Shown here in pieces: positions 1-64,000 of a DNA stretch of 64,000 bases. Source of the DNA: Methylobacterium aquaticum (GTDB lineage: Bacteria > Pseudomonadota > Alphaproteobacteria > Rhizobiales > Beijerinckiaceae); the NCBI RefSeq assembly GCF_016804325.1, contig NZ_CP043630.1, positions 1 to 64,000 on the forward strand. Reading direction: 5' to 3'. How positions within the stretch are numbered: position 1 is the first letter of the stretch; each line of letters begins with the position of its first letter. The notes beneath the pieces are model-generated. The model was given only the letters and a program-made list of their open reading frames with translations, searched no databases and had not been told where the DNA came from. Position numbers and translations under genes: made by a program.

Positions 1-382
1 CATCAGCGCGGGTCACCGCGACTTTGCGGGCGAAAGTGACCGCGCGTCGGCAGGGCATCGGTCGACCGGCCTTCTCGGTTGGCCGCGATCTCCGCTTCTT
101 CGAGCTTGTGGCGCTTGGCGAGCGCTGTGTGAGCTGCGTTGCAGTAATCGCAGCCCATTGACGTTCGCGATCGCCAGAGGCGATCCGCTCACGCGTCGCA
201 GCGTCGAGTGTACCGCGTGCGAGCGCCCCGGAGAAGGCGAGCACGCCTTCAAGGCCGGCTGGGCTCTGCGCCAGAACCTTGTAGAGGTTCGGCACGACGC
301 CGAGTTTCTTACCTACGCCGTCGAGTAGGTCCTTGGCATTACCGGTCGCCGTGACCGGATCGACGGAAGCGATACGTTGCAT
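1..382 (-). CDS. AhpD/carboxymuconolactone decarboxylase-like protein, first read (cut by window edge, frame broken)
   Basis: Same gene as 38981-39532, described there. Here its 3' end lies outside the window, and four one-base differences between positions 50 and 185 break the frame. The intact version in the second read suggests sequencing error, not a pseudogene. Confidence 0.7.
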   Translation of the reverse strand, partial: MQRIASVDPVTATGNAKDLLDGVGKKLGVVPNLYKVLAQSPAGLEGVLAFSGALARGTLDAATRERIASGDRERQWAAITATQLTQRSPSATSSKKRRSRPTEKAGRPMPCRRAVTFARKVAVTRAD

Positions 383-426
383 AGTCAATCTCCTGATGAT
401 CGAGCAGTGACACGAAGCAGTGCAAG

Positions 427-953
427 TCAGCTGCGGCCGAGGCGGATCGCCTTGAGAGAGTCGATGGCGATCCAAAGCGAAATGGCGAGCAGGCCCACGT
501 CCTTGAGCAGGAACTGACCGATAGGAACGAGATGGCGGGGAAGCCGATCTCCGGGGCAGCAACTCCGGGCGTCGAGGCCATGAAGCTCAGCGTCGTCGTG
601 AAGAGGCCGGCTGAGAGGAAGCCTCCGAGCGCCGACAGCGCAGGATTGACGAGCCGCGCGGCGATGAGAGCGCCGATGCTGAGTTCCAGCACGCCCAGGA
701 GCGTTGAGAAGCCGCGCACGCTGAAGATGCTGTAGAACCAGCTCAACAGCGGGCTGTTGCTGACCAGCGGAACCAGCCCTTCCGCCTCGTACGCGGTGAA
801 CTTCATGCCGCCGAACCAGGCGTAGATGATCACGAGGGAGCCGTAGAGCGCCACACGGGTCAGGCGATCTGCGTGGCCATCGAACGCAACCAGCACATCG
901 GTGACTCTGCCCGGGTAGCCGCTTCGGCCAAACGTTTGGGAATGCAGAGGCAT
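427..953 (-). CDS. RclC/YkgB-like DUF417 membrane protein, first read (one-base deletion)
   Basis: Same gene as 39577-40104. A missing C near position 529 shifts the last third of the frame. The second read is intact. The start at 953 is preceded by a GGAG ribosome-binding site. Confidence 0.7.
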
Positions 954-1029
954 GGATTTTCTCCGTGGAGGAAGCTGTCGTGGTGGAGATGACGCACACC
1001 TCCACCGGTTGAGCGGAGGAGGATGACCG

Positions 1030-1344
1030 TTACCGCGCCGGAACTTCGATGCGAGCACCCCAGACGTTGATGGTCCGGGTAGCCGTCGTCTGAGCTTCTG
1101 ACGCCGTGATCGGAGGCCGTTCCGACGAGGAGGTGTAAGCGGTCCCTCGCCCCTTACTGCGCAGCGGAACAGCACCTTCACCGCTGCGCGAGGTGCTGGG
1201 CGCGCCGACTGGATGGCCGGCCTCCGGCCGGATGAACTCATGTCCCCAAGCAGCGAAGGTGCGGCTTTCCTGGGCGGCGGCCGGCAGCGTGGTGGCGGCG
1301 AGAGCGGAGGCGATCGCGAACGCGACGGTGGTCGGTGTGGACAT
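1030..1344 (-). CDS. Small exported protein, first gene of the redox operon (104 aa)
   Basis: The 104-residue protein has a clear N-terminal signal peptide (about residues 1-24, ending near AAA-QE), so it is probably periplasmic. The rest is Thr/Ser/Arg-rich with no recognised domain. AAGGAG lies just ahead of the ATG. It is the first gene of a leftward operon whose next genes encode a DUF417 membrane protein and an AhpD-like protein. In E. coli rclABC a small periplasmic protein (RclB) also accompanies the DUF417 protein RclC, but I see no sequence resemblance to RclB, so the parallel is only in gene layout. The same gene at 40181-40495 is identical in length. Confidence 0.65.
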   Translation of the reverse strand: MSTPTTVAFAIASALAATTLPAAAQESRTFAAWGHEFIRPEAGHPVGAPSTSRSGEGAVPLRSKGRGTAYTSSSERPPITASEAQTTATRTINVWGARIEVPAR

Positions 1345-1509
1345 GGTGGTCTCCTTTTTGCGTGAGCGGCCGTCGGCGCTGGGTTGTCAGGAGCAGAGTG
1401 CGATGCAGCTCACCCGGTAGGTTTGATATAAAACCAGTGAGACGGCCGCATGTGCGTTGGCGCACATGGTGTGATATCAAACAAGCAGGAGGCTGGGACC
1501 CGCGGGTGA

Positions 1510-2044
1510 GTGCCGCTCGCACGAGCGCTTGCTGAACCCATATGCATGAACCGGGTGCCGCTTCCTGTTTGGAACCACGACGTGTCCATGCCCTACAGAA
1601 TGACCCCCGACACGGCTGCAGCCATCGAGCGGGCCTGTATCTGTGTTGCCGTTCAGCGCGCTGCACGCGTGATCGGGCGCGAGTTCGATGCAGTATTCCG
1701 TAGCGTCGGGCTGTCAAACTGGCAGTTTACACTGCTCACCGTCCTTGCACTCGGCGATCCGCCGACCATGCGTGAGTTGGCCGAGGAGCTTGCCCTCGAC
1801 AAGAGCACTCTCACGGCCAACGTCAAATTGCTTGAGAAGCGCGGATTGATCGCGACCGAGTCCGACACCCATGACCCGACGTGCTCGGCGCGTGCGTCTG
1901 ACGGAGTCGGGCCGCGCTCTCCTCGATGCGACCATTCCGCTGTGGGAGAAAGCGCAGGCCAATTGTGTGGGTCGCGTGGGCATTGCGCAGGCTGGCTCGC
2001 TGCGGCGGACACTTGCGACGCTGTCGAGCCGTGGTCGTGAATGA
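1510..2044 (+). CDS. MarR-family regulator, first read (frameshifted)
   Basis: Same gene as 40661-41194. An extra C in the run near 1873 shifts the frame just after the winged-helix recognition region. The second read restores the normal MarR C-terminus, so this is most likely a read error. Confidence 0.75.
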
Positions 2045-2186
2045 ACACGAACTCTGCAATCCACTTTTGATGAAATAAAAGAGGCGTTACCTCGCTGATA
2101 TGCTGCGAGACATTGTAGTTTCTAAGTTTTTGTATGCTCCTACCATCATAACCGGCAAGTGAAGTCCGAAATGCGAAGAAAAATTT

Positions 2187-3650
2187 GTAATTACCCAGGG
2201 GGTCTGGCGCGGTGCACGAGCCGCCTGATCGTGTCGACGACGAGGCGAACGGCGGAAGCGATCAGGCGCGGATGGTCTTGAGGAGGGTGGCGAAGGTTTC
2301 GGCGCCCGTGAGGCGAGCGGTATCGACGATCGTGCGCACATCCGCTTCGCCTGCGGCCGCCCACATGGCCCGATAGCCGTTCGTCACCTTCCGCTGCACC
2401 ACGGCCGGGCGTAGCGCCCGCTCACACCCGTTGTTCGTGACCGCCACGCGGCCGGGATGGTCGAGGAAGACCAGGAGCTGATCGTGGGCTCGCCCGATCT
2501 TGGCTTGCAGAGCGCGGGTCAGATCGCAGCGGCTTTGGGCGGACAGGATGTCGGACAGCTGCCGCTCCAGCGCCCGGCGCTTGGCCGCTAGCGTCGAGGC
2601 CGCCAAGTCGCTGACGCGCTCGGCCAGGCTGAACACCGACCCGAGCCACAGCTGCAGGCGCAGCGGCACCGGGTCGTCACTCACCTCGACCGCGTAGGTG
2701 ACGTCGCGCGCCAGATGCGCCAGGCAGGTCTGGTGGCGCTCGCCGTGCCCCTGCTGGGCGGTGTAGCGGTCCGAGATCCACACGGCAGGCCGGTGCCCGT
2801 CCATCATCGCGTGCACCACCGCGGCGGCCCGCGTCGGGGCGGCGTGATGCACCACCGCCTCGTCCGAGCGGAAGACCCAGTGGTACGAGGTGCTGCCCTC
2901 GATGCGCACGCCCGTCTCGTCCGAGGCCACCACCGCGGCTCGGCGCAGCGCCGAGACCGCGGCTTCACGGCCTTCCACGAACCGACCCTGCGCCCGACGC
3001 AGCAGGTTCATCAGCCCGCCCTGGCTCAGAGTGAGCCCGAACAGGTCGGCCATCACCGCCTGCAGCCGCTCGTAGGAGAGGGCCTGAAAGGTTTTCAGGT
3101 AGGTCGCCACCGCGTGCAGGCGCGGCCCGAACGGCGTGCTGGCCGCTTCCTTCGGCACGGGGGCAACAACTCGAGTTCCGCAGGACGGGCAGCGCACCGC
3201 GAGCCGCTGATGCTGGGTGACGAGCGGCATCACCGCGGGCAACTCGATCTGCTCGCACACGCTGACGATCTCGGCCGGCAGGTCCGCCGCTAGGGCGCCG
3301 CCGCAGCAGGGGCACTGACCCGGGCGGTGGGCCACGACCTCGTCCGGATCGGGGCTGAGCGTGCGGCTATGCCCCTCGTGACCAGGCTTGGCGCCGCCGG
3401 GCTTGGCCTGCTCGCGCCGCTCCTTGCGATCGGTCGAGGGCGGCTTGGAGGAGGTGCGCGAGGTCTTCTCCGGGCGCTGCAGCCGCAGCACCAGCTCGAT
3501 CAGCTCCTCCTTGCTCAAACGCTCAAGATCGCTGCGGCCCATCTCACGAGGGAACCAGCGAAATCAGCTCTCGGCAAGAGGCCCCCGTGCGCCCCGCCCC
3601 AGCGCCCCACCGGCGTCACGCCAATGCCGGCCGCACCCCTGGGTAATTAC
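2187..3650 (-). mobile_element. IS66-family (ISBst12-type) insertion sequence, right arm of the composite transposon, first read
   Basis: The element is bounded by inverted ends GTAATTACCCAGGGG at 2187 and its complement ending at 3650. GTAA termini are typical of IS66. It is about 1464 bp with a single transposase gene. The bases outside (AAAAATTT on the left, TACGATGT on the right) do not match, so this copy alone has no target duplication. TACGATGT reappears beside the other IS copy at 37233-37240, which shows the two copies moved together. Confidence 0.9.
2262..3542 (-). CDS. tnpC: IS66-family transposase (TnpC type)
   Basis: The 426-aa protein has the usual IS66 order. An N-terminal Leu-rich helix comes first (residues 1-25), then a basic Ser/Pro linker with SSKPPSTDRK, then two Cys pairs (CPCCGG and CPSCGT). 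The DDE core includes the 'SDETGVR' strand and a late 'NNGCERALRP' block. No tnpA or tnpB is present, which matches the single-gene ISBst12 subgroup. It differs from the copy at 37350-38630 by one residue (Ile versus Val near the C-terminus). Confidence 0.9.
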   Translation of the reverse strand: MGRSDLERLSKEELIELVLRLQRPEKTSRTSSKPPSTDRKERREQAKPGGAKPGHEGHSRTLSPDPDEVVAHRPGQCPCCGGALAADLPAEIVSVCEQIELPAVMPLVTQHQRLAVRCPSCGTRVVAPVPKEAASTPFGPRLHAVATYLKTFQALSYERLQAVMADLFGLTLSQGGLMNLLRRAQGRFVEGREAAVSALRRAAVVASDETGVRIEGSTSYHWVFRSDEAVVHHAAPTRAAAVVHAMMDGHRPAVWISDRYTAQQGHGERHQTCLAHLARDVTYAVEVSDDPVPLRLQLWLGSVFSLAERVSDLAASTLAAKRRALERQLSDILSAQSRCDLTRALQAKIGRAHDQLLVFLDHPGRVAVTNNGCERALRPAVVQRKVTNGYRAMWAAAGEADVRTIVDTARLTGAETFATLLKTIRA

Positions 3651-3665
3651 TACGATGTCATTCAT
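3651..3665 (-). pseudogene. mucR: Severed start of the mucR-type gene, first read
   Basis: Read leftward this is ATG AAT GAC ATC GTA, the first five codons of the regulator whose body ends at 37240. The last 8 bases are the duplicated target of the IS66 transposon. See 36741-37240. Confidence 0.7.
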
Positions 3666-4060
3666 GTGCCTGGCCCTACTTGCTCACCCTTGTGCTACTC
3701 TAAGATAACGGGCGATTGGTTGGACGGGTCAAGCCTTGTTGCGAGGCATCAGCACGTATTTCTTTTGAGCGTGGATTTCGAATGGACCGAGGCTGTTCGG
3801 CTTTCGATGACGGCTGAGTCGGGCGGGGTCACCTTTCAAGCAGATCGACTGGCTGTGTGATCGCTCGCTGCCGCGCTTGTCGAGGAGCCAGCACCAGGCG
3901 GTTTCATGATCGATCGCGCGGTGGCGCCTTGAAATTCGTTCCCTGACGCAGCGTGCGCGGGGACACATCGCGCCGGTTGGCAGTTCCATATATTCCAATC
4001 ATCGAAAAGCAGGCGGGCCGCAGACACAGGCCTGCACAGCATCAGGAGCCAGAATACCAT
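3666..4060. other. Intergenic region, former mucR promoter side
   Basis: These 395 bp lie between the severed mucR start codon (leftward) and the 88-aa exported-protein gene (rightward), so they should carry two divergent promoters. No clear operator or hairpin was seen. Short antisense frames here have no family resemblance. Confidence 0.4.
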
Positions 4061-4327
4061 ATGAAGACCCGTATCGCTGCCGTCGTCACCGCGCTTGTCC
4101 TTGGCGTCGCCCCGATCTCGTCCGCCATGGCATTCGGCCCCGAGTTCCCGTTCGCGTCGTCCTCGCCCCGTGACGTCGAGACCACCGGTTCGATCGGTGG
4201 CCGCGCCAACACCAGCGTGCCGTTCTACGGCGCCTGCCCGATGAGCTCGGCCTCAGAGGGCAACGCCAACCAGCAGAACTTCCCGGTCAAGCAGTACGGC
4301 CAGACCGCCGGCGGACACCGCTGCTAA
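4061..4327 (+). CDS. Small exported protein (88 aa)
   Basis: The start is MKTRIAAVV at an ATG with CAGGAG about 13 bases upstream. An Ala/Val-rich signal peptide ends near AMA-F (residue 24-25). The mature part contains SSPRDVETTGSIGG, a phrase I associate with small secreted proteins of Methylobacterium (from memory), and two Cys. No enzymatic domain was seen. A 36-aa membrane peptide follows after 56 bases and may be co-transcribed. The function is unknown. Confidence 0.7.
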   Translation: MKTRIAAVVTALVLGVAPISSAMAFGPEFPFASSSPRDVETTGSIGGRANTSVPFYGACPMSSASEGNANQQNFPVKQYGQTAGGHRC

Positions 4328-4383
4328 CCGACGCAGCCACTGACGATCCTGGACCAACCATCCCGAACGGAAAGAACTCGACG

Positions 4384-4494
4384 ATGAGCGACATGAAGCT
4401 TCTGCGCGCCGTGTCCTACGGCATGATCGGTGTCCTGGCCGGTGGCCTCGCCATGACGGTCGTGGGTACTGCCAACGCCCTGATGGGTTTGTAA
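4384..4494 (+). CDS. Single-pass membrane peptide (36 aa)
   Basis: The frame runs from ATG at 4384 to TAA at 4494. The peptide begins MSDMKLLRAVSYGM and has one hydrophobic helix (about residues 13-33, Gly/Ala/Val rich). GGAAAG lies about 11 bases ahead of the start. It sits 56 bases behind the 88-aa exported protein in the same direction. It could instead be a signal-peptide-only fragment. It is identical in the second read (43535-43645). Confidence 0.5.
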   Translation: MSDMKLLRAVSYGMIGVLAGGLAMTVVGTANALMGL

Positions 4495-4800
4495 TAGAGA
4501 CGGAAGGGATGCCCGCGGGCGGCCCTTTTCCACGTTATGAGGACTCTTCCCCGATCGGCCGCGCGCGTGCCCCTACGCGGTGACAAGGTTCCGGCAACAC
4601 CTCTTACGCCGTCATTCACTGCGCTTCTTAGCCTGCGGTTCAAGGATGTCCGGCATTCTGCCTTCATGATCTCGGGGCTGGGAGGCAGAACCTGAGGCAA
4701 CCAGGCAATGACCTGGATGACAGAGCACAACGATACGGGAGATGGCCTCGTCCAGCTGGCAGCGACCGGTGGCGGGCCTTCTATCGTGGAGTGGAGGGCT
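4495..4800. other. Intergenic region downstream of two convergent units
   Basis: The stretch lies between the 36-aa peptide (rightward) and the HNH nuclease (leftward). A GC-rich inverted repeat, GCCCGCGGGC followed by GGCCCTTTT at about 4509-4530, may terminate the rightward unit. Nothing else was recognised. Confidence 0.4.
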
Positions 4801-5235
4801 TCAGGTGGTTGGGTACGGCCCCTGGAACAGATCGCCCATGGCCTTGCGCCGGAACAGCGTGCGCCAGCGGCGGCGCTGATGCTCGTCGCGGTCGTGCAGC
4901 ATGTGGCAGCGCTGGCAGAACGCCGCCAGGTTGGCGTCCTCGTTGTTGGCCGTATCGTGGTCGCGGTGAGCGGCAGCCAGCACCACCTTCGTGATGCGGA
5001 CTCGGGCGAGCAAATCCTCGTCACGCAGCCGCTGCCGAAGTCTGCGTCCCCGGCCGTCGCGCCAGCCCGATACCTCGGCATCCCACCACCGGCCGTCGCC
5101 GAGGTGGAAGACCCGCTGGAGGTGCGGACGGGCGCATTCCTCGCACCGGCCCCGGGCTCGGCGGAAGCGGATCGCATCGGAGAGCTGCGGCCAGTCGATG
5201 GGATAGAAGAAGCGGTGCTCCGGCCGGATCGGCAT
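4801..5235 (-). CDS. HNH endonuclease
   Basis: The 144-aa protein has a zinc-ribbon-type HNH arrangement: Cys pair C31-x2-C34 (CEEC), then AAHRDHDTANNED (about residues 88-100), then a second pair C107-x2-C110 (CQRCH) with H111. This is the ββα-metal layout of small stand-alone HNH nucleases, often found on plasmids and prophages. It probably cuts or nicks DNA, but the target is unknown. It faces away from the partition genes and appears to be a single-gene unit. The second read at 43953-44387 is identical. Confidence 0.8.
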   Translation of the reverse strand: MPIRPEHRFFYPIDWPQLSDAIRFRRARGRCEECARPHLQRVFHLGDGRWWDAEVSGWRDGRGRRLRQRLRDEDLLARVRITKVVLAAAHRDHDTANNEDANLAAFCQRCHMLHDRDEHQRRRWRTLFRRKAMGDLFQGPYPTT

Positions 5236-5540
5236 CCCTGCTCCCCGACTCGGCGGGCCTCCATGCTGAAGGAGAGCCTATCAAGCTCTACGGTTAAGCC
5301 TACCTTGCCGGATGGGCCTGCGGGCGTCGGCACGACCCTGACTCACAGGGCCCTCGTGGCTGGGAGGCACACGCCAAGCGACCTCGCAGCTATTCGAGCC
5401 CTTGGTCGTCGCTTGACGTCCTGATGGCCGCCGAGCGCGCTGCCGAGTGCCACCGGTGATCGTCAGCAAGGCGCTGGGCGGTCTCGCGATACGGAGGCGC
5501 GCTCAGATAGCCGCGAACATATGGATGCTAAAACAGTCAC
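5236..5540. other. Intergenic region upstream of the HNH gene
   Basis: The region separates the leftward HNH gene from the end of the partition operon. It should contain the HNH promoter. No strong repeat was seen before the par repeats begin at 5541. Confidence 0.35.
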
Positions 5541-5586
5541 TTATCTATAAGGTATCTGATAGCTACTAGTTAGCTATAAGATACCT
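5541..5586. repeat. Par-type repeat cluster I
   Basis: The cluster contains TATCTGATAGCTACTAG plus an inverted flank (GGTATCTGAT... ATAAGATACC). The core TATCTGATAGCTAC also occurs at 6719, 7395 and 36324. It overlaps the 3' end of the parB-like gene. It is a candidate centromere (parS) or replication iteron. Confidence 0.65.
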
Positions 5587-5945
5587 TTCCTATGCTCGCG
5601 TTGTAGCAGTTCCGTCGCCCGCTCGAACGCCTCGCCGAAGCCCCAGCCGTTCGCATCCGCGACTGCCGTGAAGGCGTCGATCGCTTCCTGCTTGGTCTTG
5701 ATGTTGAACTGGACGTTGCGGCCGGTCCGGCGGCGGCGCTGCTGCTTTGGCTGCAGCGTGTCAGGCTTCGCCTCAGCCTTCACTGGCTCGCGGCTCTTGA
5801 AGCCAGCCGCCTCAGCCGCCTCCTTCACCACTGACGGCTTCGGTTTGTCACCGGCCGGCTTGCCCTTGGCTTTGGCCCAGGCAGCCGGATCGAAGCTGTC
5901 CAGTTCGTCCCCGAAGCCGAGCGGTGCGCGTTCCTTGGCGGTCAT
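5574..5945 (-). CDS. Small ParB-like partition protein (ribbon-helix-helix type)
   Basis: The 123-aa protein has a long Ala/Lys/Pro-rich, probably disordered N-terminus. From residue 74 it has an RTGRNVQFNIKTK strand followed by two helices (EAIDAFTAVADANGW, FGEAFERATELLQ), which resembles a ribbon-helix-helix DNA-binding fold. The start overlaps the parA stop as TGATG, so translation is coupled. It is most likely the centromere-binding partner of the adjacent ParA, with the TATCTGATAGCTAC repeats on both sides as its sites. It has no classical ParB nuclease domain. Confidence 0.7.
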   Translation of the reverse strand: MTAKERAPLGFGDELDSFDPAAWAKAKGKPAGDKPKPSVVKEAAEAAGFKSREPVKAEAKPDTLQPKQQRRRRTGRNVQFNIKTKQEAIDAFTAVADANGWGFGEAFERATELLQREHRKGIL

Positions 5946-6631
5946 CAGGCGACCTCTCTCGCGGCCGCTGCCGCCTTAAGCTTCGCTACTACCTCGCCGG
6001 CGAACTCGCGGGCATTCTGGATCGCTTTGTCGAGGTTGCTGACCTGCGTGGCGGTGAGGTCCGAGAGCGTGCCGCCGTAGTCGAACAGGTCGCGGAAAGC
6101 GGCACGCTCGACGATCGCGGTTTCGAAGATCTCGATGCCCCCTGTTCTGAGCTGCTCGGACACGTTGCGGAGCGCGCGCGACGGGATCGCGGCGCTCGTG
6201 CGGGTCAGGACGACTGCATGCGGGATTTTGCGCCTCGACATCTTCTCCTGGTTCCGGATCAGCCGGATCGTCTTGGCACCGCCCTTGGCGTCCATCGAGG
6301 AGCCCTGGATCGGGATCACGACCAGGTCGGACATGCCGATTGCGTTCGAGACCATCAGGCTTGCCGTGCCCTCGAGGTCCACGATCACGAACTGTGACCC
6401 TTCCTCTGCCGCTTCGATCGCGTCGACCACACTATCCTCTGTCACGTCGCCGACGATCACGATGTTGTCCGGCTTCCCTGGCAGCTTCGCCCACTGCGAA
6501 ATCCACCGCTCGGGATCGGCATCGATGATCGTGACGGCGGCGCCTCGGGCGGCGAGTTCAGTCGCAAGCAGCAGCGCCGAGGTGGTTTTCCCAGCCCCGC
6601 CCTTTGGATTGGCGAAGGATATGACTGTCAT
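5945..6631 (-). CDS. parA: ParA-family partition ATPase (VirC1-like)
   Basis: The 228-aa protein has a deviant Walker A, KGGAGKTT, at residues 10-17, a switch region with IIDADPERW, and Walker B VIVDLEG. This is a small ParA of the type without an N-terminal HTH, close in size to VirC1. It should drive plasmid segregation with the overlapping small ParB-like protein. The start at 6631 is chosen because AGGAA sits at proper spacing; an ATG six bases upstream is possible. The promoter region carries par repeats at 6691-6746, which suggests autoregulation. Confidence 0.88.
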
Positions 6632-6690
6632 GAGCATTTCCTACGCGATTGAAATTCCAGGCGGAATGCCATTCGATCACAAACACCGTA

Positions 6691-6746
6691 ACAGATAGCT
6701 AACGGCTAGCGAAGCCCTATCTGATAGCTACCAGATAGCTATCTGG
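6691..6746. repeat. Par-type repeat cluster II (parA promoter)
   Basis: The cluster carries several GATAGCTA-type half sites, including TATCTGATAGCTACCAG and its mirror CAGATAGCTATCTGG, 60 bases ahead of parA. It is a candidate parS/operator. Confidence 0.7.
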
Positions 6747-6833
6747 CGGCTTGAGTGAGCACTGTCGAGCTTCGTGGACAGCTTGATGGTAGGTCTAATA
6801 TTTTTTGGTATAAGGTGGTATCAGGAGGTGGCC

Positions 6834-7085
6834 ATGGCAAAAAACACATCCGTCACGTTGGGTGACCATTTCACGGGGTTCATCGACCGCCAGGTCGAAG
6901 CGGGTCGCTACGGTTCGGCGAGTGAGGTGGTACGGGCGGGCTTGCGGCTGCTCGAAGAGCATGAGGCCAAAGTTCAGGCTCTCCAGGCCGCGATCCAGGC
7001 CGGCGAGGAGTCCGGGCCGGCGACCGCCTTCGATTTCGATGCGTTCATCGCCAGCAAACGCGCGCCTGCGTCAGAGCCGCAATGA
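6834..7085 (+). CDS. parD: ParD-family antitoxin
   Basis: The 83-aa protein starts [18 protein letters not shown], followed by [19 protein letters not shown], the ribbon-helix-helix signature of type II ParD/CopG antitoxins. The C-terminal tail ([11 protein letters not shown]) is the usual toxin-wrapping segment. AGGAGG lies seven bases ahead of the ATG. It overlaps the toxin start by four bases (ATGA). It should bind and neutralise ParE and repress the operon, helping to keep the plasmid. Confidence 0.92.
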
Positions 7086-7375
7086 GCGGCTACGTCCTTA
7101 CGCCGGCAGCCCAGGCAGATGTTGCCGAGATCTGGGACTACACAGCAGAGCGGTGGAGCCGGGAGCAGGCAACAGCCTACATCCGTGCCATTCAGGAGGC
7201 CTGCGAGGATTTGGCATCTGGCATGCGGATCAGCCGGCCGGTCGATGTGAAACCTGGATATCTCAAAACCAACGTCAAATCGCACTTCGTCATATTCAGG
7301 CGGGACGACGCTGGGCTGGTTACCATGGTCCGTATTCTGCACAGCCGCATGGATGTGGAGCGACATCTCCGATAG
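7082..7375 (+). CDS. parE: ParE/RelE-superfamily toxin
   Basis: The 97-aa protein has [20 protein letters not shown] at the N-terminus and the late strand block [29 protein letters not shown], which is typical of ParE. ParE toxins poison DNA gyrase. It is translated from an ATGA overlap with parD. Together they form an addiction module beside the partition genes. Confidence 0.92.
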
Positions 7376-7390
7376 CGAACAAATACCATG

Positions 7391-7416
7391 TAGCTATCTG
7401 ATAGCTACCAGATAAT
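7391..7416. repeat. Par-type repeat III
   Basis: TAGCTATCTGATAGCTACCA lies 16 bases after the parE stop. It shares 17 or more bases with the copies at 6719 and 36324, in the same orientation. Confidence 0.65.
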
Positions 7417-7512
7417 ACGGATCGTGTGCGGGGCTTGGATGGTCATGCCGTTTCCGAGGGAGCCGCTCCGGCCGTTCGGTAATGGTCGTTCTCGAAAGCC
7501 ACAGGAGCAGGC

Positions 7513-7734
7513 ATGTCAGAGACCGAGCCGCACACCTTCCAGGCCACCGAGTGGCTCGAGATCGCGCAGGAGGTCTCGCGCAACCACGGCTTCGGACCGC
7601 TCGCTCAGGCCGCGCCCGAGCACTGGCAGAAGGTGCTCGCCTGTCTGCGGGACCGGATGCGGCTCAGGGGCGTCACGCCGCCGTTCGGCTGGTGCAAGGA
7701 AATCACGGAGCAGGCCGGCCGTGGACAGGAGTGA
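7513..7734 (+). CDS. Hypothetical 73-aa protein
   Basis: The gene has ACAGGAGCAGGC ahead of its ATG. The protein is soluble and rich in Trp, Glu and Arg (EWLEIAQEVSRNHGF, HWQKVLACLRDRMRLRGVTPPFGWC), with helical character and no recognised family. It lies between the parDE operon and the candidate replication gene. It is identical in both reads, and codon use is normal for the backbone, so it is probably real. Confidence 0.55.
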   Translation: MSETEPHTFQATEWLEIAQEVSRNHGFGPLAQAAPEHWQKVLACLRDRMRLRGVTPPFGWCKEITEQAGRGQE

Positions 7735-7912
7735 CGGTCTCGCCAAGCTGATGCCAGCCGGCGCTCCGGGTCTACCGGCTATCCCACCCCTGAAAGGCCG
7801 CCAATCCCGCTAAAGTTTGACGAACCGTTGCCGTTCATGCCGAATGCGACCTTGGGCGGCTCGCATCCAGTGAGTCGCGCTTGAGGATCACCGCCGCGAC
7901 AGCAGCCACCTG

Positions 7913-7954
7913 AAAAAGCAAGACCCCGGAGGCCTGCCAGGGCCACCAGGGTCT
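7913..7954 (-). terminator. Rho-independent terminator (minus strand)
   Basis: A stem of about 14 bp with one mismatch and one wobble (7921-7954) is followed on the minus strand by TGCTTTTTC (7920-7912). There is no T-run on the plus side. Confidence 0.7.
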
Positions 7955-7989
7955 AGAGCCCCGAGGGGGCCAATCCGATGCATTGAACG
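7913..7989 (-). ncRNA. Candidate antisense (countertranscribed) RNA, about 77 nt
   Basis: On the minus strand a probable promoter (TTGACT, 18 bp, GATGAT) predicts a start near 7989. Transcription would end at a near-perfect 14-bp stem (AGACCC...GGGTCT and GGCC/GGCC, loop CTGGCA) followed by TGCTTTTTC. There is no protein gene on that strand for it to terminate, and the size matches plasmid copy-number antisense RNAs. That role is an inference from position, just upstream of the candidate replication gene. The terminator is the firm part and the promoter the weak part. Confidence 0.45.
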
Positions 7990-8125
7990 GCTCGGATCAT
8001 CCCCCGAAATCGCTGTGCGAGTCAATCTGAAAGCCATGCTTTCGGGGACGGGCTCGGCTTGCCTGTGACGGACCGCCCGACCGGCGGCGCCGAATGCTGA
8101 ACCGCGGCCCGACGAGGGCCGAACG

Positions 8126-8922
8126 ATGACGCACGCCTATGCTCAAGGTGGTGGCGAAATGCCCGCCTTGAGGGGGTTTGATGAGCCGCGCCGAGGTGTT
8201 GCGGCGGTGGTGAAGCGCGCACCCCGAAACGGGGGGCGGGCAAGCCGGAGATCTCCCGTTTCGGTTCGAGACCACCCCGCCGTGATACGTCGCCTTGGTG
8301 CCCCGACAGTGCCGGCCCGTACCGGCTGCCGGCCGGGATAAAGGATCGGCTGTCCGCGGCGCTGGAAGGCCGGAAGAACCGGGATGCCGCCTTCGCTCTC
8401 GCGGTGTTCCTGGCCCGGTTCTGGAGCAGCCCGAGGCGGCTGTTGTGCGCGCTCCCGGTCGACCGGCGGGCCCTGGCCCAGCACGAAGCCCTCGGCCTCA
8501 GCGAAGCCCGGGTGCGTGGCGCCTTGGCGGTCCTCGTCGAGGTGGGTTTCCTTGCCCGGTACGAGCCCGAGGCAGGCAAGAAATACCAGCGCACGGAGGG
8601 TGGCCTTCAGCGCAGGGCAATCCTGCACCGTTTCGGGGAGGAGTATGCTGTTGCGTTCACAGCAGCGAATGCTCGCGCTCAGGCAGTCCGTGGAACGCCA
8701 GCGCCATCCCGTAGGCCAGTACCCTCGCGTCTCCAGCCCCAAAGGGCGCCAGCGGCCACCGTCGCCGCCCTCAGGGCCGTGCCCGTACCCCAAGTCGCCC
8801 AAAAGCAATCCTTAGGCGGAAGCCGTGTGATTATGGGCGAGATGGATCAGCGGAATCATGCAACGGTCTGCGAAGCACTAGAAGCAGCATTGGAACGGCT
8901 GCGTCGAGGCGTGTGCTCATGA
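8126..8922 (+). CDS. Candidate replication protein, first read (one-base deletion)
   Basis: Same gene as 47278-48075. Here the G-run at about 8228 has six G instead of seven, which shifts the frame after residue 36. The second read gives one uninterrupted 265-codon frame and is described in full there. Confidence 0.55.
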
Positions 8923-9099
8923 AGCGATAAAGCATTGGAAACGTCACAAAGCTCTGCCAAAGGGCAGGGTCGCAAGCCAGACAGAGCCTCATCCTAGCAG
9001 GGCTAAGATTCGCACCAACGGGTCTGTGGGAGGCGAAGGCATGCACCATCAGCATGCGGGTTGCAGGCTGCGTTCGGTCAACCGAACGAGCCATCTTCC

Positions 9100-11862
9100 T
9101 CAGCCCTCCCGTCCCGCTTCTCGGCCTCGACGGCGAGACCGCGCCCTACGTGTGCCCGGTGGCGCGATCACGGCCGCAGCCGGCTTAGGTGTGCCCACGC
9201 CCCGGCTCGCCGGCAGCGGCGGCAATCGCCTCGGCTCCAGAGGCGGAACCAGGGCTGACGTGAGATCGAGCGTCGAGGCCTTCTCGCTGGATCGGGACAT
9301 CCCCCGTCCCAGGACCGCGCGCCGCTCGGCGAGATTGCTCTCCCGGCTCCGGTCGTCCAGCGGGCGATCCTGACGGAGCTGGGTCACCAGACTCGCACGA
9401 TCCACAAACACCCGGGTGTCGCCGCGCGCGCGGCTTAGCGCCACGAACGCGTTATGGCGGTCGAGGCCGGTATCGGCCCAGACCAACGCAGTCTCGGTCG
9501 TCATGCCTTGGCAACCATAGATTGTGCTGGCGTAGGCGTGAGACAGGCGGACCCGCCCGCGCACGTCGGCGAGATCCTTGGGGGTGAAGGAGACTTCGCG
9601 CGCGCCGATCCGGGCAGTCAGGCGCGAGCTCGCGCCGGGAGCGGTGGGATCGAGTGTCTCGATCCGGGTGAGGGTTGCCTCCGTGCCGTTGACGACGCCA
9701 AGGGCATCGAGGCGCGTAAGGAAGCGGACACGGTCGCCCGGTGCGAGGCCAAGGCGATGGACGTGGCCCGATGCCGTCACCGCCGTGAGCGTCGCGGCAT
9801 CCTCCGGCGCGAGGTTACCGTCGCGGCGCAGGGCCGCACGCACGCCGGCATTCAGGGCCAACACCTGGGCGTTGGTCCTGGCGATCAGGAGGGGCGCGGG
9901 TGCGTCCGGCTGCGCCGCACGCGCCGCGTTCCAAGCCGCGACCATTACGACGGCCGTCGCCTTCGGGTTCGCGCATTCCTCGATGGCCCCATGCGCGTCG
10001 AGGAGGGCCAGGGCCTCGGCTGCGCGACCCTGGCCGAGATGGGTGACGACCTCGCGCGCCCACGCCTCGCGCTGGCGCACGATGGTGTCGACGCGGGCGG
10101 TGCCGACCACATCGGCGACGATGCGCAGGCCGGGGCCGCCGATGGCTTGTAGCTGCTTGCGGTCGCCGACCAGGCGCAGCGCGACCTCGTGGCCGGCGGT
10201 GCGGGCACGCTGGATCTCGGAGAGGATGCGGTGCAGCTGGCGGCTGGACAGGAGCCCGGCCTCGTCGATGACCAGCAGGGTCTTGTCGGTCAGGAACGGC
10301 CGGCCGTGCTCGGCGCCGGCAAGCCAACCGTCGATCGCCCGTGCCTCGATGCCAAGGTCGTCGCGCAGCGCATGCGCGACCTTCCAGGCGGTGGCTGCGC
10401 CGATGACGCACCAGCCGGTCTCCGTCCAGTGTTCGACGACAGGTCGAAGCAGGGTGGTCTTACCGCTGCCAGGAGCGCCCTCGACGATGCCGATCACGGC
10501 CGGCCCGGTCGCCTGACGCACCGCCGCGGCCTGCTCCAGGTTGAGGCCCACCGTCCGGGAGCGACCGTCACCGTGGATCGGGTCGAGCGCGACCGCCACT
10601 TGGCAGGCAGCGAGGTCTTCGGCCATGGCCTGCAACTCCCGCTCGATCGCGATCACCTCAGGGGTGGAGTAGACCGGATGCGGCCAGCGCCCGTCGCGGT
10701 CGAGCGTGACGACGGCGCCCTCGGTGACGAGGCGCTGCAGCTCGAACTCGGCTCGCCCGGCGTCGGCGCCAGTGCCGACGAGAGCTGCGGCGACGCCGGC
10801 CACGAGGTTGCGATGCTCGAACACGCTCTGCGTCTCGGTCAGGGAACGCGGCACGGCATCGACACGCGCGCGGATCAGCGCTTCGGTCTGCTCCGGGGAA
10901 AGGCTGCGTGTGGGCTCCCGACCGGCCAGCAGCGCGGCCTCCACGACCTGCTCCGGGTCGAACCCACGCGCAGTGGTCTGTTTGCGCCAGACGGCATGCC
11001 GGTTCTCGGGCTCGACACCGGGTCCGGACTTGCGCTTGGCGCCGCGGGTGGTCCTGGCCTTGGCGGCGGCAAGGGCGGGCGCATCGGCGCTGCGCGCTAC
11101 ACCGGCGGCTGCGAGTTCGTCCTCGATCTCGTGTCGGCGCGCCGAGAAGTAGCGGCATAGATCGGGATCGATCCCGGCGACCTCGAAGAGGCCGTTGCTT
11201 CCGGTATTATTGATCGCAAATCCCAGGCTCTGAAGTCGCGAAGACAGTTCTAGATGATAGATCGCCCCCATGGACATCTTCAGATGGTAGATATATCTCC
11301 CATCTAACGCTCCAAAACTGCCGTCACCACGCATGCTCAAGTTGATGCAGACGGCATGATGGTGTAGGGCAGGATCGGAAAAATAGGCGCCGTCCTCATG
11401 CTTGGCCGGGCGCGCTTCGCCATGCTGGAAGAGGGCGACGGTCAGCCGGACGGGCTCGCGCGTGGCGCCACCTTTGCCACGGCGGCAGAATGCGCCGTTG
11501 CGGTCGAGGAAACCGAGCGCGGCGGTGACCGCCTGCTCCTGGGCGGCTTCGACGGCCCTACGCAATGATGGGTCGCCTAGGGCCGCGAGCAGCGAAACGG
11601 ACTTCGGCGCGGAGAAGGTGACGTCATAGCCTCCGGTGCGCTCGGCGCGGCCATGATCCTTGCCGAGCAGTGACCGGCCTTGTTCATCCCGCGCGGCGTG
11701 CAGCCGTTCGAAGGCGGCGCGCTCGACGGGCTGCCCTGCGGTGATACTGAGCCCGGGACCGGTGATAAGCCAACGCCCTTCAGGCTCCTGGCTGCCAAGA
11801 TAGTACTCGGTTTGCTGGAGGTAGTACCTCGCCGATGTGCCGGCTGCGATGGTCGCGACCAC
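9100..11862 (-). CDS. traA: Conjugative relaxase-helicase (TrwC/TraA type, MOBF)
   Basis: The 920-aa relaxase starts at a GTG (11862) with GGGAGG seven bases upstream; an in-frame ATG 45 bases earlier is possible. N-terminal Tyr pairs at residues 13-14 and 20-21 (YYLQQTEYY) are the nicking tyrosines. LHHHAV (about 166-171) is the three-His metal site. The C-terminal part is a RecD-like SF1 helicase with Walker A GAPGSGKTT (about 462-470), VIDEAGLLSS (motif II) and a late ATIYGCQGMT-like block. It nicks oriT, stays attached to the strand and unwinds the plasmid for transfer. It heads the leftward transfer block, with a repeated GAATGAAAACCTGATT motif about 50 bases ahead. Confidence 0.93.
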   Translation of the reverse strand: MVATIAAGTSARYYLQQTEYYLGSQEPEGRWLITGPGLSITAGQPVERAAFERLHAARDEQGRSLLGKDHGRAERTGGYDVTFSAPKSVSLLAALGDPSLRRAVEAAQEQAVTAALGFLDRNGAFCRRGKGGATREPVRLTVALFQHGEARPAKHEDGAYFSDPALHHHAVCINLSMRGDGSFGALDGRYIYHLKMSMGAIYHLELSSRLQSLGFAINNTGSNGLFEVAGIDPDLCRYFSARRHEIEDELAAAGVARSADAPALAAAKARTTRGAKRKSGPGVEPENRHAVWRKQTTARGFDPEQVVEAALLAGREPTRSLSPEQTEALIRARVDAVPRSLTETQSVFEHRNLVAGVAAALVGTGADAGRAEFELQRLVTEGAVVTLDRDGRWPHPVYSTPEVIAIERELQAMAEDLAACQVAVALDPIHGDGRSRTVGLNLEQAAAVRQATGPAVIGIVEGAPGSGKTTLLRPVVEHWTETGWCVIGAATAWKVAHALRDDLGIEARAIDGWLAGAEHGRPFLTDKTLLVIDEAGLLSSRQLHRILSEIQRARTAGHEVALRLVGDRKQLQAIGGPGLRIVADVVGTARVDTIVRQREAWAREVVTHLGQGRAAEALALLDAHGAIEECANPKATAVVMVAAWNAARAAQPDAPAPLLIARTNAQVLALNAGVRAALRRDGNLAPEDAATLTAVTASGHVHRLGLAPGDRVRFLTRLDALGVVNGTEATLTRIETLDPTAPGASSRLTARIGAREVSFTPKDLADVRGRVRLSHAYASTIYGCQGMTTETALVWADTGLDRHNAFVALSRARGDTRVFVDRASLVTQLRQDRPLDDRSRESNLAERRAVLGRGMSRSSEKASTLDLTSALVPPLEPRRLPPLPASRGVGTPKPAAAVIAPPGTRRARSRRRGREAGREG

Positions 11863-11911
11863 GAGAACCTCCCAGGAAGGAGGATCTCCAATAGGCATGC
11901 AAGGCACGCTG

Positions 11912-11927
11912 GAATGAAAACCTGATT
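11912..11927. promoter_or_regulatory. Transfer-region motif GAATGAAAACCTGATT, copy 1
   Basis: An exact 16-mer found three times per unit (also 12481 and 15888), each 50-100 bases ahead of a leftward transfer gene. Here it extends to GAAAACCTGATTTTC, a dyad. It is a probable operator or promoter element. Confidence 0.6.
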
Positions 11928-11991
11928 TTCATGTCTGAAAAATTTTCACCTTTTGAAATAGTAAAATTTTCTATGATTTATGCAAATAAAT

Positions 11992-12021
11992 ATAGGAGCG
12001 GGCAATATTGCCCGCTCCTAT
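11992..12021 (-). terminator. Perfect 30-bp palindrome, terminator of the 118-aa gene
   Basis: ATAGGAGCGGGCAAT is followed immediately by its exact complement. It lies 21 bases past the stop of the leftward membrane-protein gene and is followed on that strand by ATTTATTTGC. A GC-rich stem and U-rich tail fit a terminator; a relaxase-related site is the alternative. Confidence 0.65.
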
Positions 12022-12042
12022 GAGTTGAATTTATGGGATTAT

Positions 12043-12399
12043 TTATTGATCTGAGCCGTTTCTAAGATTCTTCATCAGATCAAGCAACCAAAAAATGATA
12101 TTAAGTGCAAATACCAAGCTGGAGAATGTAAGAACAAAAGGAATAATTACTAAAATTGCGTCTTCGCGCTCGCGAAGAATAGGAGCTGACAGACAGAAGC
12201 ATACGATACAACAAACAAGCTGACCAATGCGACGCATTAAATGGCGCCTAAATGTATTTGCTGCAGGAAAAAACTCGACACCAATTACCAATACGGCCAT
12301 GTAGATAGACGTAAGCATATTCATATTATTGTAAATCAGCCAAATTACAAAAAAGCTATTAGCAAGAATGGCGAACAAGTTGTAAGCGAGATTTAACAT
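12043..12399 (-). CDS. Small polytopic membrane protein (118 aa)
   Basis: The ATG at 12399 (MLNLAYNLFAILANSF) has AGGAGA six bases upstream. The sequence is hydrophobic, with about four membrane helices: 5-27, 32-50, 64-84 and 87-112. Codon use is AT-rich, unlike the flanking genes, which points to recent acquisition. No family is recognised. Its place between the relaxase and the coupling-protein genes would suit an entry-exclusion or accessory transfer function, but this is only positional inference. It has its own terminator and is preceded by the GAATGAAAACCTGATT motif. Confidence 0.65.
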   Translation of the reverse strand: MLNLAYNLFAILANSFFVIWLIYNNMNMLTSIYMAVLVIGVEFFPAANTFRRHLMRRIGQLVCCIVCFCLSAPILREREDAILVIIPFVLTFSSLVFALNIIFWLLDLMKNLRNGSDQ

Positions 12400-12480
12400 A
12401 GCACTCTCCTTTGTCTTCGGAGTGCGACGCACGTCCGAGCCCCTGAGGGCTCGACAGGGATAGGCGCGATCGAGGGTGCC

Positions 12481-12496
12481 GAATGAAAACCTGATT
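12481..12496. promoter_or_regulatory. Transfer-region motif GAATGAAAACCTGATT, copy 2
   Basis: Exact copy of the 16-mer at 11912, lying 82-97 bases ahead of the 118-aa membrane-protein gene and also extending to GAAAACCTGATTTTC. Confidence 0.6.
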
Positions 12497-12594
12497 TTCG
12501 AGTGAGCCGAGTTGCAGGGTACCGGCATCAGAAAGCCGCGACGCTCCTGGAAAGGGCGTCGCGGCTTGCTTGGCGGTGAGGGTGTTTGATCGGC

Positions 12595-14394
12595 TCAGGA
12601 TGCATCCGCATTGTTTGAGGATGCTGCTGGCGCCTGTGACGAAACCCCGGCGGATGTGGCAAGCCGGCGCGGCGCGGTGAGCCAGCCCGCGGGGATGTAG
12701 CCCTTCTGCCGCTCGGGCCAGACGGTGGTCGGCCACGCGACCCGGTAGACATCCTTGAACCCGGTCACCACACCCCGCACTTCCTTGAGCGCCGGCTTGA
12801 GCTCCTTGCCGTCCTTGTCCTTGATGGCCTCGCGCACGACCTTGACACCAAGTGCCCCCTGCAGGGTTGAGACAGACACGACCGGACGGGTGCCCTCCTT
12901 CAGGATCCACTTGCGCTTGTCGTTGGGCTCGGGCGCTTCATTCGCTGCTCGCCATGTCACGAACCGATGTCCGATGAGCGACACGGCTGTATCGGAGGAC
13001 TCTCCGGACGAGAGCAGCGAAAAGATCCGGTAGCGGAACAAGTCTTGAACAACGGCACCGACTTCATGGCCATAGATAGTCTTGAGCTGACCTAAGCTTT
13101 GGATTGCTCCAACAACGACGAGACCCTTCTCACGGCCGAGCGCCAGGACCTGATCGAACCCGTCGATCCGGCCGAGGCTGTGCATCTCATCGAGCACGAG
13201 CGAGACGCGCCTGTCGGGATCGATACCGATGGCCGGATCGCTCATGAGGCTGACGAGCCGGCTCAGCAGCGTGCCCGAGACGAGCCGTGACAGCTCGTCA
13301 TATTCAGGTGAGGTCTGGAGGATCACGGCGCGGGGGCCGGTCCAGTCCTTGGACAGCCATGCCCGAACGGAGAAACGCCGTTCCGGCGGCAGGTCGGACC
13401 AAGCCAACGCGAGCGGCCTCAGGGCGCTCAGGGCTGCCGACCACAGGGTCGCCAGAACCCCGAACGCGGTGTTGGCTAGGCCGTCCGGTCCCTCGGCGAT
13501 GAGAGGGCTGGAGGAGAGGTCGAGCTGCCGGATGCGGGCCTCGATCTCGGCCGGATCGGACAGGATGCGACGAGCGAGATCGTCGATGGTCCAGTCTGTC
13601 CCGCGCTCCAGGGCGAGCTCCTGGCCGATGTCGACGAAGACGGCCCGGGCCGTCAGAGCCCAGAACGGCTGGTCGGACATCGGAATTGCGGCTGCGGCAA
13701 GCTCCATGAACCCGGCCAGCCCGGCGACGTCGCGTCCGGCATCCCAGGCCCAGCCCCGGGCGTGATGGGCCGCGATCAGGATAGCTTCGTTCTGCCGAAA
13801 CGCCCGAGTGACGTCACCCTTGACGCAGTGGAGCAGCATGCGGTCACCCCGCTGCGCCATCTGGGTCGCGAGCGCCCGCACGACATTGCTCTTGCCCGAA
13901 CCCTTGTCGCCGACCACCAGGATGAACTGCGTCTCGGCCTCGAAGGGCAATTGTACACCGGGTGTGAGCCAGAGGCCGCGCTTGGAGGTTCGACCGTAGG
14001 TTTCGTCGAGTGCGGCCTGCATCTTGCGCGCGGCGTAGACGTCATAATGCAGCACTGGATCGTCGTGATGAGGTACGCCGACCCGCTCGATCAGGGGAGT
14101 GCGCGTCCAGGCCTGCCGGGCAGCGAAAAGGCCGGCCACGATTGCTGCTAGCAGGACGCCGGCACAGCGCAGCTCCAGCGCGAAGTCGAACCAGCTGTCA
14201 CCGAACCATTGCAAGATTTGGGTGATGTCGATGGTGGGGGCGTGGCGGCCGGCATGCGCCCGAGGCGGTGCCCAGAGCATGACGGCCAGGAGTCCGAGAG
14301 GAAACACCGTGGCGATGACCTTCAGGGCTGCGAATGCGGCCTTGTCGGGGGAGCGGCGCGGTGCAGTGCCGATGCGGCTGGTGAGATCGACCAT
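12595..14394 (-). CDS. traG: Type IV coupling protein (TraG/TrwB/VirD4 type)
   Basis: The 599-aa protein starts at ATG 14394 (MVDLTSRIG) with GGAG upstream. Two N-terminal membrane helices (about 21-42 and 75-95) anchor it in the inner membrane. Walker A GDKGSGKS is at about 162-169, Walker B is VSLVLDEMHS near 380, and a VVVGAIQSLGQLKTIYG stretch is typical of the TrwB/TraD hexameric ATPase. It would bring the relaxase-DNA complex to a type IV secretion channel, but no channel genes are encoded in this unit. The C-terminal 40 residues are Ala/Ser rich. It is co-oriented with the three genes upstream. Confidence 0.9.
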   Translation of the reverse strand: MVDLTSRIGTAPRRSPDKAAFAALKVIATVFPLGLLAVMLWAPPRAHAGRHAPTIDITQILQWFGDSWFDFALELRCAGVLLAAIVAGLFAARQAWTRTPLIERVGVPHHDDPVLHYDVYAARKMQAALDETYGRTSKRGLWLTPGVQLPFEAETQFILVVGDKGSGKSNVVRALATQMAQRGDRMLLHCVKGDVTRAFRQNEAILIAAHHARGWAWDAGRDVAGLAGFMELAAAAIPMSDQPFWALTARAVFVDIGQELALERGTDWTIDDLARRILSDPAEIEARIRQLDLSSSPLIAEGPDGLANTAFGVLATLWSAALSALRPLALAWSDLPPERRFSVRAWLSKDWTGPRAVILQTSPEYDELSRLVSGTLLSRLVSLMSDPAIGIDPDRRVSLVLDEMHSLGRIDGFDQVLALGREKGLVVVGAIQSLGQLKTIYGHEVGAVVQDLFRYRIFSLLSSGESSDTAVSLIGHRFVTWRAANEAPEPNDKRKWILKEGTRPVVSVSTLQGALGVKVVREAIKDKDGKELKPALKEVRGVVTGFKDVYRVAWPTTVWPERQKGYIPAGWLTAPRRLATSAGVSSQAPAASSNNADAS

Positions 14395-14426
14395 GGGAAA
14401 GCTCCTGCAAGGAGGCGCCACGGGCT

Positions 14427-14988
14427 TTAGAAGCCGGAGGCGAGGAAGAGGGGGACGAGGCCGAGGATCAGGAAGGCGCCGAGGATCAGGCCACGGCGGT
14501 AGGCAGTCTGTTCGAAGGGCGGGACCGCCGCCGCACTCCACCAGCCCACGACGCCGTCGAGCGGCGTCGTGGTGGCCCTGCCGGCCTTGACGGCTTGGGG
14601 GGCTTGGCCCCCGGTCCGGTCGCCCGCGCCGAACCAGCCTGTGGGCGGGCTCGTGCCGAAGCTGGTCGAGCCGGCGCCGTAGCGTTCGGCCCCCGAGGCG
14701 CGGTCTCGACGGCAGCCGGACCCGGCGGCGGGGACCCGGCTTCGGGCGTGGACGGTCCGGGCAGCGTCCGGCGCAGCTCCGTCACGAATACCGTCATCCC
14801 CTCGGGCCCGAGCCGGCTCAACCGCTTGCCGTCGAGGACGCTCGGTGTCGCGATCACCTCTCGGGCCGTTCGGATCGCGAGTTCGTGTCGTGCGGCCTGG
14901 CCTTCCTCGAGGTTGGCCTGCTCGTCGATCGGGGGAAATGCGGGGGCGGGAGGACGGCCGCCCTGCGGCCTTACGTTGTCGTTGCACA

Positions 14989-14992
<4 letters not shown>
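14427..14992 (-). CDS. Membrane-anchored transfer-region protein (about 188 aa, needs a one-base correction)
   Basis: The N-terminal frame (MMCNDNVRPQGG...) and a C-terminal frame ending in a membrane helix (GLILGAFLILGLVPLFLASGF) are joined only if one base is added near 14600. This read shows G6 and C5 there. The second read shows G7 and C4. G7 with C5 gives a continuous 188-codon frame, so each read probably lost one base in a different run. The protein has a soluble N-terminal half, a Pro/Ala/Arg-rich linker and a C-terminal anchor. The start overlaps the stop of the ParA-like gene. Function unknown; it probably works with the coupling protein. Confidence 0.55.
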
Positions 14993-15813
<821 letters not shown>

Positions 15814-15887
15814 GGTGAGCTCCTGTTTGCCGCAGCCGACCCATCGGCGTGCGGAGGAGCTCTTTCCTAGAGGTGACCGAACACCTG

Positions 15888-15903
15888 GAATGAAAACCTG
15901 ATT
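15888..15903. promoter_or_regulatory. Transfer-region motif GAATGAAAACCTGATT, copy 3
   Basis: The third exact 16-mer, 75-90 bases ahead of the ParA-like gene. Unlike the other two it is followed by GACG, not TTTC, so the dyad is incomplete. Confidence 0.55.
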
Positions 15904-15904
15904 G

Positions 15905-15946
15905 ACGCCGAGCTGATGCTGCGAGCGCAGACCGTCAGCTCGGCGT
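15905..15946 (-). terminator. 12-bp inverted repeat downstream of the 570-aa gene
   Basis: ACGCCGAGCTGA (15905-15916) pairs exactly with TCAGCTCGGCGT (15935-15946). It lies 42 bases past the stop of the leftward 570-aa gene, so it is probably a terminator, although the following T-run is weak. Confidence 0.5.
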
Positions 15947-15987
15947 ACGGCGAGAGAACCGGCACTCCGTTTTGCCGCGTTGCCGTG

Positions 15988-17700
15988 TCAGCGCCCTTTT
16001 GGTTCTGGCGGCCCCTCTTCGTTGGGCGGTCTAACCAAGAGCCCGTCGGAGCTGAGCCCGGCTGCGCGGGTCATCCACCACCTGGCCTCGGCAACCGGGA
16101 AATCCAGGATGGGACCCTGAACTACGATGGGGCCCGCCATGCCCATCGACTCCCCCGGGCGCCATACTGGTCCGACGGGGGTACGATCGTCGTAGAGGAT
16201 CGGCACCGTCGGTCCGTCCATGAGGACCCCGTCGAGTGCAGCTTCGATGTCGCTCCAGAAGGTGGGAGGCATCAGACCCTTGAGATACGCAATTGCCGCT
16301 TGGCCATCTGCGCTCTCGAACTCCCGCTCGTGCTCTTCCCATGAACAGCCACGCAGCACACGATCGAGAACCGATGCATGGCTGGCATCGAGCATACCGC
16401 GTCCCCACCGTCGTAGCTCTCCAAGCCAAGCAGCGATGGTTTGTAGATCTCCGCGGGGCTCATCCCAATGATCATCGATGGGTGGGACATAGCTGCCGAG
16501 ATACGCTCTCTCCACACATCGGCGTAGAGAATAGGCGAGACGTACGATCCTCGGCGGCACCCATCCGAAATGATCGTAGTTCTCGGAGGCATCGGTCAGG
16601 ATCCGATCATGCGCGCGTGTGAGTGCAACCGGTATGGCGAAGACGTCGACCTGATCGTCGAAGCCCGGATCACCCCTGCGCCGACGCTCCAGGAGCTCTT
16701 CGCTCGCATGGAACGTCTGGCTCCGAAGCAGGATTTTCTGTGCCCCACCGGCCGACGAAGGGCTAATCGTCCGCGTCCAGCTACGGAAGCCTCTGTCAAG
16801 CGCGCGACCGAGCGGCATCGTGATCCAGCGTTGCGTGAGAGCCTGTTTGCGCGCCGGAGAATGGTGCCAGCGCGCCTCTTCCAAGGCGATCCGGCAAAGT
16901 GCCACCCGCTGGCAGGCCCATAGGGCGATGCCGGGCAGCATCGCAGGATCAGCCGATCCAAGCTCCCGAGTGATCAGCGCCTGAAAAGAGCCATCGGGCT
17001 CACGCTGTCCTTCATGAAGGATTCGCTTTCCTTCGTTGCCTGCAATATCGGCCCCGTAATAGCTGCTTGCGACTACGCGGCGCTCTTGCGTGAAGTCCGT
17101 GCATCCGAACACGAGACCGTCGTGGAGGATCAAAGGTACATTGCGAGCGCGGCTCAGGGCCTTTTTCTCCTCGCGGTCCCAGATCTTCGAAGTACGGCGG
17201 CCTGTGACGGATGTGAGAACAACCTCGGACTTGACTTGCAACCAGGCAGGGCAATCCGTGCCAAGCCGGTGCTGGGCCGCCTTGATCACGGCCTCGGCGA
17301 CGACAATCGCGCGTTGGAAGGCGCGAAGGCTCTCTTGCTGCTGGACCGTGTAGGTCGGCGTTCCCCTGGTTGCCGGCAGATCCTCGCAGTTCGAGACGTA
17401 GCCACGGGCGAGGAAGCGGCGCTCGGTCTTGCCATCGGGGAATGGCGACCAGCGCTTCAGGCTAGCGGGCGTTACCGCCTCGATAAGCCAATCACGCCCG
17501 TGATCGGCGGGGGAGCGGCTGCGCATCTCCCATTCGAGCCGAGCCACGTCTGCCGGTTCTGGAAATCGGATCGGATCGTAGTAGAGGGTGGGATACACAT
17601 TCAGTTCCAACGCCTCTTCATCAAGTTCATATTCGATCTCTCCGGGTGGTCCGTCATCACGATCGTTGTTTCTTGGAAAGTCGCGAAGGCTCATAACCAC
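15988..17700 (-). CDS. Hypothetical 570-aa protein
   Basis: A large, uninterrupted frame, identical in both reads, with normal backbone codon use. The protein is soluble and acidic at the N-terminus (NDRDDGPPGEIEYELDEEALELN). It has no signal peptide or membrane helix and many Trp/Arg-rich helices (for example LKRWSPFPDGKTERRF and DWLIEAVTPASL). No known domain is recognised. It lies between the ParA-like ATPase and a 162-aa protein in the same direction, so a role in transfer or plasmid maintenance is plausible but unsupported. Confidence 0.7.
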   Translation of the reverse strand: MVMSLRDFPRNNDRDDGPPGEIEYELDEEALELNVYPTLYYDPIRFPEPADVARLEWEMRSRSPADHGRDWLIEAVTPASLKRWSPFPDGKTERRFLARGYVSNCEDLPATRGTPTYTVQQQESLRAFQRAIVVAEAVIKAAQHRLGTDCPAWLQVKSEVVLTSVTGRRTSKIWDREEKKALSRARNVPLILHDGLVFGCTDFTQERRVVASSYYGADIAGNEGKRILHEGQREPDGSFQALITRELGSADPAMLPGIALWACQRVALCRIALEEARWHHSPARKQALTQRWITMPLGRALDRGFRSWTRTISPSSAGGAQKILLRSQTFHASEELLERRRRGDPGFDDQVDVFAIPVALTRAHDRILTDASENYDHFGWVPPRIVRLAYSLRRCVERAYLGSYVPPIDDHWDEPRGDLQTIAAWLGELRRWGRGMLDASHASVLDRVLRGCSWEEHEREFESADGQAAIAYLKGLMPPTFWSDIEAALDGVLMDGPTVPILYDDRTPVGPVWRPGESMGMAGPIVVQGPILDFPVAEARWWMTRAAGLSSDGLLVRPPNEEGPPEPKGR

Positions 17701-17745
17701 TCACCGCCCGAAAAAATATTAGAAAGAAAGACGCTTAGTTCGTAC

Positions 17746-18234
17746 TCAGCGCAAGCGGCGACGGACCGCGTCGAGGGCGGCTTCGCTGAGATCTGGATCG
17801 ATGATGTCGACCCGGTGCTTCGCGAATGCTGTTGTCCGGGGTTGGAAGACGGAGGGCTCATCCGCGACGGGTTTGTCGGGGTCGCGGGCGTCGCTTCGGT
17901 GAGACCTGATCGGGCTGTTCTGCCCCACTTGGCTGATAGCCGGGGGCCGGGAAGGCTTTAGGAGCGGCTGTGTCACCAGAGCGGTGCGGCGACGCTTAGC
18001 CCGGGAGATGCTGGTACGGAGTTGGTCCGGTGATAGATCGGCTCCATCGGAGCGCCGCGCTCCGGCTTGCTTGAGCAGCTTGAGGACACGTGGCCAGCGC
18101 AGGCCCTTGGCTTGGAGGTTCAGCAAGAGGTCGAGATGCCGTTCGACGACACGGTCGAAAACGGCAGGTTCACCGGCGATCGTAAGATCGGCAGCAAAGC
18201 GGGCAAGCGCGGCCTGTAAAGGATCGGGTTCCAT
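17746..18234 (-). CDS. Hypothetical 162-aa protein, first gene of the leftward block
   Basis: The N-terminal half (MEPDPLQAALARFAADL... KGLRWPRVLKLLKQAG) is helical. It is followed by a basic SPDQLRTSISRAKRRR stretch that could bind DNA, as in small accessory mobilisation proteins. The C-terminal half is low-complexity. It is 45 bases ahead of the 570-aa gene and probably co-transcribed with it. No family is recognised. Confidence 0.55.
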   Translation of the reverse strand: MEPDPLQAALARFAADLTIAGEPAVFDRVVERHLDLLLNLQAKGLRWPRVLKLLKQAGARRSDGADLSPDQLRTSISRAKRRRTALVTQPLLKPSRPPAISQVGQNSPIRSHRSDARDPDKPVADEPSVFQPRTTAFAKHRVDIIDPDLSEAALDAVRRRLR

Positions 18235-18679
18235 GTAGGAACCCTAGCGTATCCCCCCTGAGGAAGGGCGAAGCAGATCGGAGCAAATCGAGGCACTCCG
18301 AAACGTTTCGGTAAGCTTCAGAATGCTTCAGTTTTTATGCACACCTGTGCACCTGGGGTGCGAAGGGTGCCGTCCTAAACGGAGACAGAGCCCCTACAGA
18401 GAGCGACGACGGCCTACGCGGCACCCTGCACTGGCCGATCGATCCGAGGATGAGAGGGCAAACGGTGCCCCCTGGACCGGTAGTCTGAGGTGCAGATCTT
18501 ATGGTTCACCAGCGTCAGCATCCATCTCGACGTGCGCAAGGCCTACTCTCGCCTGGCGACTAGCGCCACAGCACCAGGAGGATGTCATCACCGCCAAATG
18601 GTAAAGCGCCTCGTGCGGAAAAATGTATTTAATATTATGTGTGATTAAGGGGACATTATCAGATATAAAACGAGGCGGT
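18235..18679. other. Divergent intergenic region, transfer block versus accessory region
   Basis: The 445-bp spacer between the leftward 162-aa gene and the rightward recombinase remnant holds a perfect 14-bp palindrome CCGAAACGTTTCGG (18298-18311). It also holds nested GCACACCTGTGC-type repeats near 18338-18361 and an inverted repeat CGCCTCGT / ACGAGGCG (18607-18614 and 18670-18677) around an AT-rich stretch. It is a candidate for the backbone/cargo boundary, an attachment site or oriT. No gene was seen. Confidence 0.45.
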
Positions 18680-19715
18680 ATGGGCGAGAGGACGGACGAG
18701 CGTAACGAGCTGGTGACGATCACCCCTCGAACCCACCACGTCGCCGGTTTGGGCGACCTAGTCCTACCAGCGACGATCGCCGCCGCCGGAGAGCGGGCGC
18801 AGTCGCGCTTCATCGAGTTCTTCACCGCCCGCATCCGCAACCGAAACACCCGGCGCGCGAAACACCCGGCGCGCCTATGGCCGTGCCGCCGGCGACTTTT
18901 TCACCTGGTGCGAGCAGCGCGGCGTGGCGCTTGCCGGCGTGCAGTCTGTCCATGTCGCCGCCTGGATCGAGGAGCTGGCATCGGCCGACCGTGAGCCGCG
19001 CCTGTCTGCCCCGAGCGTTAAGCAACACCTGGCCGCCGTGCGCATGCTGCTCGACTGGCTGGCGACCGGTGGCGTCCTCGCCTTCAACCCGGCCTCTGCC
19101 GTGCGCGGCCCGTGCTACTCGGTGAAAGGCGGTAAGACGCCCGTGCTCTCGCCTGAGGAGGCCCGGTACCTGCTCGGCAGCATCGACACGTCGACACCGA
19201 TCGGGCTGCGCGATCGGGCGTTGCTGGCCCTGATGGTGTTCAGCTTCGCCCGCGTCGGCGCGGCGCTCAGCATGAAGATGGAGGACGTCTACGTGCAGAA
19301 CCGCCGCCTATGGGTGCGGCTGCACGAGAAAGGCGGCAAGCTGCACACCATGCCCTGCCACCACACGCTCGAGGACGCCTTGCACGCCTATGTGGATGGC
19401 TGCGGCCTGGCAGATGACCCGAAAGGGCCGCTGTTCCGCACGATCGGGCGCGGCACCGGCCAGCTCACGACGACCGCCCTGCCCCAGGCCAGCGCGCATG
19501 CAATGGTCCGCCGGCGTGCGGTCGCGGCCGAGATCGGGACGCGGATCGGCAATCACACCTTCCGGGCCACCGGCATTACGGCCTATCTGAAAAACGGCGG
19601 TACGCTCGAACGGGCTGCGCAGATGGCGAACCATTCGAGCACTCGCACGACGCAGCTCTATGACCGGCGGCATGATGACATGAGCTTGGACGACGTCGAA
19701 CGGATCGGGATTTGA
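18680..19715 (+). pseudogene. Tyrosine recombinase/integrase, broken by a 16-bp tandem duplication
   Basis: The N-terminal frame starts at ATG 18680 (MGERTDERNELVT) after a GAGG site. The C-terminal frame, from about 18870, carries the catalytic set: Arg in FARVGAAL, His-x-x-Arg in HTFRATGI, His in ANHSSTRTTQ, and Tyr in LYDRR. The join contains CGAAACACCCGGCGCG twice in tandem (18842-18857 and 18858-18873). Removing one 16-mer restores a single 339-codon frame (NTRRAYGRAAGDFFTWCEQRG). The duplication is in both reads, so it is real and inactivates the gene. The recombinase may have brought in the restriction island to its right. Confidence 0.85.
18842..18873. repeat. 16-bp tandem duplication in the recombinase gene
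   Basis: Two exact copies of CGAAACACCCGGCGCG back to back. The net +16 shifts the frame by one. Confidence 0.95.
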
Positions 19716-19761
19716 CCCGACCATCTGATCTTGTCTCTCAAATATAATGCGTGAGGGTTGA

Positions 19762-20202
19762 ATGGATATTCTGACGCCTGAAGCCCGCGCGAAGCGCATG
19801 TCATTAATCAAAAATAAGAATACCAAGCCCGAATTGCTGGTTCGGCGTATGATTCACAGGATGGGATTTCGATATAGATTGCATGATAAAAAACTACCTG
19901 GATGTCCCGACATAGTCTTCCGCTCACGGAAGAAGGTGATTTTTGTCCACGGTTGCTTCTGGCATCGTCACGATGATCCAAATTGTACGAAGGGACGGCT
20001 TCCAAAATCGCGCCAGGATTTCTGGGAGCCCAAATTAAATGCGAACCGGGATCGAGATTGGCAGGCGGAGGAAACTCTTAAGCAAGCTGGCTGGGAGGTG
20101 ATGATTGTGTGGGAATGTCAATGTCGACGGATTGAGGAGCTCCGTGCGGCCTTATACGAGTTCGTCGCGGGGGTATCCCATGCCAAAAATCCGGGTGCAT
20201 AA
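19762..20202 (+). CDS. vsr: Vsr-type mismatch endonuclease
   Basis: The 146-aa protein has MDILTPEARAKRMSLIKNKNTKPE and the GCPDIVF block with the catalytic Asp. VHGCFWHRHDDPNC then carries the zinc and catalytic His residues. All are diagnostic for Vsr. These enzymes nick beside T:G mismatches left by deamination of 5-methylcytosine, and they usually travel with the m5C methyltransferase whose damage they repair. That is the next gene, 48 bases on. This is the first gene of the rightward restriction operon, and its base composition is lower in GC than the backbone. Confidence 0.93.
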   Translation: MDILTPEARAKRMSLIKNKNTKPELLVRRMIHRMGFRYRLHDKKLPGCPDIVFRSRKKVIFVHGCFWHRHDDPNCTKGRLPKSRQDFWEPKLNANRDRDWQAEETLKQAGWEVMIVWECQCRRIEELRAALYEFVAGVSHAKNPGA

Positions 20203-20249
20203 CCACTCTGGACCGTTGCCAGGCTTTTCCAAGGTTGGTAGGTTATGGC

Positions 20250-21566
20250 ATGGTTCTGACCCAACGAGACTGGCTACAAGTACGCGATGCGGCATCCCTC
20301 CTAGGAGTTTCAGAGAAAACTCTTCGGAACTGGGATAAGGCCGGAAAGCTACGTCCTGCCCGCCATCCGATCAATGGTTACCGGATATATAGGGCAGCGG
20401 ATCTACATGAACTAAAGCGCGAGCTAAATCGGCCTACTTACTTCCAAGAGTCGTTGGATCTCGGACCCCCGATGGGGCCGGCTTCCGTGTCGACCGCTGT
20501 GGCCGAACCTCAACCCGCCGTTCGCAAGAAACCCGTCGACGACGGTTCGATGCATTGGCGAGCCGAGGTTGCGCTTGATCCGAAACACCGCCCCCAGCTT
20601 TGGAATAAGCCCTCTTCGACGGTAAGACGGGATTGGCGCAAATATCCTCAGGAAGCGCACGTTCTAGACGAAGATTGTCGGCGATACCGCCGCTTGACGC
20701 CGTCCGAAATCGCCGTGTTGCAAGGATTTGATAACATACTTGCCAAAAATACCGGATTTTCCGACCGACAAGTCATAGCGGCGCTTGGCAACGCGGTACC
20801 TCCTCAAATGGCCCGTGCCGTGATGGAGGGGGTGTGCCAGATAAAGTCCTTCAAAAAACACACTTCGATAGAAGTGTGCGCAGGCATCGGCGGCCTTGCG
20901 AGGGGAGCTGCCGAGGTTGGTTTCAAACACTTATCATGTCTCGACATTGATCCCGTTTGCGTTCAATTCCTTAAAAGGATGCCGGAACTTAAAAATTCAG
21001 AAATTAGCTCCGATGATTTACGGTATGCCCGACTCGATAGGTTCAAAGGCAAAGTCGGCCTCTTATCGGGCGGACCGCCTTGTCAGCCGTGGTCGTCCGG
21101 TGGGCTCCGTCGTGGCTCCGAGGACGATCGCGACGTTCTTGGCGAGATGCCGAACCTTATCTGCGATATCGAACCAGAATGCTTCGTGTTTGAGAATGTT
21201 GCCGGCCTCACCACAGGGCAGAACAAATCATATTTTGAAAAATTAATGAAAAAACTTCAGGAACCAGGGCCTGCTCTTCGTTACGGCGTACTTGCGGCTA
21301 AGCTGAATGCGGCAGATTTCGGCGTGCCCCAGGTTCGCGAGCGTGTCTTCATCATCGGGTTTCGTGACGAACCAGCCGTGAAGGTTCATAGGTGCTTCGA
21401 CGCGATATGGAGTGCCCGCACGCATAGGGATCCGACCATCTCGGATGCGACGAGAAGCGAATGGCGCACGGTCGGCGAGGCGATCGGCGGTTTGCAAGAT
21501 CCCGGCGGATGGAAATCCTGGTTTGGAAACGCGATCCCGGCAGACAACTTCTGGAATGACGAGTGA
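20250..21566 (+). CDS. Circularly permuted m5C DNA methyltransferase with N-terminal HTH
   Basis: In this 438-aa protein the motif order is rearranged. Residues 8-60 form a MerR-like helix-turn-helix (WLQVRDAASLLGVSEKTLRNWDKAGKLRP). Residues 147-193 hold motifs IX-X (RRLTPSEIAVLQGF ... ALGNAVPPQMARAV), which normally close the protein. Motif I follows (about 206-214, EVCAGIGGL), then motif IV with catalytic C278 (GGPPCQPWS), ENV at 315-317 and QVRER at 361-365. Only about 65 residues follow motif VIII, so target recognition probably lies in residues 60-147. The ATG at 20250 is preferred; TTG at 20235 is possible. It overlaps the next gene as TGATG. The second read has one extra A near the end and stops two codons early. 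Confidence 0.88.
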   Translation: MVLTQRDWLQVRDAASLLGVSEKTLRNWDKAGKLRPARHPINGYRIYRAADLHELKRELNRPTYFQESLDLGPPMGPASVSTAVAEPQPAVRKKPVDDGSMHWRAEVALDPKHRPQLWNKPSSTVRRDWRKYPQEAHVLDEDCRRYRRLTPSEIAVLQGFDNILAKNTGFSDRQVIAALGNAVPPQMARAVMEGVCQIKSFKKHTSIEVCAGIGGLARGAAEVGFKHLSCLDIDPVCVQFLKRMPELKNSEISSDDLRYARLDRFKGKVGLLSGGPPCQPWSSGGLRRGSEDDRDVLGEMPNLICDIEPECFVFENVAGLTTGQNKSYFEKLMKKLQEPGPALRYGVLAAKLNAADFGVPQVRERVFIIGFRDEPAVKVHRCFDAIWSARTHRDPTISDATRSEWRTVGEAIGGLQDPGGWKSWFGNAIPADNFWNDE

Positions 21567-23601
21567 TGGACGACGTAACCATATCCAGCACTGATCGCGT
21601 CGAGCTAAATTGGCCGGGAAAACACGAAAAGGTCCGCGTTTTCCAAACCGACGAAGGCCTGTGGGATAAGGAACCAGTCTCGCATAAAGCCTCTCTGCGC
21701 GGCCTAGAAAAATTGAAATTCTTTCCTGGAAGCATTCCCGCCGAGGCATCGATACTTCTAAGTGGTCAGAGGCATGATGCCCTATCGTCGCTGACGCGAT
21801 CTCTGGGACCCGTATTTCGCTTCATCTACATGGATCTGCCAAGGCTCAACGTTGATGATGTTGCGACCGCTTTCCAAAGCGCGTCCTCGCTGCGTCTGAC
21901 AACCTGGTTGAACGTAGTACGGAATTTTTTGGTCGAGGTTCGAGAATTGCTCAGTCGTGACGGTGTCGTTGCCGTCCACTGCGGCGAGGACGAGTCTCAA
22001 TATGCACGCATCATCCTAGACGAGCTGTTTCGGGATAAGCGAGTCGCCACGATAATGTGGCAAAAGGCATACTCGGCTCAAAACATGCCCGGGATGAAGT
22101 CATTCACTGATACTCATGATCTTATTTACGTTTACGCACGCGACCGCGATGCATTGCCAGCGGTAGGCCTCAGGAGACCGCCCAAGGGTTACGCGAACGC
22201 CGATCATGATCCGAGGGGAGCTTGGAAGGCTGAGCACAAGGGCGCTAAAACCCGCCGAGAAAACAGCGACTTTGATACCTTTCAGCCGCCCTATCGCTGG
22301 AAGATCGTCAAGGGTGAGCTGCCTGCCGGGTTGTGGCGGTTATCGCCTTATACGGGCGTTATTTGGGGTGTGCCAACCGTAGCGGGAACTTTCAAGTTCA
22401 CCGCAGAGGTTACGGATATGCTCGGCAAGAGCAGCACCAAAGACTTTTCGATTACAGTGAAAAGCGCTGGCGAGCCGTCACCTCCGGGAGATATTCCCTG
22501 GATCTTCGAGGAGGTCAGCCCCAAGGGGAAGCTCAGGATCATAACCGATAAGTTGCCCGATGCGGTGGCGGACAAGACCTATTCGACCATTATTTTCGCT
22601 GATGGGGGGATCCCTTTAAAGGTCCAAAAATTAGGCCTGGTTCCGGACGATACTGGGATTTTGCGAAAGCCACGCTGATCGAAGCTTTCCAGAATGACTC
22701 CGTTTATCAGGGAAGTCGGCAACCGACTTCCATCCCCACCCCGAAGAAGTACGAGCCCCCTGAAGGGGTCATGGAAATCGAGAACCAACAGTCAATTTGG
22801 CTTGGCAGGTCGAAGGGCAGCGACGACGAAATCGGTGATGTCTTCGCCGGATTTACCGAGGATGCCACAAAGCATCTCAAGGCACTAAAAGCTCTTGGCC
22901 ATATCGAGTCCGAAATATCGACCGCCAAGCCCGAACGATTGATGCTACGTCTTCTAGATGTATTTACTAACAAGGGAGATTTAGTGCTTGAAGTCATGTC
23001 GAGCACTGCGGATCTCACCGCCGTCGCGTTGAAATCGGGACGTCGAGCGATCGCACTTCAAGGCTCATCGGAGCGAGACAAGTCGATAACGTCGGGCTGC
23101 GCCATTCCTCGTTTGCGAGCCGTCCTTAAGGGGATCGACCAAAATTTGGAAGACAAGATCCCAAAGGCTCGCATTTCAAAAGGTTCGTACATTCCGTATG
23201 CTGGCGGCGGAAGCTTGGCAACCGCCGTCGTGGGTCCGGAGATTGCAGTCCTGCTGGCCGACGATGACCATGCAACATTGACTGATGCGCTATCATCTAT
23301 GAACTCTCATGAGCTTGCCGAAGCCATATTAACAGCAGAAGGTTACCTTCCGCCGGCGAAGGGCACGGATCTCGCGCTCGCTATAAGTGGGAAAGAGAAA
23401 GCCCTAGTCGTTCCACCTGAGCGTTACCTCACCCCCGAATTAGTCTCGGCAATTGCGAGCGAAGCGGCAGCCGATGCGGACCCACGTCCGACTCACGTTT
23501 ATTATTTTCGAGCGACCGATGACATCGACGAAAAGTCATTCGCCGGTAGGGTCTCGCTGAGACGCATTCCCTTCGATCTGCTAAGGCTGGATGTCGCGTA
23601 A
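21566..23601 (+). CDS. Type III Mod-like protein with degenerate catalytic motifs (frame interrupted at a G-tract)
   Basis: The family fold is clear: WLNVVRNFLVEVRELLSRDG, then MWQKAYSAQNMPGMKSF, NADHDPRGAWK, RYWDFAKATLIEAF, and late AKPERLMLRLLDVFTNKGD. The two hallmark motifs are lost. DPPY reads DLPR (residues 90-93) and the AdoMet-binding FxGxG region reads EVMSSTA. Residues about 248-300 match the putative-Ig consensus (LPAGLWRLSPYTGVIWGVP), an unusual insert. Both reads have G6 at 22604-22609; seven G would join the two frames into about 678 codons. It is probably a DNA-recognition subunit without methylation activity. The start overlaps the m5C gene and the stop overlaps the helicase gene. 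Confidence 0.8.
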
Positions 23602-25514
23602 TGTCGGGACTGCGTGAGTATGCCCTTTCGCACGCGTATGATGCTGTTGTTGCGAAAGCGAGCTTCCGCAAACCTCAGCACGAGGCGTTCGATAAATTTC
23701 ACCAGCTAATTAAAGCTCTCGGCGCCGACATAGGTTCGATGAGCCAGGAGGCATTAGCTGGTCGGATCTCCGATCTGGGCTATCTTGAGAGCATACCTGC
23801 CAACCTGATTTTTGATCTCGCCACCGGAGTCGGAAAAACTCGTCTCTTGGGCGGGTTGCTGGTTTATTTGGCATTGTCGAAGCAGACCAGAAATTGTCTT
23901 ATTCTGGCTCCTCGTGTAGCCATTCTCGATAAGTTGAAGCGAGAAAGCGATCCGTCATCCTCGAAGTATCTTTTTATCGATCGATCATTGGTCACAAATC
24001 CTAATATTTGCTTTCGCAGTGATTTGTTGAGCTTCGAGCCAAATCCATCCAAGCTGAATGTTTTTATCCTTTCACCTCAGACTTTAACTGGTACCAAAGT
24101 GGGAACAGCCGGTGATTTCGGTCCATCTCTTCGGCAATATCTGACCGAGACGAACGATCTAATCGTTTTTTCCGATGAGGCACACCATTTTGGGAACAAG
24201 TCATTTGGTGCTTGGAGCGAAGCCGTTGCACAGCTTCAACCGAAGCTCCATCTGGGATTTACCGCGACTGCGCCGACGAGCGCAGCGAAGCGCATATTCT
24301 ACTCCTATGGCCTGAATACATGTCTGAAAGAAGGAAAATACACGAAGGCCGTGAAGCTTTGGGTAGAGCCGAAGCCCGAAGATATTTCGGACGATGATTG
24401 GGACCATCAAACCATCGATTTCGGTTTGAAACGGCTTGAGGCTAAAAAAGAATCTATTGCAGAACTGCGGTCCGCCAAGCCGGATTTCCCGGAGGTATCT
24501 CCGGTCCTTCTAGTTGCTGCGAAAGATATCGCCCATGCTGATAAAATTGGTCTTTGGTTGCAAAACTATCGTGGACTCGACGAGTCCGAAGTCTATGTCG
24601 CTCACTCGGGCAAAAAGGCTTCTGCAAAAGTCACCGGAAATGCGATAGAAGCTGAGGTCGGGCGATTGGTAGCAATCGACCAACCAGGTAACAAGGTTAA
24701 GGTTGTCGTAAACGTTTTTCAGCTATCCGAAGGTTGGGACGTCACCAACGTTTGGGTGATTGCACCCCTTCGGTCGCTGGCAAGCTTCTCCAATGCCATC
24801 CAAACAATCGGAAGAGGACTACGGCTTCCAAGCGGCCGACGCGTGGGTGACGAAGAGACCGATACGCTCGACGTTCTATGCTTCGGCAAGGAGGATTTCG
24901 GGACGATCGTGAAGCAAGCCACGAAGGAGTTTGGGGAAGGTCCGGAAGGCTCTGCGGCCGTCGGCATTGTTGCCAAAAGCGAACATCGTGTCCGCGCCAT
25001 GCGCCCGATGTCGCTAGAAGTTGTAAACGCCATCTCGTTTAAGGTGCCAGAGGTCGTTCGCACGCCGGGAGAGCCCGAGTTGGACTTTTCGCCCCAGATC
25101 ACGCGAGGCATCAGCTCGTATGTAGAAGTCTACGATGTTGGAAGCGGAGAGTTCGGCAGCGACGACGGGTCCGCAGTCCGCAGAAGCTTCGAGACGGTCG
25201 TGCGAGCAGCGACATCGCAGGTAATCGATGGTCTCAGGTTCCTCGATCCCGTCAAGCATACGCCCGCCGTCCGAAAGATTGTAGAGAAAGTTCTTTTGGA
25301 TCTTGGCGGTAAGCCAGGAATGCAAATATCGACCGACGCCGTCAAGCTGGGACTTGGGGTCATGGATGCGATACGAAGTCGGTACCGGAGCATCGACTCG
25401 GTTTACGCGGCCGGTAAAACGTCAACGATTGTCGAAATCGCTTCGAAGGAAGTTCTAATTCCTGTCGAATTTGACGAAATTCCCTCGGTCGACCAGATTG
25501 TTGAGTGGAAATGA
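23601..25514 (+). CDS. Type III restriction Res-like SF2 helicase
   Basis: The 637-aa protein has Walker A ATGVGKT at residues 74-80, DEAH at 192-195, TAT at 221-223, VNVFQLSEGWDVTNVW (motif V) and QTIGRGLRLP (motif VI). This is the ATPase/translocase core of type III Res subunits. The usual C-terminal nuclease domain is absent and is supplied by the next gene, which overlaps as ATGA. It begins on the last base of the Mod-like stop codon. It should translocate along or switch on DNA after recognition by the Mod-like partner. This is the only complete read; the second copy is cut by the window end. Confidence 0.9.
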   Translation: MSGLREYALSHAYDAVVAKASFRKPQHEAFDKFHQLIKALGADIGSMSQEALAGRISDLGYLESIPANLIFDLATGVGKTRLLGGLLVYLALSKQTRNCLILAPRVAILDKLKRESDPSSSKYLFIDRSLVTNPNICFRSDLLSFEPNPSKLNVFILSPQTLTGTKVGTAGDFGPSLRQYLTETNDLIVFSDEAHHFGNKSFGAWSEAVAQLQPKLHLGFTATAPTSAAKRIFYSYGLNTCLKEGKYTKAVKLWVEPKPEDISDDDWDHQTIDFGLKRLEAKKESIAELRSAKPDFPEVSPVLLVAAKDIAHADKIGLWLQNYRGLDESEVYVAHSGKKASAKVTGNAIEAEVGRLVAIDQPGNKVKVVVNVFQLSEGWDVTNVWVIAPLRSLASFSNAIQTIGRGLRLPSGRRVGDEETDTLDVLCFGKEDFGTIVKQATKEFGEGPEGSAAVGIVAKSEHRVRAMRPMSLEVVNAISFKVPEVVRTPGEPELDFSPQITRGISSYVEVYDVGSGEFGSDDGSAVRRSFETVVRAATSQVIDGLRFLDPVKHTPAVRKIVEKVLLDLGGKPGMQISTDAVKLGLGVMDAIRSRYRSIDSVYAAGKTSTIVEIASKEVLIPVEFDEIPSVDQIVEWK

Positions 25515-25951
25515 CCCTCTATCGCGTTCCAATCGGTGGATGGAAAAAGTGCGTCTATAGTGCTGCTGCTTTTGAAAGCGCACCAGAGTACCATGCAGCA
25601 AAAATTCTGGATAAAGACGCGTCTGTCGTCTGGTGGCTCAGGAATGATCCCGCACAATTTCGTATTCCGACTCCGGCGGGGTACTTCGAGCCGGACTTTA
25701 TTTACCTCGCTACCATGAAGGGATCCAATCGTATGCGGATTCTTGAGATCAAGGGCGAGCACCTCTGGAATGGGCCGGGATCATCGGCCAGGGTCAAGGC
25801 CGCAGGGGCAGCTGCCTGGGCTAAAGCGGTTCATGAGGCGAAAACTGAGCCCTATTGGGAGTTTCACGAAGTTCTAGGGCAAGATGCCGAAGCCTCGATG
25901 ACGTTGGGAAGCATGTTGGACAAGGCGGTGATCTGCTTCCAGGTTCCCTAA
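25511..25951 (+). CDS. PD-(D/E)xK nuclease subunit, split from Res
   Basis: The 146-aa protein has FRIPTPAGYFEPDFIYL and MRILEIKGEH, giving the catalytic set P61-D62 ... E79-I-K81. The WWLRNDP ... FRIPTPAG lead-in is what normally precedes the nuclease core at the C-terminus of type III Res proteins. Here it is a separate polypeptide translated from a four-base overlap with the helicase. It probably assembles with the helicase to cut DNA. This is the last gene of the operon; an insertion-sequence remnant follows. Confidence 0.85.
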   Translation: MTLYRVPIGGWKKCVYSAAAFESAPEYHAAKILDKDASVVWWLRNDPAQFRIPTPAGYFEPDFIYLATMKGSNRMRILEIKGEHLWNGPGSSARVKAAGAAAWAKAVHEAKTEPYWEFHEVLGQDAEASMTLGSMLDKAVICFQVP

Positions 25952-26097
25952 TCCCAAAAGATTGATAGAGCTCACTTGCGTGCGGCTGTTCTACCAGTGT
26001 TTTAAGCCACATCCTTGCCCGACGCTTCCAGTGTCAACGCCGATTGAAGTCTGACCCACCTTTTGGCTCTCCCGCGTTTGTGGTGCAGGCGTAGCGG

Positions 26098-27507
26098 TCA
26101 CACCGCCAGCACGCGGGCGCGCAGCAGGTCGAGCTTGGCACGCCCGTACATCGTCCGCTTCAGCGTCTTCACGCGGTTGATCTGTCCCTCGACGGGGCTC
26201 GTGCTCCAGGACAGCGCGAGCGCGGCTTCCACGGCGGCCCGATCCCGCCTCAACCTCTCCGCCAGGCCGCTCAGCGGGCATCGCGACAGCGATCCAGCCA
26301 CGCACCGAACCCGGCCTGATCCTGCTCCCGCACGATCACCGTGAAGGCTTTCACCTCCGCAAGCGCACGCTCGATCTCGGGGACGGCGGCCACCAGGGCA
26401 TCGAGGAAGTGCCCGTCCATCTCGCCATGCTCACCGTCGGTCAGGAGAAGCCGCGCCGCCCGCCGTGGCGACGGGCGCCGCCAGACTGGATTAGATGCAG
26501 GTCGCGTCCGCGGCGGGCCGCCGAGAGCAGCAACGCAGAGCCGGACGCTCATCACGCCACCCCGGAAGCCCGAGGCCTGCAGCTCGCGCCAAAGCTGCGT
26601 CGCGTTGCGCTCGCCTTCGTCGAGCCGCCGCACGAGGTAGGGCACGAAGGGATCGATGATCCGCGCCCGTTCGCCCTTGTGCCAGGTCGGCGCCGTACCG
26701 GCTCGCAGCCAGTGCCGCACCGTATTCCGCGACAGACCGGTCTCACGCACGATGGCGCGGATGCCCTGGCCGTCCCGAGGCAGGGCGGCAACATGCTGGA
26801 AGCGGGCCTCCCGGTCCGCCTGACCCTGCCGCTGTCGCTGGTGCGCTTTGGTAACCGGACGGGATTCGACCGGCTGCGCTTCCGCTGCGGCTCGGCTCAC
26901 GATGGTTCGCGCGACACGGGAGAACTCGCCGCGGTGCCGATTGAGCACCTGCACCAGCGCTTGCGAGCCGTTGCAGAGCAGATGCCATCGATCCGCGACC
27001 TGGACCGCCCCGGGGGCGCCGCGACGCACGCCATCGGCGTAGGCACCGGTCCGGTCGCGAGCCACGACCTCGACGCCGGGATGCCGCTGCAGCGAGTCGG
27101 CCACGGTGGCGGCCTCGCGGTCGGGCAGCAGGTCGATGACCTAGCCTCGTTCCAGATCGCACAGGATCGTGCCGTAGCGCTGACCACGCCGCCAGGCCCA
27201 ATCGTCGATGCTGAGCACCCGCGGTGCGCGGTCTGCCTGCGCGGGCGCACGACCTCGCACGAGGCGCAGCAGCGTGTCGGGGCTGATTGGCAGGCCGAGG
27301 CGCCCCGCCAGGCGTGCGCCGGCCTCACCACCGAGCGCGAGACCGAGGTGGTGCTGAAGGTCGCCGAGGCGGTGAGTGCGGCGTGCGCCGGCCAGAGCAA
27401 CGCCGGCGAGGCGCTCGGCGAAGACATGGCGCGGGCAGTATAGCTGCGGACAACGCCATCGCCGCGTCTGGGCCGCGATGACGACGCGCTGACCCTGCCA
27501 GAAATCA
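26098..27507 (-). pseudogene. ISL3-type transposase remnant
   Basis: Read leftward, pieces line up with a DDE transposase of the ISL3 group. They are CPQLYCPRHVFAERLAGVAL near the N-terminus, SIDDWAWRRGQRYGTILCDLERG, then VIDLLPDREAATVADSLQRHPGVEVVARDR, ADRWHLLCN, and a C-terminal SPVEGQINRVKTLKR block. A TAG replaces the expected Arg codon between LERG and VIDL (near 27140). The last 60 residues are in another frame, and the N-terminal zinc-binding segment is missing. It lies in unique sequence read once, so the frame change could be a read error, but the loss of the N-terminus is real. The element ends were not identified. Confidence 0.75.
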
Positions 27508-27509
27508 TA

Positions 27510-28550
27510 TTAAAACATGCCTTGCCGAACTCCAGCTGGGGAAATCTCGAAGCCAGTTATCTCAGCAGCTATTTCATCTAGAAATTGCTTACGAGCAACT
27601 TTTACAAATTCATATATTATCCAATTTCTATTTCCGCTTAACAATTGTATTAATTCTGTTGGTTTGTAGCGTGCGATCTCGCTTAATCTATGCATAGCCA
27701 GAAACATGAGGGTGATGTTGTATCGCCGGATCATGGTGTAAGCGGATAAATTTCGTTTCAAATACCACAATGGTTTTTCTGATGTAATATAGTTTATGTC
27801 CAGACGAATTTCGCGATGAAAGCTACTGAGTTGCACAATATCAGCCGGGCTTGGACGTCGGGCGCCTGACCATGAGAACTTTGCAACACTTTCAAGGCGT
27901 ATTTTATTCTGATAACTGCTGGTCTTAAAGGTATTTGGAATAGTGGCAAGAGTCTGGCCATGTGTATGCTCATCGGGTAGATCCGCTCTGAACCATGCCT
28001 GGCCATTATGATGAACATATCTCGGATTTTTTATGCTGAGAAATAGCTCGCCCCTGGAATAACTTACTGCTACTGCTCGATGAATAAAGGCTAAATTACT
28101 AAAAATCTCACCTAAGTTATACTGATTTTGTGTTTCAGTTTCGCCAAGGTGCTGAACAAGGGCTGGAACAAAGCCATTGCTCTTGATCTTTAATCCTTCA
28201 TTATCTACTCGAATACGAGGACGTATTCCTGTTCTTAAATCAAGGCCAGTTACTCCATGGTATTCTTTATATGGGATATTGTTTGATTGCAGAAGAGCTT
28301 TTGAGGCATTTAGAAATGAGTAATAAAGTGGTAAGGGAGCAGACTGAACAGGCAAATCACGTGCAGAATCATAAAATGCCTTCGCCTGTTCCCAATAAAT
28401 GCATGCGTCGTCTTTGCCTTTCTGCCGCAGCCAAAGAGAAACAAACTCCCACGGGCTAGAAGCAATAATGCGTTTTTCATCAAAATCTGGTGCAATAGTC
28501 GAGCGGGGAAAGCGAACTGTTTTGTCAGAAATTCTAATTCTTTGAGCCAT
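27510..28550 (-). CDS. YaaC-like protein (346 aa)
   Basis: The protein has the pattern I associate with the YaaC family: SPWEFVSLWLRQKGKDDA at the N-terminus, LPLYYSFLNASKALLQ, and a late LSAYTMIRRYNITLMFLAMHRLSEIARYKP block. The family has no established biochemical function. AT-rich codons contrast with the neighbours and suggest horizontal transfer. It abuts the ISL3 remnant by three bases, so its downstream end may have been reset by that insertion. A defence role is possible given the setting but unproven. Confidence 0.6.
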   Translation of the reverse strand: MAQRIRISDKTVRFPRSTIAPDFDEKRIIASSPWEFVSLWLRQKGKDDACIYWEQAKAFYDSARDLPVQSAPLPLYYSFLNASKALLQSNNIPYKEYHGVTGLDLRTGIRPRIRVDNEGLKIKSNGFVPALVQHLGETETQNQYNLGEIFSNLAFIHRAVAVSYSRGELFLSIKNPRYVHHNGQAWFRADLPDEHTHGQTLATIPNTFKTSSYQNKIRLESVAKFSWSGARRPSPADIVQLSSFHREIRLDINYITSEKPLWYLKRNLSAYTMIRRYNITLMFLAMHRLSEIARYKPTELIQLLSGNRNWIIYEFVKVARKQFLDEIAAEITGFEISPAGVRQGMF

Positions 28551-28885
28551 TTGGAAAGTTCCTAGCGCTAGACTTCGATCTTATACCCCAGCGGCTGTAG
28601 TTGTCACTATCTGTGCCAGCAACAGCCGATTAAATCGGTATCTTATGTTCAGCGCTAGATCGAATATCAGGTTTCTGACGGGGAGCCGACCTCCGCTTCC
28701 CACTAAAAGCGGATTGTAGGCGCGGTGCTAGTAGATCCGTTCGTTATTCCGACCGTCTATAGGGGTCTGCCGTAGTGAACACTGCGACGACCGGCCAAAT
28801 ACGTCCGCAAGGGTCGAACGATCCAACGGACAGCAACCAAACGGACACCATCCGAGCGGACAGTGCGGCGCAGCCCTGGCGCCGG
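28551..28885. other. Intergenic region with TGTCCG-type repeats
   Basis: The region contains at least three CGGACA(G/C) repeats between 28833 and 28866. Matching TGTCCG repeats in the opposite sense occur at 30230-30340. Such multiple short repeats are typical transposase or resolvase binding sites, so this may be one end of the Tni-type element. Confidence 0.4.
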
Positions 28886-29467
28886 TCACTTGGCCGGCCG
28901 CTGCCACCCGGCCCGCTCAAGCGTGTCGATCAGCGTCGAGCGGGCGATCTTGAACGACCGACAGACCGAGGCCTTGCTGGCGCCACCGTCGAGCGCCGCC
29001 GTGATCTGCTCGAGCTGCTCACCGCCGATCGTCGGTGGTCGGCCGCCGCGGCGCCCTCGGCGCTTGGCTGCTGCGAGTCCGGCGATCACGCGCTCCCGGG
29101 TGAGCTGGCGCTCGAACTGCGCAAGCGCACCGAACAGCGAGAACAGCAGCTCGCCGTGCGGTGTCGCGGTGTCCATTGCCTCGGTGAGCGAGCGAAACGC
29201 GACGCCACGCTTCCGCAGGTCACCCATGACCTCCAGGAGGTGTGGGAGGCTGCGGCCGAGACGGTCGAGCTTCCACACCACGAGGGTGTCGCCCGCCTTG
29301 AGATAGGTGAGGCAGGCCTTCAGCCCGGGCCGGTCGTCCCGGGATCCGGAGGCGTGGTCCTGGTAGAGGTGGCGGTCGTCGACGCTGGCGGCCATGAGCG
29401 CGTCGCGCTGCAGGTCGACCGATTGACGCTCGTCGGCCGTCGACACCCGCATGTACCCGACCAGCAT
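28886..29467 (-). CDS. Serine recombinase (resolvase/invertase), first of two
   Basis: The 193-aa protein starts MLVGYMRVSTADERQ with catalytic Ser9. LVVWKLDRLGRSLPHLL and FGALAQFERQLTRERV follow, with a C-terminal HTH (GASKASVCRSFKIARSTLIDTL). It belongs to the Tn3 resolvase/DNA invertase family, small type. It resolves cointegrates or inverts DNA. The inverted repeat TGTGCGGAAA / TTTCCGCACA (29467-29501) overlaps the start and is the likely recombination or operator site. Confidence 0.9.
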   Translation of the reverse strand: MLVGYMRVSTADERQSVDLQRDALMAASVDDRHLYQDHASGSRDDRPGLKACLTYLKAGDTLVVWKLDRLGRSLPHLLEVMGDLRKRGVAFRSLTEAMDTATPHGELLFSLFGALAQFERQLTRERVIAGLAAAKRRGRRGGRPPTIGGEQLEQITAALDGGASKASVCRSFKIARSTLIDTLERAGWQRPAK

Positions 29468-29501
29468 GTGCGGAAAACCCTTCAAACCATATTTCCGCAC
29501 A
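29467..29501. promoter_or_regulatory. Inverted repeat at the resolvase start
   Basis: TGTGCGGAAA (29467-29476) and TTTCCGCACA (29492-29501) are exact complements, 15 bases apart, at the start of the serine recombinase gene. It is a likely res subsite or operator. Confidence 0.55.
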
Positions 29502-29637
29502 TAATATCAATCCGACAGGGTTTGTCGCGCATTTTCGCCGTCGAGGGCTGGCGTGCGTGTGATCTTGAGTGATAAATGGCGGTCTTTCTTCAGGGCTTGA
29601 TGGCGGATCCCGCGTTGAGGGCGGGATGCTGGGGCGG

Positions 29638-30222
29638 TCAGGACGGCACGCTCGCGTCCCTAATCCGCAGGATGGTCTGCCGGCTGGTCTTAAAGCTCCG
29701 CGCCAGGGCCGACACGCTCGCACCCTCCCCAAGCTGGCGCGCGACCTCCGCGCGCTGCTCGCCGGTGAGACTGGCCGGCCGGCCGAGCCGTCGGCCTTCC
29801 GCCCGTGCCCGGCTCAGCCCAGCCTGGGTCCGCTCGATCAGGAGATCACGCTCGAACTCCGCGACCGCGTTGATCACGGCCATCGTCAGCTTGCCCGTCG
29901 AACTCGTCAGGTCGACCCCACCCAAGGCCAGGCAGTGGACTCGCACGCCGAGCTCGTCGAGCTTGGCGACGGTCGCGCCCACGTCCATGGCGTTGCGGCC
30001 GAGCCGGTCGAGCTTGGTCACGACGAGGACGTCGCCCGCCTCGAGCCGGTCGAGCAGGCGGGCGAACCCGCGGCGCTGCCCGACCGCGGTGGATCCCGAG
30101 ACGGTCTCGGTCACGAGGCGGCGCGGCTCGATGGTGAACCCAGCGGCCTGGATCTCGGTGAGCTGGTTGTCGGTGGTCTGGCCGGGGGTCGAGACGCGGA
30201 GGTAGGCGAAGGTGCGCGGCAT
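29638..30222 (-). CDS. Serine recombinase (resolvase/invertase), second
   Basis: The 194-aa protein starts [20 protein letters not shown] with catalytic Ser11. [17 protein letters not shown] and [20 protein letters not shown] follow, with an HTH near the C-terminus ([20 protein letters not shown]). It is clearly diverged from the recombinase at 28886-29467, so the pair is not a recent duplication. It is divergent from TniA, with TGTCCG repeats between them. It probably resolves cointegrates of the Tni element (TniR role). Confidence 0.9.
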
Positions 30223-30229
30223 AAAGCAG

Positions 30230-30345
30230 ATTTGTCCGAAAACCATGACCGGAACTAGACACCTGTCCGGAACTCGCAGAAGCTAGGTTTTGAACAGTAT
30301 GGGCCGTCCTGTCCAGAACCGTCCGGTTCCGGACAGGCCTGGTAG
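30230..30345. repeat. TGTCCG repeat array between recombinase and TniA
   Basis: At least four TGTCCGG/TGTCCAG or complementary GGACAG words occur in about 110 bp ahead of tniA. This array is a candidate transposase-binding end or res region. Confidence 0.45.
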
Positions 30346-30372
30346 GCAAGCGTCACTGGTCGGGGAGACCCC

Positions 30373-31842
30373 ATGACGGACCCCACCATCATGGCCTCGT
30401 TCGTGGACCTGGCCGAGGACCAGCGCCAGCTGGCCATGGCGCGCTTCGCCGTGCTCCAGCCGACGCTGGAGAACGATGTGCCCCTGATCCGCGCCGCCGC
30501 GCAGGCCGACGTGCCGCTGCGAACCGCCCAGCGCTGGCTTGCGCGGTATCGCCATGACGGGTTGGTTGGCCTTTCCCGTGCCGGTCGGCGCGACGCGGGC
30601 CACAGCCGCCTGCCCGCCGATCTCGTGACCCTGATCGAGGGCATGGCCCTGCGACGGCCACGATCCTCGGCCGCCGCCATCCATCGAAGGGCCGCTGCCG
30701 TCGCCGAGGCTCAGGGCTGGCGCATCCCCTCCTACAGCACGGTCTACGCCATCCTCGCTCGCCTCGATCCGGCGATGGTGACCCTGGCACTCGACGGACC
30801 CGCCGCCTTCCGGGACCGCTACGAGCTGATCGTCCGTCACCGGGCGAGCGCGCCCAACGCGCTCTGGCAAGCCGATCACACGCTCCTCGACATCCTCGTT
30901 CTCGACGAAGGCGGCAGATCGGTCCGGCCCTGGCTCACGACAGTGATCGACGACCACTCGCGGGCGATCGCCGGCACCACGCTGTTCCTCGGGGCGCCCT
31001 CGGCGCTCAACACCAGCTTGGCGCTCCGCCACGCTATCTGGCGCAAGGCCGACCCCGCCTGGCCCGTCTGCGGCATCCCGGATGTGCTCTACGTCGATCA
31101 CGGCAGCGACTTCACCAGCCATCACCTCGATCAGGTGGCGGCCAACCTGCGCGTCCAGATCGTCCACTCCGGCGTCGCCCGCCCGCAGGGTCGAGGCAAG
31201 ATCGAGCGCCTGTTCGGGACCCTCAACACCGAACTCCTGCCCGAACTACCCGGCCACCTCGTCGACGGTAAGCCGGCCAGTCCGCCGGTCCTCTCGCTGG
31301 CCGACCTGGATCGGGCGGTCGGCGCTTTCATCAGCTGCACCTATCACGGGCGCACGCATGGCGAGATCGGGCAAACGCCGCTCGATGCGTGGCAGGCGAA
31401 CGGCTTCCTGCCCCGCCTTCCCGAGACCCTCGAGGCGCTCGACCTTCTTCTGGTAATGGTCGCCAAGCCGCGCTGCGTGCGCCGTGACGGCATCCACTTC
31501 CAGGGTCTGCGCTACGTCGCCTCGACCCTGGCGGCCTATGTCGGCGAGGCCGTCACGATCCGCTACGACCCGCGCGACGTCTCCGAGATCCGGGTCTTTC
31601 ATCGCGACCGTTTCCTATGCCGGGCGGTGAGCGAGGAGCATGCCGGGGAAGCTCTCAGCCTCAAGGACATCGAGGCGGCCCGTCGCCTGCACCGTCGTGC
31701 CTTGCGCACCGCCATCAACGAGCGCGTGGCGCGCGTCGCGGACTTCCTGCCCGACTCCACTCGTTCCCAGCGCCAGGCCGCACCGGACCGCTCCGCGACT
31801 CGGCCACGGTTGCGCTTGTATCAGGCGGAGGACGAAGGATGA
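30373..31842 (+). CDS. tniA: TniA-type DDE transposase
   Basis: The 489-aa protein has an N-terminal HTH region (AAQADVPLRTAQRWLARYRHDG). The integrase core follows with D168 (QADHTLLD), D242 (VDHGSDF) and E278 (GKIERLFG); the last two are spaced as DD35E. A Mu-type C-terminal β-domain comes next. GGGGAG precedes the ATG. It overlaps the AAA+ partner gene as ATGA. The pair resembles the core of Tn402/Tn5053/Tn552-type transposons, which move by replicative transposition and need a resolvase; two lie next door. No TniQ gene was found. Confidence 0.9.
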   Translation: MTDPTIMASFVDLAEDQRQLAMARFAVLQPTLENDVPLIRAAAQADVPLRTAQRWLARYRHDGLVGLSRAGRRDAGHSRLPADLVTLIEGMALRRPRSSAAAIHRRAAAVAEAQGWRIPSYSTVYAILARLDPAMVTLALDGPAAFRDRYELIVRHRASAPNALWQADHTLLDILVLDEGGRSVRPWLTTVIDDHSRAIAGTTLFLGAPSALNTSLALRHAIWRKADPAWPVCGIPDVLYVDHGSDFTSHHLDQVAANLRVQIVHSGVARPQGRGKIERLFGTLNTELLPELPGHLVDGKPASPPVLSLADLDRAVGAFISCTYHGRTHGEIGQTPLDAWQANGFLPRLPETLEALDLLLVMVAKPRCVRRDGIHFQGLRYVASTLAAYVGEAVTIRYDPRDVSEIRVFHRDRFLCRAVSEEHAGEALSLKDIEAARRLHRRALRTAINERVARVADFLPDSTRSQRQAAPDRSATRPRLRLYQAEDEG

Positions 31843-32651
31843 CCGCCAGATCGGGCGCCTTCATCGCGACCAAGGAGCATCGCCGCTTCAGCGAGTTCGC
31901 CGACGCGGTTCGCAAACACCGCTACATCGGCCTCTGCTACGGGCCGGCCGGGGTCGGCAAAACGCTGTCAGCGCGTCATTACGCACACTGGGATGTGGCC
32001 GAGCCTTTTCTCGAAACCTGGGGGCCGCGCCAGCCCTCGGATGCCGAGGTCCATGCCACGCTGGCCGGGAGCCGCAGCGCCTTCTACACTCCGGCGGTGG
32101 GATGCTCGTTGCGGGTGCTGCGCGACGACGTGGCTTGCCTCCTCGTTCGGGTGGATGCCTGCATCGACGAACACCTCGGGCGTGACAAGACGAGCGGCAC
32201 GGGTCTTCGGCGCGGATTGGCCGAACTCCTGATCGTGGATGAGGCCGAGCGGCTCTCGACGACGGGCCTGGAGCACCTGCGCGATCTGTTTGACCGCACG
32301 AGCATCGGGGTGATCCTGATCGGTATGCCGGGGATCGAGAAGCGTCTGTCGCGCTACCCTCAGTTCTACAGCCGTGTCGGCTTTGCCCACCACTATCGTC
32401 CCTTGCAAGGCGACGAGCTCACCTTCGTGCTGACGCGCCACTGGCGCCAGCTCGGGCTCGCGCTGGACGAGGCGGATTTCACGGATGTCCAGGCGATGGC
32501 GTCGATCGCACGGATCACGGGCGGCAACTTCCGGCTGCTTCAGCGCCTGTTCGTGCAGATTGCGCGCATCCTCAAGATCAACGAGCTGAGGGTGATCACG
32601 AACGACGTCGTCGAGGCGGCTCGCAGTACGCTAGTCATCGGCGCCACTTAG
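31839..32651 (+). CDS. tniB: TniB-type AAA+ transposition regulator
   Basis: The 270-aa protein has Walker A GPAGVGKT at residues 35-42, LLIVDEAERL (Walker B), and sensor-like IGVILIGMPGIEKRLSRYPQ. It matches the IstB/TniB/MuB-type ATPases that select target DNA for the DDE transposase. It is translationally coupled to tniA through ATGA. An upstream in-frame extension overlapping tniA is not needed. Confidence 0.88.
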   Translation: MTARSGAFIATKEHRRFSEFADAVRKHRYIGLCYGPAGVGKTLSARHYAHWDVAEPFLETWGPRQPSDAEVHATLAGSRSAFYTPAVGCSLRVLRDDVACLLVRVDACIDEHLGRDKTSGTGLRRGLAELLIVDEAERLSTTGLEHLRDLFDRTSIGVILIGMPGIEKRLSRYPQFYSRVGFAHHYRPLQGDELTFVLTRHWRQLGLALDEADFTDVQAMASIARITGGNFRLLQRLFVQIARILKINELRVITNDVVEAARSTLVIGAT

Positions 32652-32991
32652 CGCACGAAAAAAGCCGCCAGTTATCGCTGAAGGTCACAGCGTGCGGCCG
32701 GATTGCCGCGGCCCCTGTCGGCAAACACATGTTTTCCGTACAGACGGGCCTGATACGCGGAATGGCTGCGAGGAGTGAAAAGCAACCCTATGCCTTTGGC
32801 CCGCTCCCCCACGGCTGGGATTGCGGTTGCTGGACGGCGCGGTTTCCGAACCGCCTGTCGATCCTGAGAAGCGAACGCAGATGCTTCCGACGCAGCAGAT
32901 GCGAAAATTGCGGGTGGCAAAGCTGATGGCATCGACGGCCACCCTGTGCGCTTGGCTGGCGCTCCAGGCGCAGGCTTGTTACCTATTGCAG
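32652..32991. other. Intergenic region between TniB and the DUF262 module
   Basis: The region contains CGGCAAACACATGTTTTCCG (32719-32738), an imperfect palindrome related to the one at 36273-36292. The two bracket the three-gene module between them. No other feature was recognised. The right end of the Tni element should lie here. Confidence 0.4.
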
Positions 32992-34176
32992 ATGGCTTCC
33001 CAGCTTATCACCGATCCGACCAAAAGCGCCCTGGAGGAAGGAACATCCTTCGGCACCCCCAGCGGGGTCGAGCAGGAGCTAACGAGAGACATAGTCGAAC
33101 TTCAAATTGCCGAACCGTTCAATCCGGATGATATTGAAGTCGCCACCCGCTCGATGACGATCGATCTTCTGCTGTCGCGTATCAAAGCAGGAGATATCGA
33201 CCTTGAGCCGGACTTCCAACGTCGGCGTGGCATTTGGAATGAGCGTCAGCAGAGTCGGTTGATCGAATCCCTGCTCCTAAAAATTCCCCTTCCCACGCTT
33301 TATGCGGCGGAGGATGATGAAGAGCGGTGGGCGATCGTTGACGGTATTCAGCGCCTGACCACCATCACACGATTTATGGCGCCAGACTCAATCGATGAGA
33401 CACCGCTGCGTCTGACAGGCCTCGAATATCTTGGCAGCTCGTTTGATGGGCTTCTGTTTGATGATTTGCCCAGCCGCCTCAAACGAAGGCTTCGTGAGTC
33501 CGAACTTGTCGTGCACCTTATCCGACACGGCACGCCGCAGGAGGTTAAATTTAATATTTTCGCGCGGATCAACACTGGTGGCATGCCGCTGTCCGCGCAG
33601 GAGTTGCGCCATGCGCTGATACCTGGTCAAGCTCGCCAGTTTCTCGGAGATCTGGCTCAGCTAGCGGCGTTCAAGGAGGCGACGGCCAACAGCATCCGCG
33701 ACGAGCGCATGGCAGATCGTGAGATGATATTGCGTTTTATGGCATTTATTTTACACAATCCAGAAGAATACCGCTCGTACGATTTTGACCGATTTCTAAG
33801 CGATGCAATGCGTGATCTAAATTTGATCTCGGACGCAAGGCGTGATCAGCTGCGAGATGCTTTCGTTTCTGCTATGAAGAGTGCAAAAGCAATTTTCGGC
33901 GACGATGCATTCCGGAAGCGATATCGGCCGGGCGACAGCCGCTTTCCGATTAACCGCGCCTTGTTCGAGGCCATCTCGGTTTCGCTGGCCCATCTGTCCG
34001 AACAGGAACGGGAGCGCTGCATTAGCCGCAAGGAAGAGATCTGCACACGTATGATGGACGCTATGCGCGACAGCGCCTTCGAAGGGTCAATCTCACAGGG
34101 TACGGGCGATCCGGCGAAAGTTCGGCGGCGCTTCGAGACAGTCTCGAGAATTTTTGCGGAATTCGCTAATGTTTGA
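32992..34176 (+). CDS. DUF262 (GmrSD N-terminal-like) protein
   Basis: The 394-aa protein has MTIDLLLSRIKAGDIDLEPDFQRRRGIWNERQQSRLIESLLLKIPLP and then VDGIQRLTTI at 116-125. These are the DUF262 hallmarks, in which the D-G-x-Q-R strand resembles ParB/Srx-type NTP binding; the usual DGQQR is DGIQR here. KFNIFARINTGGMPLSAQELRHAL is also typical. DUF262 proteins occur in anti-phage systems such as GmrSD and BrxU, often hydrolysing NTPs to drive nuclease action, but no HNH/DUF1524 domain is attached here. It overlaps the ATPase gene by eight bases. Confidence 0.85.
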   Translation: MASQLITDPTKSALEEGTSFGTPSGVEQELTRDIVELQIAEPFNPDDIEVATRSMTIDLLLSRIKAGDIDLEPDFQRRRGIWNERQQSRLIESLLLKIPLPTLYAAEDDEERWAIVDGIQRLTTITRFMAPDSIDETPLRLTGLEYLGSSFDGLLFDDLPSRLKRRLRESELVVHLIRHGTPQEVKFNIFARINTGGMPLSAQELRHALIPGQARQFLGDLAQLAAFKEATANSIRDERMADREMILRFMAFILHNPEEYRSYDFDRFLSDAMRDLNLISDARRDQLRDAFVSAMKSAKAIFGDDAFRKRYRPGDSRFPINRALFEAISVSLAHLSEQERERCISRKEEICTRMMDAMRDSAFEGSISQGTGDPAKVRRRFETVSRIFAEFANV

Positions 34177-35284
34177 TAGTCTGACGCTGCATAACTTCAA
34201 GGCGTTCCGGGATATTACAATCCCACTAAAGCCATTGACGTTGCTTTCAGGGCTCAACGGTTCGGGAAAAAGCACGACGCTACAGGCTTTAGCGCTTTTG
34301 CGACAATCTTGGGATACTGGTTTTATACATAAGCGCGGCTTATTACTAAACGGAGATCTTATAGAGCTCGGTGCTGGAGTCGATGTACTTCATGATGATC
34401 ACAATGACGAGCAGATCGCGATCGAGCTCGGCGCCAACGGCAATTCATACAGATATGAAGTCGCCTACGATCCTGCTGGAGATGTTCTCCATTTTTCGCC
34501 CGAAATTAGTTTCGGTTTCTTAGCTGGAACGGAGCAAGCTGGAGGTCTCTTCGGACATAATTTTCAATATCTTCGTGCAGATCGAGCTAGCCCGAGTGTG
34601 AGCTTTCCCAAAGCTTATCATCTCGTGAGCGAGCGACGCTTTCTCGGGGATCGAGGGCAGTATACTACGCACTTTCTATCTTTATTCCAAGACGAGGATG
34701 TCGATGTAAACCTTCGCCATCCCAGCGACGGGTCACCCGGTCTACTGTCACAGGTAAACGCTTGGCTGAAAGAGTTCAGTCCTGGCGTTAATGTCGCTGT
34801 TGAAGATATTCCACGAACCGATACAGTTAGACTTGAGTATTCATACGGTAAATCAGCGGGTATAAGCAGTTCAAATTCTTATAGATCAACAAACGTTGGC
34901 TTCGGATTGACATATGTGTTGCCGGTTCTGGTCGCTTGTCTAGCATCTCCAAAAAATAGCTGGCTGCTGATCGAAAATCCAGAAGCTCATCTGCATCCGC
35001 AAGGCCAGGTTGTGATGGGACGGCTGCTGGCGCTGACAGCCGCGCGTGGAGCAAAGGTTATCGTCGAAAGTCATAGTGATCATGTGCTAAACGGTCTGCG
35101 CCTTGCTGTAAAGAACCGTGATATCGCCGCTGATAATGTTGGTCTAAACTTTTTTCGACGCGGTGGCGCAGGCGGGCAGCCGGATCGTATAGCGCCCTTG
35201 GTCACGGATGAAGGAAGGCTCAGTGCTTGGCCTGACGGCTTCTTCGATCAGTGGGATAAGTCGCTCGACCAACTCCTGGGCTGA
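34169..35284 (+). CDS. ABC/OLD-type AAA ATPase (DUF3696-like)
   Basis: The 371-aa protein begins MFDSLTLHNFKAFRDITIPLKPLTLLSG. Walker A is GLNGSGKST at 28-36, followed by LIENPEAHLHPQGQ (Walker B with signature) and VIVESHSDHVLNGLRLA (switch His). This layout belongs to RecF/SMC-like ATPases of the DUF3696 type, which often pair with DUF262 or nuclease partners in defence loci. Codons are AT-rich. It overlaps the DUF262 gene and lies one base from the next gene, so the three form one operon. Confidence 0.85.
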   Translation: MFDSLTLHNFKAFRDITIPLKPLTLLSGLNGSGKSTTLQALALLRQSWDTGFIHKRGLLLNGDLIELGAGVDVLHDDHNDEQIAIELGANGNSYRYEVAYDPAGDVLHFSPEISFGFLAGTEQAGGLFGHNFQYLRADRASPSVSFPKAYHLVSERRFLGDRGQYTTHFLSLFQDEDVDVNLRHPSDGSPGLLSQVNAWLKEFSPGVNVAVEDIPRTDTVRLEYSYGKSAGISSSNSYRSTNVGFGLTYVLPVLVACLASPKNSWLLIENPEAHLHPQGQVVMGRLLALTAARGAKVIVESHSDHVLNGLRLAVKNRDIAADNVGLNFFRRGGAGGQPDRIAPLVTDEGRLSAWPDGFFDQWDKSLDQLLG

Positions 35285-35285
35285 C

Positions 35286-36200
35286 ATGACATTCATCGCA
35301 TTTCTCAACGAACTGTCCTTCCCAACGGGCCCACTGGACGAAGCTGTGGCCCGTGAAAGCGCAAAGGGACTGATCGACACGTTACGCGCGCTTCGTCGTG
35401 TCCATTCAAGCGCTGCGCTGCATTCATCATCGCCGCTGACACAAATACAGTTAGGCGAGGGTGTCTGGCTCAGCAGCCTTTTTAGTGACGCGCAATATCG
35501 CGACGAATGGCGATTTCTACGCGGTTTTGAAAACAGGTCACCTTTCCGTGTTGGTCTGGGCGAGACCTTCGGGATGGATACCGAGTACCGCTTCCAAGGT
35601 ATACCAGCCGAGGGTCTGGGACTGGCGCATGTTGTAGGAACTCTTGGGATCAGCTTCTGTTTTGGTCCCTGGTTGCAGCCGATGGTCGAGCTTGATCGCA
35701 CGTATTTTCTCGAAGACGGGAACAACGCACAGGAGGATGTGCAAGTTCATCATGCTTCGGCACCTGAAAATCTAGTCACTCACGACGAATGGCTGCGGCG
35801 CCAGCCGCTATCAGCAATTGCTGACGGACATGAGCTATGGGCGAAGCGTGATACACTCTTCCCGAATTTACGATTTCTTCCTCGTACCGAAGTGCAGATA
35901 CGATTATTTAAAGCAGGAGAGCTTCGATTTCTGTCGGCTGCCAGTGCGTTGATGGATCTAGAGCTGGCAGTTGCATCCTGGGACACAGTAGTAGATGCGC
36001 AGCCTAACTTCTTATCCAAGACCACGCCCGAGGGCGAGACGCGTCGCAAGAAGTTTAAATTCCTGGATCTTTCGGGGGAAGAGCGCTATTTCGATATGCA
36101 TTCACGTTATACTCCCGGCGCGGGGCGCGTACATTTCTGGCTCGACCGAGCACAGCGCCAAGCTCAGGTAGCTCATATCGGCGAAAAGGTTCCCGACTAG
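35286..36200 (+). CDS. Third gene of the DUF262-ATPase module, unknown (304 aa)
   Basis: The gene starts one base after the ATPase stop (MTFIAFLNELSFPTG). Soluble, mixed alpha/beta; Trp/Arg-rich blocks are YRDEWRFLRGFENRSPF and HFWLDRAQRQAQVAHIGEKVP. No motif is recognised. The coupling to the DUF262 protein and the ATPase suggests an effector or sensor role. Three-gene defence systems with a DUF3696-type ATPase are known, but I cannot tell from sequence alone whether this is one of them. Confidence 0.7.
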   Translation: MTFIAFLNELSFPTGPLDEAVARESAKGLIDTLRALRRVHSSAALHSSSPLTQIQLGEGVWLSSLFSDAQYRDEWRFLRGFENRSPFRVGLGETFGMDTEYRFQGIPAEGLGLAHVVGTLGISFCFGPWLQPMVELDRTYFLEDGNNAQEDVQVHHASAPENLVTHDEWLRRQPLSAIADGHELWAKRDTLFPNLRFLPRTEVQIRLFKAGELRFLSAASALMDLELAVASWDTVVDAQPNFLSKTTPEGETRRKKFKFLDLSGEERYFDMHSRYTPGAGRVHFWLDRAQRQAQVAHIGEKVPD

Positions 36201-36272
36201 TGGGGCTCGATACTGAGTGGTCATTGTCGAGCGATTGCACGTTAGGGTCGGTCTGCCGGCGATCGCGGATGT

Positions 36273-36292
36273 CGGAAAACACCTGTTTTCCG
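36273..36292. repeat. 20-bp palindrome flanking the DUF262 module
   Basis: CGGAAAACACCTGTTTTCCG is related to CGGCAAACACATGTTTTCCG at 32719-32738. It could be an operator pair or the footprint of a mobile unit. Confidence 0.55.
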
Positions 36293-36319
36293 GTAGGCGT
36301 CTCAATAGGTGGTAGGTCA

Positions 36320-36342
36320 TAGCTATCTGATAGCTACCAGTT
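36320..36342. repeat. Par-type repeat IV
   Basis: TAGCTATCTGATAGCTACCAG, the same orientation and core as at 6719 and 7395, although it lies far from parAB in the present map. Confidence 0.6.
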
Positions 36343-36595
36343 ACCTTTTATCAAACCCTCCAAGGCTAGGCCGGCTAGTATGGGGAATGCACCCCTGGCG
36401 CCTTTCGCTCCTCAGCCGGCAGCTCGTTGGGTAGCAACAGCAAAGCCTGAGCGGCGGGCCGGGGCGTTCCCTCCAGATGGAGACCCGGCCTGCCGGCCTC
36501 GCTGAAGGGTGATCGGAACAGCAAGGCACCTGCTCTTAGCAGCGAAGCCTGACGGTGGCACAGACATCCGTTGGGTTGTGATGCGGCGAGAAAGC

Positions 36596-36739
36596 CTACC
36601 GGAATAGGGTGGGGATCACGTCCTCGAGCGCGAAGAAGATCCCGACGAGCGCGATCACCAAGCTCGCCACGATCAGGCTCAAGGTCCGGAGCGGCAGGGT
36701 ACCCACAGGCCCCTGCCGCCGGGGATTACCCGGGCTCAC
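36596..36739 (-). CDS. Small membrane peptide (47 aa) coupled to mucR
   Basis: The GTG at 36739 lies one base past the mucR stop and gives a 47-residue peptide. It has a basic N-terminus (SPGNPRRQGPVG) and one strong membrane helix (TLSLIVASLVIALVGIFFAL), ending FR at TAG 36596. The close spacing suggests translational coupling. No family is recognised. A chance frame cannot be excluded. Confidence 0.5.
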   Translation of the reverse strand: MSPGNPRRQGPVGTLPLRTLSLIVASLVIALVGIFFALEDVIPTLFR

Positions 36740-36740
36740 G

Positions 36741-37240
36741 TCACTCCGCGGCGGTGGCAGTGGCCTTCTTCGGCCGGCCGCGGCGGGCCGGCGCGGGCTC
36801 GGCCGTCTTGATCTCCGCTTCCGCCTTCCGCGCTTCCGCCTGGTTGCGTCGGATCTGGCCGAGGCCGAGGCTCTTGGCGAGTTCCGAGCGCTGGGCGGCG
36901 TAGGCGGCCGCGACCATCGGGTAATCGTGCGGCAGGCCCCACTTCTGGCGGTACTGGTCGGGCGAGAGACCGCGGGTGCTGAGGTGGCGCTTCAGCGACT
37001 TGTAGGGCTTTCCGTCCTCAAGGCTGATGATGTGATCCGGCGTGACGGTCTTGCGGATCGGGACGGGGGGCGTGGGCTTCTCGACCTCAGGCGCCGGTGG
37101 TGCCGTCAGCTTCGCCAGGGCCGCATGGGTTGCCGCGATGAGACCCGGCAGCTCGGATGCCGGAACGTTGTTCTTCGTGACGTAGGCGCCGACGATGGCG
37201 GCGGCGAGGCCGATAAAATCGGTATCTTGCTGTACGATGT
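36741..37240 (-). pseudogene. mucR: Ros/MucR-family regulator, 5' end cut off by IS66 transposon
   Basis: The leftward frame reads IVQQDTDFIGLAAAIVGAYV..., then NNVPASELPGLIAATHAALAKL, then ISLEDGKPYKSLKRHLSTRGLSPDQY, the MucR/Ros core. The zinc-finger Cys residues are absent, as in some MucR-like proteins of alphaproteobacteria. The frame runs into the IS66 end at 37241 without a start. The missing ATGAATG lies on the far side of the transposon (42802-42816, or 3651-3665). Rejoined at the 8-bp target site it gives 168 codons. MucR proteins are global repressors, so loss here could change expression of exported or plasmid genes. Confidence 0.85.
37233..37240. repeat. Target-site duplication, left
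   Basis: TACGATGT directly left of the transposon. The same 8 bases follow its right end at 42802-42809 (and 3651-3658). Eight bp is the usual IS66 target duplication. Confidence 0.9.
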
Positions 37241-38705
37241 GTAATTACCCAGGGGTGCGGCCGGCATTGGCGTGACGCCGGTGGGGCGCTGGGGGCGGGG
37301 CGCACGGGGGCCTCTTGCCGAGAGCTGATTTCGCTGGTTCCCTCGTGAGATGGGCCGCAGCGATCTTGAGCGTTTGAGCAAGGAGGAGCTGATCGAGCTG
37401 GTGCTGCGGCTGCAGCGCCCGGAGAAGACCTCGCGCACCTCCTCCAAGCCGCCCTCGACCGATCGCAAGGAGCGGCGCGAGCAGGCCAAGCCCGGCGGCG
37501 CCAAGCCTGGTCACGAGGGGCATAGCCGCACGCTCAGCCCCGATCCGGACGAGGTCGTGGCCCACCGCCCGGGTCAGTGCCCCTGCTGCGGCGGCGCCCT
37601 AGCGGCGGACCTGCCGGCCGAGATCGTCAGCGTGTGCGAGCAGATCGAGTTGCCCGCGGTGATGCCGCTCGTCACCCAGCATCAGCGGCTCGCGGTGCGC
37701 TGCCCGTCCTGCGGAACTCGAGTTGTTGCCCCCGTGCCGAAGGAAGCGGCCAGCACGCCGTTCGGGCCGCGCCTGCACGCGGTGGCGACCTACCTGAAAA
37801 CCTTTCAGGCCCTCTCCTACGAGCGGCTGCAGGCGGTGATGGCCGACCTGTTCGGGCTCACTCTGAGCCAGGGCGGGCTGATGAACCTGCTGCGTCGGGC
37901 GCAGGGTCGGTTCGTGGAAGGCCGTGAAGCCGCGGTCTCGGCGCTGCGCCGAGCCGCGGTGGTGGCCTCGGACGAGACGGGCGTGCGCATCGAGGGCAGC
38001 ACCTCGTACCACTGGGTCTTCCGCTCGGACGAGGCGGTGGTGCATCACGCCGCCCCGACGCGGGCCGCCGCGGTGGTGCACGCGATGATGGACGGGCACC
38101 GGCCTGCCGTGTGGATCTCGGACCGCTACACCGCCCAGCAGGGGCACGGCGAGCGCCACCAGACCTGCCTGGCGCATCTGGCGCGCGACGTCACCTACGC
38201 GGTCGAGGTGAGTGACGACCCGGTGCCGCTGCGCCTGCAGCTGTGGCTCGGGTCGGTGTTCAGCCTGGCCGAGCGCGTCAGCGACTTGGCGGCCTCGACG
38301 CTAGCGGCCAAGCGCCGGGCGCTGGAGCGGCAGCTGTCCGACATCCTGTCCGCCCAAAGCCGCTGCGATCTGACCCGCGCTCTGCAAGCCAAGATCGGGC
38401 GAGCCCACGATCAGCTCCTGGTCTTCCTCGACCATCCCGGCCGCGTGGCGGTCACGAACAACGGGTGTGAGCGGGCGCTACGCCCGGCCGTGGTGCAGCG
38501 GAAGGTGACGAACGGCTATCGGGCCATGTGGGCGGCCGCAGGCGAAGCGGATGTGCGCACGGTCGTCGATACCGCTCGCCTCACGGGCGCCGAAACCTTC
38601 GCCACCCTCCTCAAGACCATCCGCGCCTGATCGCTTCCGCCGTTCGCCTCGTCGTCGACACGATCAGGCGGCTCGTGCACCGCGCCAGACCCCCTGGGTA
38701 ATTAC
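37241..38705 (+). mobile_element. IS66-family insertion sequence, left arm
   Basis: 1465 bp with GTAATTACCCAGGGG ends at both borders. It encodes one transposase and is in opposite orientation to the right arm at 41337-42801. Confidence 0.9.
37350..38630 (+). CDS. tnpC: IS66-family transposase (TnpC type), left arm
   Basis: 426 aa, identical to the transposase at 2262-3542 except for one Ile-to-Val change near the C-terminus (VRTVVDTARL). That change shows this is a distinct element and not a repeated read. The start has no strong ribosome-binding site. The domains are described in the 2262-3542 entry. Confidence 0.9.
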   Translation: MGRSDLERLSKEELIELVLRLQRPEKTSRTSSKPPSTDRKERREQAKPGGAKPGHEGHSRTLSPDPDEVVAHRPGQCPCCGGALAADLPAEIVSVCEQIELPAVMPLVTQHQRLAVRCPSCGTRVVAPVPKEAASTPFGPRLHAVATYLKTFQALSYERLQAVMADLFGLTLSQGGLMNLLRRAQGRFVEGREAAVSALRRAAVVASDETGVRIEGSTSYHWVFRSDEAVVHHAAPTRAAAVVHAMMDGHRPAVWISDRYTAQQGHGERHQTCLAHLARDVTYAVEVSDDPVPLRLQLWLGSVFSLAERVSDLAASTLAAKRRALERQLSDILSAQSRCDLTRALQAKIGRAHDQLLVFLDHPGRVAVTNNGCERALRPAVVQRKVTNGYRAMWAAAGEADVRTVVDTARLTGAETFATLLKTIRA

Positions 38706-38980
38706 TTCTCACGGGCTCGCGCCGTCTCAAGACTGATTACGAGACTTTGCTTCACATCTCGGCGGGTGCGATGCTGTTTGCCTCTATCGGTCGGCTTCTC
38801 GCATCAATCACTATGGGTTAACTCCTTCCTAACGGACTCTGAGGCCCGCAGCCTGTCTCAAATTATCTGACGACGGACAACACCCGCCTCGATACGCCGC
38901 CTTCACGCCCAGCGCGTCATCCAATCTCCTGCATAGCTCCGCAGCCAAAGCCAACACACAGGCTTTGGCTGCGGCCGACG
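38706..38980. other. Non-coding DNA inside the transposon
   Basis: 275 bp between the left IS66 arm and the AhpD-like gene. An inverted pair GCCAAAGCC / GGCTTTGGC near 38950-38975 could terminate the leftward operon. No gene was seen. Confidence 0.4.
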
Positions 38981-39532
38981 TCAATCCGCGATGCGCTTGG
39001 CCGATCCCGCATGCGGGAAGTCGACCTCAGTCTTGAACACCTCGTTGACGTAGTTTGTCAGCACGTTCGCCGCCACGTGCAACACGATCTCAACGGTCTG
39101 CGCATCCGTGTAGCCGGCTGCGCGCAAGGCCGCGACGTCGGCCTCCGTCACATCAGCGCGGGTCACCGCGACTTTGCGGGCGAAAGTGACCGCCGCGTCG
39201 GCACGGGCATCGGTCGACCGGCCTTCTCGGTTGGCCGCGATCTCCGCTTCTTCGAGCTTGTGGCGCTTGGCGAGCGCTGTGTGAGCTGCGTTGCAGTAAT
39301 CGCAGCCATTGACGTTCGCGATCGCCAGAGCGATCCGCTCACGCGTCGCAGCGTCGAGTGTACCGCGTGCGAGCGCCCCGGAGAAGGCGAGCACGCCTTC
39401 AAGGCCGGCTGGGCTCTGCGCCAGAACCTTGTAGAGGTTCGGCACGACGCCGAGTTTCTTACCTACGCCGTCGAGTAGGTCCTTGGCATTACCGGTCGCC
39501 GTGACCGGATCGACGGAAGCGATACGTTGCAT
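38981..39532 (-). CDS. AhpD/carboxymuconolactone decarboxylase-family protein
   Basis: The 183-aa protein has the peroxidase-type CxxC motif at C77-x-x-C80 with H84 (NGCDYCNAAH), preceded by RERIALAIANVNG. This is the signature of AhpD-like alkylhydroperoxidases and related thiol peroxidases, so it probably reduces peroxides or other oxidants using a thiol donor. AGGAG lies seven bases ahead of ATG 39532. It is the third gene of a leftward operon behind a DUF417 membrane protein and an exported peptide, 44 bases downstream of the DUF417 stop. The first read at 1-382 is damaged. Confidence 0.88.
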   Translation of the reverse strand: MQRIASVDPVTATGNAKDLLDGVGKKLGVVPNLYKVLAQSPAGLEGVLAFSGALARGTLDAATRERIALAIANVNGCDYCNAAHTALAKRHKLEEAEIAANREGRSTDARADAAVTFARKVAVTRADVTEADVAALRAAGYTDAQTVEIVLHVAANVLTNYVNEVFKTEVDFPHAGSAKRIAD

Positions 39533-39576
39533 AGTCAATCTCCTGATGATCGAGCAGTGACACGAAGCAGTGCAAG

Positions 39577-40104
39577 TCAGCTGCGGCCGAGGCGGATCGC
39601 CTTGAGAGAGTCGATGGCGATCCAAAGCGAAATGGCGAGCAGGCCCACGTCCTTGAGCAGGAACTGACCGATAGGAACCGAGATGGCGGGGAAGCCGATC
39701 TCCGGGGCAGCAACTCCGGGCGTCGAGGCCATGAAGCTCAGCGTCGTCGTGAAGAGGCCGGCTGAGAGGAAGCCTCCGAGCGCCGACAGCGCAGGATTGA
39801 CGAGCCGCGCGGCGATGAGAGCGCCGATGCTGAGTTCCAGCACGCCCAGGAGCGTTGAGAAGCCGCGCACGCTGAAGATGCTGTAGAACCAGCTCAACAG
39901 CGGGCTGTTGCTGACCAGCGGAACCAGCCCTTCCGCCTCGTACGCGGTGAACTTCATGCCGCCGAACCAGGCGTAGATGATCACGAGGGAGCCGTAGAGC
40001 GCCACACGGGTCAGGCGATCTGCGTGGCCATCGAACGCAACCAGCACATCGGTGACTCTGCCCGGGTAGCCGCTTCGGCCCAACGTTTGGGAATGCAGAG
40101 GCAT
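39577..40104 (-). CDS. RclC/YkgB-like DUF417 inner-membrane protein
   Basis: The 175-aa protein has about four membrane helices. The family phrase IYAWFGGMKFTAYEAEGLVPLVSNSPLLSWFY is followed by SVRGFSTLLGVLELSIGALI and FTTTLSFMASTPG. DUF417 includes E. coli RclC (YkgB), which belongs to a reactive-chlorine resistance operon. Together with the AhpD-like neighbour this suggests oxidant defence. GGAG lies 11 bases ahead of ATG 40104; longer upstream starts lack a site and run into the exported-peptide gene. The first read carries one deletion. Confidence 0.85.
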   Translation of the reverse strand: MPLHSQTLGRSGYPGRVTDVLVAFDGHADRLTRVALYGSLVIIYAWFGGMKFTAYEAEGLVPLVSNSPLLSWFYSIFSVRGFSTLLGVLELSIGALIAARLVNPALSALGGFLSAGLFTTTLSFMASTPGVAAPEIGFPAISVPIGQFLLKDVGLLAISLWIAIDSLKAIRLGRS

Positions 40105-40180
40105 GGATTTTCTCCGTGGAGGAAGCTGTCGTGGTGGAGATGACGCACACCTCCACCGGTTGAGCGGAGGAGGATGACCG

Positions 40181-40495
40181 TTACCGCGCCGGAACTTCGA
40201 TGCGAGCACCCCAGACGTTGATGGTCCGGGTAGCCGTCGTCTGAGCTTCTGACGCCGTGATCGGAGGCCGTTCCGACGAGGAGGTGTAAGCGGTCCCTCG
40301 CCCCTTACTGCGCAGCGGAACAGCACCTTCACCGCTGCGCGAGGTGCTGGGCGCGCCGACTGGATGGCCGGCCTCCGGCCGGATGAACTCATGTCCCCAA
40401 GCAGCGAAGGTGCGGCTTTCCTGGGCGGCGGCCGGCAGCGTGGTGGCGGCGAGAGCGGAGGCGATCGCGAACGCGACGGTGGTCGGTGTGGACAT
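40181..40495 (-). CDS. Small exported protein of the redox operon, second read
   Basis: Identical to 1030-1344, where it is described. It has a signal peptide and no known domain. It is transcribed away from the marR gene across a 165-bp operator region. Confidence 0.65.
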   Translation of the reverse strand: MSTPTTVAFAIASALAATTLPAAAQESRTFAAWGHEFIRPEAGHPVGAPSTSRSGEGAVPLRSKGRGTAYTSSSERPPITASEAQTTATRTINVWGARIEVPAR

Positions 40496-40571
40496 GGTGG
40501 TCTCCTTTTTGCGTGAGCGGCCGTCGGCGCTGGGTTGTCAGGAGCAGAGTGCGATGCAGCTCACCCGGTAG

Positions 40572-40634
40572 GTTTGATATAAAACCAGTGAGACCGGCCG
40601 CATGTGCGTTGGCGCACATGGTGTGATATCAAAC
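40572..40634. promoter_or_regulatory. Operator region between redox operon and marR
   Basis: Two nested inverted repeats are present. GTTTGATAT (40572-40580) pairs with ATATCAAAC (40626-40634), and CATGTGCG (40601-40608) pairs with CGCACATG (40613-40620). They lie midway between the divergent operon and marR, so they are probable MarR binding sites controlling both. The first read shows the same at about 1421-1483. Confidence 0.7.
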
Positions 40635-40660
40635 AAGCAGGAGGCTGGGACCCGCGGTGA

Positions 40661-41194
40661 GTGCCGCTCGCACGAGCGCTTGCTGAACCCATATGCATGA
40701 ACCGGGTGCCGCTTCCTGTTTGGAACCACGACGTGTCCATGCCCTACAGAATGACCCCCGACACGGCTGCAGCCATCGAGCGGGCCTGTATCTGTGTTGC
40801 CGTTCAGCGCGCTGCACGCGTGATCGGGCGCGAGTTCGATGCAGTATTCCGTAGCGTCGGGCTGTCAAACTGGCAGTTTACACTGCTCACCGTCCTTGCA
40901 CTCGGCGATCCGCCGACCATGCGTGAGTTGGCCGAGGAGCTTGCCCTCGACAAGAGCACTCTCACGGCCAACGTCAAATTGCTTGAGAAGCGCGGATTGA
41001 TCGCGACCGAGTCCGACACCCATGACCGACGTGCTCGGCGCGTGCGTCTGACGGAGTCGGGCCGCGCTCTCCTCGATGCGACCATTCCGCTGTGGGAGAA
41101 AGCGCAGGCCAATTGTGTGGGTCGCGTGGGCATTGCGCAGGCTGGCTCGCTGCGGCGGACACTTGCGACGCTGTCGAGCCGTGGTCGTGAATGA
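40661..41194 (+). CDS. MarR-family transcriptional regulator
   Basis: Up to 177 aa from the GTG at 40661; AGGAGG is 16 bases upstream, so an ATG at 40697 or 40739 is also possible. The winged helix reads PPTMRELAEELALDKSTLTANVKLLEKRGLIATESDTHDRRARRVRLTESGRALL. Two Cys lie close together in the first helix (RACICVAV), a possible oxidant sensor as in OhrR-type MarR proteins. It is divergent from the exported-peptide/DUF417/AhpD operon, which it probably represses until an oxidant inactivates it. The first read is frameshifted. Confidence 0.88.
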   Translation: MPLARALAEPICMNRVPLPVWNHDVSMPYRMTPDTAAAIERACICVAVQRAARVIGREFDAVFRSVGLSNWQFTLLTVLALGDPPTMRELAEELALDKSTLTANVKLLEKRGLIATESDTHDRRARRVRLTESGRALLDATIPLWEKAQANCVGRVGIAQAGSLRRTLATLSSRGRE

Positions 41195-41336
41195 ACACGA
41201 ACTCTGCAATCCACTTTTGATGAAATAAAAGAGGCGTTACCTCGCTGATATGCTGCGAGACATTGTAGTTTCTAAGTTTTTGTATGCTCCTACCATCATA
41301 ACCGGCAAGTGAAGTCCGAAATGCGAAGAAAAATTT

Positions 41337-42801
41337 GTAATTACCCAGGGGGTCTGGCGCGGTGCACGAGCCGCCTGATCGTGTCGACGACGAGGCGAAC
41401 GGCGGAAGCGATCAGGCGCGGATGGTCTTGAGGAGGGTGGCGAAGGTTTCGGCGCCCGTGAGGCGAGCGGTATCGACGATCGTGCGCACATCCGCTTCGC
41501 CTGCGGCCGCCCACATGGCCCGATAGCCGTTCGTCACCTTCCGCTGCACCACGGCCGGGCGTAGCGCCCGCTCACACCCGTTGTTCGTGACCGCCACGCG
41601 GCCGGGATGGTCGAGGAAGACCAGGAGCTGATCGTGGGCTCGCCCGATCTTGGCTTGCAGAGCGCGGGTCAGATCGCAGCGGCTTTGGGCGGACAGGATG
41701 TCGGACAGCTGCCGCTCCAGCGCCCGGCGCTTGGCCGCTAGCGTCGAGGCCGCCAAGTCGCTGACGCGCTCGGCCAGGCTGAACACCGACCCGAGCCACA
41801 GCTGCAGGCGCAGCGGCACCGGGTCGTCACTCACCTCGACCGCGTAGGTGACGTCGCGCGCCAGATGCGCCAGGCAGGTCTGGTGGCGCTCGCCGTGCCC
41901 CTGCTGGGCGGTGTAGCGGTCCGAGATCCACACGGCAGGCCGGTGCCCGTCCATCATCGCGTGCACCACCGCGGCGGCCCGCGTCGGGGCGGCGTGATGC
42001 ACCACCGCCTCGTCCGAGCGGAAGACCCAGTGGTACGAGGTGCTGCCCTCGATGCGCACGCCCGTCTCGTCCGAGGCCACCACCGCGGCTCGGCGCAGCG
42101 CCGAGACCGCGGCTTCACGGCCTTCCACGAACCGACCCTGCGCCCGACGCAGCAGGTTCATCAGCCCGCCCTGGCTCAGAGTGAGCCCGAACAGGTCGGC
42201 CATCACCGCCTGCAGCCGCTCGTAGGAGAGGGCCTGAAAGGTTTTCAGGTAGGTCGCCACCGCGTGCAGGCGCGGCCCGAACGGCGTGCTGGCCGCTTCC
42301 TTCGGCACGGGGGCAACAACTCGAGTTCCGCAGGACGGGCAGCGCACCGCGAGCCGCTGATGCTGGGTGACGAGCGGCATCACCGCGGGCAACTCGATCT
42401 GCTCGCACACGCTGACGATCTCGGCCGGCAGGTCCGCCGCTAGGGCGCCGCCGCAGCAGGGGCACTGACCCGGGCGGTGGGCCACGACCTCGTCCGGATC
42501 GGGGCTGAGCGTGCGGCTATGCCCCTCGTGACCAGGCTTGGCGCCGCCGGGCTTGGCCTGCTCGCGCCGCTCCTTGCGATCGGTCGAGGGCGGCTTGGAG
42601 GAGGTGCGCGAGGTCTTCTCCGGGCGCTGCAGCCGCAGCACCAGCTCGATCAGCTCCTCCTTGCTCAAACGCTCAAGATCGCTGCGGCCCATCTCACGAG
42701 GGAACCAGCGAAATCAGCTCTCGGCAAGAGGCCCCCGTGCGCCCCGCCCCCAGCGCCCCACCGGCGTCACGCCAATGCCGGCCGCACCCCTGGGTAATTA
42801 C
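41337..42801 (-). mobile_element. IS66-family insertion sequence, right arm, second read
   Basis: Same element as 2187-3650, with one more C near its right end. Left flank AAAAATTT, right flank TACGATGT. Confidence 0.9.
41412..42692 (-). CDS. tnpC: IS66-family transposase, right arm, second read
   Basis: Identical protein to 2262-3542, including the Ile that distinguishes it from the left-arm transposase. Confidence 0.9.
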   Translation of the reverse strand: MGRSDLERLSKEELIELVLRLQRPEKTSRTSSKPPSTDRKERREQAKPGGAKPGHEGHSRTLSPDPDEVVAHRPGQCPCCGGALAADLPAEIVSVCEQIELPAVMPLVTQHQRLAVRCPSCGTRVVAPVPKEAASTPFGPRLHAVATYLKTFQALSYERLQAVMADLFGLTLSQGGLMNLLRRAQGRFVEGREAAVSALRRAAVVASDETGVRIEGSTSYHWVFRSDEAVVHHAAPTRAAAVVHAMMDGHRPAVWISDRYTAQQGHGERHQTCLAHLARDVTYAVEVSDDPVPLRLQLWLGSVFSLAERVSDLAASTLAAKRRALERQLSDILSAQSRCDLTRALQAKIGRAHDQLLVFLDHPGRVAVTNNGCERALRPAVVQRKVTNGYRAMWAAAGEADVRTIVDTARLTGAETFATLLKTIRA

Positions 42802-42816
42802 TACGATGTCATTCAT
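42802..42816 (-). pseudogene. mucR: Severed start of the mucR-type gene, second read
   Basis: ATG AAT GAC ATC GTA on the minus strand. Its 8-base end is the right target-site duplication. It continues, across the transposon, into 37240-36741. Confidence 0.75.
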
Positions 42817-43211
42817 GTGCCTGGCCCTACTTGCTCACCCTTGTGCTACTCTAAGATAACGGGCGATTGGTTGGACGGGTCAAGCCTTGTTGCGAGGCAT
42901 CAGCACGTATTTCTTTTGAGCGTGGATTTCGAATGGACCGAGGCTGTTCGGCTTTCGATGACGGCTGAGTCGGGCGGGGTCACCTTTCAAGCAGATCGAC
43001 TGGCTGTGTGATCGCTCGCTGCCGCGCTTGTCGAGGAGCCAGCACCAGGCGGTTTCATGATCGATCGCGCGGTGGCGCCTTGAAATTCGTTCCCTGACGC
43101 AGCGTGCGCGGGGACACATCGCGCCGGTTGGCAGTTCCATATATTCCAATCATCGAAAAGCAGGCGGGCCGCAGACACAGGCCTGCACAGCATCAGGAGC
43201 CAGAATACCAT

Positions 43212-43478
43212 ATGAAGACCCGTATCGCTGCCGTCGTCACCGCGCTTGTCCTTGGCGTCGCCCCGATCTCGTCCGCCATGGCATTCGGCCCCGAGTTCCC
43301 GTTCGCGTCGTCCTCGCCCCGTGACGTCGAGACCACCGGTTCGATCGGTGGCCGCGCCAACACCAGCGTGCCGTTCTACGGCGCCTGCCCGATGAGCTCG
43401 GCCTCAGAGGGCAACGCCAACCAGCAGAACTTCCCGGTCAAGCAGTACGGCCAGACCGCCGGCGGACACCGCTGCTAA
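43212..43478 (+). CDS. Small exported protein (88 aa), second read
   Basis: Identical to 4061-4327: signal peptide ending at AMA, no known domain. Confidence 0.7.
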   Translation: MKTRIAAVVTALVLGVAPISSAMAFGPEFPFASSSPRDVETTGSIGGRANTSVPFYGACPMSSASEGNANQQNFPVKQYGQTAGGHRC

Positions 43479-43534
43479 CCGACGCAGCCACTGACGATCC
43501 TGGACCAACCATCCCGAACGGAAAGAACTCGACG

Positions 43535-43645
43535 ATGAGCGACATGAAGCTTCTGCGCGCCGTGTCCTACGGCATGATCGGTGTCCTGGCCGGTGGCCTC
43601 GCCATGACGGTCGTGGGTACTGCCAACGCCCTGATGGGTTTGTAA
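43535..43645 (+). CDS. Single-pass membrane peptide (36 aa), second read
   Basis: Identical to 4384-4494. Confidence 0.5.
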   Translation: MSDMKLLRAVSYGMIGVLAGGLAMTVVGTANALMGL

Positions 43646-43952
43646 TAGAGACGGAAGGGATGCCCGCGGGCGGCCCTTTTCCACGTTATGAGGACTCTTC
43701 CCCGATCGGCCGCGCGCGTGCCCCTACGCGGTGACAAGGTTCCGGCAACACCTCTTACGCCGTCATTCACTGCGCTTCTTAGCCTGCGGTTCAAGGATGT
43801 CCGGCATTCTGCCTTCATGATCTCGGGGCTGGGAGGCAGAACCTGAGGCAACCAGGCAATGACCTGGATGACAGAGCACAACGATACGGGAGATGGCCTC
43901 GTCCAGCTGGCAGCGACCGGTGGCGGGGCCTTCTATCGTGGAGTGGAGGGCT

Positions 43953-44387
43953 TCAGGTGGTTGGGTACGGCCCCTGGAACAGATCGCCCATGGCCTTGCG
44001 CCGGAACAGCGTGCGCCAGCGGCGGCGCTGATGCTCGTCGCGGTCGTGCAGCATGTGGCAGCGCTGGCAGAACGCCGCCAGGTTGGCGTCCTCGTTGTTG
44101 GCCGTATCGTGGTCGCGGTGAGCGGCAGCCAGCACCACCTTCGTGATGCGGACTCGGGCGAGCAAATCCTCGTCACGCAGCCGCTGCCGAAGTCTGCGTC
44201 CCCGGCCGTCGCGCCAGCCCGATACCTCGGCATCCCACCACCGGCCGTCGCCGAGGTGGAAGACCCGCTGGAGGTGCGGACGGGCGCATTCCTCGCACCG
44301 GCCCCGGGCTCGGCGGAAGCGGATCGCATCGGAGAGCTGCGGCCAGTCGATGGGATAGAAGAAGCGGTGCTCCGGCCGGATCGGCAT
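43953..44387 (-). CDS. HNH endonuclease, second read
   Basis: Identical to 4801-5235: two CxxC pairs around an HNH core. Confidence 0.8.
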   Translation of the reverse strand: MPIRPEHRFFYPIDWPQLSDAIRFRRARGRCEECARPHLQRVFHLGDGRWWDAEVSGWRDGRGRRLRQRLRDEDLLARVRITKVVLAAAHRDHDTANNEDANLAAFCQRCHMLHDRDEHQRRRWRTLFRRKAMGDLFQGPYPTT

Positions 44388-44692
44388 CCCTGCTCCCCGA
44401 CTCGGCGGGCCTCCATGCTGAAGGAGAGCCTATCAAGCTCTACGGTTAAGCCTACCTTGCCGGATGGGCCTGCGGGCGTCGGCACGACCCTGACTCACAG
44501 GGCCCTCGTGGCTGGGAGGCACACGCCAAGCGACCTCGCAGCTATTCGAGCCCTTGGTCGTCGCTTGACGTCCTGATGGCCGCCGAGCGCGCTGCCGAGT
44601 GCCACCGGTGATCGTCAGCAAGGCGCTGGGCGGTCTCGCGATACGGAGGCGCGCTCAGATAGCCGCGAACATATGGATGCTAAAACAGTCAC

Positions 44693-44738
44693 TTATCTAT
44701 AAGGTATCTGATAGCTACTAGTTAGCTATAAGATACCT
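44693..44738. repeat. Par-type repeat cluster I, second read
   Basis: Same as 5541-5586. Confidence 0.65.
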
Positions 44739-45097
44739 TTCCTATGCTCGCGTTGTAGCAGTTCCGTCGCCCGCTCGAACGCCTCGCCGAAGCCCCAGCC
44801 GTTCGCATCCGCGACTGCCGTGAAGGCGTCGATCGCTTCCTGCTTGGTCTTGATGTTGAACTGGACGTTGCGGCCGGTCCGGCGGCGGCGCTGCTGCTTT
44901 GGCTGCAGCGTGTCAGGCTTCGCCTCAGCCTTCACTGGCTCGCGGCTCTTGAAGCCAGCCGCCTCAGCCGCCTCCTTCACCACTGACGGCTTCGGTTTGT
45001 CACCGGCCGGCTTGCCCTTGGCTTTGGCCCAGGCAGCCGGATCGAAGCTGTCCAGTTCGTCCCCGAAGCCGAGCGGTGCGCGTTCCTTGGCGGTCAT
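44726..45097 (-). CDS. Small ParB-like partition protein, second read
   Basis: Identical to 5574-5945. Confidence 0.7.
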   Translation of the reverse strand: MTAKERAPLGFGDELDSFDPAAWAKAKGKPAGDKPKPSVVKEAAEAAGFKSREPVKAEAKPDTLQPKQQRRRRTGRNVQFNIKTKQEAIDAFTAVADANGWGFGEAFERATELLQREHRKGIL

Positions 45098-45783
45098 CAG
45101 GCGACCTCTCTCGCGGCCGCTGCCGCCTTAAGCTTCGCTACTACCTCGCCGGCGAACTCGCGGGCATTCTGGATCGCTTTGTCGAGGTTGCTGACCTGCG
45201 TGGCGGTGAGGTCCGAGAGCGTGCCGCCGTAGTCGAACAGGTCGCGGAAAGCGGCACGCTCGACGATCGCGGTTTCGAAGATCTCGATGCCCCCTGTTCT
45301 GAGCTGCTCGGACACGTTGCGGAGCGCGCGCGACGGGATCGCGGCGCTCGTGCGGGTCAGGACGACTGCATGCGGGATTTTGCGCCTCGACATCTTCTCC
45401 TGGTTCCGGATCAGCCGGATCGTCTTGGCACCGCCCTTGGCGTCCATCGAGGAGCCCTGGATCGGGATCACGACCAGGTCGGACATGCCGATTGCGTTCG
45501 AGACCATCAGGCTTGCCGTGCCCTCGAGGTCCACGATCACGAACTGTGACCCTTCCTCTGCCGCTTCGATCGCGTCGACCACACTATCCTCTGTCACGTC
45601 GCCGACGATCACGATGTTGTCCGGCTTCCCTGGCAGCTTCGCCCACTGCGAAATCCACCGCTCGGGATCGGCATCGATGATCGTGACGGCGGCGCCTCGG
45701 GCGGCGAGTTCAGTCGCAAGCAGCAGCGCCGAGGTGGTTTTCCCAGCCCCGCCCTTTGGATTGGCGAAGGATATGACTGTCAT
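45097..45783 (-). CDS. parA: ParA-family partition ATPase, second read
   Basis: Identical to 5945-6631. Confidence 0.88.
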
Positions 45784-45842
45784 GAGCATTTCCTACGCGA
45801 TTGAAATTCCAGGCGGAATGCCATTCGATCACAAACACCGTA

Positions 45843-45898
45843 ACAGATAGCTAACGGCTAGCGAAGCCCTATCTGATAGCTACCAGATAGCTATCTGG
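45843..45898. repeat. Par-type repeat cluster II, second read
   Basis: Same as 6691-6746. Confidence 0.7.
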
Positions 45899-45985
45899 CG
45901 GCTTGAGTGAGCACTGTCGAGCTTCGTGGACAGCTTGATGGTAGGTCTAATATTTTTTGGTATAAGGTGGTATCAGGAGGTGGCC

Positions 45986-46237
45986 ATGGCAAAAAACACA
46001 TCCGTCACGTTGGGTGACCATTTCACGGGGTTCATCGACCGCCAGGTCGAAGCGGGTCGCTACGGTTCGGCGAGTGAGGTGGTACGGGCGGGCTTGCGGC
46101 TGCTCGAAGAGCATGAGGCCAAAGTTCAGGCTCTCCAGGCCGCGATCCAGGCCGGCGAGGAGTCCGGGCCGGCGACCGCCTTCGATTTCGATGCGTTCAT
46201 CGCCAGCAAACGCGCGCCTGCGTCAGAGCCGCAATGA
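45986..46237 (+). CDS. parD: ParD-family antitoxin, second read
   Basis: Identical to 6834-7085. Confidence 0.92.
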
Positions 46238-46527
46238 GCGGCTACGTCCTTACGCCGGCAGCCCAGGCAGATGTTGCCGAGATCTGGGACTACACAGCAG
46301 AGCGGTGGAGCCGGGAGCAGGCAACAGCCTACATCCGTGCCATTCAGGAGGCCTGCGAGGATTTGGCATCTGGCATGCGGATCAGCCGGCCGGTCGATGT
46401 GAAACCTGGATATCTCAAAACCAACGTCAAATCGCACTTCGTCATATTCAGGCGGGACGACGCTGGGCTGGTTACCATGGTCCGTATTCTGCACAGCCGC
46501 ATGGATGTGGAGCGACATCTCCGATAG
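46234..46527 (+). CDS. parE: ParE-family toxin, second read
   Basis: Identical to 7082-7375. Confidence 0.92.
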
Positions 46528-46542
46528 CGAACAAATACCATG

Positions 46543-46568
46543 TAGCTATCTGATAGCTACCAGATAAT
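46543..46568. repeat. Par-type repeat III, second read
   Basis: Same as 7391-7416. Confidence 0.65.
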
Positions 46569-46664
46569 ACGGATCGTGTGCGGGGCTTGGATGGTCATGC
46601 CGTTTCCGAGGGAGCCGCTCCGGCCGTTCGGTAATGGTCGTTCTCGAAAGCCACAGGAGCAGGC

Positions 46665-46886
46665 ATGTCAGAGACCGAGCCGCACACCTTCCAGGCCACC
46701 GAGTGGCTCGAGATCGCGCAGGAGGTCTCGCGCAACCACGGCTTCGGACCGCTCGCTCAGGCCGCGCCCGAGCACTGGCAGAAGGTGCTCGCCTGTCTGC
46801 GGGACCGGATGCGGCTCAGGGGCGTCACGCCGCCGTTCGGCTGGTGCAAGGAAATCACGGAGCAGGCCGGCCGTGGACAGGAGTGA
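46665..46886 (+). CDS. Hypothetical 73-aa protein, second read
   Basis: Identical to 7513-7734. Confidence 0.55.
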   Translation: MSETEPHTFQATEWLEIAQEVSRNHGFGPLAQAAPEHWQKVLACLRDRMRLRGVTPPFGWCKEITEQAGRGQE

Positions 46887-47064
46887 CGGTCTCGCCAAGC
46901 TGATGCCAGCCGGCGCTCCGGGTCTACCGGCTATCCCACCCCTGAAAGGCCGCCAATCCCGCTAAAGTTTGACGAACCGTTGCCGTTCATGCCGAATGCG
47001 ACCTTGGGCGGCTCGCATCCAGTGAGTCGCGCTTGAGGATCACCGCCGCGACAGCAGCCACCTG

Positions 47065-47141
47065 AAAAAGCAAGACCCCGGAGGCCTGCCAGGGCCACCA
47101 GGGTCTAGAGCCCCGAGGGGGCCAATCCGATGCATTGAACG
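47065..47141 (-). ncRNA. Candidate antisense RNA, second read
   Basis: Same as 7913-7989: terminator stem 47073-47106 with the T-run on the minus strand. Confidence 0.45.
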
Positions 47142-47277
47142 GCTCGGATCATCCCCCGAAATCGCTGTGCGAGTCAATCTGAAAGCCATGCTTTCGGGGA
47201 CGGGCTCGGCTTGCCTGTGACGGACCGCCCGACCGGCGGCGCCGAATGCTGAACCGCGGCCCGACGAGGGCCGAACG

Positions 47278-48075
47278 ATGACGCACGCCTATGCTCAAGG
47301 TGGTGGCGAAATGCCCGCCTTGAGGGGGTTTGATGAGCCGCGCCGAGGTGTTGCGGCGGTGGTGAAGCGCGCACCCCGAAACGGGGGGGCGGGCAAGCCG
47401 GAGATCTCCCGTTTCGGTTCGAGACCACCCCGCCGTGATACGTCGCCTTGGTGCCCCGACAGTGCCGGCCCGTACCGGCTGCCGGCCGGGATAAAGGATC
47501 GGCTGTCCGCGGCGCTGGAAGGCCGGAAGAACCGGGATGCCGCCTTCGCTCTCGCGGTGTTCCTGGCCCGGTTCTGGAGCAGCCCGAGGCGGCTGTTGTG
47601 CGCGCTCCCGGTCGACCGGCGGGCCCTGGCCCAGCACGAAGCCCTCGGCCTCAGCGAAGCCCGGGTGCGTGGCGCCTTGGCGGTCCTCGTCGAGGTGGGT
47701 TTCCTTGCCCGGTACGAGCCCGAGGCAGGCAAGAAATACCAGCGCACGGAGGGTGGCCTTCAGCGCAGGGCAATCCTGCACCGTTTCGGGGAGGAGTATG
47801 CTGTTGCGTTCACAGCAGCGAATGCTCGCGCTCAGGCAGTCCGTGGAACGCCAGCGCCATCCCGTAGGCCAGTACCCTCGCGTCTCCAGCCCCAAAGGGC
47901 GCCAGCGGCCACCGTCGCCGCCCTCAGGGCCGTGCCCGTACCCCAAGTCGCCCAAAAGCAATCCTTAGGCGGAAGCCGTGTGATTATGGGCGAGATGGAT
48001 CAGCGGAATCATGCAACGGTCTGCGAAGCACTAGAAGCAGCATTGGAACGGCTGCGTCGAGGCGTGTGCTCATGA
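47278..48075 (+). CDS. Candidate plasmid replication protein (265 aa)
   Basis: Uninterrupted in this read; GAGGG sits seven bases ahead of the ATG. Residues about 70-150 (IKDRLSAALEGRKNRDAAF ... HEALGLSEARVRGALAVLVEVGFLARYEP) look like a winged-helix DNA-binding domain. The C-terminal 100 residues are Ala/Arg/Pro rich. I do not recognise a RepA, RepC or other initiator family. The replication role is inferred only from three facts: no other initiator candidate was found in the unit, it lies near the par genes, and a probable antisense RNA overlaps its leader. A transcriptional regulator is the main alternative. Confidence 0.55.
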   Translation: MTHAYAQGGGEMPALRGFDEPRRGVAAVVKRAPRNGGAGKPEISRFGSRPPRRDTSPWCPDSAGPYRLPAGIKDRLSAALEGRKNRDAAFALAVFLARFWSSPRRLLCALPVDRRALAQHEALGLSEARVRGALAVLVEVGFLARYEPEAGKKYQRTEGGLQRRAILHRFGEEYAVAFTAANARAQAVRGTPAPSRRPVPSRLQPQRAPAATVAALRAVPVPQVAQKQSLGGSRVIMGEMDQRNHATVCEALEAALERLRRGVCS

Positions 48076-48252
48076 AGCGATAAAGCATTGGAAACGTCAC
48101 AAAGCTCTGCCAAAGGGCAGGGTCGCAAGCCAGACAGAGCCTCATCCTAGCAGGGCTAAGATTCGCACCAACGGGTCTGTGGGAGGCGAAGGCATGCACC
48201 ATCAGCATGCGGGTTGCAGGCTGCGTTCGGTCAACCGAACGAGCCATCTTCC

Positions 48253-51015
48253 TCAGCCCTCCCGTCCCGCTTCTCGGCCTCGACGGCGAGACCGCGCCCT
48301 ACGTGTGCCCGGTGGCGCGATCACGGCCGCAGCCGGCTTAGGTGTGCCCACGCCCCGGCTCGCCGGCAGCGGCGGCAATCGCCTCGGCTCCAGAGGCGGA
48401 ACCAGGGCTGACGTGAGATCGAGCGTCGAGGCCTTCTCGCTGGATCGGGACATCCCCCGTCCCAGGACCGCGCGCCGCTCGGCGAGATTGCTCTCCCGGC
48501 TCCGGTCGTCCAGCGGGCGATCCTGACGGAGCTGGGTCACCAGACTCGCACGATCCACAAACACCCGGGTGTCGCCGCGCGCGCGGCTTAGCGCCACGAA
48601 CGCGTTATGGCGGTCGAGGCCGGTATCGGCCCAGACCAACGCAGTCTCGGTCGTCATGCCTTGGCAACCATAGATTGTGCTGGCGTAGGCGTGAGACAGG
48701 CGGACCCGCCCGCGCACGTCGGCGAGATCCTTGGGGGTGAAGGAGACTTCGCGCGCGCCGATCCGGGCAGTCAGGCGCGAGCTCGCGCCGGGAGCGGTGG
48801 GATCGAGTGTCTCGATCCGGGTGAGGGTTGCCTCCGTGCCGTTGACGACGCCAAGGGCATCGAGGCGCGTAAGGAAGCGGACACGGTCGCCCGGTGCGAG
48901 GCCAAGGCGATGGACGTGGCCCGATGCCGTCACCGCCGTGAGCGTCGCGGCATCCTCCGGCGCGAGGTTACCGTCGCGGCGCAGGGCCGCACGCACGCCG
49001 GCATTCAGGGCCAACACCTGGGCGTTGGTCCTGGCGATCAGGAGGGGCGCGGGTGCGTCCGGCTGCGCCGCACGCGCCGCGTTCCAAGCCGCGACCATTA
49101 CGACGGCCGTCGCCTTCGGGTTCGCGCATTCCTCGATGGCCCCATGCGCGTCGAGGAGGGCCAGGGCCTCGGCTGCGCGACCCTGGCCGAGATGGGTGAC
49201 GACCTCGCGCGCCCACGCCTCGCGCTGGCGCACGATGGTGTCGACGCGGGCGGTGCCGACCACATCGGCGACGATGCGCAGGCCGGGGCCGCCGATGGCT
49301 TGTAGCTGCTTGCGGTCGCCGACCAGGCGCAGCGCGACCTCGTGGCCGGCGGTGCGGGCACGCTGGATCTCGGAGAGGATGCGGTGCAGCTGGCGGCTGG
49401 ACAGGAGCCCGGCCTCGTCGATGACCAGCAGGGTCTTGTCGGTCAGGAACGGCCGGCCGTGCTCGGCGCCGGCAAGCCAACCGTCGATCGCCCGTGCCTC
49501 GATGCCAAGGTCGTCGCGCAGCGCATGCGCGACCTTCCAGGCGGTGGCTGCGCCGATGACGCACCAGCCGGTCTCCGTCCAGTGTTCGACGACAGGTCGA
49601 AGCAGGGTGGTCTTACCGCTGCCAGGAGCGCCCTCGACGATGCCGATCACGGCCGGCCCGGTCGCCTGACGCACCGCCGCGGCCTGCTCCAGGTTGAGGC
49701 CCACCGTCCGGGAGCGACCGTCACCGTGGATCGGGTCGAGCGCGACCGCCACTTGGCAGGCAGCGAGGTCTTCGGCCATGGCCTGCAACTCCCGCTCGAT
49801 CGCGATCACCTCAGGGGTGGAGTAGACCGGATGCGGCCAGCGCCCGTCGCGGTCGAGCGTGACGACGGCGCCCTCGGTGACGAGGCGCTGCAGCTCGAAC
49901 TCGGCTCGCCCGGCGTCGGCGCCAGTGCCGACGAGAGCTGCGGCGACGCCGGCCACGAGGTTGCGATGCTCGAACACGCTCTGCGTCTCGGTCAGGGAAC
50001 GCGGCACGGCATCGACACGCGCGCGGATCAGCGCTTCGGTCTGCTCCGGGGAAAGGCTGCGTGTGGGCTCCCGACCGGCCAGCAGCGCGGCCTCCACGAC
50101 CTGCTCCGGGTCGAACCCACGCGCAGTGGTCTGTTTGCGCCAGACGGCATGCCGGTTCTCGGGCTCGACACCGGGTCCGGACTTGCGCTTGGCGCCGCGG
50201 GTGGTCCTGGCCTTGGCGGCGGCAAGGGCGGGCGCATCGGCGCTGCGCGCTACACCGGCGGCTGCGAGTTCGTCCTCGATCTCGTGTCGGCGCGCCGAGA
50301 AGTAGCGGCATAGATCGGGATCGATCCCGGCGACCTCGAAGAGGCCGTTGCTTCCGGTATTATTGATCGCAAATCCCAGGCTCTGAAGTCGCGAAGACAG
50401 TTCTAGATGATAGATCGCCCCCATGGACATCTTCAGATGGTAGATATATCTCCCATCTAACGCTCCAAAACTGCCGTCACCACGCATGCTCAAGTTGATG
50501 CAGACGGCATGATGGTGTAGGGCAGGATCGGAAAAATAGGCGCCGTCCTCATGCTTGGCCGGGCGCGCTTCGCCATGCTGGAAGAGGGCGACGGTCAGCC
50601 GGACGGGCTCGCGCGTGGCGCCACCTTTGCCACGGCGGCAGAATGCGCCGTTGCGGTCGAGGAAACCGAGCGCGGCGGTGACCGCCTGCTCCTGGGCGGC
50701 TTCGACGGCCCTACGCAATGATGGGTCGCCTAGGGCCGCGAGCAGCGAAACGGACTTCGGCGCGGAGAAGGTGACGTCATAGCCTCCGGTGCGCTCGGCG
50801 CGGCCATGATCCTTGCCGAGCAGTGACCGGCCTTGTTCATCCCGCGCGGCGTGCAGCCGTTCGAAGGCGGCGCGCTCGACGGGCTGCCCTGCGGTGATAC
50901 TGAGCCCGGGACCGGTGATAAGCCAACGCCCTTCAGGCTCCTGGCTGCCAAGATAGTACTCGGTTTGCTGGAGGTAGTACCTCGCCGATGTGCCGGCTGC
51001 GATGGTCGCGACCAC
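48253..51015 (-). CDS. traA: Conjugative relaxase-helicase (TrwC/TraA type), second read
   Basis: Identical to 9100-11862, with the same GTG start behind GGGAGG. Confidence 0.93.
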   Translation of the reverse strand: MVATIAAGTSARYYLQQTEYYLGSQEPEGRWLITGPGLSITAGQPVERAAFERLHAARDEQGRSLLGKDHGRAERTGGYDVTFSAPKSVSLLAALGDPSLRRAVEAAQEQAVTAALGFLDRNGAFCRRGKGGATREPVRLTVALFQHGEARPAKHEDGAYFSDPALHHHAVCINLSMRGDGSFGALDGRYIYHLKMSMGAIYHLELSSRLQSLGFAINNTGSNGLFEVAGIDPDLCRYFSARRHEIEDELAAAGVARSADAPALAAAKARTTRGAKRKSGPGVEPENRHAVWRKQTTARGFDPEQVVEAALLAGREPTRSLSPEQTEALIRARVDAVPRSLTETQSVFEHRNLVAGVAAALVGTGADAGRAEFELQRLVTEGAVVTLDRDGRWPHPVYSTPEVIAIERELQAMAEDLAACQVAVALDPIHGDGRSRTVGLNLEQAAAVRQATGPAVIGIVEGAPGSGKTTLLRPVVEHWTETGWCVIGAATAWKVAHALRDDLGIEARAIDGWLAGAEHGRPFLTDKTLLVIDEAGLLSSRQLHRILSEIQRARTAGHEVALRLVGDRKQLQAIGGPGLRIVADVVGTARVDTIVRQREAWAREVVTHLGQGRAAEALALLDAHGAIEECANPKATAVVMVAAWNAARAAQPDAPAPLLIARTNAQVLALNAGVRAALRRDGNLAPEDAATLTAVTASGHVHRLGLAPGDRVRFLTRLDALGVVNGTEATLTRIETLDPTAPGASSRLTARIGAREVSFTPKDLADVRGRVRLSHAYASTIYGCQGMTTETALVWADTGLDRHNAFVALSRARGDTRVFVDRASLVTQLRQDRPLDDRSRESNLAERRAVLGRGMSRSSEKASTLDLTSALVPPLEPRRLPPLPASRGVGTPKPAAAVIAPPGTRRARSRRRGREAGREG

Positions 51016-51064
51016 GAGAACCTCCCAGGAAGGAGGATCTCCAATAGGCATGCAAGGCACGCTG

Positions 51065-51080
51065 GAATGAAAACCTGATT
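51065..51080. promoter_or_regulatory. Transfer-region motif copy 1, second read
   Basis: GAATGAAAACCTGATT as at 11912-11927. Confidence 0.6.
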
Positions 51081-51144
51081 TTCATGTCTGAAAAATTTTC
51101 ACCTTTTGAAATAGTAAAATTTTCTATGATTTATGCAAATAAAT

Positions 51145-51174
51145 ATAGGAGCGGGCAATATTGCCCGCTCCTAT
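51145..51174 (-). terminator. Perfect 30-bp palindrome, second read
   Basis: Same as 11992-12021. Confidence 0.65.
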
Positions 51175-51195
51175 GAGTTGAATTTATGGGATTAT

Positions 51196-51552
51196 TTATT
51201 GATCTGAGCCGTTTCTAAGATTCTTCATCAGATCAAGCAACCAAAAAATGATATTAAGTGCAAATACCAAGCTGGAGAATGTAAGAACAAAAGGAATAAT
51301 TACTAAAATTGCGTCTTCGCGCTCGCGAAGAATAGGAGCTGACAGACAGAAGCATACGATACAACAAACAAGCTGACCAATGCGACGCATTAAATGGCGC
51401 CTAAATGTATTTGCTGCAGGAAAAAACTCGACACCAATTACCAATACGGCCATGTAGATAGACGTAAGCATATTCATATTATTGTAAATCAGCCAAATTA
51501 CAAAAAAGCTATTAGCAAGAATGGCGAACAAGTTGTAAGCGAGATTTAACAT
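51196..51552 (-). CDS. Small polytopic membrane protein (118 aa), second read
   Basis: Identical to 12043-12399. Confidence 0.65.
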   Translation of the reverse strand: MLNLAYNLFAILANSFFVIWLIYNNMNMLTSIYMAVLVIGVEFFPAANTFRRHLMRRIGQLVCCIVCFCLSAPILREREDAILVIIPFVLTFSSLVFALNIIFWLLDLMKNLRNGSDQ

Positions 51553-51633
51553 AGCACTCTCCTTTGTCTTCGGAGTGCGACGCACGTCCGAGCCCCTGAG
51601 GGCTCGACAGGGATAGGCGCGATCGAGGGTGCC

Positions 51634-51649
51634 GAATGAAAACCTGATT
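51634..51649. promoter_or_regulatory. Transfer-region motif copy 2, second read
   Basis: GAATGAAAACCTGATT as at 12481-12496. Confidence 0.6.
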
Positions 51650-51747
51650 TTCGAGTGAGCCGAGTTGCAGGGTACCGGCATCAGAAAGCCGCGACGCTCC
51701 TGGAAAGGGCGTCGCGGCTTGCTTGGCGGTGAGGGTGTTTGATCGGC

Positions 51748-53547
51748 TCAGGATGCATCCGCATTGTTTGAGGATGCTGCTGGCGCCTGTGACGAAACCC
51801 CGGCGGATGTGGCAAGCCGGCGCGGCGCGGTGAGCCAGCCCGCGGGGATGTAGCCCTTCTGCCGCTCGGGCCAGACGGTGGTCGGCCACGCGACCCGGTA
51901 GACATCCTTGAACCCGGTCACCACACCCCGCACTTCCTTGAGCGCCGGCTTGAGCTCCTTGCCGTCCTTGTCCTTGATGGCCTCGCGCACGACCTTGACA
52001 CCAAGTGCCCCCTGCAGGGTTGAGACAGACACGACCGGACGGGTGCCCTCCTTCAGGATCCACTTGCGCTTGTCGTTGGGCTCGGGCGCTTCATTCGCTG
52101 CTCGCCATGTCACGAACCGATGTCCGATGAGCGACACGGCTGTATCGGAGGACTCTCCGGACGAGAGCAGCGAAAAGATCCGGTAGCGGAACAAGTCTTG
52201 AACAACGGCACCGACTTCATGGCCATAGATAGTCTTGAGCTGACCTAAGCTTTGGATTGCTCCAACAACGACGAGACCCTTCTCACGGCCGAGCGCCAGG
52301 ACCTGATCGAACCCGTCGATCCGGCCGAGGCTGTGCATCTCATCGAGCACGAGCGAGACGCGCCTGTCGGGATCGATACCGATGGCCGGATCGCTCATGA
52401 GGCTGACGAGCCGGCTCAGCAGCGTGCCCGAGACGAGCCGTGACAGCTCGTCATATTCAGGTGAGGTCTGGAGGATCACGGCGCGGGGGCCGGTCCAGTC
52501 CTTGGACAGCCATGCCCGAACGGAGAAACGCCGTTCCGGCGGCAGGTCGGACCAAGCCAACGCGAGCGGCCTCAGGGCGCTCAGGGCTGCCGACCACAGG
52601 GTCGCCAGAACCCCGAACGCGGTGTTGGCTAGGCCGTCCGGTCCCTCGGCGATGAGAGGGCTGGAGGAGAGGTCGAGCTGCCGGATGCGGGCCTCGATCT
52701 CGGCCGGATCGGACAGGATGCGACGAGCGAGATCGTCGATGGTCCAGTCTGTCCCGCGCTCCAGGGCGAGCTCCTGGCCGATGTCGACGAAGACGGCCCG
52801 GGCCGTCAGAGCCCAGAACGGCTGGTCGGACATCGGAATTGCGGCTGCGGCAAGCTCCATGAACCCGGCCAGCCCGGCGACGTCGCGTCCGGCATCCCAG
52901 GCCCAGCCCCGGGCGTGATGGGCCGCGATCAGGATAGCTTCGTTCTGCCGAAACGCCCGAGTGACGTCACCCTTGACGCAGTGGAGCAGCATGCGGTCAC
53001 CCCGCTGCGCCATCTGGGTCGCGAGCGCCCGCACGACATTGCTCTTGCCCGAACCCTTGTCGCCGACCACCAGGATGAACTGCGTCTCGGCCTCGAAGGG
53101 CAATTGTACACCGGGTGTGAGCCAGAGGCCGCGCTTGGAGGTTCGACCGTAGGTTTCGTCGAGTGCGGCCTGCATCTTGCGCGCGGCGTAGACGTCATAA
53201 TGCAGCACTGGATCGTCGTGATGAGGTACGCCGACCCGCTCGATCAGGGGAGTGCGCGTCCAGGCCTGCCGGGCAGCGAAAAGGCCGGCCACGATTGCTG
53301 CTAGCAGGACGCCGGCACAGCGCAGCTCCAGCGCGAAGTCGAACCAGCTGTCACCGAACCATTGCAAGATTTGGGTGATGTCGATGGTGGGGGCGTGGCG
53401 GCCGGCATGCGCCCGAGGCGGTGCCCAGAGCATGACGGCCAGGAGTCCGAGAGGAAACACCGTGGCGATGACCTTCAGGGCTGCGAATGCGGCCTTGTCG
53501 GGGGAGCGGCGCGGTGCAGTGCCGATGCGGCTGGTGAGATCGACCAT
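51748..53547 (-). CDS. traG: Type IV coupling protein, second read
   Basis: Identical to 12595-14394. Confidence 0.9.
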   Translation of the reverse strand: MVDLTSRIGTAPRRSPDKAAFAALKVIATVFPLGLLAVMLWAPPRAHAGRHAPTIDITQILQWFGDSWFDFALELRCAGVLLAAIVAGLFAARQAWTRTPLIERVGVPHHDDPVLHYDVYAARKMQAALDETYGRTSKRGLWLTPGVQLPFEAETQFILVVGDKGSGKSNVVRALATQMAQRGDRMLLHCVKGDVTRAFRQNEAILIAAHHARGWAWDAGRDVAGLAGFMELAAAAIPMSDQPFWALTARAVFVDIGQELALERGTDWTIDDLARRILSDPAEIEARIRQLDLSSSPLIAEGPDGLANTAFGVLATLWSAALSALRPLALAWSDLPPERRFSVRAWLSKDWTGPRAVILQTSPEYDELSRLVSGTLLSRLVSLMSDPAIGIDPDRRVSLVLDEMHSLGRIDGFDQVLALGREKGLVVVGAIQSLGQLKTIYGHEVGAVVQDLFRYRIFSLLSSGESSDTAVSLIGHRFVTWRAANEAPEPNDKRKWILKEGTRPVVSVSTLQGALGVKVVREAIKDKDGKELKPALKEVRGVVTGFKDVYRVAWPTTVWPERQKGYIPAGWLTAPRRLATSAGVSSQAPAASSNNADAS

Positions 53548-53579
53548 GGGAAAGCTCCTGCAAGGAGGCGCCACGGGCT

Positions 53580-54141
53580 TTAGAAGCCGGAGGCGAGGAA
53601 GAGGGGGACGAGGCCGAGGATCAGGAAGGCGCCGAGGATCAGGCCACGGCGGTAGGCAGTCTGTTCGAAGGGCGGGACCGCCGCCGCACTCCACCAGCCC
53701 ACGACGCCGTCGAGCGGCGTCGTGGTGGCCCTGCCGGCCTTGACGGCTTGGGGGGGCTTGGCCCCGGTCCGGTCGCCCGCGCCGAACCAGCCTGTGGGCG
53801 GGCTCGTGCCGAAGCTGGTCGAGCCGGCGCCGTAGCGTTCGGCCCCCGAGGCGCGGTCTCGACGGCAGCCGGACCCGGCGGCGGGGACCCGGCTTCGGGC
53901 GTGGACGGTCCGGGCAGCGTCCGGCGCAGCTCCGTCACGAATACCGTCATCCCCTCGGGCCCGAGCCGGCTCAACCGCTTGCCGTCGAGGACGCTCGGTG
54001 TCGCGATCACCTCTCGGGCCGTTCGGATCGCGAGTTCGTGTCGTGCGGCCTGGCCTTCCTCGAGGTTGGCCTGCTCGTCGATCGGGGGAAATGCGGGGGC
54101 GGGAGGACGGCCGCCCTGCGGCCTTACGTTGTCGTTGCACA

Positions 54142-54145
<4 letters not shown>
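53580..54145 (-). CDS. Membrane-anchored transfer-region protein, second read (needs a one-base correction)
   Basis: Same gene as 14427-14992. This read has G7 and C4 near 53753-53763, where the first has G6 and C5. Adding one C joins the frames. Confidence 0.55.
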
Positions 54146-54966
<821 letters not shown>

Positions 54967-55040
54967 GGTGAGCTCCTGTTTGCCGCAGCCGACCCATCGG
55001 CGTGCGGAGGAGCTCTTTCCTAGAGGTGACCGAACACCTG

Positions 55041-55056
55041 GAATGAAAACCTGATT
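55041..55056. promoter_or_regulatory. Transfer-region motif copy 3, second read
   Basis: GAATGAAAACCTGATT as at 15888-15903. Confidence 0.55.
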
Positions 55057-55057
55057 G

Positions 55058-55099
55058 ACGCCGAGCTGATGCTGCGAGCGCAGACCGTCAGCTCGGCGT
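55058..55099 (-). terminator. 12-bp inverted repeat, second read
   Basis: Same as 15905-15946. Confidence 0.5.
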
Positions 55100-55140
55100 A
55101 CGGCGAGAGAACCGGCACTCCGTTTTGCCGCGTTGCCGTG

Positions 55141-56853
55141 TCAGCGCCCTTTTGGTTCTGGCGGCCCCTCTTCGTTGGGCGGTCTAACCAAGAGCCCGTC
55201 GGAGCTGAGCCCGGCTGCGCGGGTCATCCACCACCTGGCCTCGGCAACCGGGAAATCCAGGATGGGACCCTGAACTACGATGGGGCCCGCCATGCCCATC
55301 GACTCCCCCGGGCGCCATACTGGTCCGACGGGGGTACGATCGTCGTAGAGGATCGGCACCGTCGGTCCGTCCATGAGGACCCCGTCGAGTGCAGCTTCGA
55401 TGTCGCTCCAGAAGGTGGGAGGCATCAGACCCTTGAGATACGCAATTGCCGCTTGGCCATCTGCGCTCTCGAACTCCCGCTCGTGCTCTTCCCATGAACA
55501 GCCACGCAGCACACGATCGAGAACCGATGCATGGCTGGCATCGAGCATACCGCGTCCCCACCGTCGTAGCTCTCCAAGCCAAGCAGCGATGGTTTGTAGA
55601 TCTCCGCGGGGCTCATCCCAATGATCATCGATGGGTGGGACATAGCTGCCGAGATACGCTCTCTCCACACATCGGCGTAGAGAATAGGCGAGACGTACGA
55701 TCCTCGGCGGCACCCATCCGAAATGATCGTAGTTCTCGGAGGCATCGGTCAGGATCCGATCATGCGCGCGTGTGAGTGCAACCGGTATGGCGAAGACGTC
55801 GACCTGATCGTCGAAGCCCGGATCACCCCTGCGCCGACGCTCCAGGAGCTCTTCGCTCGCATGGAACGTCTGGCTCCGAAGCAGGATTTTCTGTGCCCCA
55901 CCGGCCGACGAAGGGCTAATCGTCCGCGTCCAGCTACGGAAGCCTCTGTCAAGCGCGCGACCGAGCGGCATCGTGATCCAGCGTTGCGTGAGAGCCTGTT
56001 TGCGCGCCGGAGAATGGTGCCAGCGCGCCTCTTCCAAGGCGATCCGGCAAAGTGCCACCCGCTGGCAGGCCCATAGGGCGATGCCGGGCAGCATCGCAGG
56101 ATCAGCCGATCCAAGCTCCCGAGTGATCAGCGCCTGAAAAGAGCCATCGGGCTCACGCTGTCCTTCATGAAGGATTCGCTTTCCTTCGTTGCCTGCAATA
56201 TCGGCCCCGTAATAGCTGCTTGCGACTACGCGGCGCTCTTGCGTGAAGTCCGTGCATCCGAACACGAGACCGTCGTGGAGGATCAAAGGTACATTGCGAG
56301 CGCGGCTCAGGGCCTTTTTCTCCTCGCGGTCCCAGATCTTCGAAGTACGGCGGCCTGTGACGGATGTGAGAACAACCTCGGACTTGACTTGCAACCAGGC
56401 AGGGCAATCCGTGCCAAGCCGGTGCTGGGCCGCCTTGATCACGGCCTCGGCGACGACAATCGCGCGTTGGAAGGCGCGAAGGCTCTCTTGCTGCTGGACC
56501 GTGTAGGTCGGCGTTCCCCTGGTTGCCGGCAGATCCTCGCAGTTCGAGACGTAGCCACGGGCGAGGAAGCGGCGCTCGGTCTTGCCATCGGGGAATGGCG
56601 ACCAGCGCTTCAGGCTAGCGGGCGTTACCGCCTCGATAAGCCAATCACGCCCGTGATCGGCGGGGGAGCGGCTGCGCATCTCCCATTCGAGCCGAGCCAC
56701 GTCTGCCGGTTCTGGAAATCGGATCGGATCGTAGTAGAGGGTGGGATACACATTCAGTTCCAACGCCTCTTCATCAAGTTCATATTCGATCTCTCCGGGT
56801 GGTCCGTCATCACGATCGTTGTTTCTTGGAAAGTCGCGAAGGCTCATAACCAC
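55141..56853 (-). CDS. Hypothetical 570-aa protein, second read
   Basis: Identical to 15988-17700. Confidence 0.7.
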   Translation of the reverse strand: MVMSLRDFPRNNDRDDGPPGEIEYELDEEALELNVYPTLYYDPIRFPEPADVARLEWEMRSRSPADHGRDWLIEAVTPASLKRWSPFPDGKTERRFLARGYVSNCEDLPATRGTPTYTVQQQESLRAFQRAIVVAEAVIKAAQHRLGTDCPAWLQVKSEVVLTSVTGRRTSKIWDREEKKALSRARNVPLILHDGLVFGCTDFTQERRVVASSYYGADIAGNEGKRILHEGQREPDGSFQALITRELGSADPAMLPGIALWACQRVALCRIALEEARWHHSPARKQALTQRWITMPLGRALDRGFRSWTRTISPSSAGGAQKILLRSQTFHASEELLERRRRGDPGFDDQVDVFAIPVALTRAHDRILTDASENYDHFGWVPPRIVRLAYSLRRCVERAYLGSYVPPIDDHWDEPRGDLQTIAAWLGELRRWGRGMLDASHASVLDRVLRGCSWEEHEREFESADGQAAIAYLKGLMPPTFWSDIEAALDGVLMDGPTVPILYDDRTPVGPVWRPGESMGMAGPIVVQGPILDFPVAEARWWMTRAAGLSSDGLLVRPPNEEGPPEPKGR

Positions 56854-56898
56854 TCACCGCCCGAAAAAATATTAGAAAGAAAGACGCTTAGTTCGTAC

Positions 56899-57387
56899 TC
56901 AGCGCAAGCGGCGACGGACCGCGTCGAGGGCGGCTTCGCTGAGATCTGGATCGATGATGTCGACCCGGTGCTTCGCGAATGCTGTTGTCCGGGGTTGGAA
57001 GACGGAGGGCTCATCCGCGACGGGTTTGTCGGGGTCGCGGGCGTCGCTTCGGTGAGACCTGATCGGGCTGTTCTGCCCCACTTGGCTGATAGCCGGGGGC
57101 CGGGAAGGCTTTAGGAGCGGCTGTGTCACCAGAGCGGTGCGGCGACGCTTAGCCCGGGAGATGCTGGTACGGAGTTGGTCCGGTGATAGATCGGCTCCAT
57201 CGGAGCGCCGCGCTCCGGCTTGCTTGAGCAGCTTGAGGACACGTGGCCAGCGCAGGCCCTTGGCTTGGAGGTTCAGCAAGAGGTCGAGATGCCGTTCGAC
57301 GACACGGTCGAAAACGGCAGGTTCACCGGCGATCGTAAGATCGGCAGCAAAGCGGGCAAGCGCGGCCTGTAAAGGATCGGGTTCCAT
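56899..57387 (-). CDS. Hypothetical 162-aa protein, second read
   Basis: Identical to 17746-18234. Confidence 0.55.
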   Translation of the reverse strand: MEPDPLQAALARFAADLTIAGEPAVFDRVVERHLDLLLNLQAKGLRWPRVLKLLKQAGARRSDGADLSPDQLRTSISRAKRRRTALVTQPLLKPSRPPAISQVGQNSPIRSHRSDARDPDKPVADEPSVFQPRTTAFAKHRVDIIDPDLSEAALDAVRRRLR

Positions 57388-57831
57388 GTAGGAACCCTAG
57401 CGTATCCCCCCTGAGGAAGGGCGAAGCAGATCGGAGCAAATCGAGGCACTCCGAAACGTTTCGGTAAGCTTCAGAATGCTTCAGTTTTTATGCACACCTG
57501 TGCACCTGGGGTGCGAAGGGTGCCGTCCTAAACGGAGACAGAGCCCCTACAGAGAGCGACGACGGCCTACGCGGCACCCTGCACTGGCCGATCGATCCGA
57601 GGATGAGAGGGCAAACGGTGCCCCTGGACCGGTAGTCTGAGGTGCAGATCTTATGGTTCACCAGCGTCAGCATCCATCTCGACGTGCGCAAGGCCTACTC
57701 TCGCCTGGCGACTAGCGCCACAGCACCAGGAGGATGTCATCACCGCCAAATGGTAAAGCGCCTCGTGCGGAAAAATGTATTTAATATTATGTGTGATTAA
57801 GGGGACATTATCAGATATAAAACGAGGCGGT
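57388..57831. other. Divergent intergenic region, second read
   Basis: Same as 18235-18679, with one C fewer near 57621. It includes the CCGAAACGTTTCGG palindrome. Confidence 0.45.
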
Positions 57832-58867
57832 ATGGGCGAGAGGACGGACGAGCGTAACGAGCTGGTGACGATCACCCCTCGAACCCACCACGTCGCCGGT
57901 TTGGGCGACCTAGTCCTACCAGCGACGATCGCCGCCGCCGGAGAGCGGGCGCAGTCGCGCTTCATCGAGTTCTTCACCGCCCGCATCCGCAACCGAAACA
58001 CCCGGCGCGCGAAACACCCGGCGCGCCTATGGCCGTGCCGCCGGCGACTTTTTCACCTGGTGCGAGCAGCGCGGCGTGGCGCTTGCCGGCGTGCAGTCTG
58101 TCCATGTCGCCGCCTGGATCGAGGAGCTGGCATCGGCCGACCGTGAGCCGCGCCTGTCTGCCCCGAGCGTTAAGCAACACCTGGCCGCCGTGCGCATGCT
58201 GCTCGACTGGCTGGCGACCGGTGGCGTCCTCGCCTTCAACCCGGCCTCTGCCGTGCGCGGCCCGTGCTACTCGGTGAAAGGCGGTAAGACGCCCGTGCTC
58301 TCGCCTGAGGAGGCCCGGTACCTGCTCGGCAGCATCGACACGTCGACACCGATCGGGCTGCGCGATCGGGCGTTGCTGGCCCTGATGGTGTTCAGCTTCG
58401 CCCGCGTCGGCGCGGCGCTCAGCATGAAGATGGAGGACGTCTACGTGCAGAACCGCCGCCTATGGGTGCGGCTGCACGAGAAAGGCGGCAAGCTGCACAC
58501 CATGCCCTGCCACCACACGCTCGAGGACGCCTTGCACGCCTATGTGGATGGCTGCGGCCTGGCAGATGACCCGAAAGGGCCGCTGTTCCGCACGATCGGG
58601 CGCGGCACCGGCCAGCTCACGACGACCGCCCTGCCCCAGGCCAGCGCGCATGCAATGGTCCGCCGGCGTGCGGTCGCGGCCGAGATCGGGACGCGGATCG
58701 GCAATCACACCTTCCGGGCCACCGGCATTACGGCCTATCTGAAAAACGGCGGTACGCTCGAACGGGCTGCGCAGATGGCGAACCATTCGAGCACTCGCAC
58801 GACGCAGCTCTATGACCGGCGGCATGATGACATGAGCTTGGACGACGTCGAACGGATCGGGATTTGA
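57832..58867 (+). pseudogene. Broken tyrosine recombinase, second read
   Basis: Identical to 18680-19715. It carries the same 16-bp tandem duplication (57994-58025), which confirms that the lesion is real. Confidence 0.85.
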
Positions 58868-58913
58868 CCCGACCATCTGATCTTGTCTCTCAAATATAAT
58901 GCGTGAGGGTTGA

Positions 58914-59354
58914 ATGGATATTCTGACGCCTGAAGCCCGCGCGAAGCGCATGTCATTAATCAAAAATAAGAATACCAAGCCCGAATTGCTGGTTCGGCGT
59001 ATGATTCACAGGATGGGATTTCGATATAGATTGCATGATAAAAAACTACCTGGATGTCCCGACATAGTCTTCCGCTCACGGAAGAAGGTGATTTTTGTCC
59101 ACGGTTGCTTCTGGCATCGTCACGATGATCCAAATTGTACGAAGGGACGGCTTCCAAAATCGCGCCAGGATTTCTGGGAGCCCAAATTAAATGCGAACCG
59201 GGATCGAGATTGGCAGGCGGAGGAAACTCTTAAGCAAGCTGGCTGGGAGGTGATGATTGTGTGGGAATGTCAATGTCGACGGATTGAGGAGCTCCGTGCG
59301 GCCTTATACGAGTTCGTCGCGGGGGTATCCCATGCCAAAAATCCGGGTGCATAA
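58914..59354 (+). CDS. vsr: Vsr-type mismatch endonuclease, second read
   Basis: Identical to 19762-20202. Confidence 0.93.
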   Translation: MDILTPEARAKRMSLIKNKNTKPELLVRRMIHRMGFRYRLHDKKLPGCPDIVFRSRKKVIFVHGCFWHRHDDPNCTKGRLPKSRQDFWEPKLNANRDRDWQAEETLKQAGWEVMIVWECQCRRIEELRAALYEFVAGVSHAKNPGA

Positions 59355-59401
59355 CCACTCTGGACCGTTGCCAGGCTTTTCCAAGGTTGGTAGGTTATGG
59401 C

Positions 59402-60712
59402 ATGGTTCTGACCCAACGAGACTGGCTACAAGTACGCGATGCGGCATCCCTCCTAGGAGTTTCAGAGAAAACTCTTCGGAACTGGGATAAGGCCGGAAAG
59501 CTACGTCCTGCCCGCCATCCGATCAATGGTTACCGGATATATAGGGCAGCGGATCTACATGAACTAAAGCGCGAGCTAAATCGGCCTACTTACTTCCAAG
59601 AGTCGTTGGATCTCGGACCCCCGATGGGGCCGGCTTCCGTGTCGACCGCTGTGGCCGAACCTCAACCCGCCGTTCGCAAGAAACCCGTCGACGACGGTTC
59701 GATGCATTGGCGAGCCGAGGTTGCGCTTGATCCGAAACACCGCCCCCAGCTTTGGAATAAGCCCTCTTCGACGGTAAGACGGGATTGGCGCAAATATCCT
59801 CAGGAAGCGCACGTTCTAGACGAAGATTGTCGGCGATACCGCCGCTTGACGCCGTCCGAAATCGCCGTGTTGCAAGGATTTGATAACATACTTGCCAAAA
59901 ATACCGGATTTTCCGACCGACAAGTCATAGCGGCGCTTGGCAACGCGGTACCTCCTCAAATGGCCCGTGCCGTGATGGAGGGGGTGTGCCAGATAAAGTC
60001 CTTCAAAAAACACACTTCGATAGAAGTGTGCGCAGGCATCGGCGGCCTTGCGAGGGGAGCTGCCGAGGTTGGTTTCAAACACTTATCATGTCTCGACATT
60101 GATCCCGTTTGCGTTCAATTCCTTAAAAGGATGCCGGAACTTAAAAATTCAGAAATTAGCTCCGATGATTTACGGTATGCCCGACTCGATAGGTTCAAAG
60201 GCAAAGTCGGCCTCTTATCGGGCGGACCGCCTTGTCAGCCGTGGTCGTCCGGTGGGCTCCGTCGTGGCTCCGAGGACGATCGCGACGTTCTTGGCGAGAT
60301 GCCGAACCTTATCTGCGATATCGAACCAGAATGCTTCGTGTTTGAGAATGTTGCCGGCCTCACCACAGGGCAGAACAAATCATATTTTGAAAAATTAATG
60401 AAAAAACTTCAGGAACCAGGGCCTGCTCTTCGTTACGGCGTACTTGCGGCTAAGCTGAATGCGGCAGATTTCGGCGTGCCCCAGGTTCGCGAGCGTGTCT
60501 TCATCATCGGGTTTCGTGACGAACCAGCCGTGAAGGTTCATAGGTGCTTCGACGCGATATGGAGTGCCCGCACGCATAGGGATCCGACCATCTCGGATGC
60601 GACGAGAAGCGAATGGCGCACGGTCGGCGAGGCGATCGGCGGTTTGCAAGATCCCGGCGGATGGAAATCCTGGTTTGGAAACGCGATCCCGGCAGACAAA
60701 CTTCTGGAATGA
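59402..60712 (+). CDS. Circularly permuted m5C methyltransferase, second read
   Basis: Same gene as 20250-21566. One extra A near 60698 replaces the last five residues (NFWND E becomes KLLE) and removes the overlap with the next gene. All motifs are unaffected. Confidence 0.85.
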   Translation: MVLTQRDWLQVRDAASLLGVSEKTLRNWDKAGKLRPARHPINGYRIYRAADLHELKRELNRPTYFQESLDLGPPMGPASVSTAVAEPQPAVRKKPVDDGSMHWRAEVALDPKHRPQLWNKPSSTVRRDWRKYPQEAHVLDEDCRRYRRLTPSEIAVLQGFDNILAKNTGFSDRQVIAALGNAVPPQMARAVMEGVCQIKSFKKHTSIEVCAGIGGLARGAAEVGFKHLSCLDIDPVCVQFLKRMPELKNSEISSDDLRYARLDRFKGKVGLLSGGPPCQPWSSGGLRRGSEDDRDVLGEMPNLICDIEPECFVFENVAGLTTGQNKSYFEKLMKKLQEPGPALRYGVLAAKLNAADFGVPQVRERVFIIGFRDEPAVKVHRCFDAIWSARTHRDPTISDATRSEWRTVGEAIGGLQDPGGWKSWFGNAIPADKLLE

Positions 60713-60718
60713 CGAGTG

Positions 60719-62752
60719 ATGGACGACGTAACCATATCCAGCACTGATCGCGTCGAGCTAAATTGGCCGGGAAAACACGAAAAGGTCCGCGTTTTCCAAA
60801 CCGACGAAGGCCTGTGGGATAAGGAACCAGTCTCGCATAAAGCCTCTCTGCGCGGCCTAGAAAAATTGAAATTCTTTCCTGGAAGCATTCCCGCCGAGGC
60901 ATCGATACTTCTAAGTGGTCAGAGGCATGATGCCCTATCGTCGCTGACGCGATCTCTGGGACCCGTATTTCGCTTCATCTACATGGATCTGCCAAGGCTC
61001 AACGTTGATGATGTTGCGACCGCTTTCCAAAGCGCGTCCTCGCTGCGTCTGACAACCTGGTTGAACGTAGTACGGAATTTTTTGGTCGAGGTTCGAGAAT
61101 TGCTCAGTCGTGACGGTGTCGTTGCCGTCCACTGCGGCGAGGACGAGTCTCAATATGCACGCATCATCCTAGACGAGCTGTTTCGGGATAAGCGAGTCGC
61201 CACGATAATGTGGCAAAAGGCATACTCGGCTCAAAACATGCCCGGGATGAAGTCATTCACTGATACTCATGATCTTATTTACGTTTACGCACGCGACCGC
61301 GATGCATTGCCAGCGGTAGGCCTCAGGAGACCGCCCAAGGGTTACGCGAACGCCGATCATGATCCGAGGGGAGCTTGGAAGGCTGAGCACAAGGGCGCTA
61401 AAACCCGCCGAGAAAACAGCGACTTTGATACCTTTCAGCCGCCCTATCGCTGGAAGATCGTCAAGGGTGAGCTGCCTGCCGGGTTGTGGCGGTTATCGCC
61501 TTATACGGGCGTTATTTGGGGTGTGCCAACCGTAGCGGGAACTTTCAAGTTCACCGCAGAGGTTACGGATATGCTCGGCAAGAGCAGCACCAAAGACTTT
61601 TCGATTACAGTGAAAAGCGCTGGCGAGCCGTCACCTCCGGGAGATATTCCCTGGATCTTCGAGGAGGTCAGCCCCAAGGGGAAGCTCAGGATCATAACCG
61701 ATAAGTTGCCCGATGCGGTGGCGGACAAGACCTATTCGACCATTATTTTCGCTGATGGGGGGATCCCTTTAAAGGTCCAAAAATTAGGCCTGGTTCCGGA
61801 CGATACTGGGATTTTGCGAAAGCCACGCTGATCGAAGCTTTCCAGAATGACTCCGTTTATCAGGGAAGTCGGCAACCGACTTCCATCCCCACCCGAAGAA
61901 GTACGAGCCCCCTGAAGGGGTCATGGAAATCGAGAACCAACAGTCAATTTGGCTTGGCAGGTCGAAGGGCAGCGACGACGAAATCGGTGATGTCTTCGCC
62001 GGATTTACCGAGGATGCCACAAAGCATCTCAAGGCACTAAAAGCTCTTGGCCATATCGAGTCCGAAATATCGACCGCCAAGCCCGAACGATTGATGCTAC
62101 GTCTTCTAGATGTATTTACTAACAAGGAGATTTAGTGCTTGAAGTCATGTCGAGCACTGCGGATCTCACCGCCGTCGCGTTGAAATCGGGACGTCGAGCG
62201 ATCGCACTTCAAGGCTCATCGGAGCGAGACAAGTCGATAACGTCGGGCTGCGCCATTCCTCGTTTGCGAGCCGTCCTTAAGGGATCGACCAAAATTTGGA
62301 AGACAAGATCCCAAAGGCTCGCATTTCAAAAGGTTCGTACATTCCGTATGCTGGCGGCGGAAGCTTGGCAACCGCCGTCGTGGGTCCGGAGATTGCAGTC
62401 CTGCTGGCCGACGATGACCATGCAACATTGACTGATGCGCTATCATCTATGAACTCTCATGAGCTTGCCGAAGCCATATTAACAGCAGAAGGTTACCTTC
62501 CGCCGGCGAAGGGCACGGATCTCGCGCTCGCTATAAGTGGGAAAGAGAAAGCCCTAGTCGTTCCACCTGAGCGTTACCTCACCCCCGAATTAGTCTCGGC
62601 AATTGCGAGCGAAGCGGCAGCCGATGCGGACCCACGTCCGACTCACGTTTATTATTTTTCGAGCGACCGATGACATCGACGAAAAGTCATTCGCCGGTAG
62701 GGTCTCGCTGAGACGCATTCCCTTCGATCTGCTAAGGCTGGATGTCGCGTAA
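60719..62752 (+). CDS. Type III Mod-like protein, second read (several frameshifts)
   Basis: Same gene as 21566-23601. It shares the G6 interruption (61757-61762). It also has private one-base changes near 61893, 62127, 62282 and 62656, which split the C-terminal half further. The first read is the better version. Confidence 0.7.
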
Positions 62753-64000
62753 TGTCGGGACTGCGTGAGTATGCCCTTTCGCACGCGTATGATGCTGTTG
62801 TTGCGAAAGCGAGCTTCCGCAAACCTCAGCACGAGGCGTTCGATAAATTTCACCAGCTAATTAAAGCTCTCGGCGCCGACATAGGTTCGATGAGCCAGGA
62901 GGCATTAGCTGGTCGGATCTCCGATCTGGGCTATCTTGAGAGCATACCTGCCAACCTGATTTTTGATCTCGCCACCGGAGTCGGAAAAACTCGTCTCTTG
63001 GGCGGGTTGCTGGTTTATTTGGCATTGTCGAAGCAGACCAGAAATTGTCTTATTCTGGCTCCTCGTGTAGCCATTCTCGATAAGTTGAAGCGAGAAAGCG
63101 ATCCGTCATCCTCGAAGTATCTTTTTATCGATCGATCATTGGTCACAAATCCTAATATTTGCTTTCGCAGTGATTTGTTGAGCTTCGAGCCAAATCCATC
63201 CAAGCTGAATGTTTTTATCCTTTCACCTCAGACTTTAACTGGTACCAAAGTGGGAACAGCCGGTGATTTCGGTCCATCTCTTCGGCAATATCTGACCGAG
63301 ACGAACGATCTAATCGTTTTTTCCGATGAGGCACACCATTTTGGGAACAAGTCATTTGGTGCTTGGAGCGAAGCCGTTGCACAGCTTCAACCGAAGCTCC
63401 ATCTGGGATTTACCGCGACTGCGCCGACGAGCGCAGCGAAGCGCATATTCTACTCCTATGGCCTGAATACATGTCTGAAAGAAGGAAAATACACGAAGGC
63501 CGTGAAGCTTTGGGTAGAGCCGAAGCCCGAAGATATTTCGGACGATGATTGGGACCATCAAACCATCGATTTCGGTTTGAAACGGCTTGAGGCTAAAAAA
63601 GAATCTATTGCAGAACTGCGGTCCGCCAAGCCGGATTTCCCGGAGGTATCTCCGGTCCTTCTAGTTGCTGCGAAAGATATCGCCCATGCTGATAAAATTG
63701 GTCTTTGGTTGCAAAACTATCGTGGACTCGACGAGTCCGAAGTCTATGTCGCTCACTCGGGCAAAAAGGCTTCTGCAAAAGTCACCGGAAATGCGATAGA
63801 AGCTGAGGTCGGGCGATTGGTAGCAATCGACCAACCAGGTAACAAGGTTAAGGTTGTCGTAAACGTTTTTCAGCTATCCGAAGGTTGGGACGTCACCAAC
63901 GTTTGGGTGATTGCACCCCTTCGGTCGCTGGCAAGCTTCTCCAATGCCATCCAAACAATCGGAAGAGGACTACGGCTTCCAAGCGGCCGACGCGTGGGTG
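62752..64000 (+). CDS. Res-like SF2 helicase, second read (cut by window end)
   Basis: The first 416 codons of the gene at 23601-25514. The window ends inside motif VI. Confidence 0.88.
   Translation, partial: MSGLREYALSHAYDAVVAKASFRKPQHEAFDKFHQLIKALGADIGSMSQEALAGRISDLGYLESIPANLIFDLATGVGKTRLLGGLLVYLALSKQTRNCLILAPRVAILDKLKRESDPSSSKYLFIDRSLVTNPNICFRSDLLSFEPNPSKLNVFILSPQTLTGTKVGTAGDFGPSLRQYLTETNDLIVFSDEAHHFGNKSFGAWSEAVAQLQPKLHLGFTATAPTSAAKRIFYSYGLNTCLKEGKYTKAVKLWVEPKPEDISDDDWDHQTIDFGLKRLEAKKESIAELRSAKPDFPEVSPVLLVAAKDIAHADKIGLWLQNYRGLDESEVYVAHSGKKASAKVTGNAIEAEVGRLVAIDQPGNKVKVVVNVFQLSEGWDVTNVWVIAPLRSLASFSNAIQTIGRGLRLPSGRRVG

Follow-up and report, generated by a model that had tools for sequence, protein, structure and literature searches.

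The window analyzed here, a 64,000-nucleotide stretch of contig NZ_CP043630.1 of Methylobacterium aquaticum, carries a block of genes that raises the question of what a type III Mod protein without its catalytic motifs does beside a cytosine methyltransferase, a Res helicase and separate nuclease genes. The block lies on the + strand and begins with vsr (19762..20202), which encodes a 146-aa homolog of the very short patch repair endonuclease scoring above both cut-offs (PF03852, 101.3 bits against 27, E 2.6e-29; TIGR00632, 144.8 bits against 97.85, E 1.3e-42). There follow a gene for a 438-aa HTH and circularly permuted m5C DNA methyltransferase (20250..21566; PF00145, E 4.2e-46; PF00376 MerR, E 2e-10), a Mod homolog split over two frames, which we call dead Mod, a 637-aa Res helicase/ATPase (23601..25514; PF04851, E 3.9e-17) and a 146-aa endonuclease (25511..25951; PF19778, E 1.7e-8, with a PD...EIK motif). 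An earlier note on this DNA had described this gene order with tight overlaps, and both stand (TGATG at 21564-21568, TAATG at 23599-23603 and ATGA at 25511-25514), save that the gap between vsr and the in-frame ATG of the methyltransferase at 20250 is 47 bp and not 48 bp. A second, near-identical copy of vsr, the m5C enzyme, dead Mod and the start of Res lies at 58914..64000 (+). It belongs to a longer repeat, in which positions 1-24849 recur at 39151-64000 with 99.92% identity (1 mismatch, 19 gap openings), and the differences are nearly all one-base indels in short runs. On this pattern, the repeat in the 66,072-bp contig most likely stems from a circular plasmid of ~39.15 kb assembled beyond its start, so that the second copy of the block would not be an independent operon.

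The operon recurs elsewhere. Its order was read in the window and in three further loci (L010, L011 and L012), of which L010, from Microvirga sesbaniae, carries the whole gene set uninterrupted. Vsr is found in three of the four: relatives adjoin the same genes in L011 (57%) and L010 (53%), and the L012 contig ends at the m5C gene. Occurrence is sparse in the genome sets surveyed, with one hit each for Res among 99 related genomes (the window's own), for the Mod profile among 385 genomes of the class (again the window's own) and for the Mod profile among 291 genomes of the phylum of L012 (L012's own), the best few candidates per genome being scored in both Mod searches. In a tblastn search, a dead Mod from Microvirga matched 3 of 50,697 phage records and 117 of 72,556 plasmid records, but no match reached 80% coverage and all lay below 60% identity; the best rows stood at 25-31%, and the DPPY position was inspected in part of the matches. 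Viral contigs scanned with the window Res alone returned no match, and profile scans of viral contigs returned only loci without DxPR.

The first frame of the Mod homolog (21566..22678, +) holds the N-terminal part with an Ig-like He_PIG insert (PF01555, E 6.9e-9; PF05345, E 1.7e-7), and its second (22615..23601, +) the C-terminal part (PF01555, E 2.1e-4; PADLOC MTase_III, E 3.8e-12). The Mod fold, with a recognition domain between both halves of the methyltransferase fold, is present. The earlier note had claimed that DPPY and FxGxG are lost, and this is borne out by DLPR in place of DPPY at the motif IV position (21833..21844, +) and EVMSSTAD in place of FxGxG at the motif I position (22990..23013, +). 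The loss is a trait of the family: DPPY is kept in 0 of 85 dead-Mod rows, 82 of which show DxPR, and FxGxG in 0 of 86, and no checkable relative beside an m5C-type gene has DPPY or FxGxG intact. Among viral Mod relatives a DPPY-type motif is retained in 68 of 71.

The Mod-like protein of the note and its motif losses hold up, but the gene is not a single open frame. The first frame stops at 22678, and Mod homology resumes in another frame from ~22.61 kb to 23601, which places the break between about 22600 and 22625; identity to the relative P0143 is 68% over 351 aa for the first part and 74% over 329 columns for the second. The break is identical in both window copies, and L011 has its own break within the same few codons. 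Programmed frameshifting or phase variation might explain this, but in L010 the gene is one frame, as it is in most relatives judged by length and coverage. In dead Mods, unlike working Mods, conservation of the recognition region equals that of the remainder of the protein; the working-Mod control was pre-filtered for DPPY and FxGxG, which partly accounts for its peaks there, though not for its low recognition region. This conservation favors a fixed DNA target, but a fixed protein interface would give the same pattern.

The m5C enzyme has all of its catalytic motifs (CAGIGGL, GGPPCQPW, FENV and QVRERV), each kept in 121 of 122 relatives, and is the only methyltransferase of the operon with intact motifs, as had been claimed. 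Its motifs run in the order IX, X, I, IV, VI, VIII; motifs IX and X precede motif I in all 40 proteins, of the 122, in which all six regexes matched, and the alignment of M.HaeIII to the enzyme falls into two pieces in swapped order. VIA-align covered M.HhaI 1-192 and M.HaeIII 1-185, as a sequential aligner unable to track the permutation. The stretch between motifs VIII and IX comprises about 73 residues (M.HaeIII has about 87), is mostly coil and short helices in the structure model (pLDDT 85.2) and is near-invariant across the family in its N-terminal part. The idea of an enzyme without a recognition domain was weakened by the length of the core, which with the HTH excluded is about that of M.HaeIII, and the recognition domain may be small but complete. 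That the HTH reads the target was also considered and rejected, since six of ten proteins in which the enzyme is fused to dead Mod (P0206-P0211) have no HTH among the listed Pfam domains, and in five of these six the conserved block starts at residue 24-30, leaving no space for one; P0206 is incomplete at its start, and some other fusions could also miss their true start.

The earlier note had a helicase without its nuclease domain and the nuclease as its own gene, and we find the same. Res belongs to family A1, matches PADLOC REase_III (E 1.3e-32) and contains ATGVGKT, DEAH and GRGLR. Among 120 listed relatives, 71 have 600-660 aa and none of the 71 has a nuclease motif; of the 39 with at least 700 aa, 30 have a C-terminal nuclease motif. 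The split-off nuclease is, by this length and motif distribution, a variant within the family. The endonuclease is a separate gene in the window, L010 and L011, its relatives following Res in L010 (59%) and L011 (67%), and is fused to Res in L012 (43%). This type III endonuclease-domain protein and Vsr are the only nucleases among the operon products.

Several observations tie the m5C enzyme to dead Mod. Of the 41 Res/Mod loci fetched, all three with a dead Mod have an m5C-type ORF and none of the 38 others does. Judged by matching contig sizes, Res, dead Mod and the m5C enzyme occur together on 25 contigs, and their distances are congruent (r 0.84-0.92). In ten proteins the m5C enzyme and dead Mod form a single chain, for which the structure model (pTM 0.61) has a disordered linker and does not predict how the halves are fixed relative to each other; in most members of the family the m5C enzyme is a protein of its own. 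The relatives that share the lost motifs, linkage and fusions are mostly 34-56% identical to the Microvirga protein. Gene order and motif loss are found again in genomes independent of one another, which is more than chance would produce.

On balance, we lean toward reading the conserved set of Vsr, HTH-m5C enzyme, dead Mod, Res and PD-ExK nuclease as an ATP-dependent restriction-modification system in which dead Mod would be the target-reading and docking subunit common to the m5C enzyme and the Res-nuclease pair. EcoP15I, a Mod2Res1 complex in which ModA reads and ModB methylates, offers the precedent: it likewise combines a Mod fold with an internal recognition domain, a Res SF2 helicase and a type III endonuclease domain (PMC4490356). 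The window has the Mod fold and the Res SF2 helicase and lacks intact DPPY and FxGxG and a nuclease within Res; in contrast to EcoP15I, it also has an m5C enzyme and Vsr, and its nuclease is encoded separately. Dead Mod would take the reading role of one of the two Mod copies, and the m5C enzyme would replace the catalytic copy and methylate a cytosine in or beside the site. Where the mark is absent, dead Mod would load Res, ATP would drive sliding or translocation, and the separate nuclease would cut; Vsr would mend T:G mismatches arising from m5C deamination, and, by analogy with M.Ecl18kI-type enzymes, the HTH may act as a repressor at the promoter of its own operon. The earlier note had the m5C enzyme mark and dead Mod, Res and nuclease cut as separate halves. 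Its component set stands, and we favor one shared recognition subunit instead because of the m5C-Mod fusions, the congruence of the distances and the conservation of the recognition side in both proteins, although a conserved recognition region may serve to bind a protein and not to read DNA.

A more specific form of this proposal, which we offer tentatively, is that a type III machine has switched from adenine to cytosine chemistry, with Mod, its catalysis given up, as a pseudo-methyltransferase specificity subunit that serves a permuted m5C enzyme whose own recognition domain is reduced. One dead Mod would then direct marking as well as ATP-driven cutting to a target constant across the family. 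Such a subunit would be a bacterial counterpart of METTL14.

The strongest alternative, which we regard as unlikely, keeps the two halves apart: the m5C enzyme would find and mark its site alone, and dead Mod, Res and nuclease would read the same site and be blocked by m5C. CglI and NgoAVII resemble the present set in having a C5 methyltransferase with an SF2 ATPase and a nuclease on chains of their own, and there the C5 enzyme is active as an isolated protein while the nuclease and ATPase cut (PMC4267653); this, the M.HaeIII-like length of the m5C core and the prevalence of unfused enzymes agree with it. It is harder to reconcile with the ten fusions, the congruent distances and a coil-rich, partly near-invariant VIII-IX stretch. 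Quite improbable, in our estimate, is that dead Mod serves for occlusion or sensing, shielding sites from invader methyltransferases or guiding Res and nuclease to modified DNA in a type IV-like manner, with a regulatory m5C enzyme. A dominant-negative action on the methylases of invaders has been proposed for DndH, through its inactive adenine methyltransferase domain (PMC10853773); however, DndF, DndG and DndH have no above-cut-off match among the six proteins, and fusion and linkage with a motif-keeping m5C enzyme, like vsr in three loci, fit self-marking better. A type III system decaying by chance beside an m5C gene, or an assembly artifact, to which the broken Mod frame in the window and L011 and the indel errors of the contig might point, is very improbable given the uninterrupted L010 set and the recurrence of lost motifs, DxPR, linkage and fusions in such distant relatives.

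With type II m5C restriction-modification systems the operon shares a C5 methyltransferase with intact motifs, and candidates for a cognate ATP-independent restriction endonuclease would be limited to Vsr and the type III endonuclease-domain protein. Druantia type III and DISARM class 2 models DruM and DrmMII match the m5C enzyme only, and Res matches REase_III first. The signature helicase and partner genes of these systems include DruE, DruH, DrmA, DrmB and DrmC, for which the other five proteins gave no listed match. DndH, too, is a restriction protein with recognition domains that keeps a methyltransferase fold whose SAM and [SDN]PP[FYW] motifs are eroded, but the fold is part of a single large protein in the DndFGH system and belongs to the gamma-type methyltransferase group, with no m5C partner in the passages of PMC10853773 considered; DndFGH models gave, across the six proteins, one match, that of Res to dnd_restrict_1, and it stays far below threshold (13.1 bits, cut-off 600). 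Permuted C5 enzymes such as M.BssHII share motifs IX and X ahead of I, with the permutation in the variable region, (PMC5944983), whereas here the recognition stretch is short and partly near-invariant and dead Mod accompanies the enzyme as a linked or fused partner. MORC and paraMORC neighborhoods unite type III-like helicases, cytosine methylases and Vsr-type nucleases, but are defined by GHKL ATPases, for which the six window proteins scanned gave no match, and show no dead Mod in the parts of PMC2292703 considered. The earlier note knew of no described system with this set, and we found none in open PubMed Central full text, nor, within the same scope, any system in which a dead type III Mod accompanies an m5C enzyme; the parts of PMC2413257 and PMC12114051 considered hold nothing of the kind.

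Pfam and PADLOC scans label these proteins as ordinary type II and type III parts, a warning for annotation, and a combination of m5C enzyme, motif-less Mod, helicase and nuclease would be an undescribed build of restriction system. If the proposal is true, target reading and chemistry of a DNA methyltransferase would be separable and exchangeable in evolution, an adenine enzyme persisting as the reader while an unrelated cytosine enzyme marks. The non-catalytic role would have its own protein, making the idea directly testable, and the operon would be a naturally occurring design that distributes reading, marking and cutting over separate or exchangeable chains.

The operon (window 19762-25951, forward strand) opens with vsr at 19762-20202 (PF03852, E 2.6e-29), followed by an m5C methyltransferase gene with its ATG at 20250, encoding a MerR-type HTH and a C5 methylase (PF00145, E 4.2e-46). 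Direct reading of the window bore out the five-gene order and overlaps described in an earlier note: TGATG (21564-21568) and TAATG (23599-23603) delimit a type III Mod-like gene (PF01555, PADLOC MTase_III; putative Ig domain PF05345, E 1.7e-7), a ResIII helicase gene (PF04851, E 3.9e-17) runs from TAATG to ATGA (25511-25514), and the type III endonuclease domain follows as its own protein, as claimed (PF19778, E 1.7e-8). The junction between vsr and the methyltransferase gene is tight, although it measures 47 bp to the ATG and not the 48 bp reported.

The Mod-like gene is split over two frames, with a stop at 22678 and a second frame from ~22.61 kb. Both parts are conserved relative to P0143, a member of the dead-Mod family (identity 68% across 351 aa for the first and 74% across 329 columns for the second), and the break may be an error of long-read sequencing, a site of phase variation or true decay. 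In the window (~22600-22625) and in a Sphingomonas sp. H160509 locus, L011 (~8000-8025), it falls within the same short run of codons near Ala-Asp-Gly-Gly; it is present in both copies of the block on the contig, and the Microvirga sesbaniae gene (locus L010) is uninterrupted at that point. Positions 1-24849 recur at 39151-64000 with 99.92% identity (period 39,150 bp; contig 66,072 bp), nearly all differences being one-base indels in short runs; the simplest explanation is that the assembly of a circular plasmid of ~39.15 kb ran on beyond its starting point. A TrwC-type relaxase (9100-11907) and a TrwB-type coupling protein (12595-14541) suggest that the plasmid may be mobilisable.

Genes of mobile elements surround the operon: a tyrosine integrase directly upstream (18924-19715), an ISL3-type transposase (26271-27104), a resolvase (28886-29500), a Mu-type transposase (30373-31842) and IS66 transposases (2262-3542 and 37350-38630). 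A YaaC-like protein of unknown function (PF14175, 27510-28550) is flanked by transposon genes. Seven kb behind the operon, genes for a GmrSD_N protein (PF03235) and an AAA ATPase (32821-35284) form a candidate second defence pair, with relatives (40% and 34%) that are likewise paired, close behind the operon, in L010 (13012-15175).

The earlier note read the Mod-like protein as having lost DPPY and FxGxG, and both losses proved to be family-wide. Of 7997 candidates scored against P0127, the Microvirga protein, 94 are relatives at E ≤ 1e-10. The family was taken as P0133-P0217, since the score then drops from E 2.6e-60 to 9.5e-19; P0132, a shorter entry for P0127, was dropped. With P0127, P0131 (the fusion with the m5C enzyme from locus L012) and the two window parts, the alignment comprised 89 rows. 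None of the 85 rows covering motif IV has [DNS]PP[YFWH]; 82 read DxPR, two EPAR and one EPPR. FxGxG is kept in 0 of the 86 rows covering motif I. The note had asked whether the DLPR and degenerate motif I are conserved, and the outcome is in its favour. In a subset of 39 rows the D, P and R of DxPR never vary, a pattern that resembles a retained role more than decay. Among eight weaker matches used as an outgroup (P0218-P0225), the motif IV columns read DPPF or DPPY in seven and are unrelated in one; as a control, 71 viral loci fetched by the dead-Mod profile have a DPPY-type motif in 68, with DxPR in none of the other three.

The m5C enzyme is permuted with intact motifs, as claimed. Among 122 proteins examined, all 40 that match six motif regexes have the order IX, X, I, IV, VI, VIII; each of the other 82 missed one regex or more, two of them having a PPC regex match in the linker ahead of motif X. 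PPC, EN[VI] and QxRxR each occur in 121/122. Natural circular permutation is shared with M.BssHII, among the C5 enzymes reported as naturally permuted (PMC5944983). The recognition-domain stretch between motifs VIII and IX, formed by the C-tail and approximately residues 101-147, spans ~73 residues vs ~87 in M.HaeIII (manual count) and is predicted as coil and short helices (whole model pLDDT 85.2, pTM 0.75); the domain is at most reduced and not clearly missing. Residues 101-140 (P0128 numbering) are the best-conserved part of the enzyme, with mean pairwise identity of 0.75-0.85 across 108 proteins; part of the HTH reaches 0.73, and the surroundings of motifs I, IV and VI reach 0.62-0.65. The string LDPKHRPQ in this region occurs in 119/132 proteins, fusions among them.

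A pattern scan of species genomes gave 11 loci, three of which carry the system. L010 encodes an HTH-m5C enzyme (439 aa), a dead Mod in one frame (678 aa), Res (635 aa) and a nuclease (153 aa), with vsr behind the nuclease gene in convergent orientation. L011 has vsr, m5C enzyme, Mod, Res and nuclease in the window's order, with the Mod and Res frames both broken. In L012, a 6,480 bp contig of an Armatimonadetes bin, m5C enzyme and dead Mod form a single open frame (~1,035 aa) that contains masked bases towards its end. Res follows, fused to the nuclease, and its frame is likewise interrupted at masked bases; vsr was not found on this short contig. The system is rare in the genomes surveyed, and most relatives are protein-collection entries known without gene context.

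The m5C enzyme travels with the dead Mod. We compared 41 loci (L004-L006 and L010-L047) fetched by Res similarity, or by Mod similarity for L006. A Mod-like ORF is present in 38; DxPR occurs only in L010, L011 and L012, all three with an m5C-type ORF, which was found in none of the other 38 loci within the sequence examined around each. The 35 Mod-like ORFs of those loci have a DPPY-type motif in 33 cases and neither motif in two, and the counterexample named by the earlier note, intact Mod motifs beside an m5C-type gene, did not occur in the 41 loci. In two alphaproteobacterial plasmids (L004, 1-6817; L005, 1-7676) an SNF2-related gene precedes a type III Mod, with DPPY/DPPF intact, and Res. 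Linkage across protein lists was inferred from equal contig sizes (86 Mod entries, 120 listed Res and 119 MTase): among the matches listed, 37 contig sizes are shared by Mod and Res, 40 by Mod and MTase and 25 by all three, vs chance overlaps of 0-1 and 0-2 for the two pairs when sizes were shifted by ten offsets. For the 25 found in all three lists, Res, Mod and MTase have concordant pairwise distances (r 0.915, 0.868 and 0.838; Mantel p ≤ 1e-4). Ten proteins (P0131, P0206-P0211, P0214-P0216) join m5C enzyme and dead Mod in a single chain, PPC and ENV being present in 10/10; these fusions are the best indication that both proteins work as a single unit.

For the window Res protein, 1272 of 7997 scored candidates are relatives at E ≤ 1e-30. 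Among the 120 matches listed, 71 are 600-660 aa and none of these has a nuclease motif near the end; of the 39 with at least 700 aa, 30 have the motif, and 10 are shorter. The separate nuclease thus marks one part of the Res family.

We propose that the dead Mod reads a single site and serves two machines as their docking subunit. Of these, the m5C enzyme would mark a cytosine at that site, Res and the separate nuclease would cut where the mark is missing, and Vsr would mend T:G mismatches left by deaminated m5C. By analogy with HTH-fused C5 enzymes, for which a regulatory role is reported (PMC12707154), the HTH may control expression of the operon. In EcoP15I one Mod copy is described as the site reader and the other as the methylating subunit (PMC4490356), a division of labour from which a read-only Mod would be a small step. 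Alternatively, the m5C enzyme may work by itself, apart from an independent cutter of dead Mod, Res and nuclease. Among systems that combine an m5C mark with a separate ATPase and nuclease, the nearest functional analogue is CglI/NgoAVII, whose C5 enzyme is described as active alone (PMC4267653), and this alternative therefore retains an appreciable probability.

All parts of the system belong to known families. The gene set lacks one or more of the defining features tested for each of type III, CglI/NgoAVII, Druantia/DISARM and DndFGH, and full-text searches of open PubMed Central papers found no description of such a system, in line with the note, whose author knew of none. We regard the system with its dead Mod as a new form of restriction-modification, and there is a real chance that it merits a class of its own.
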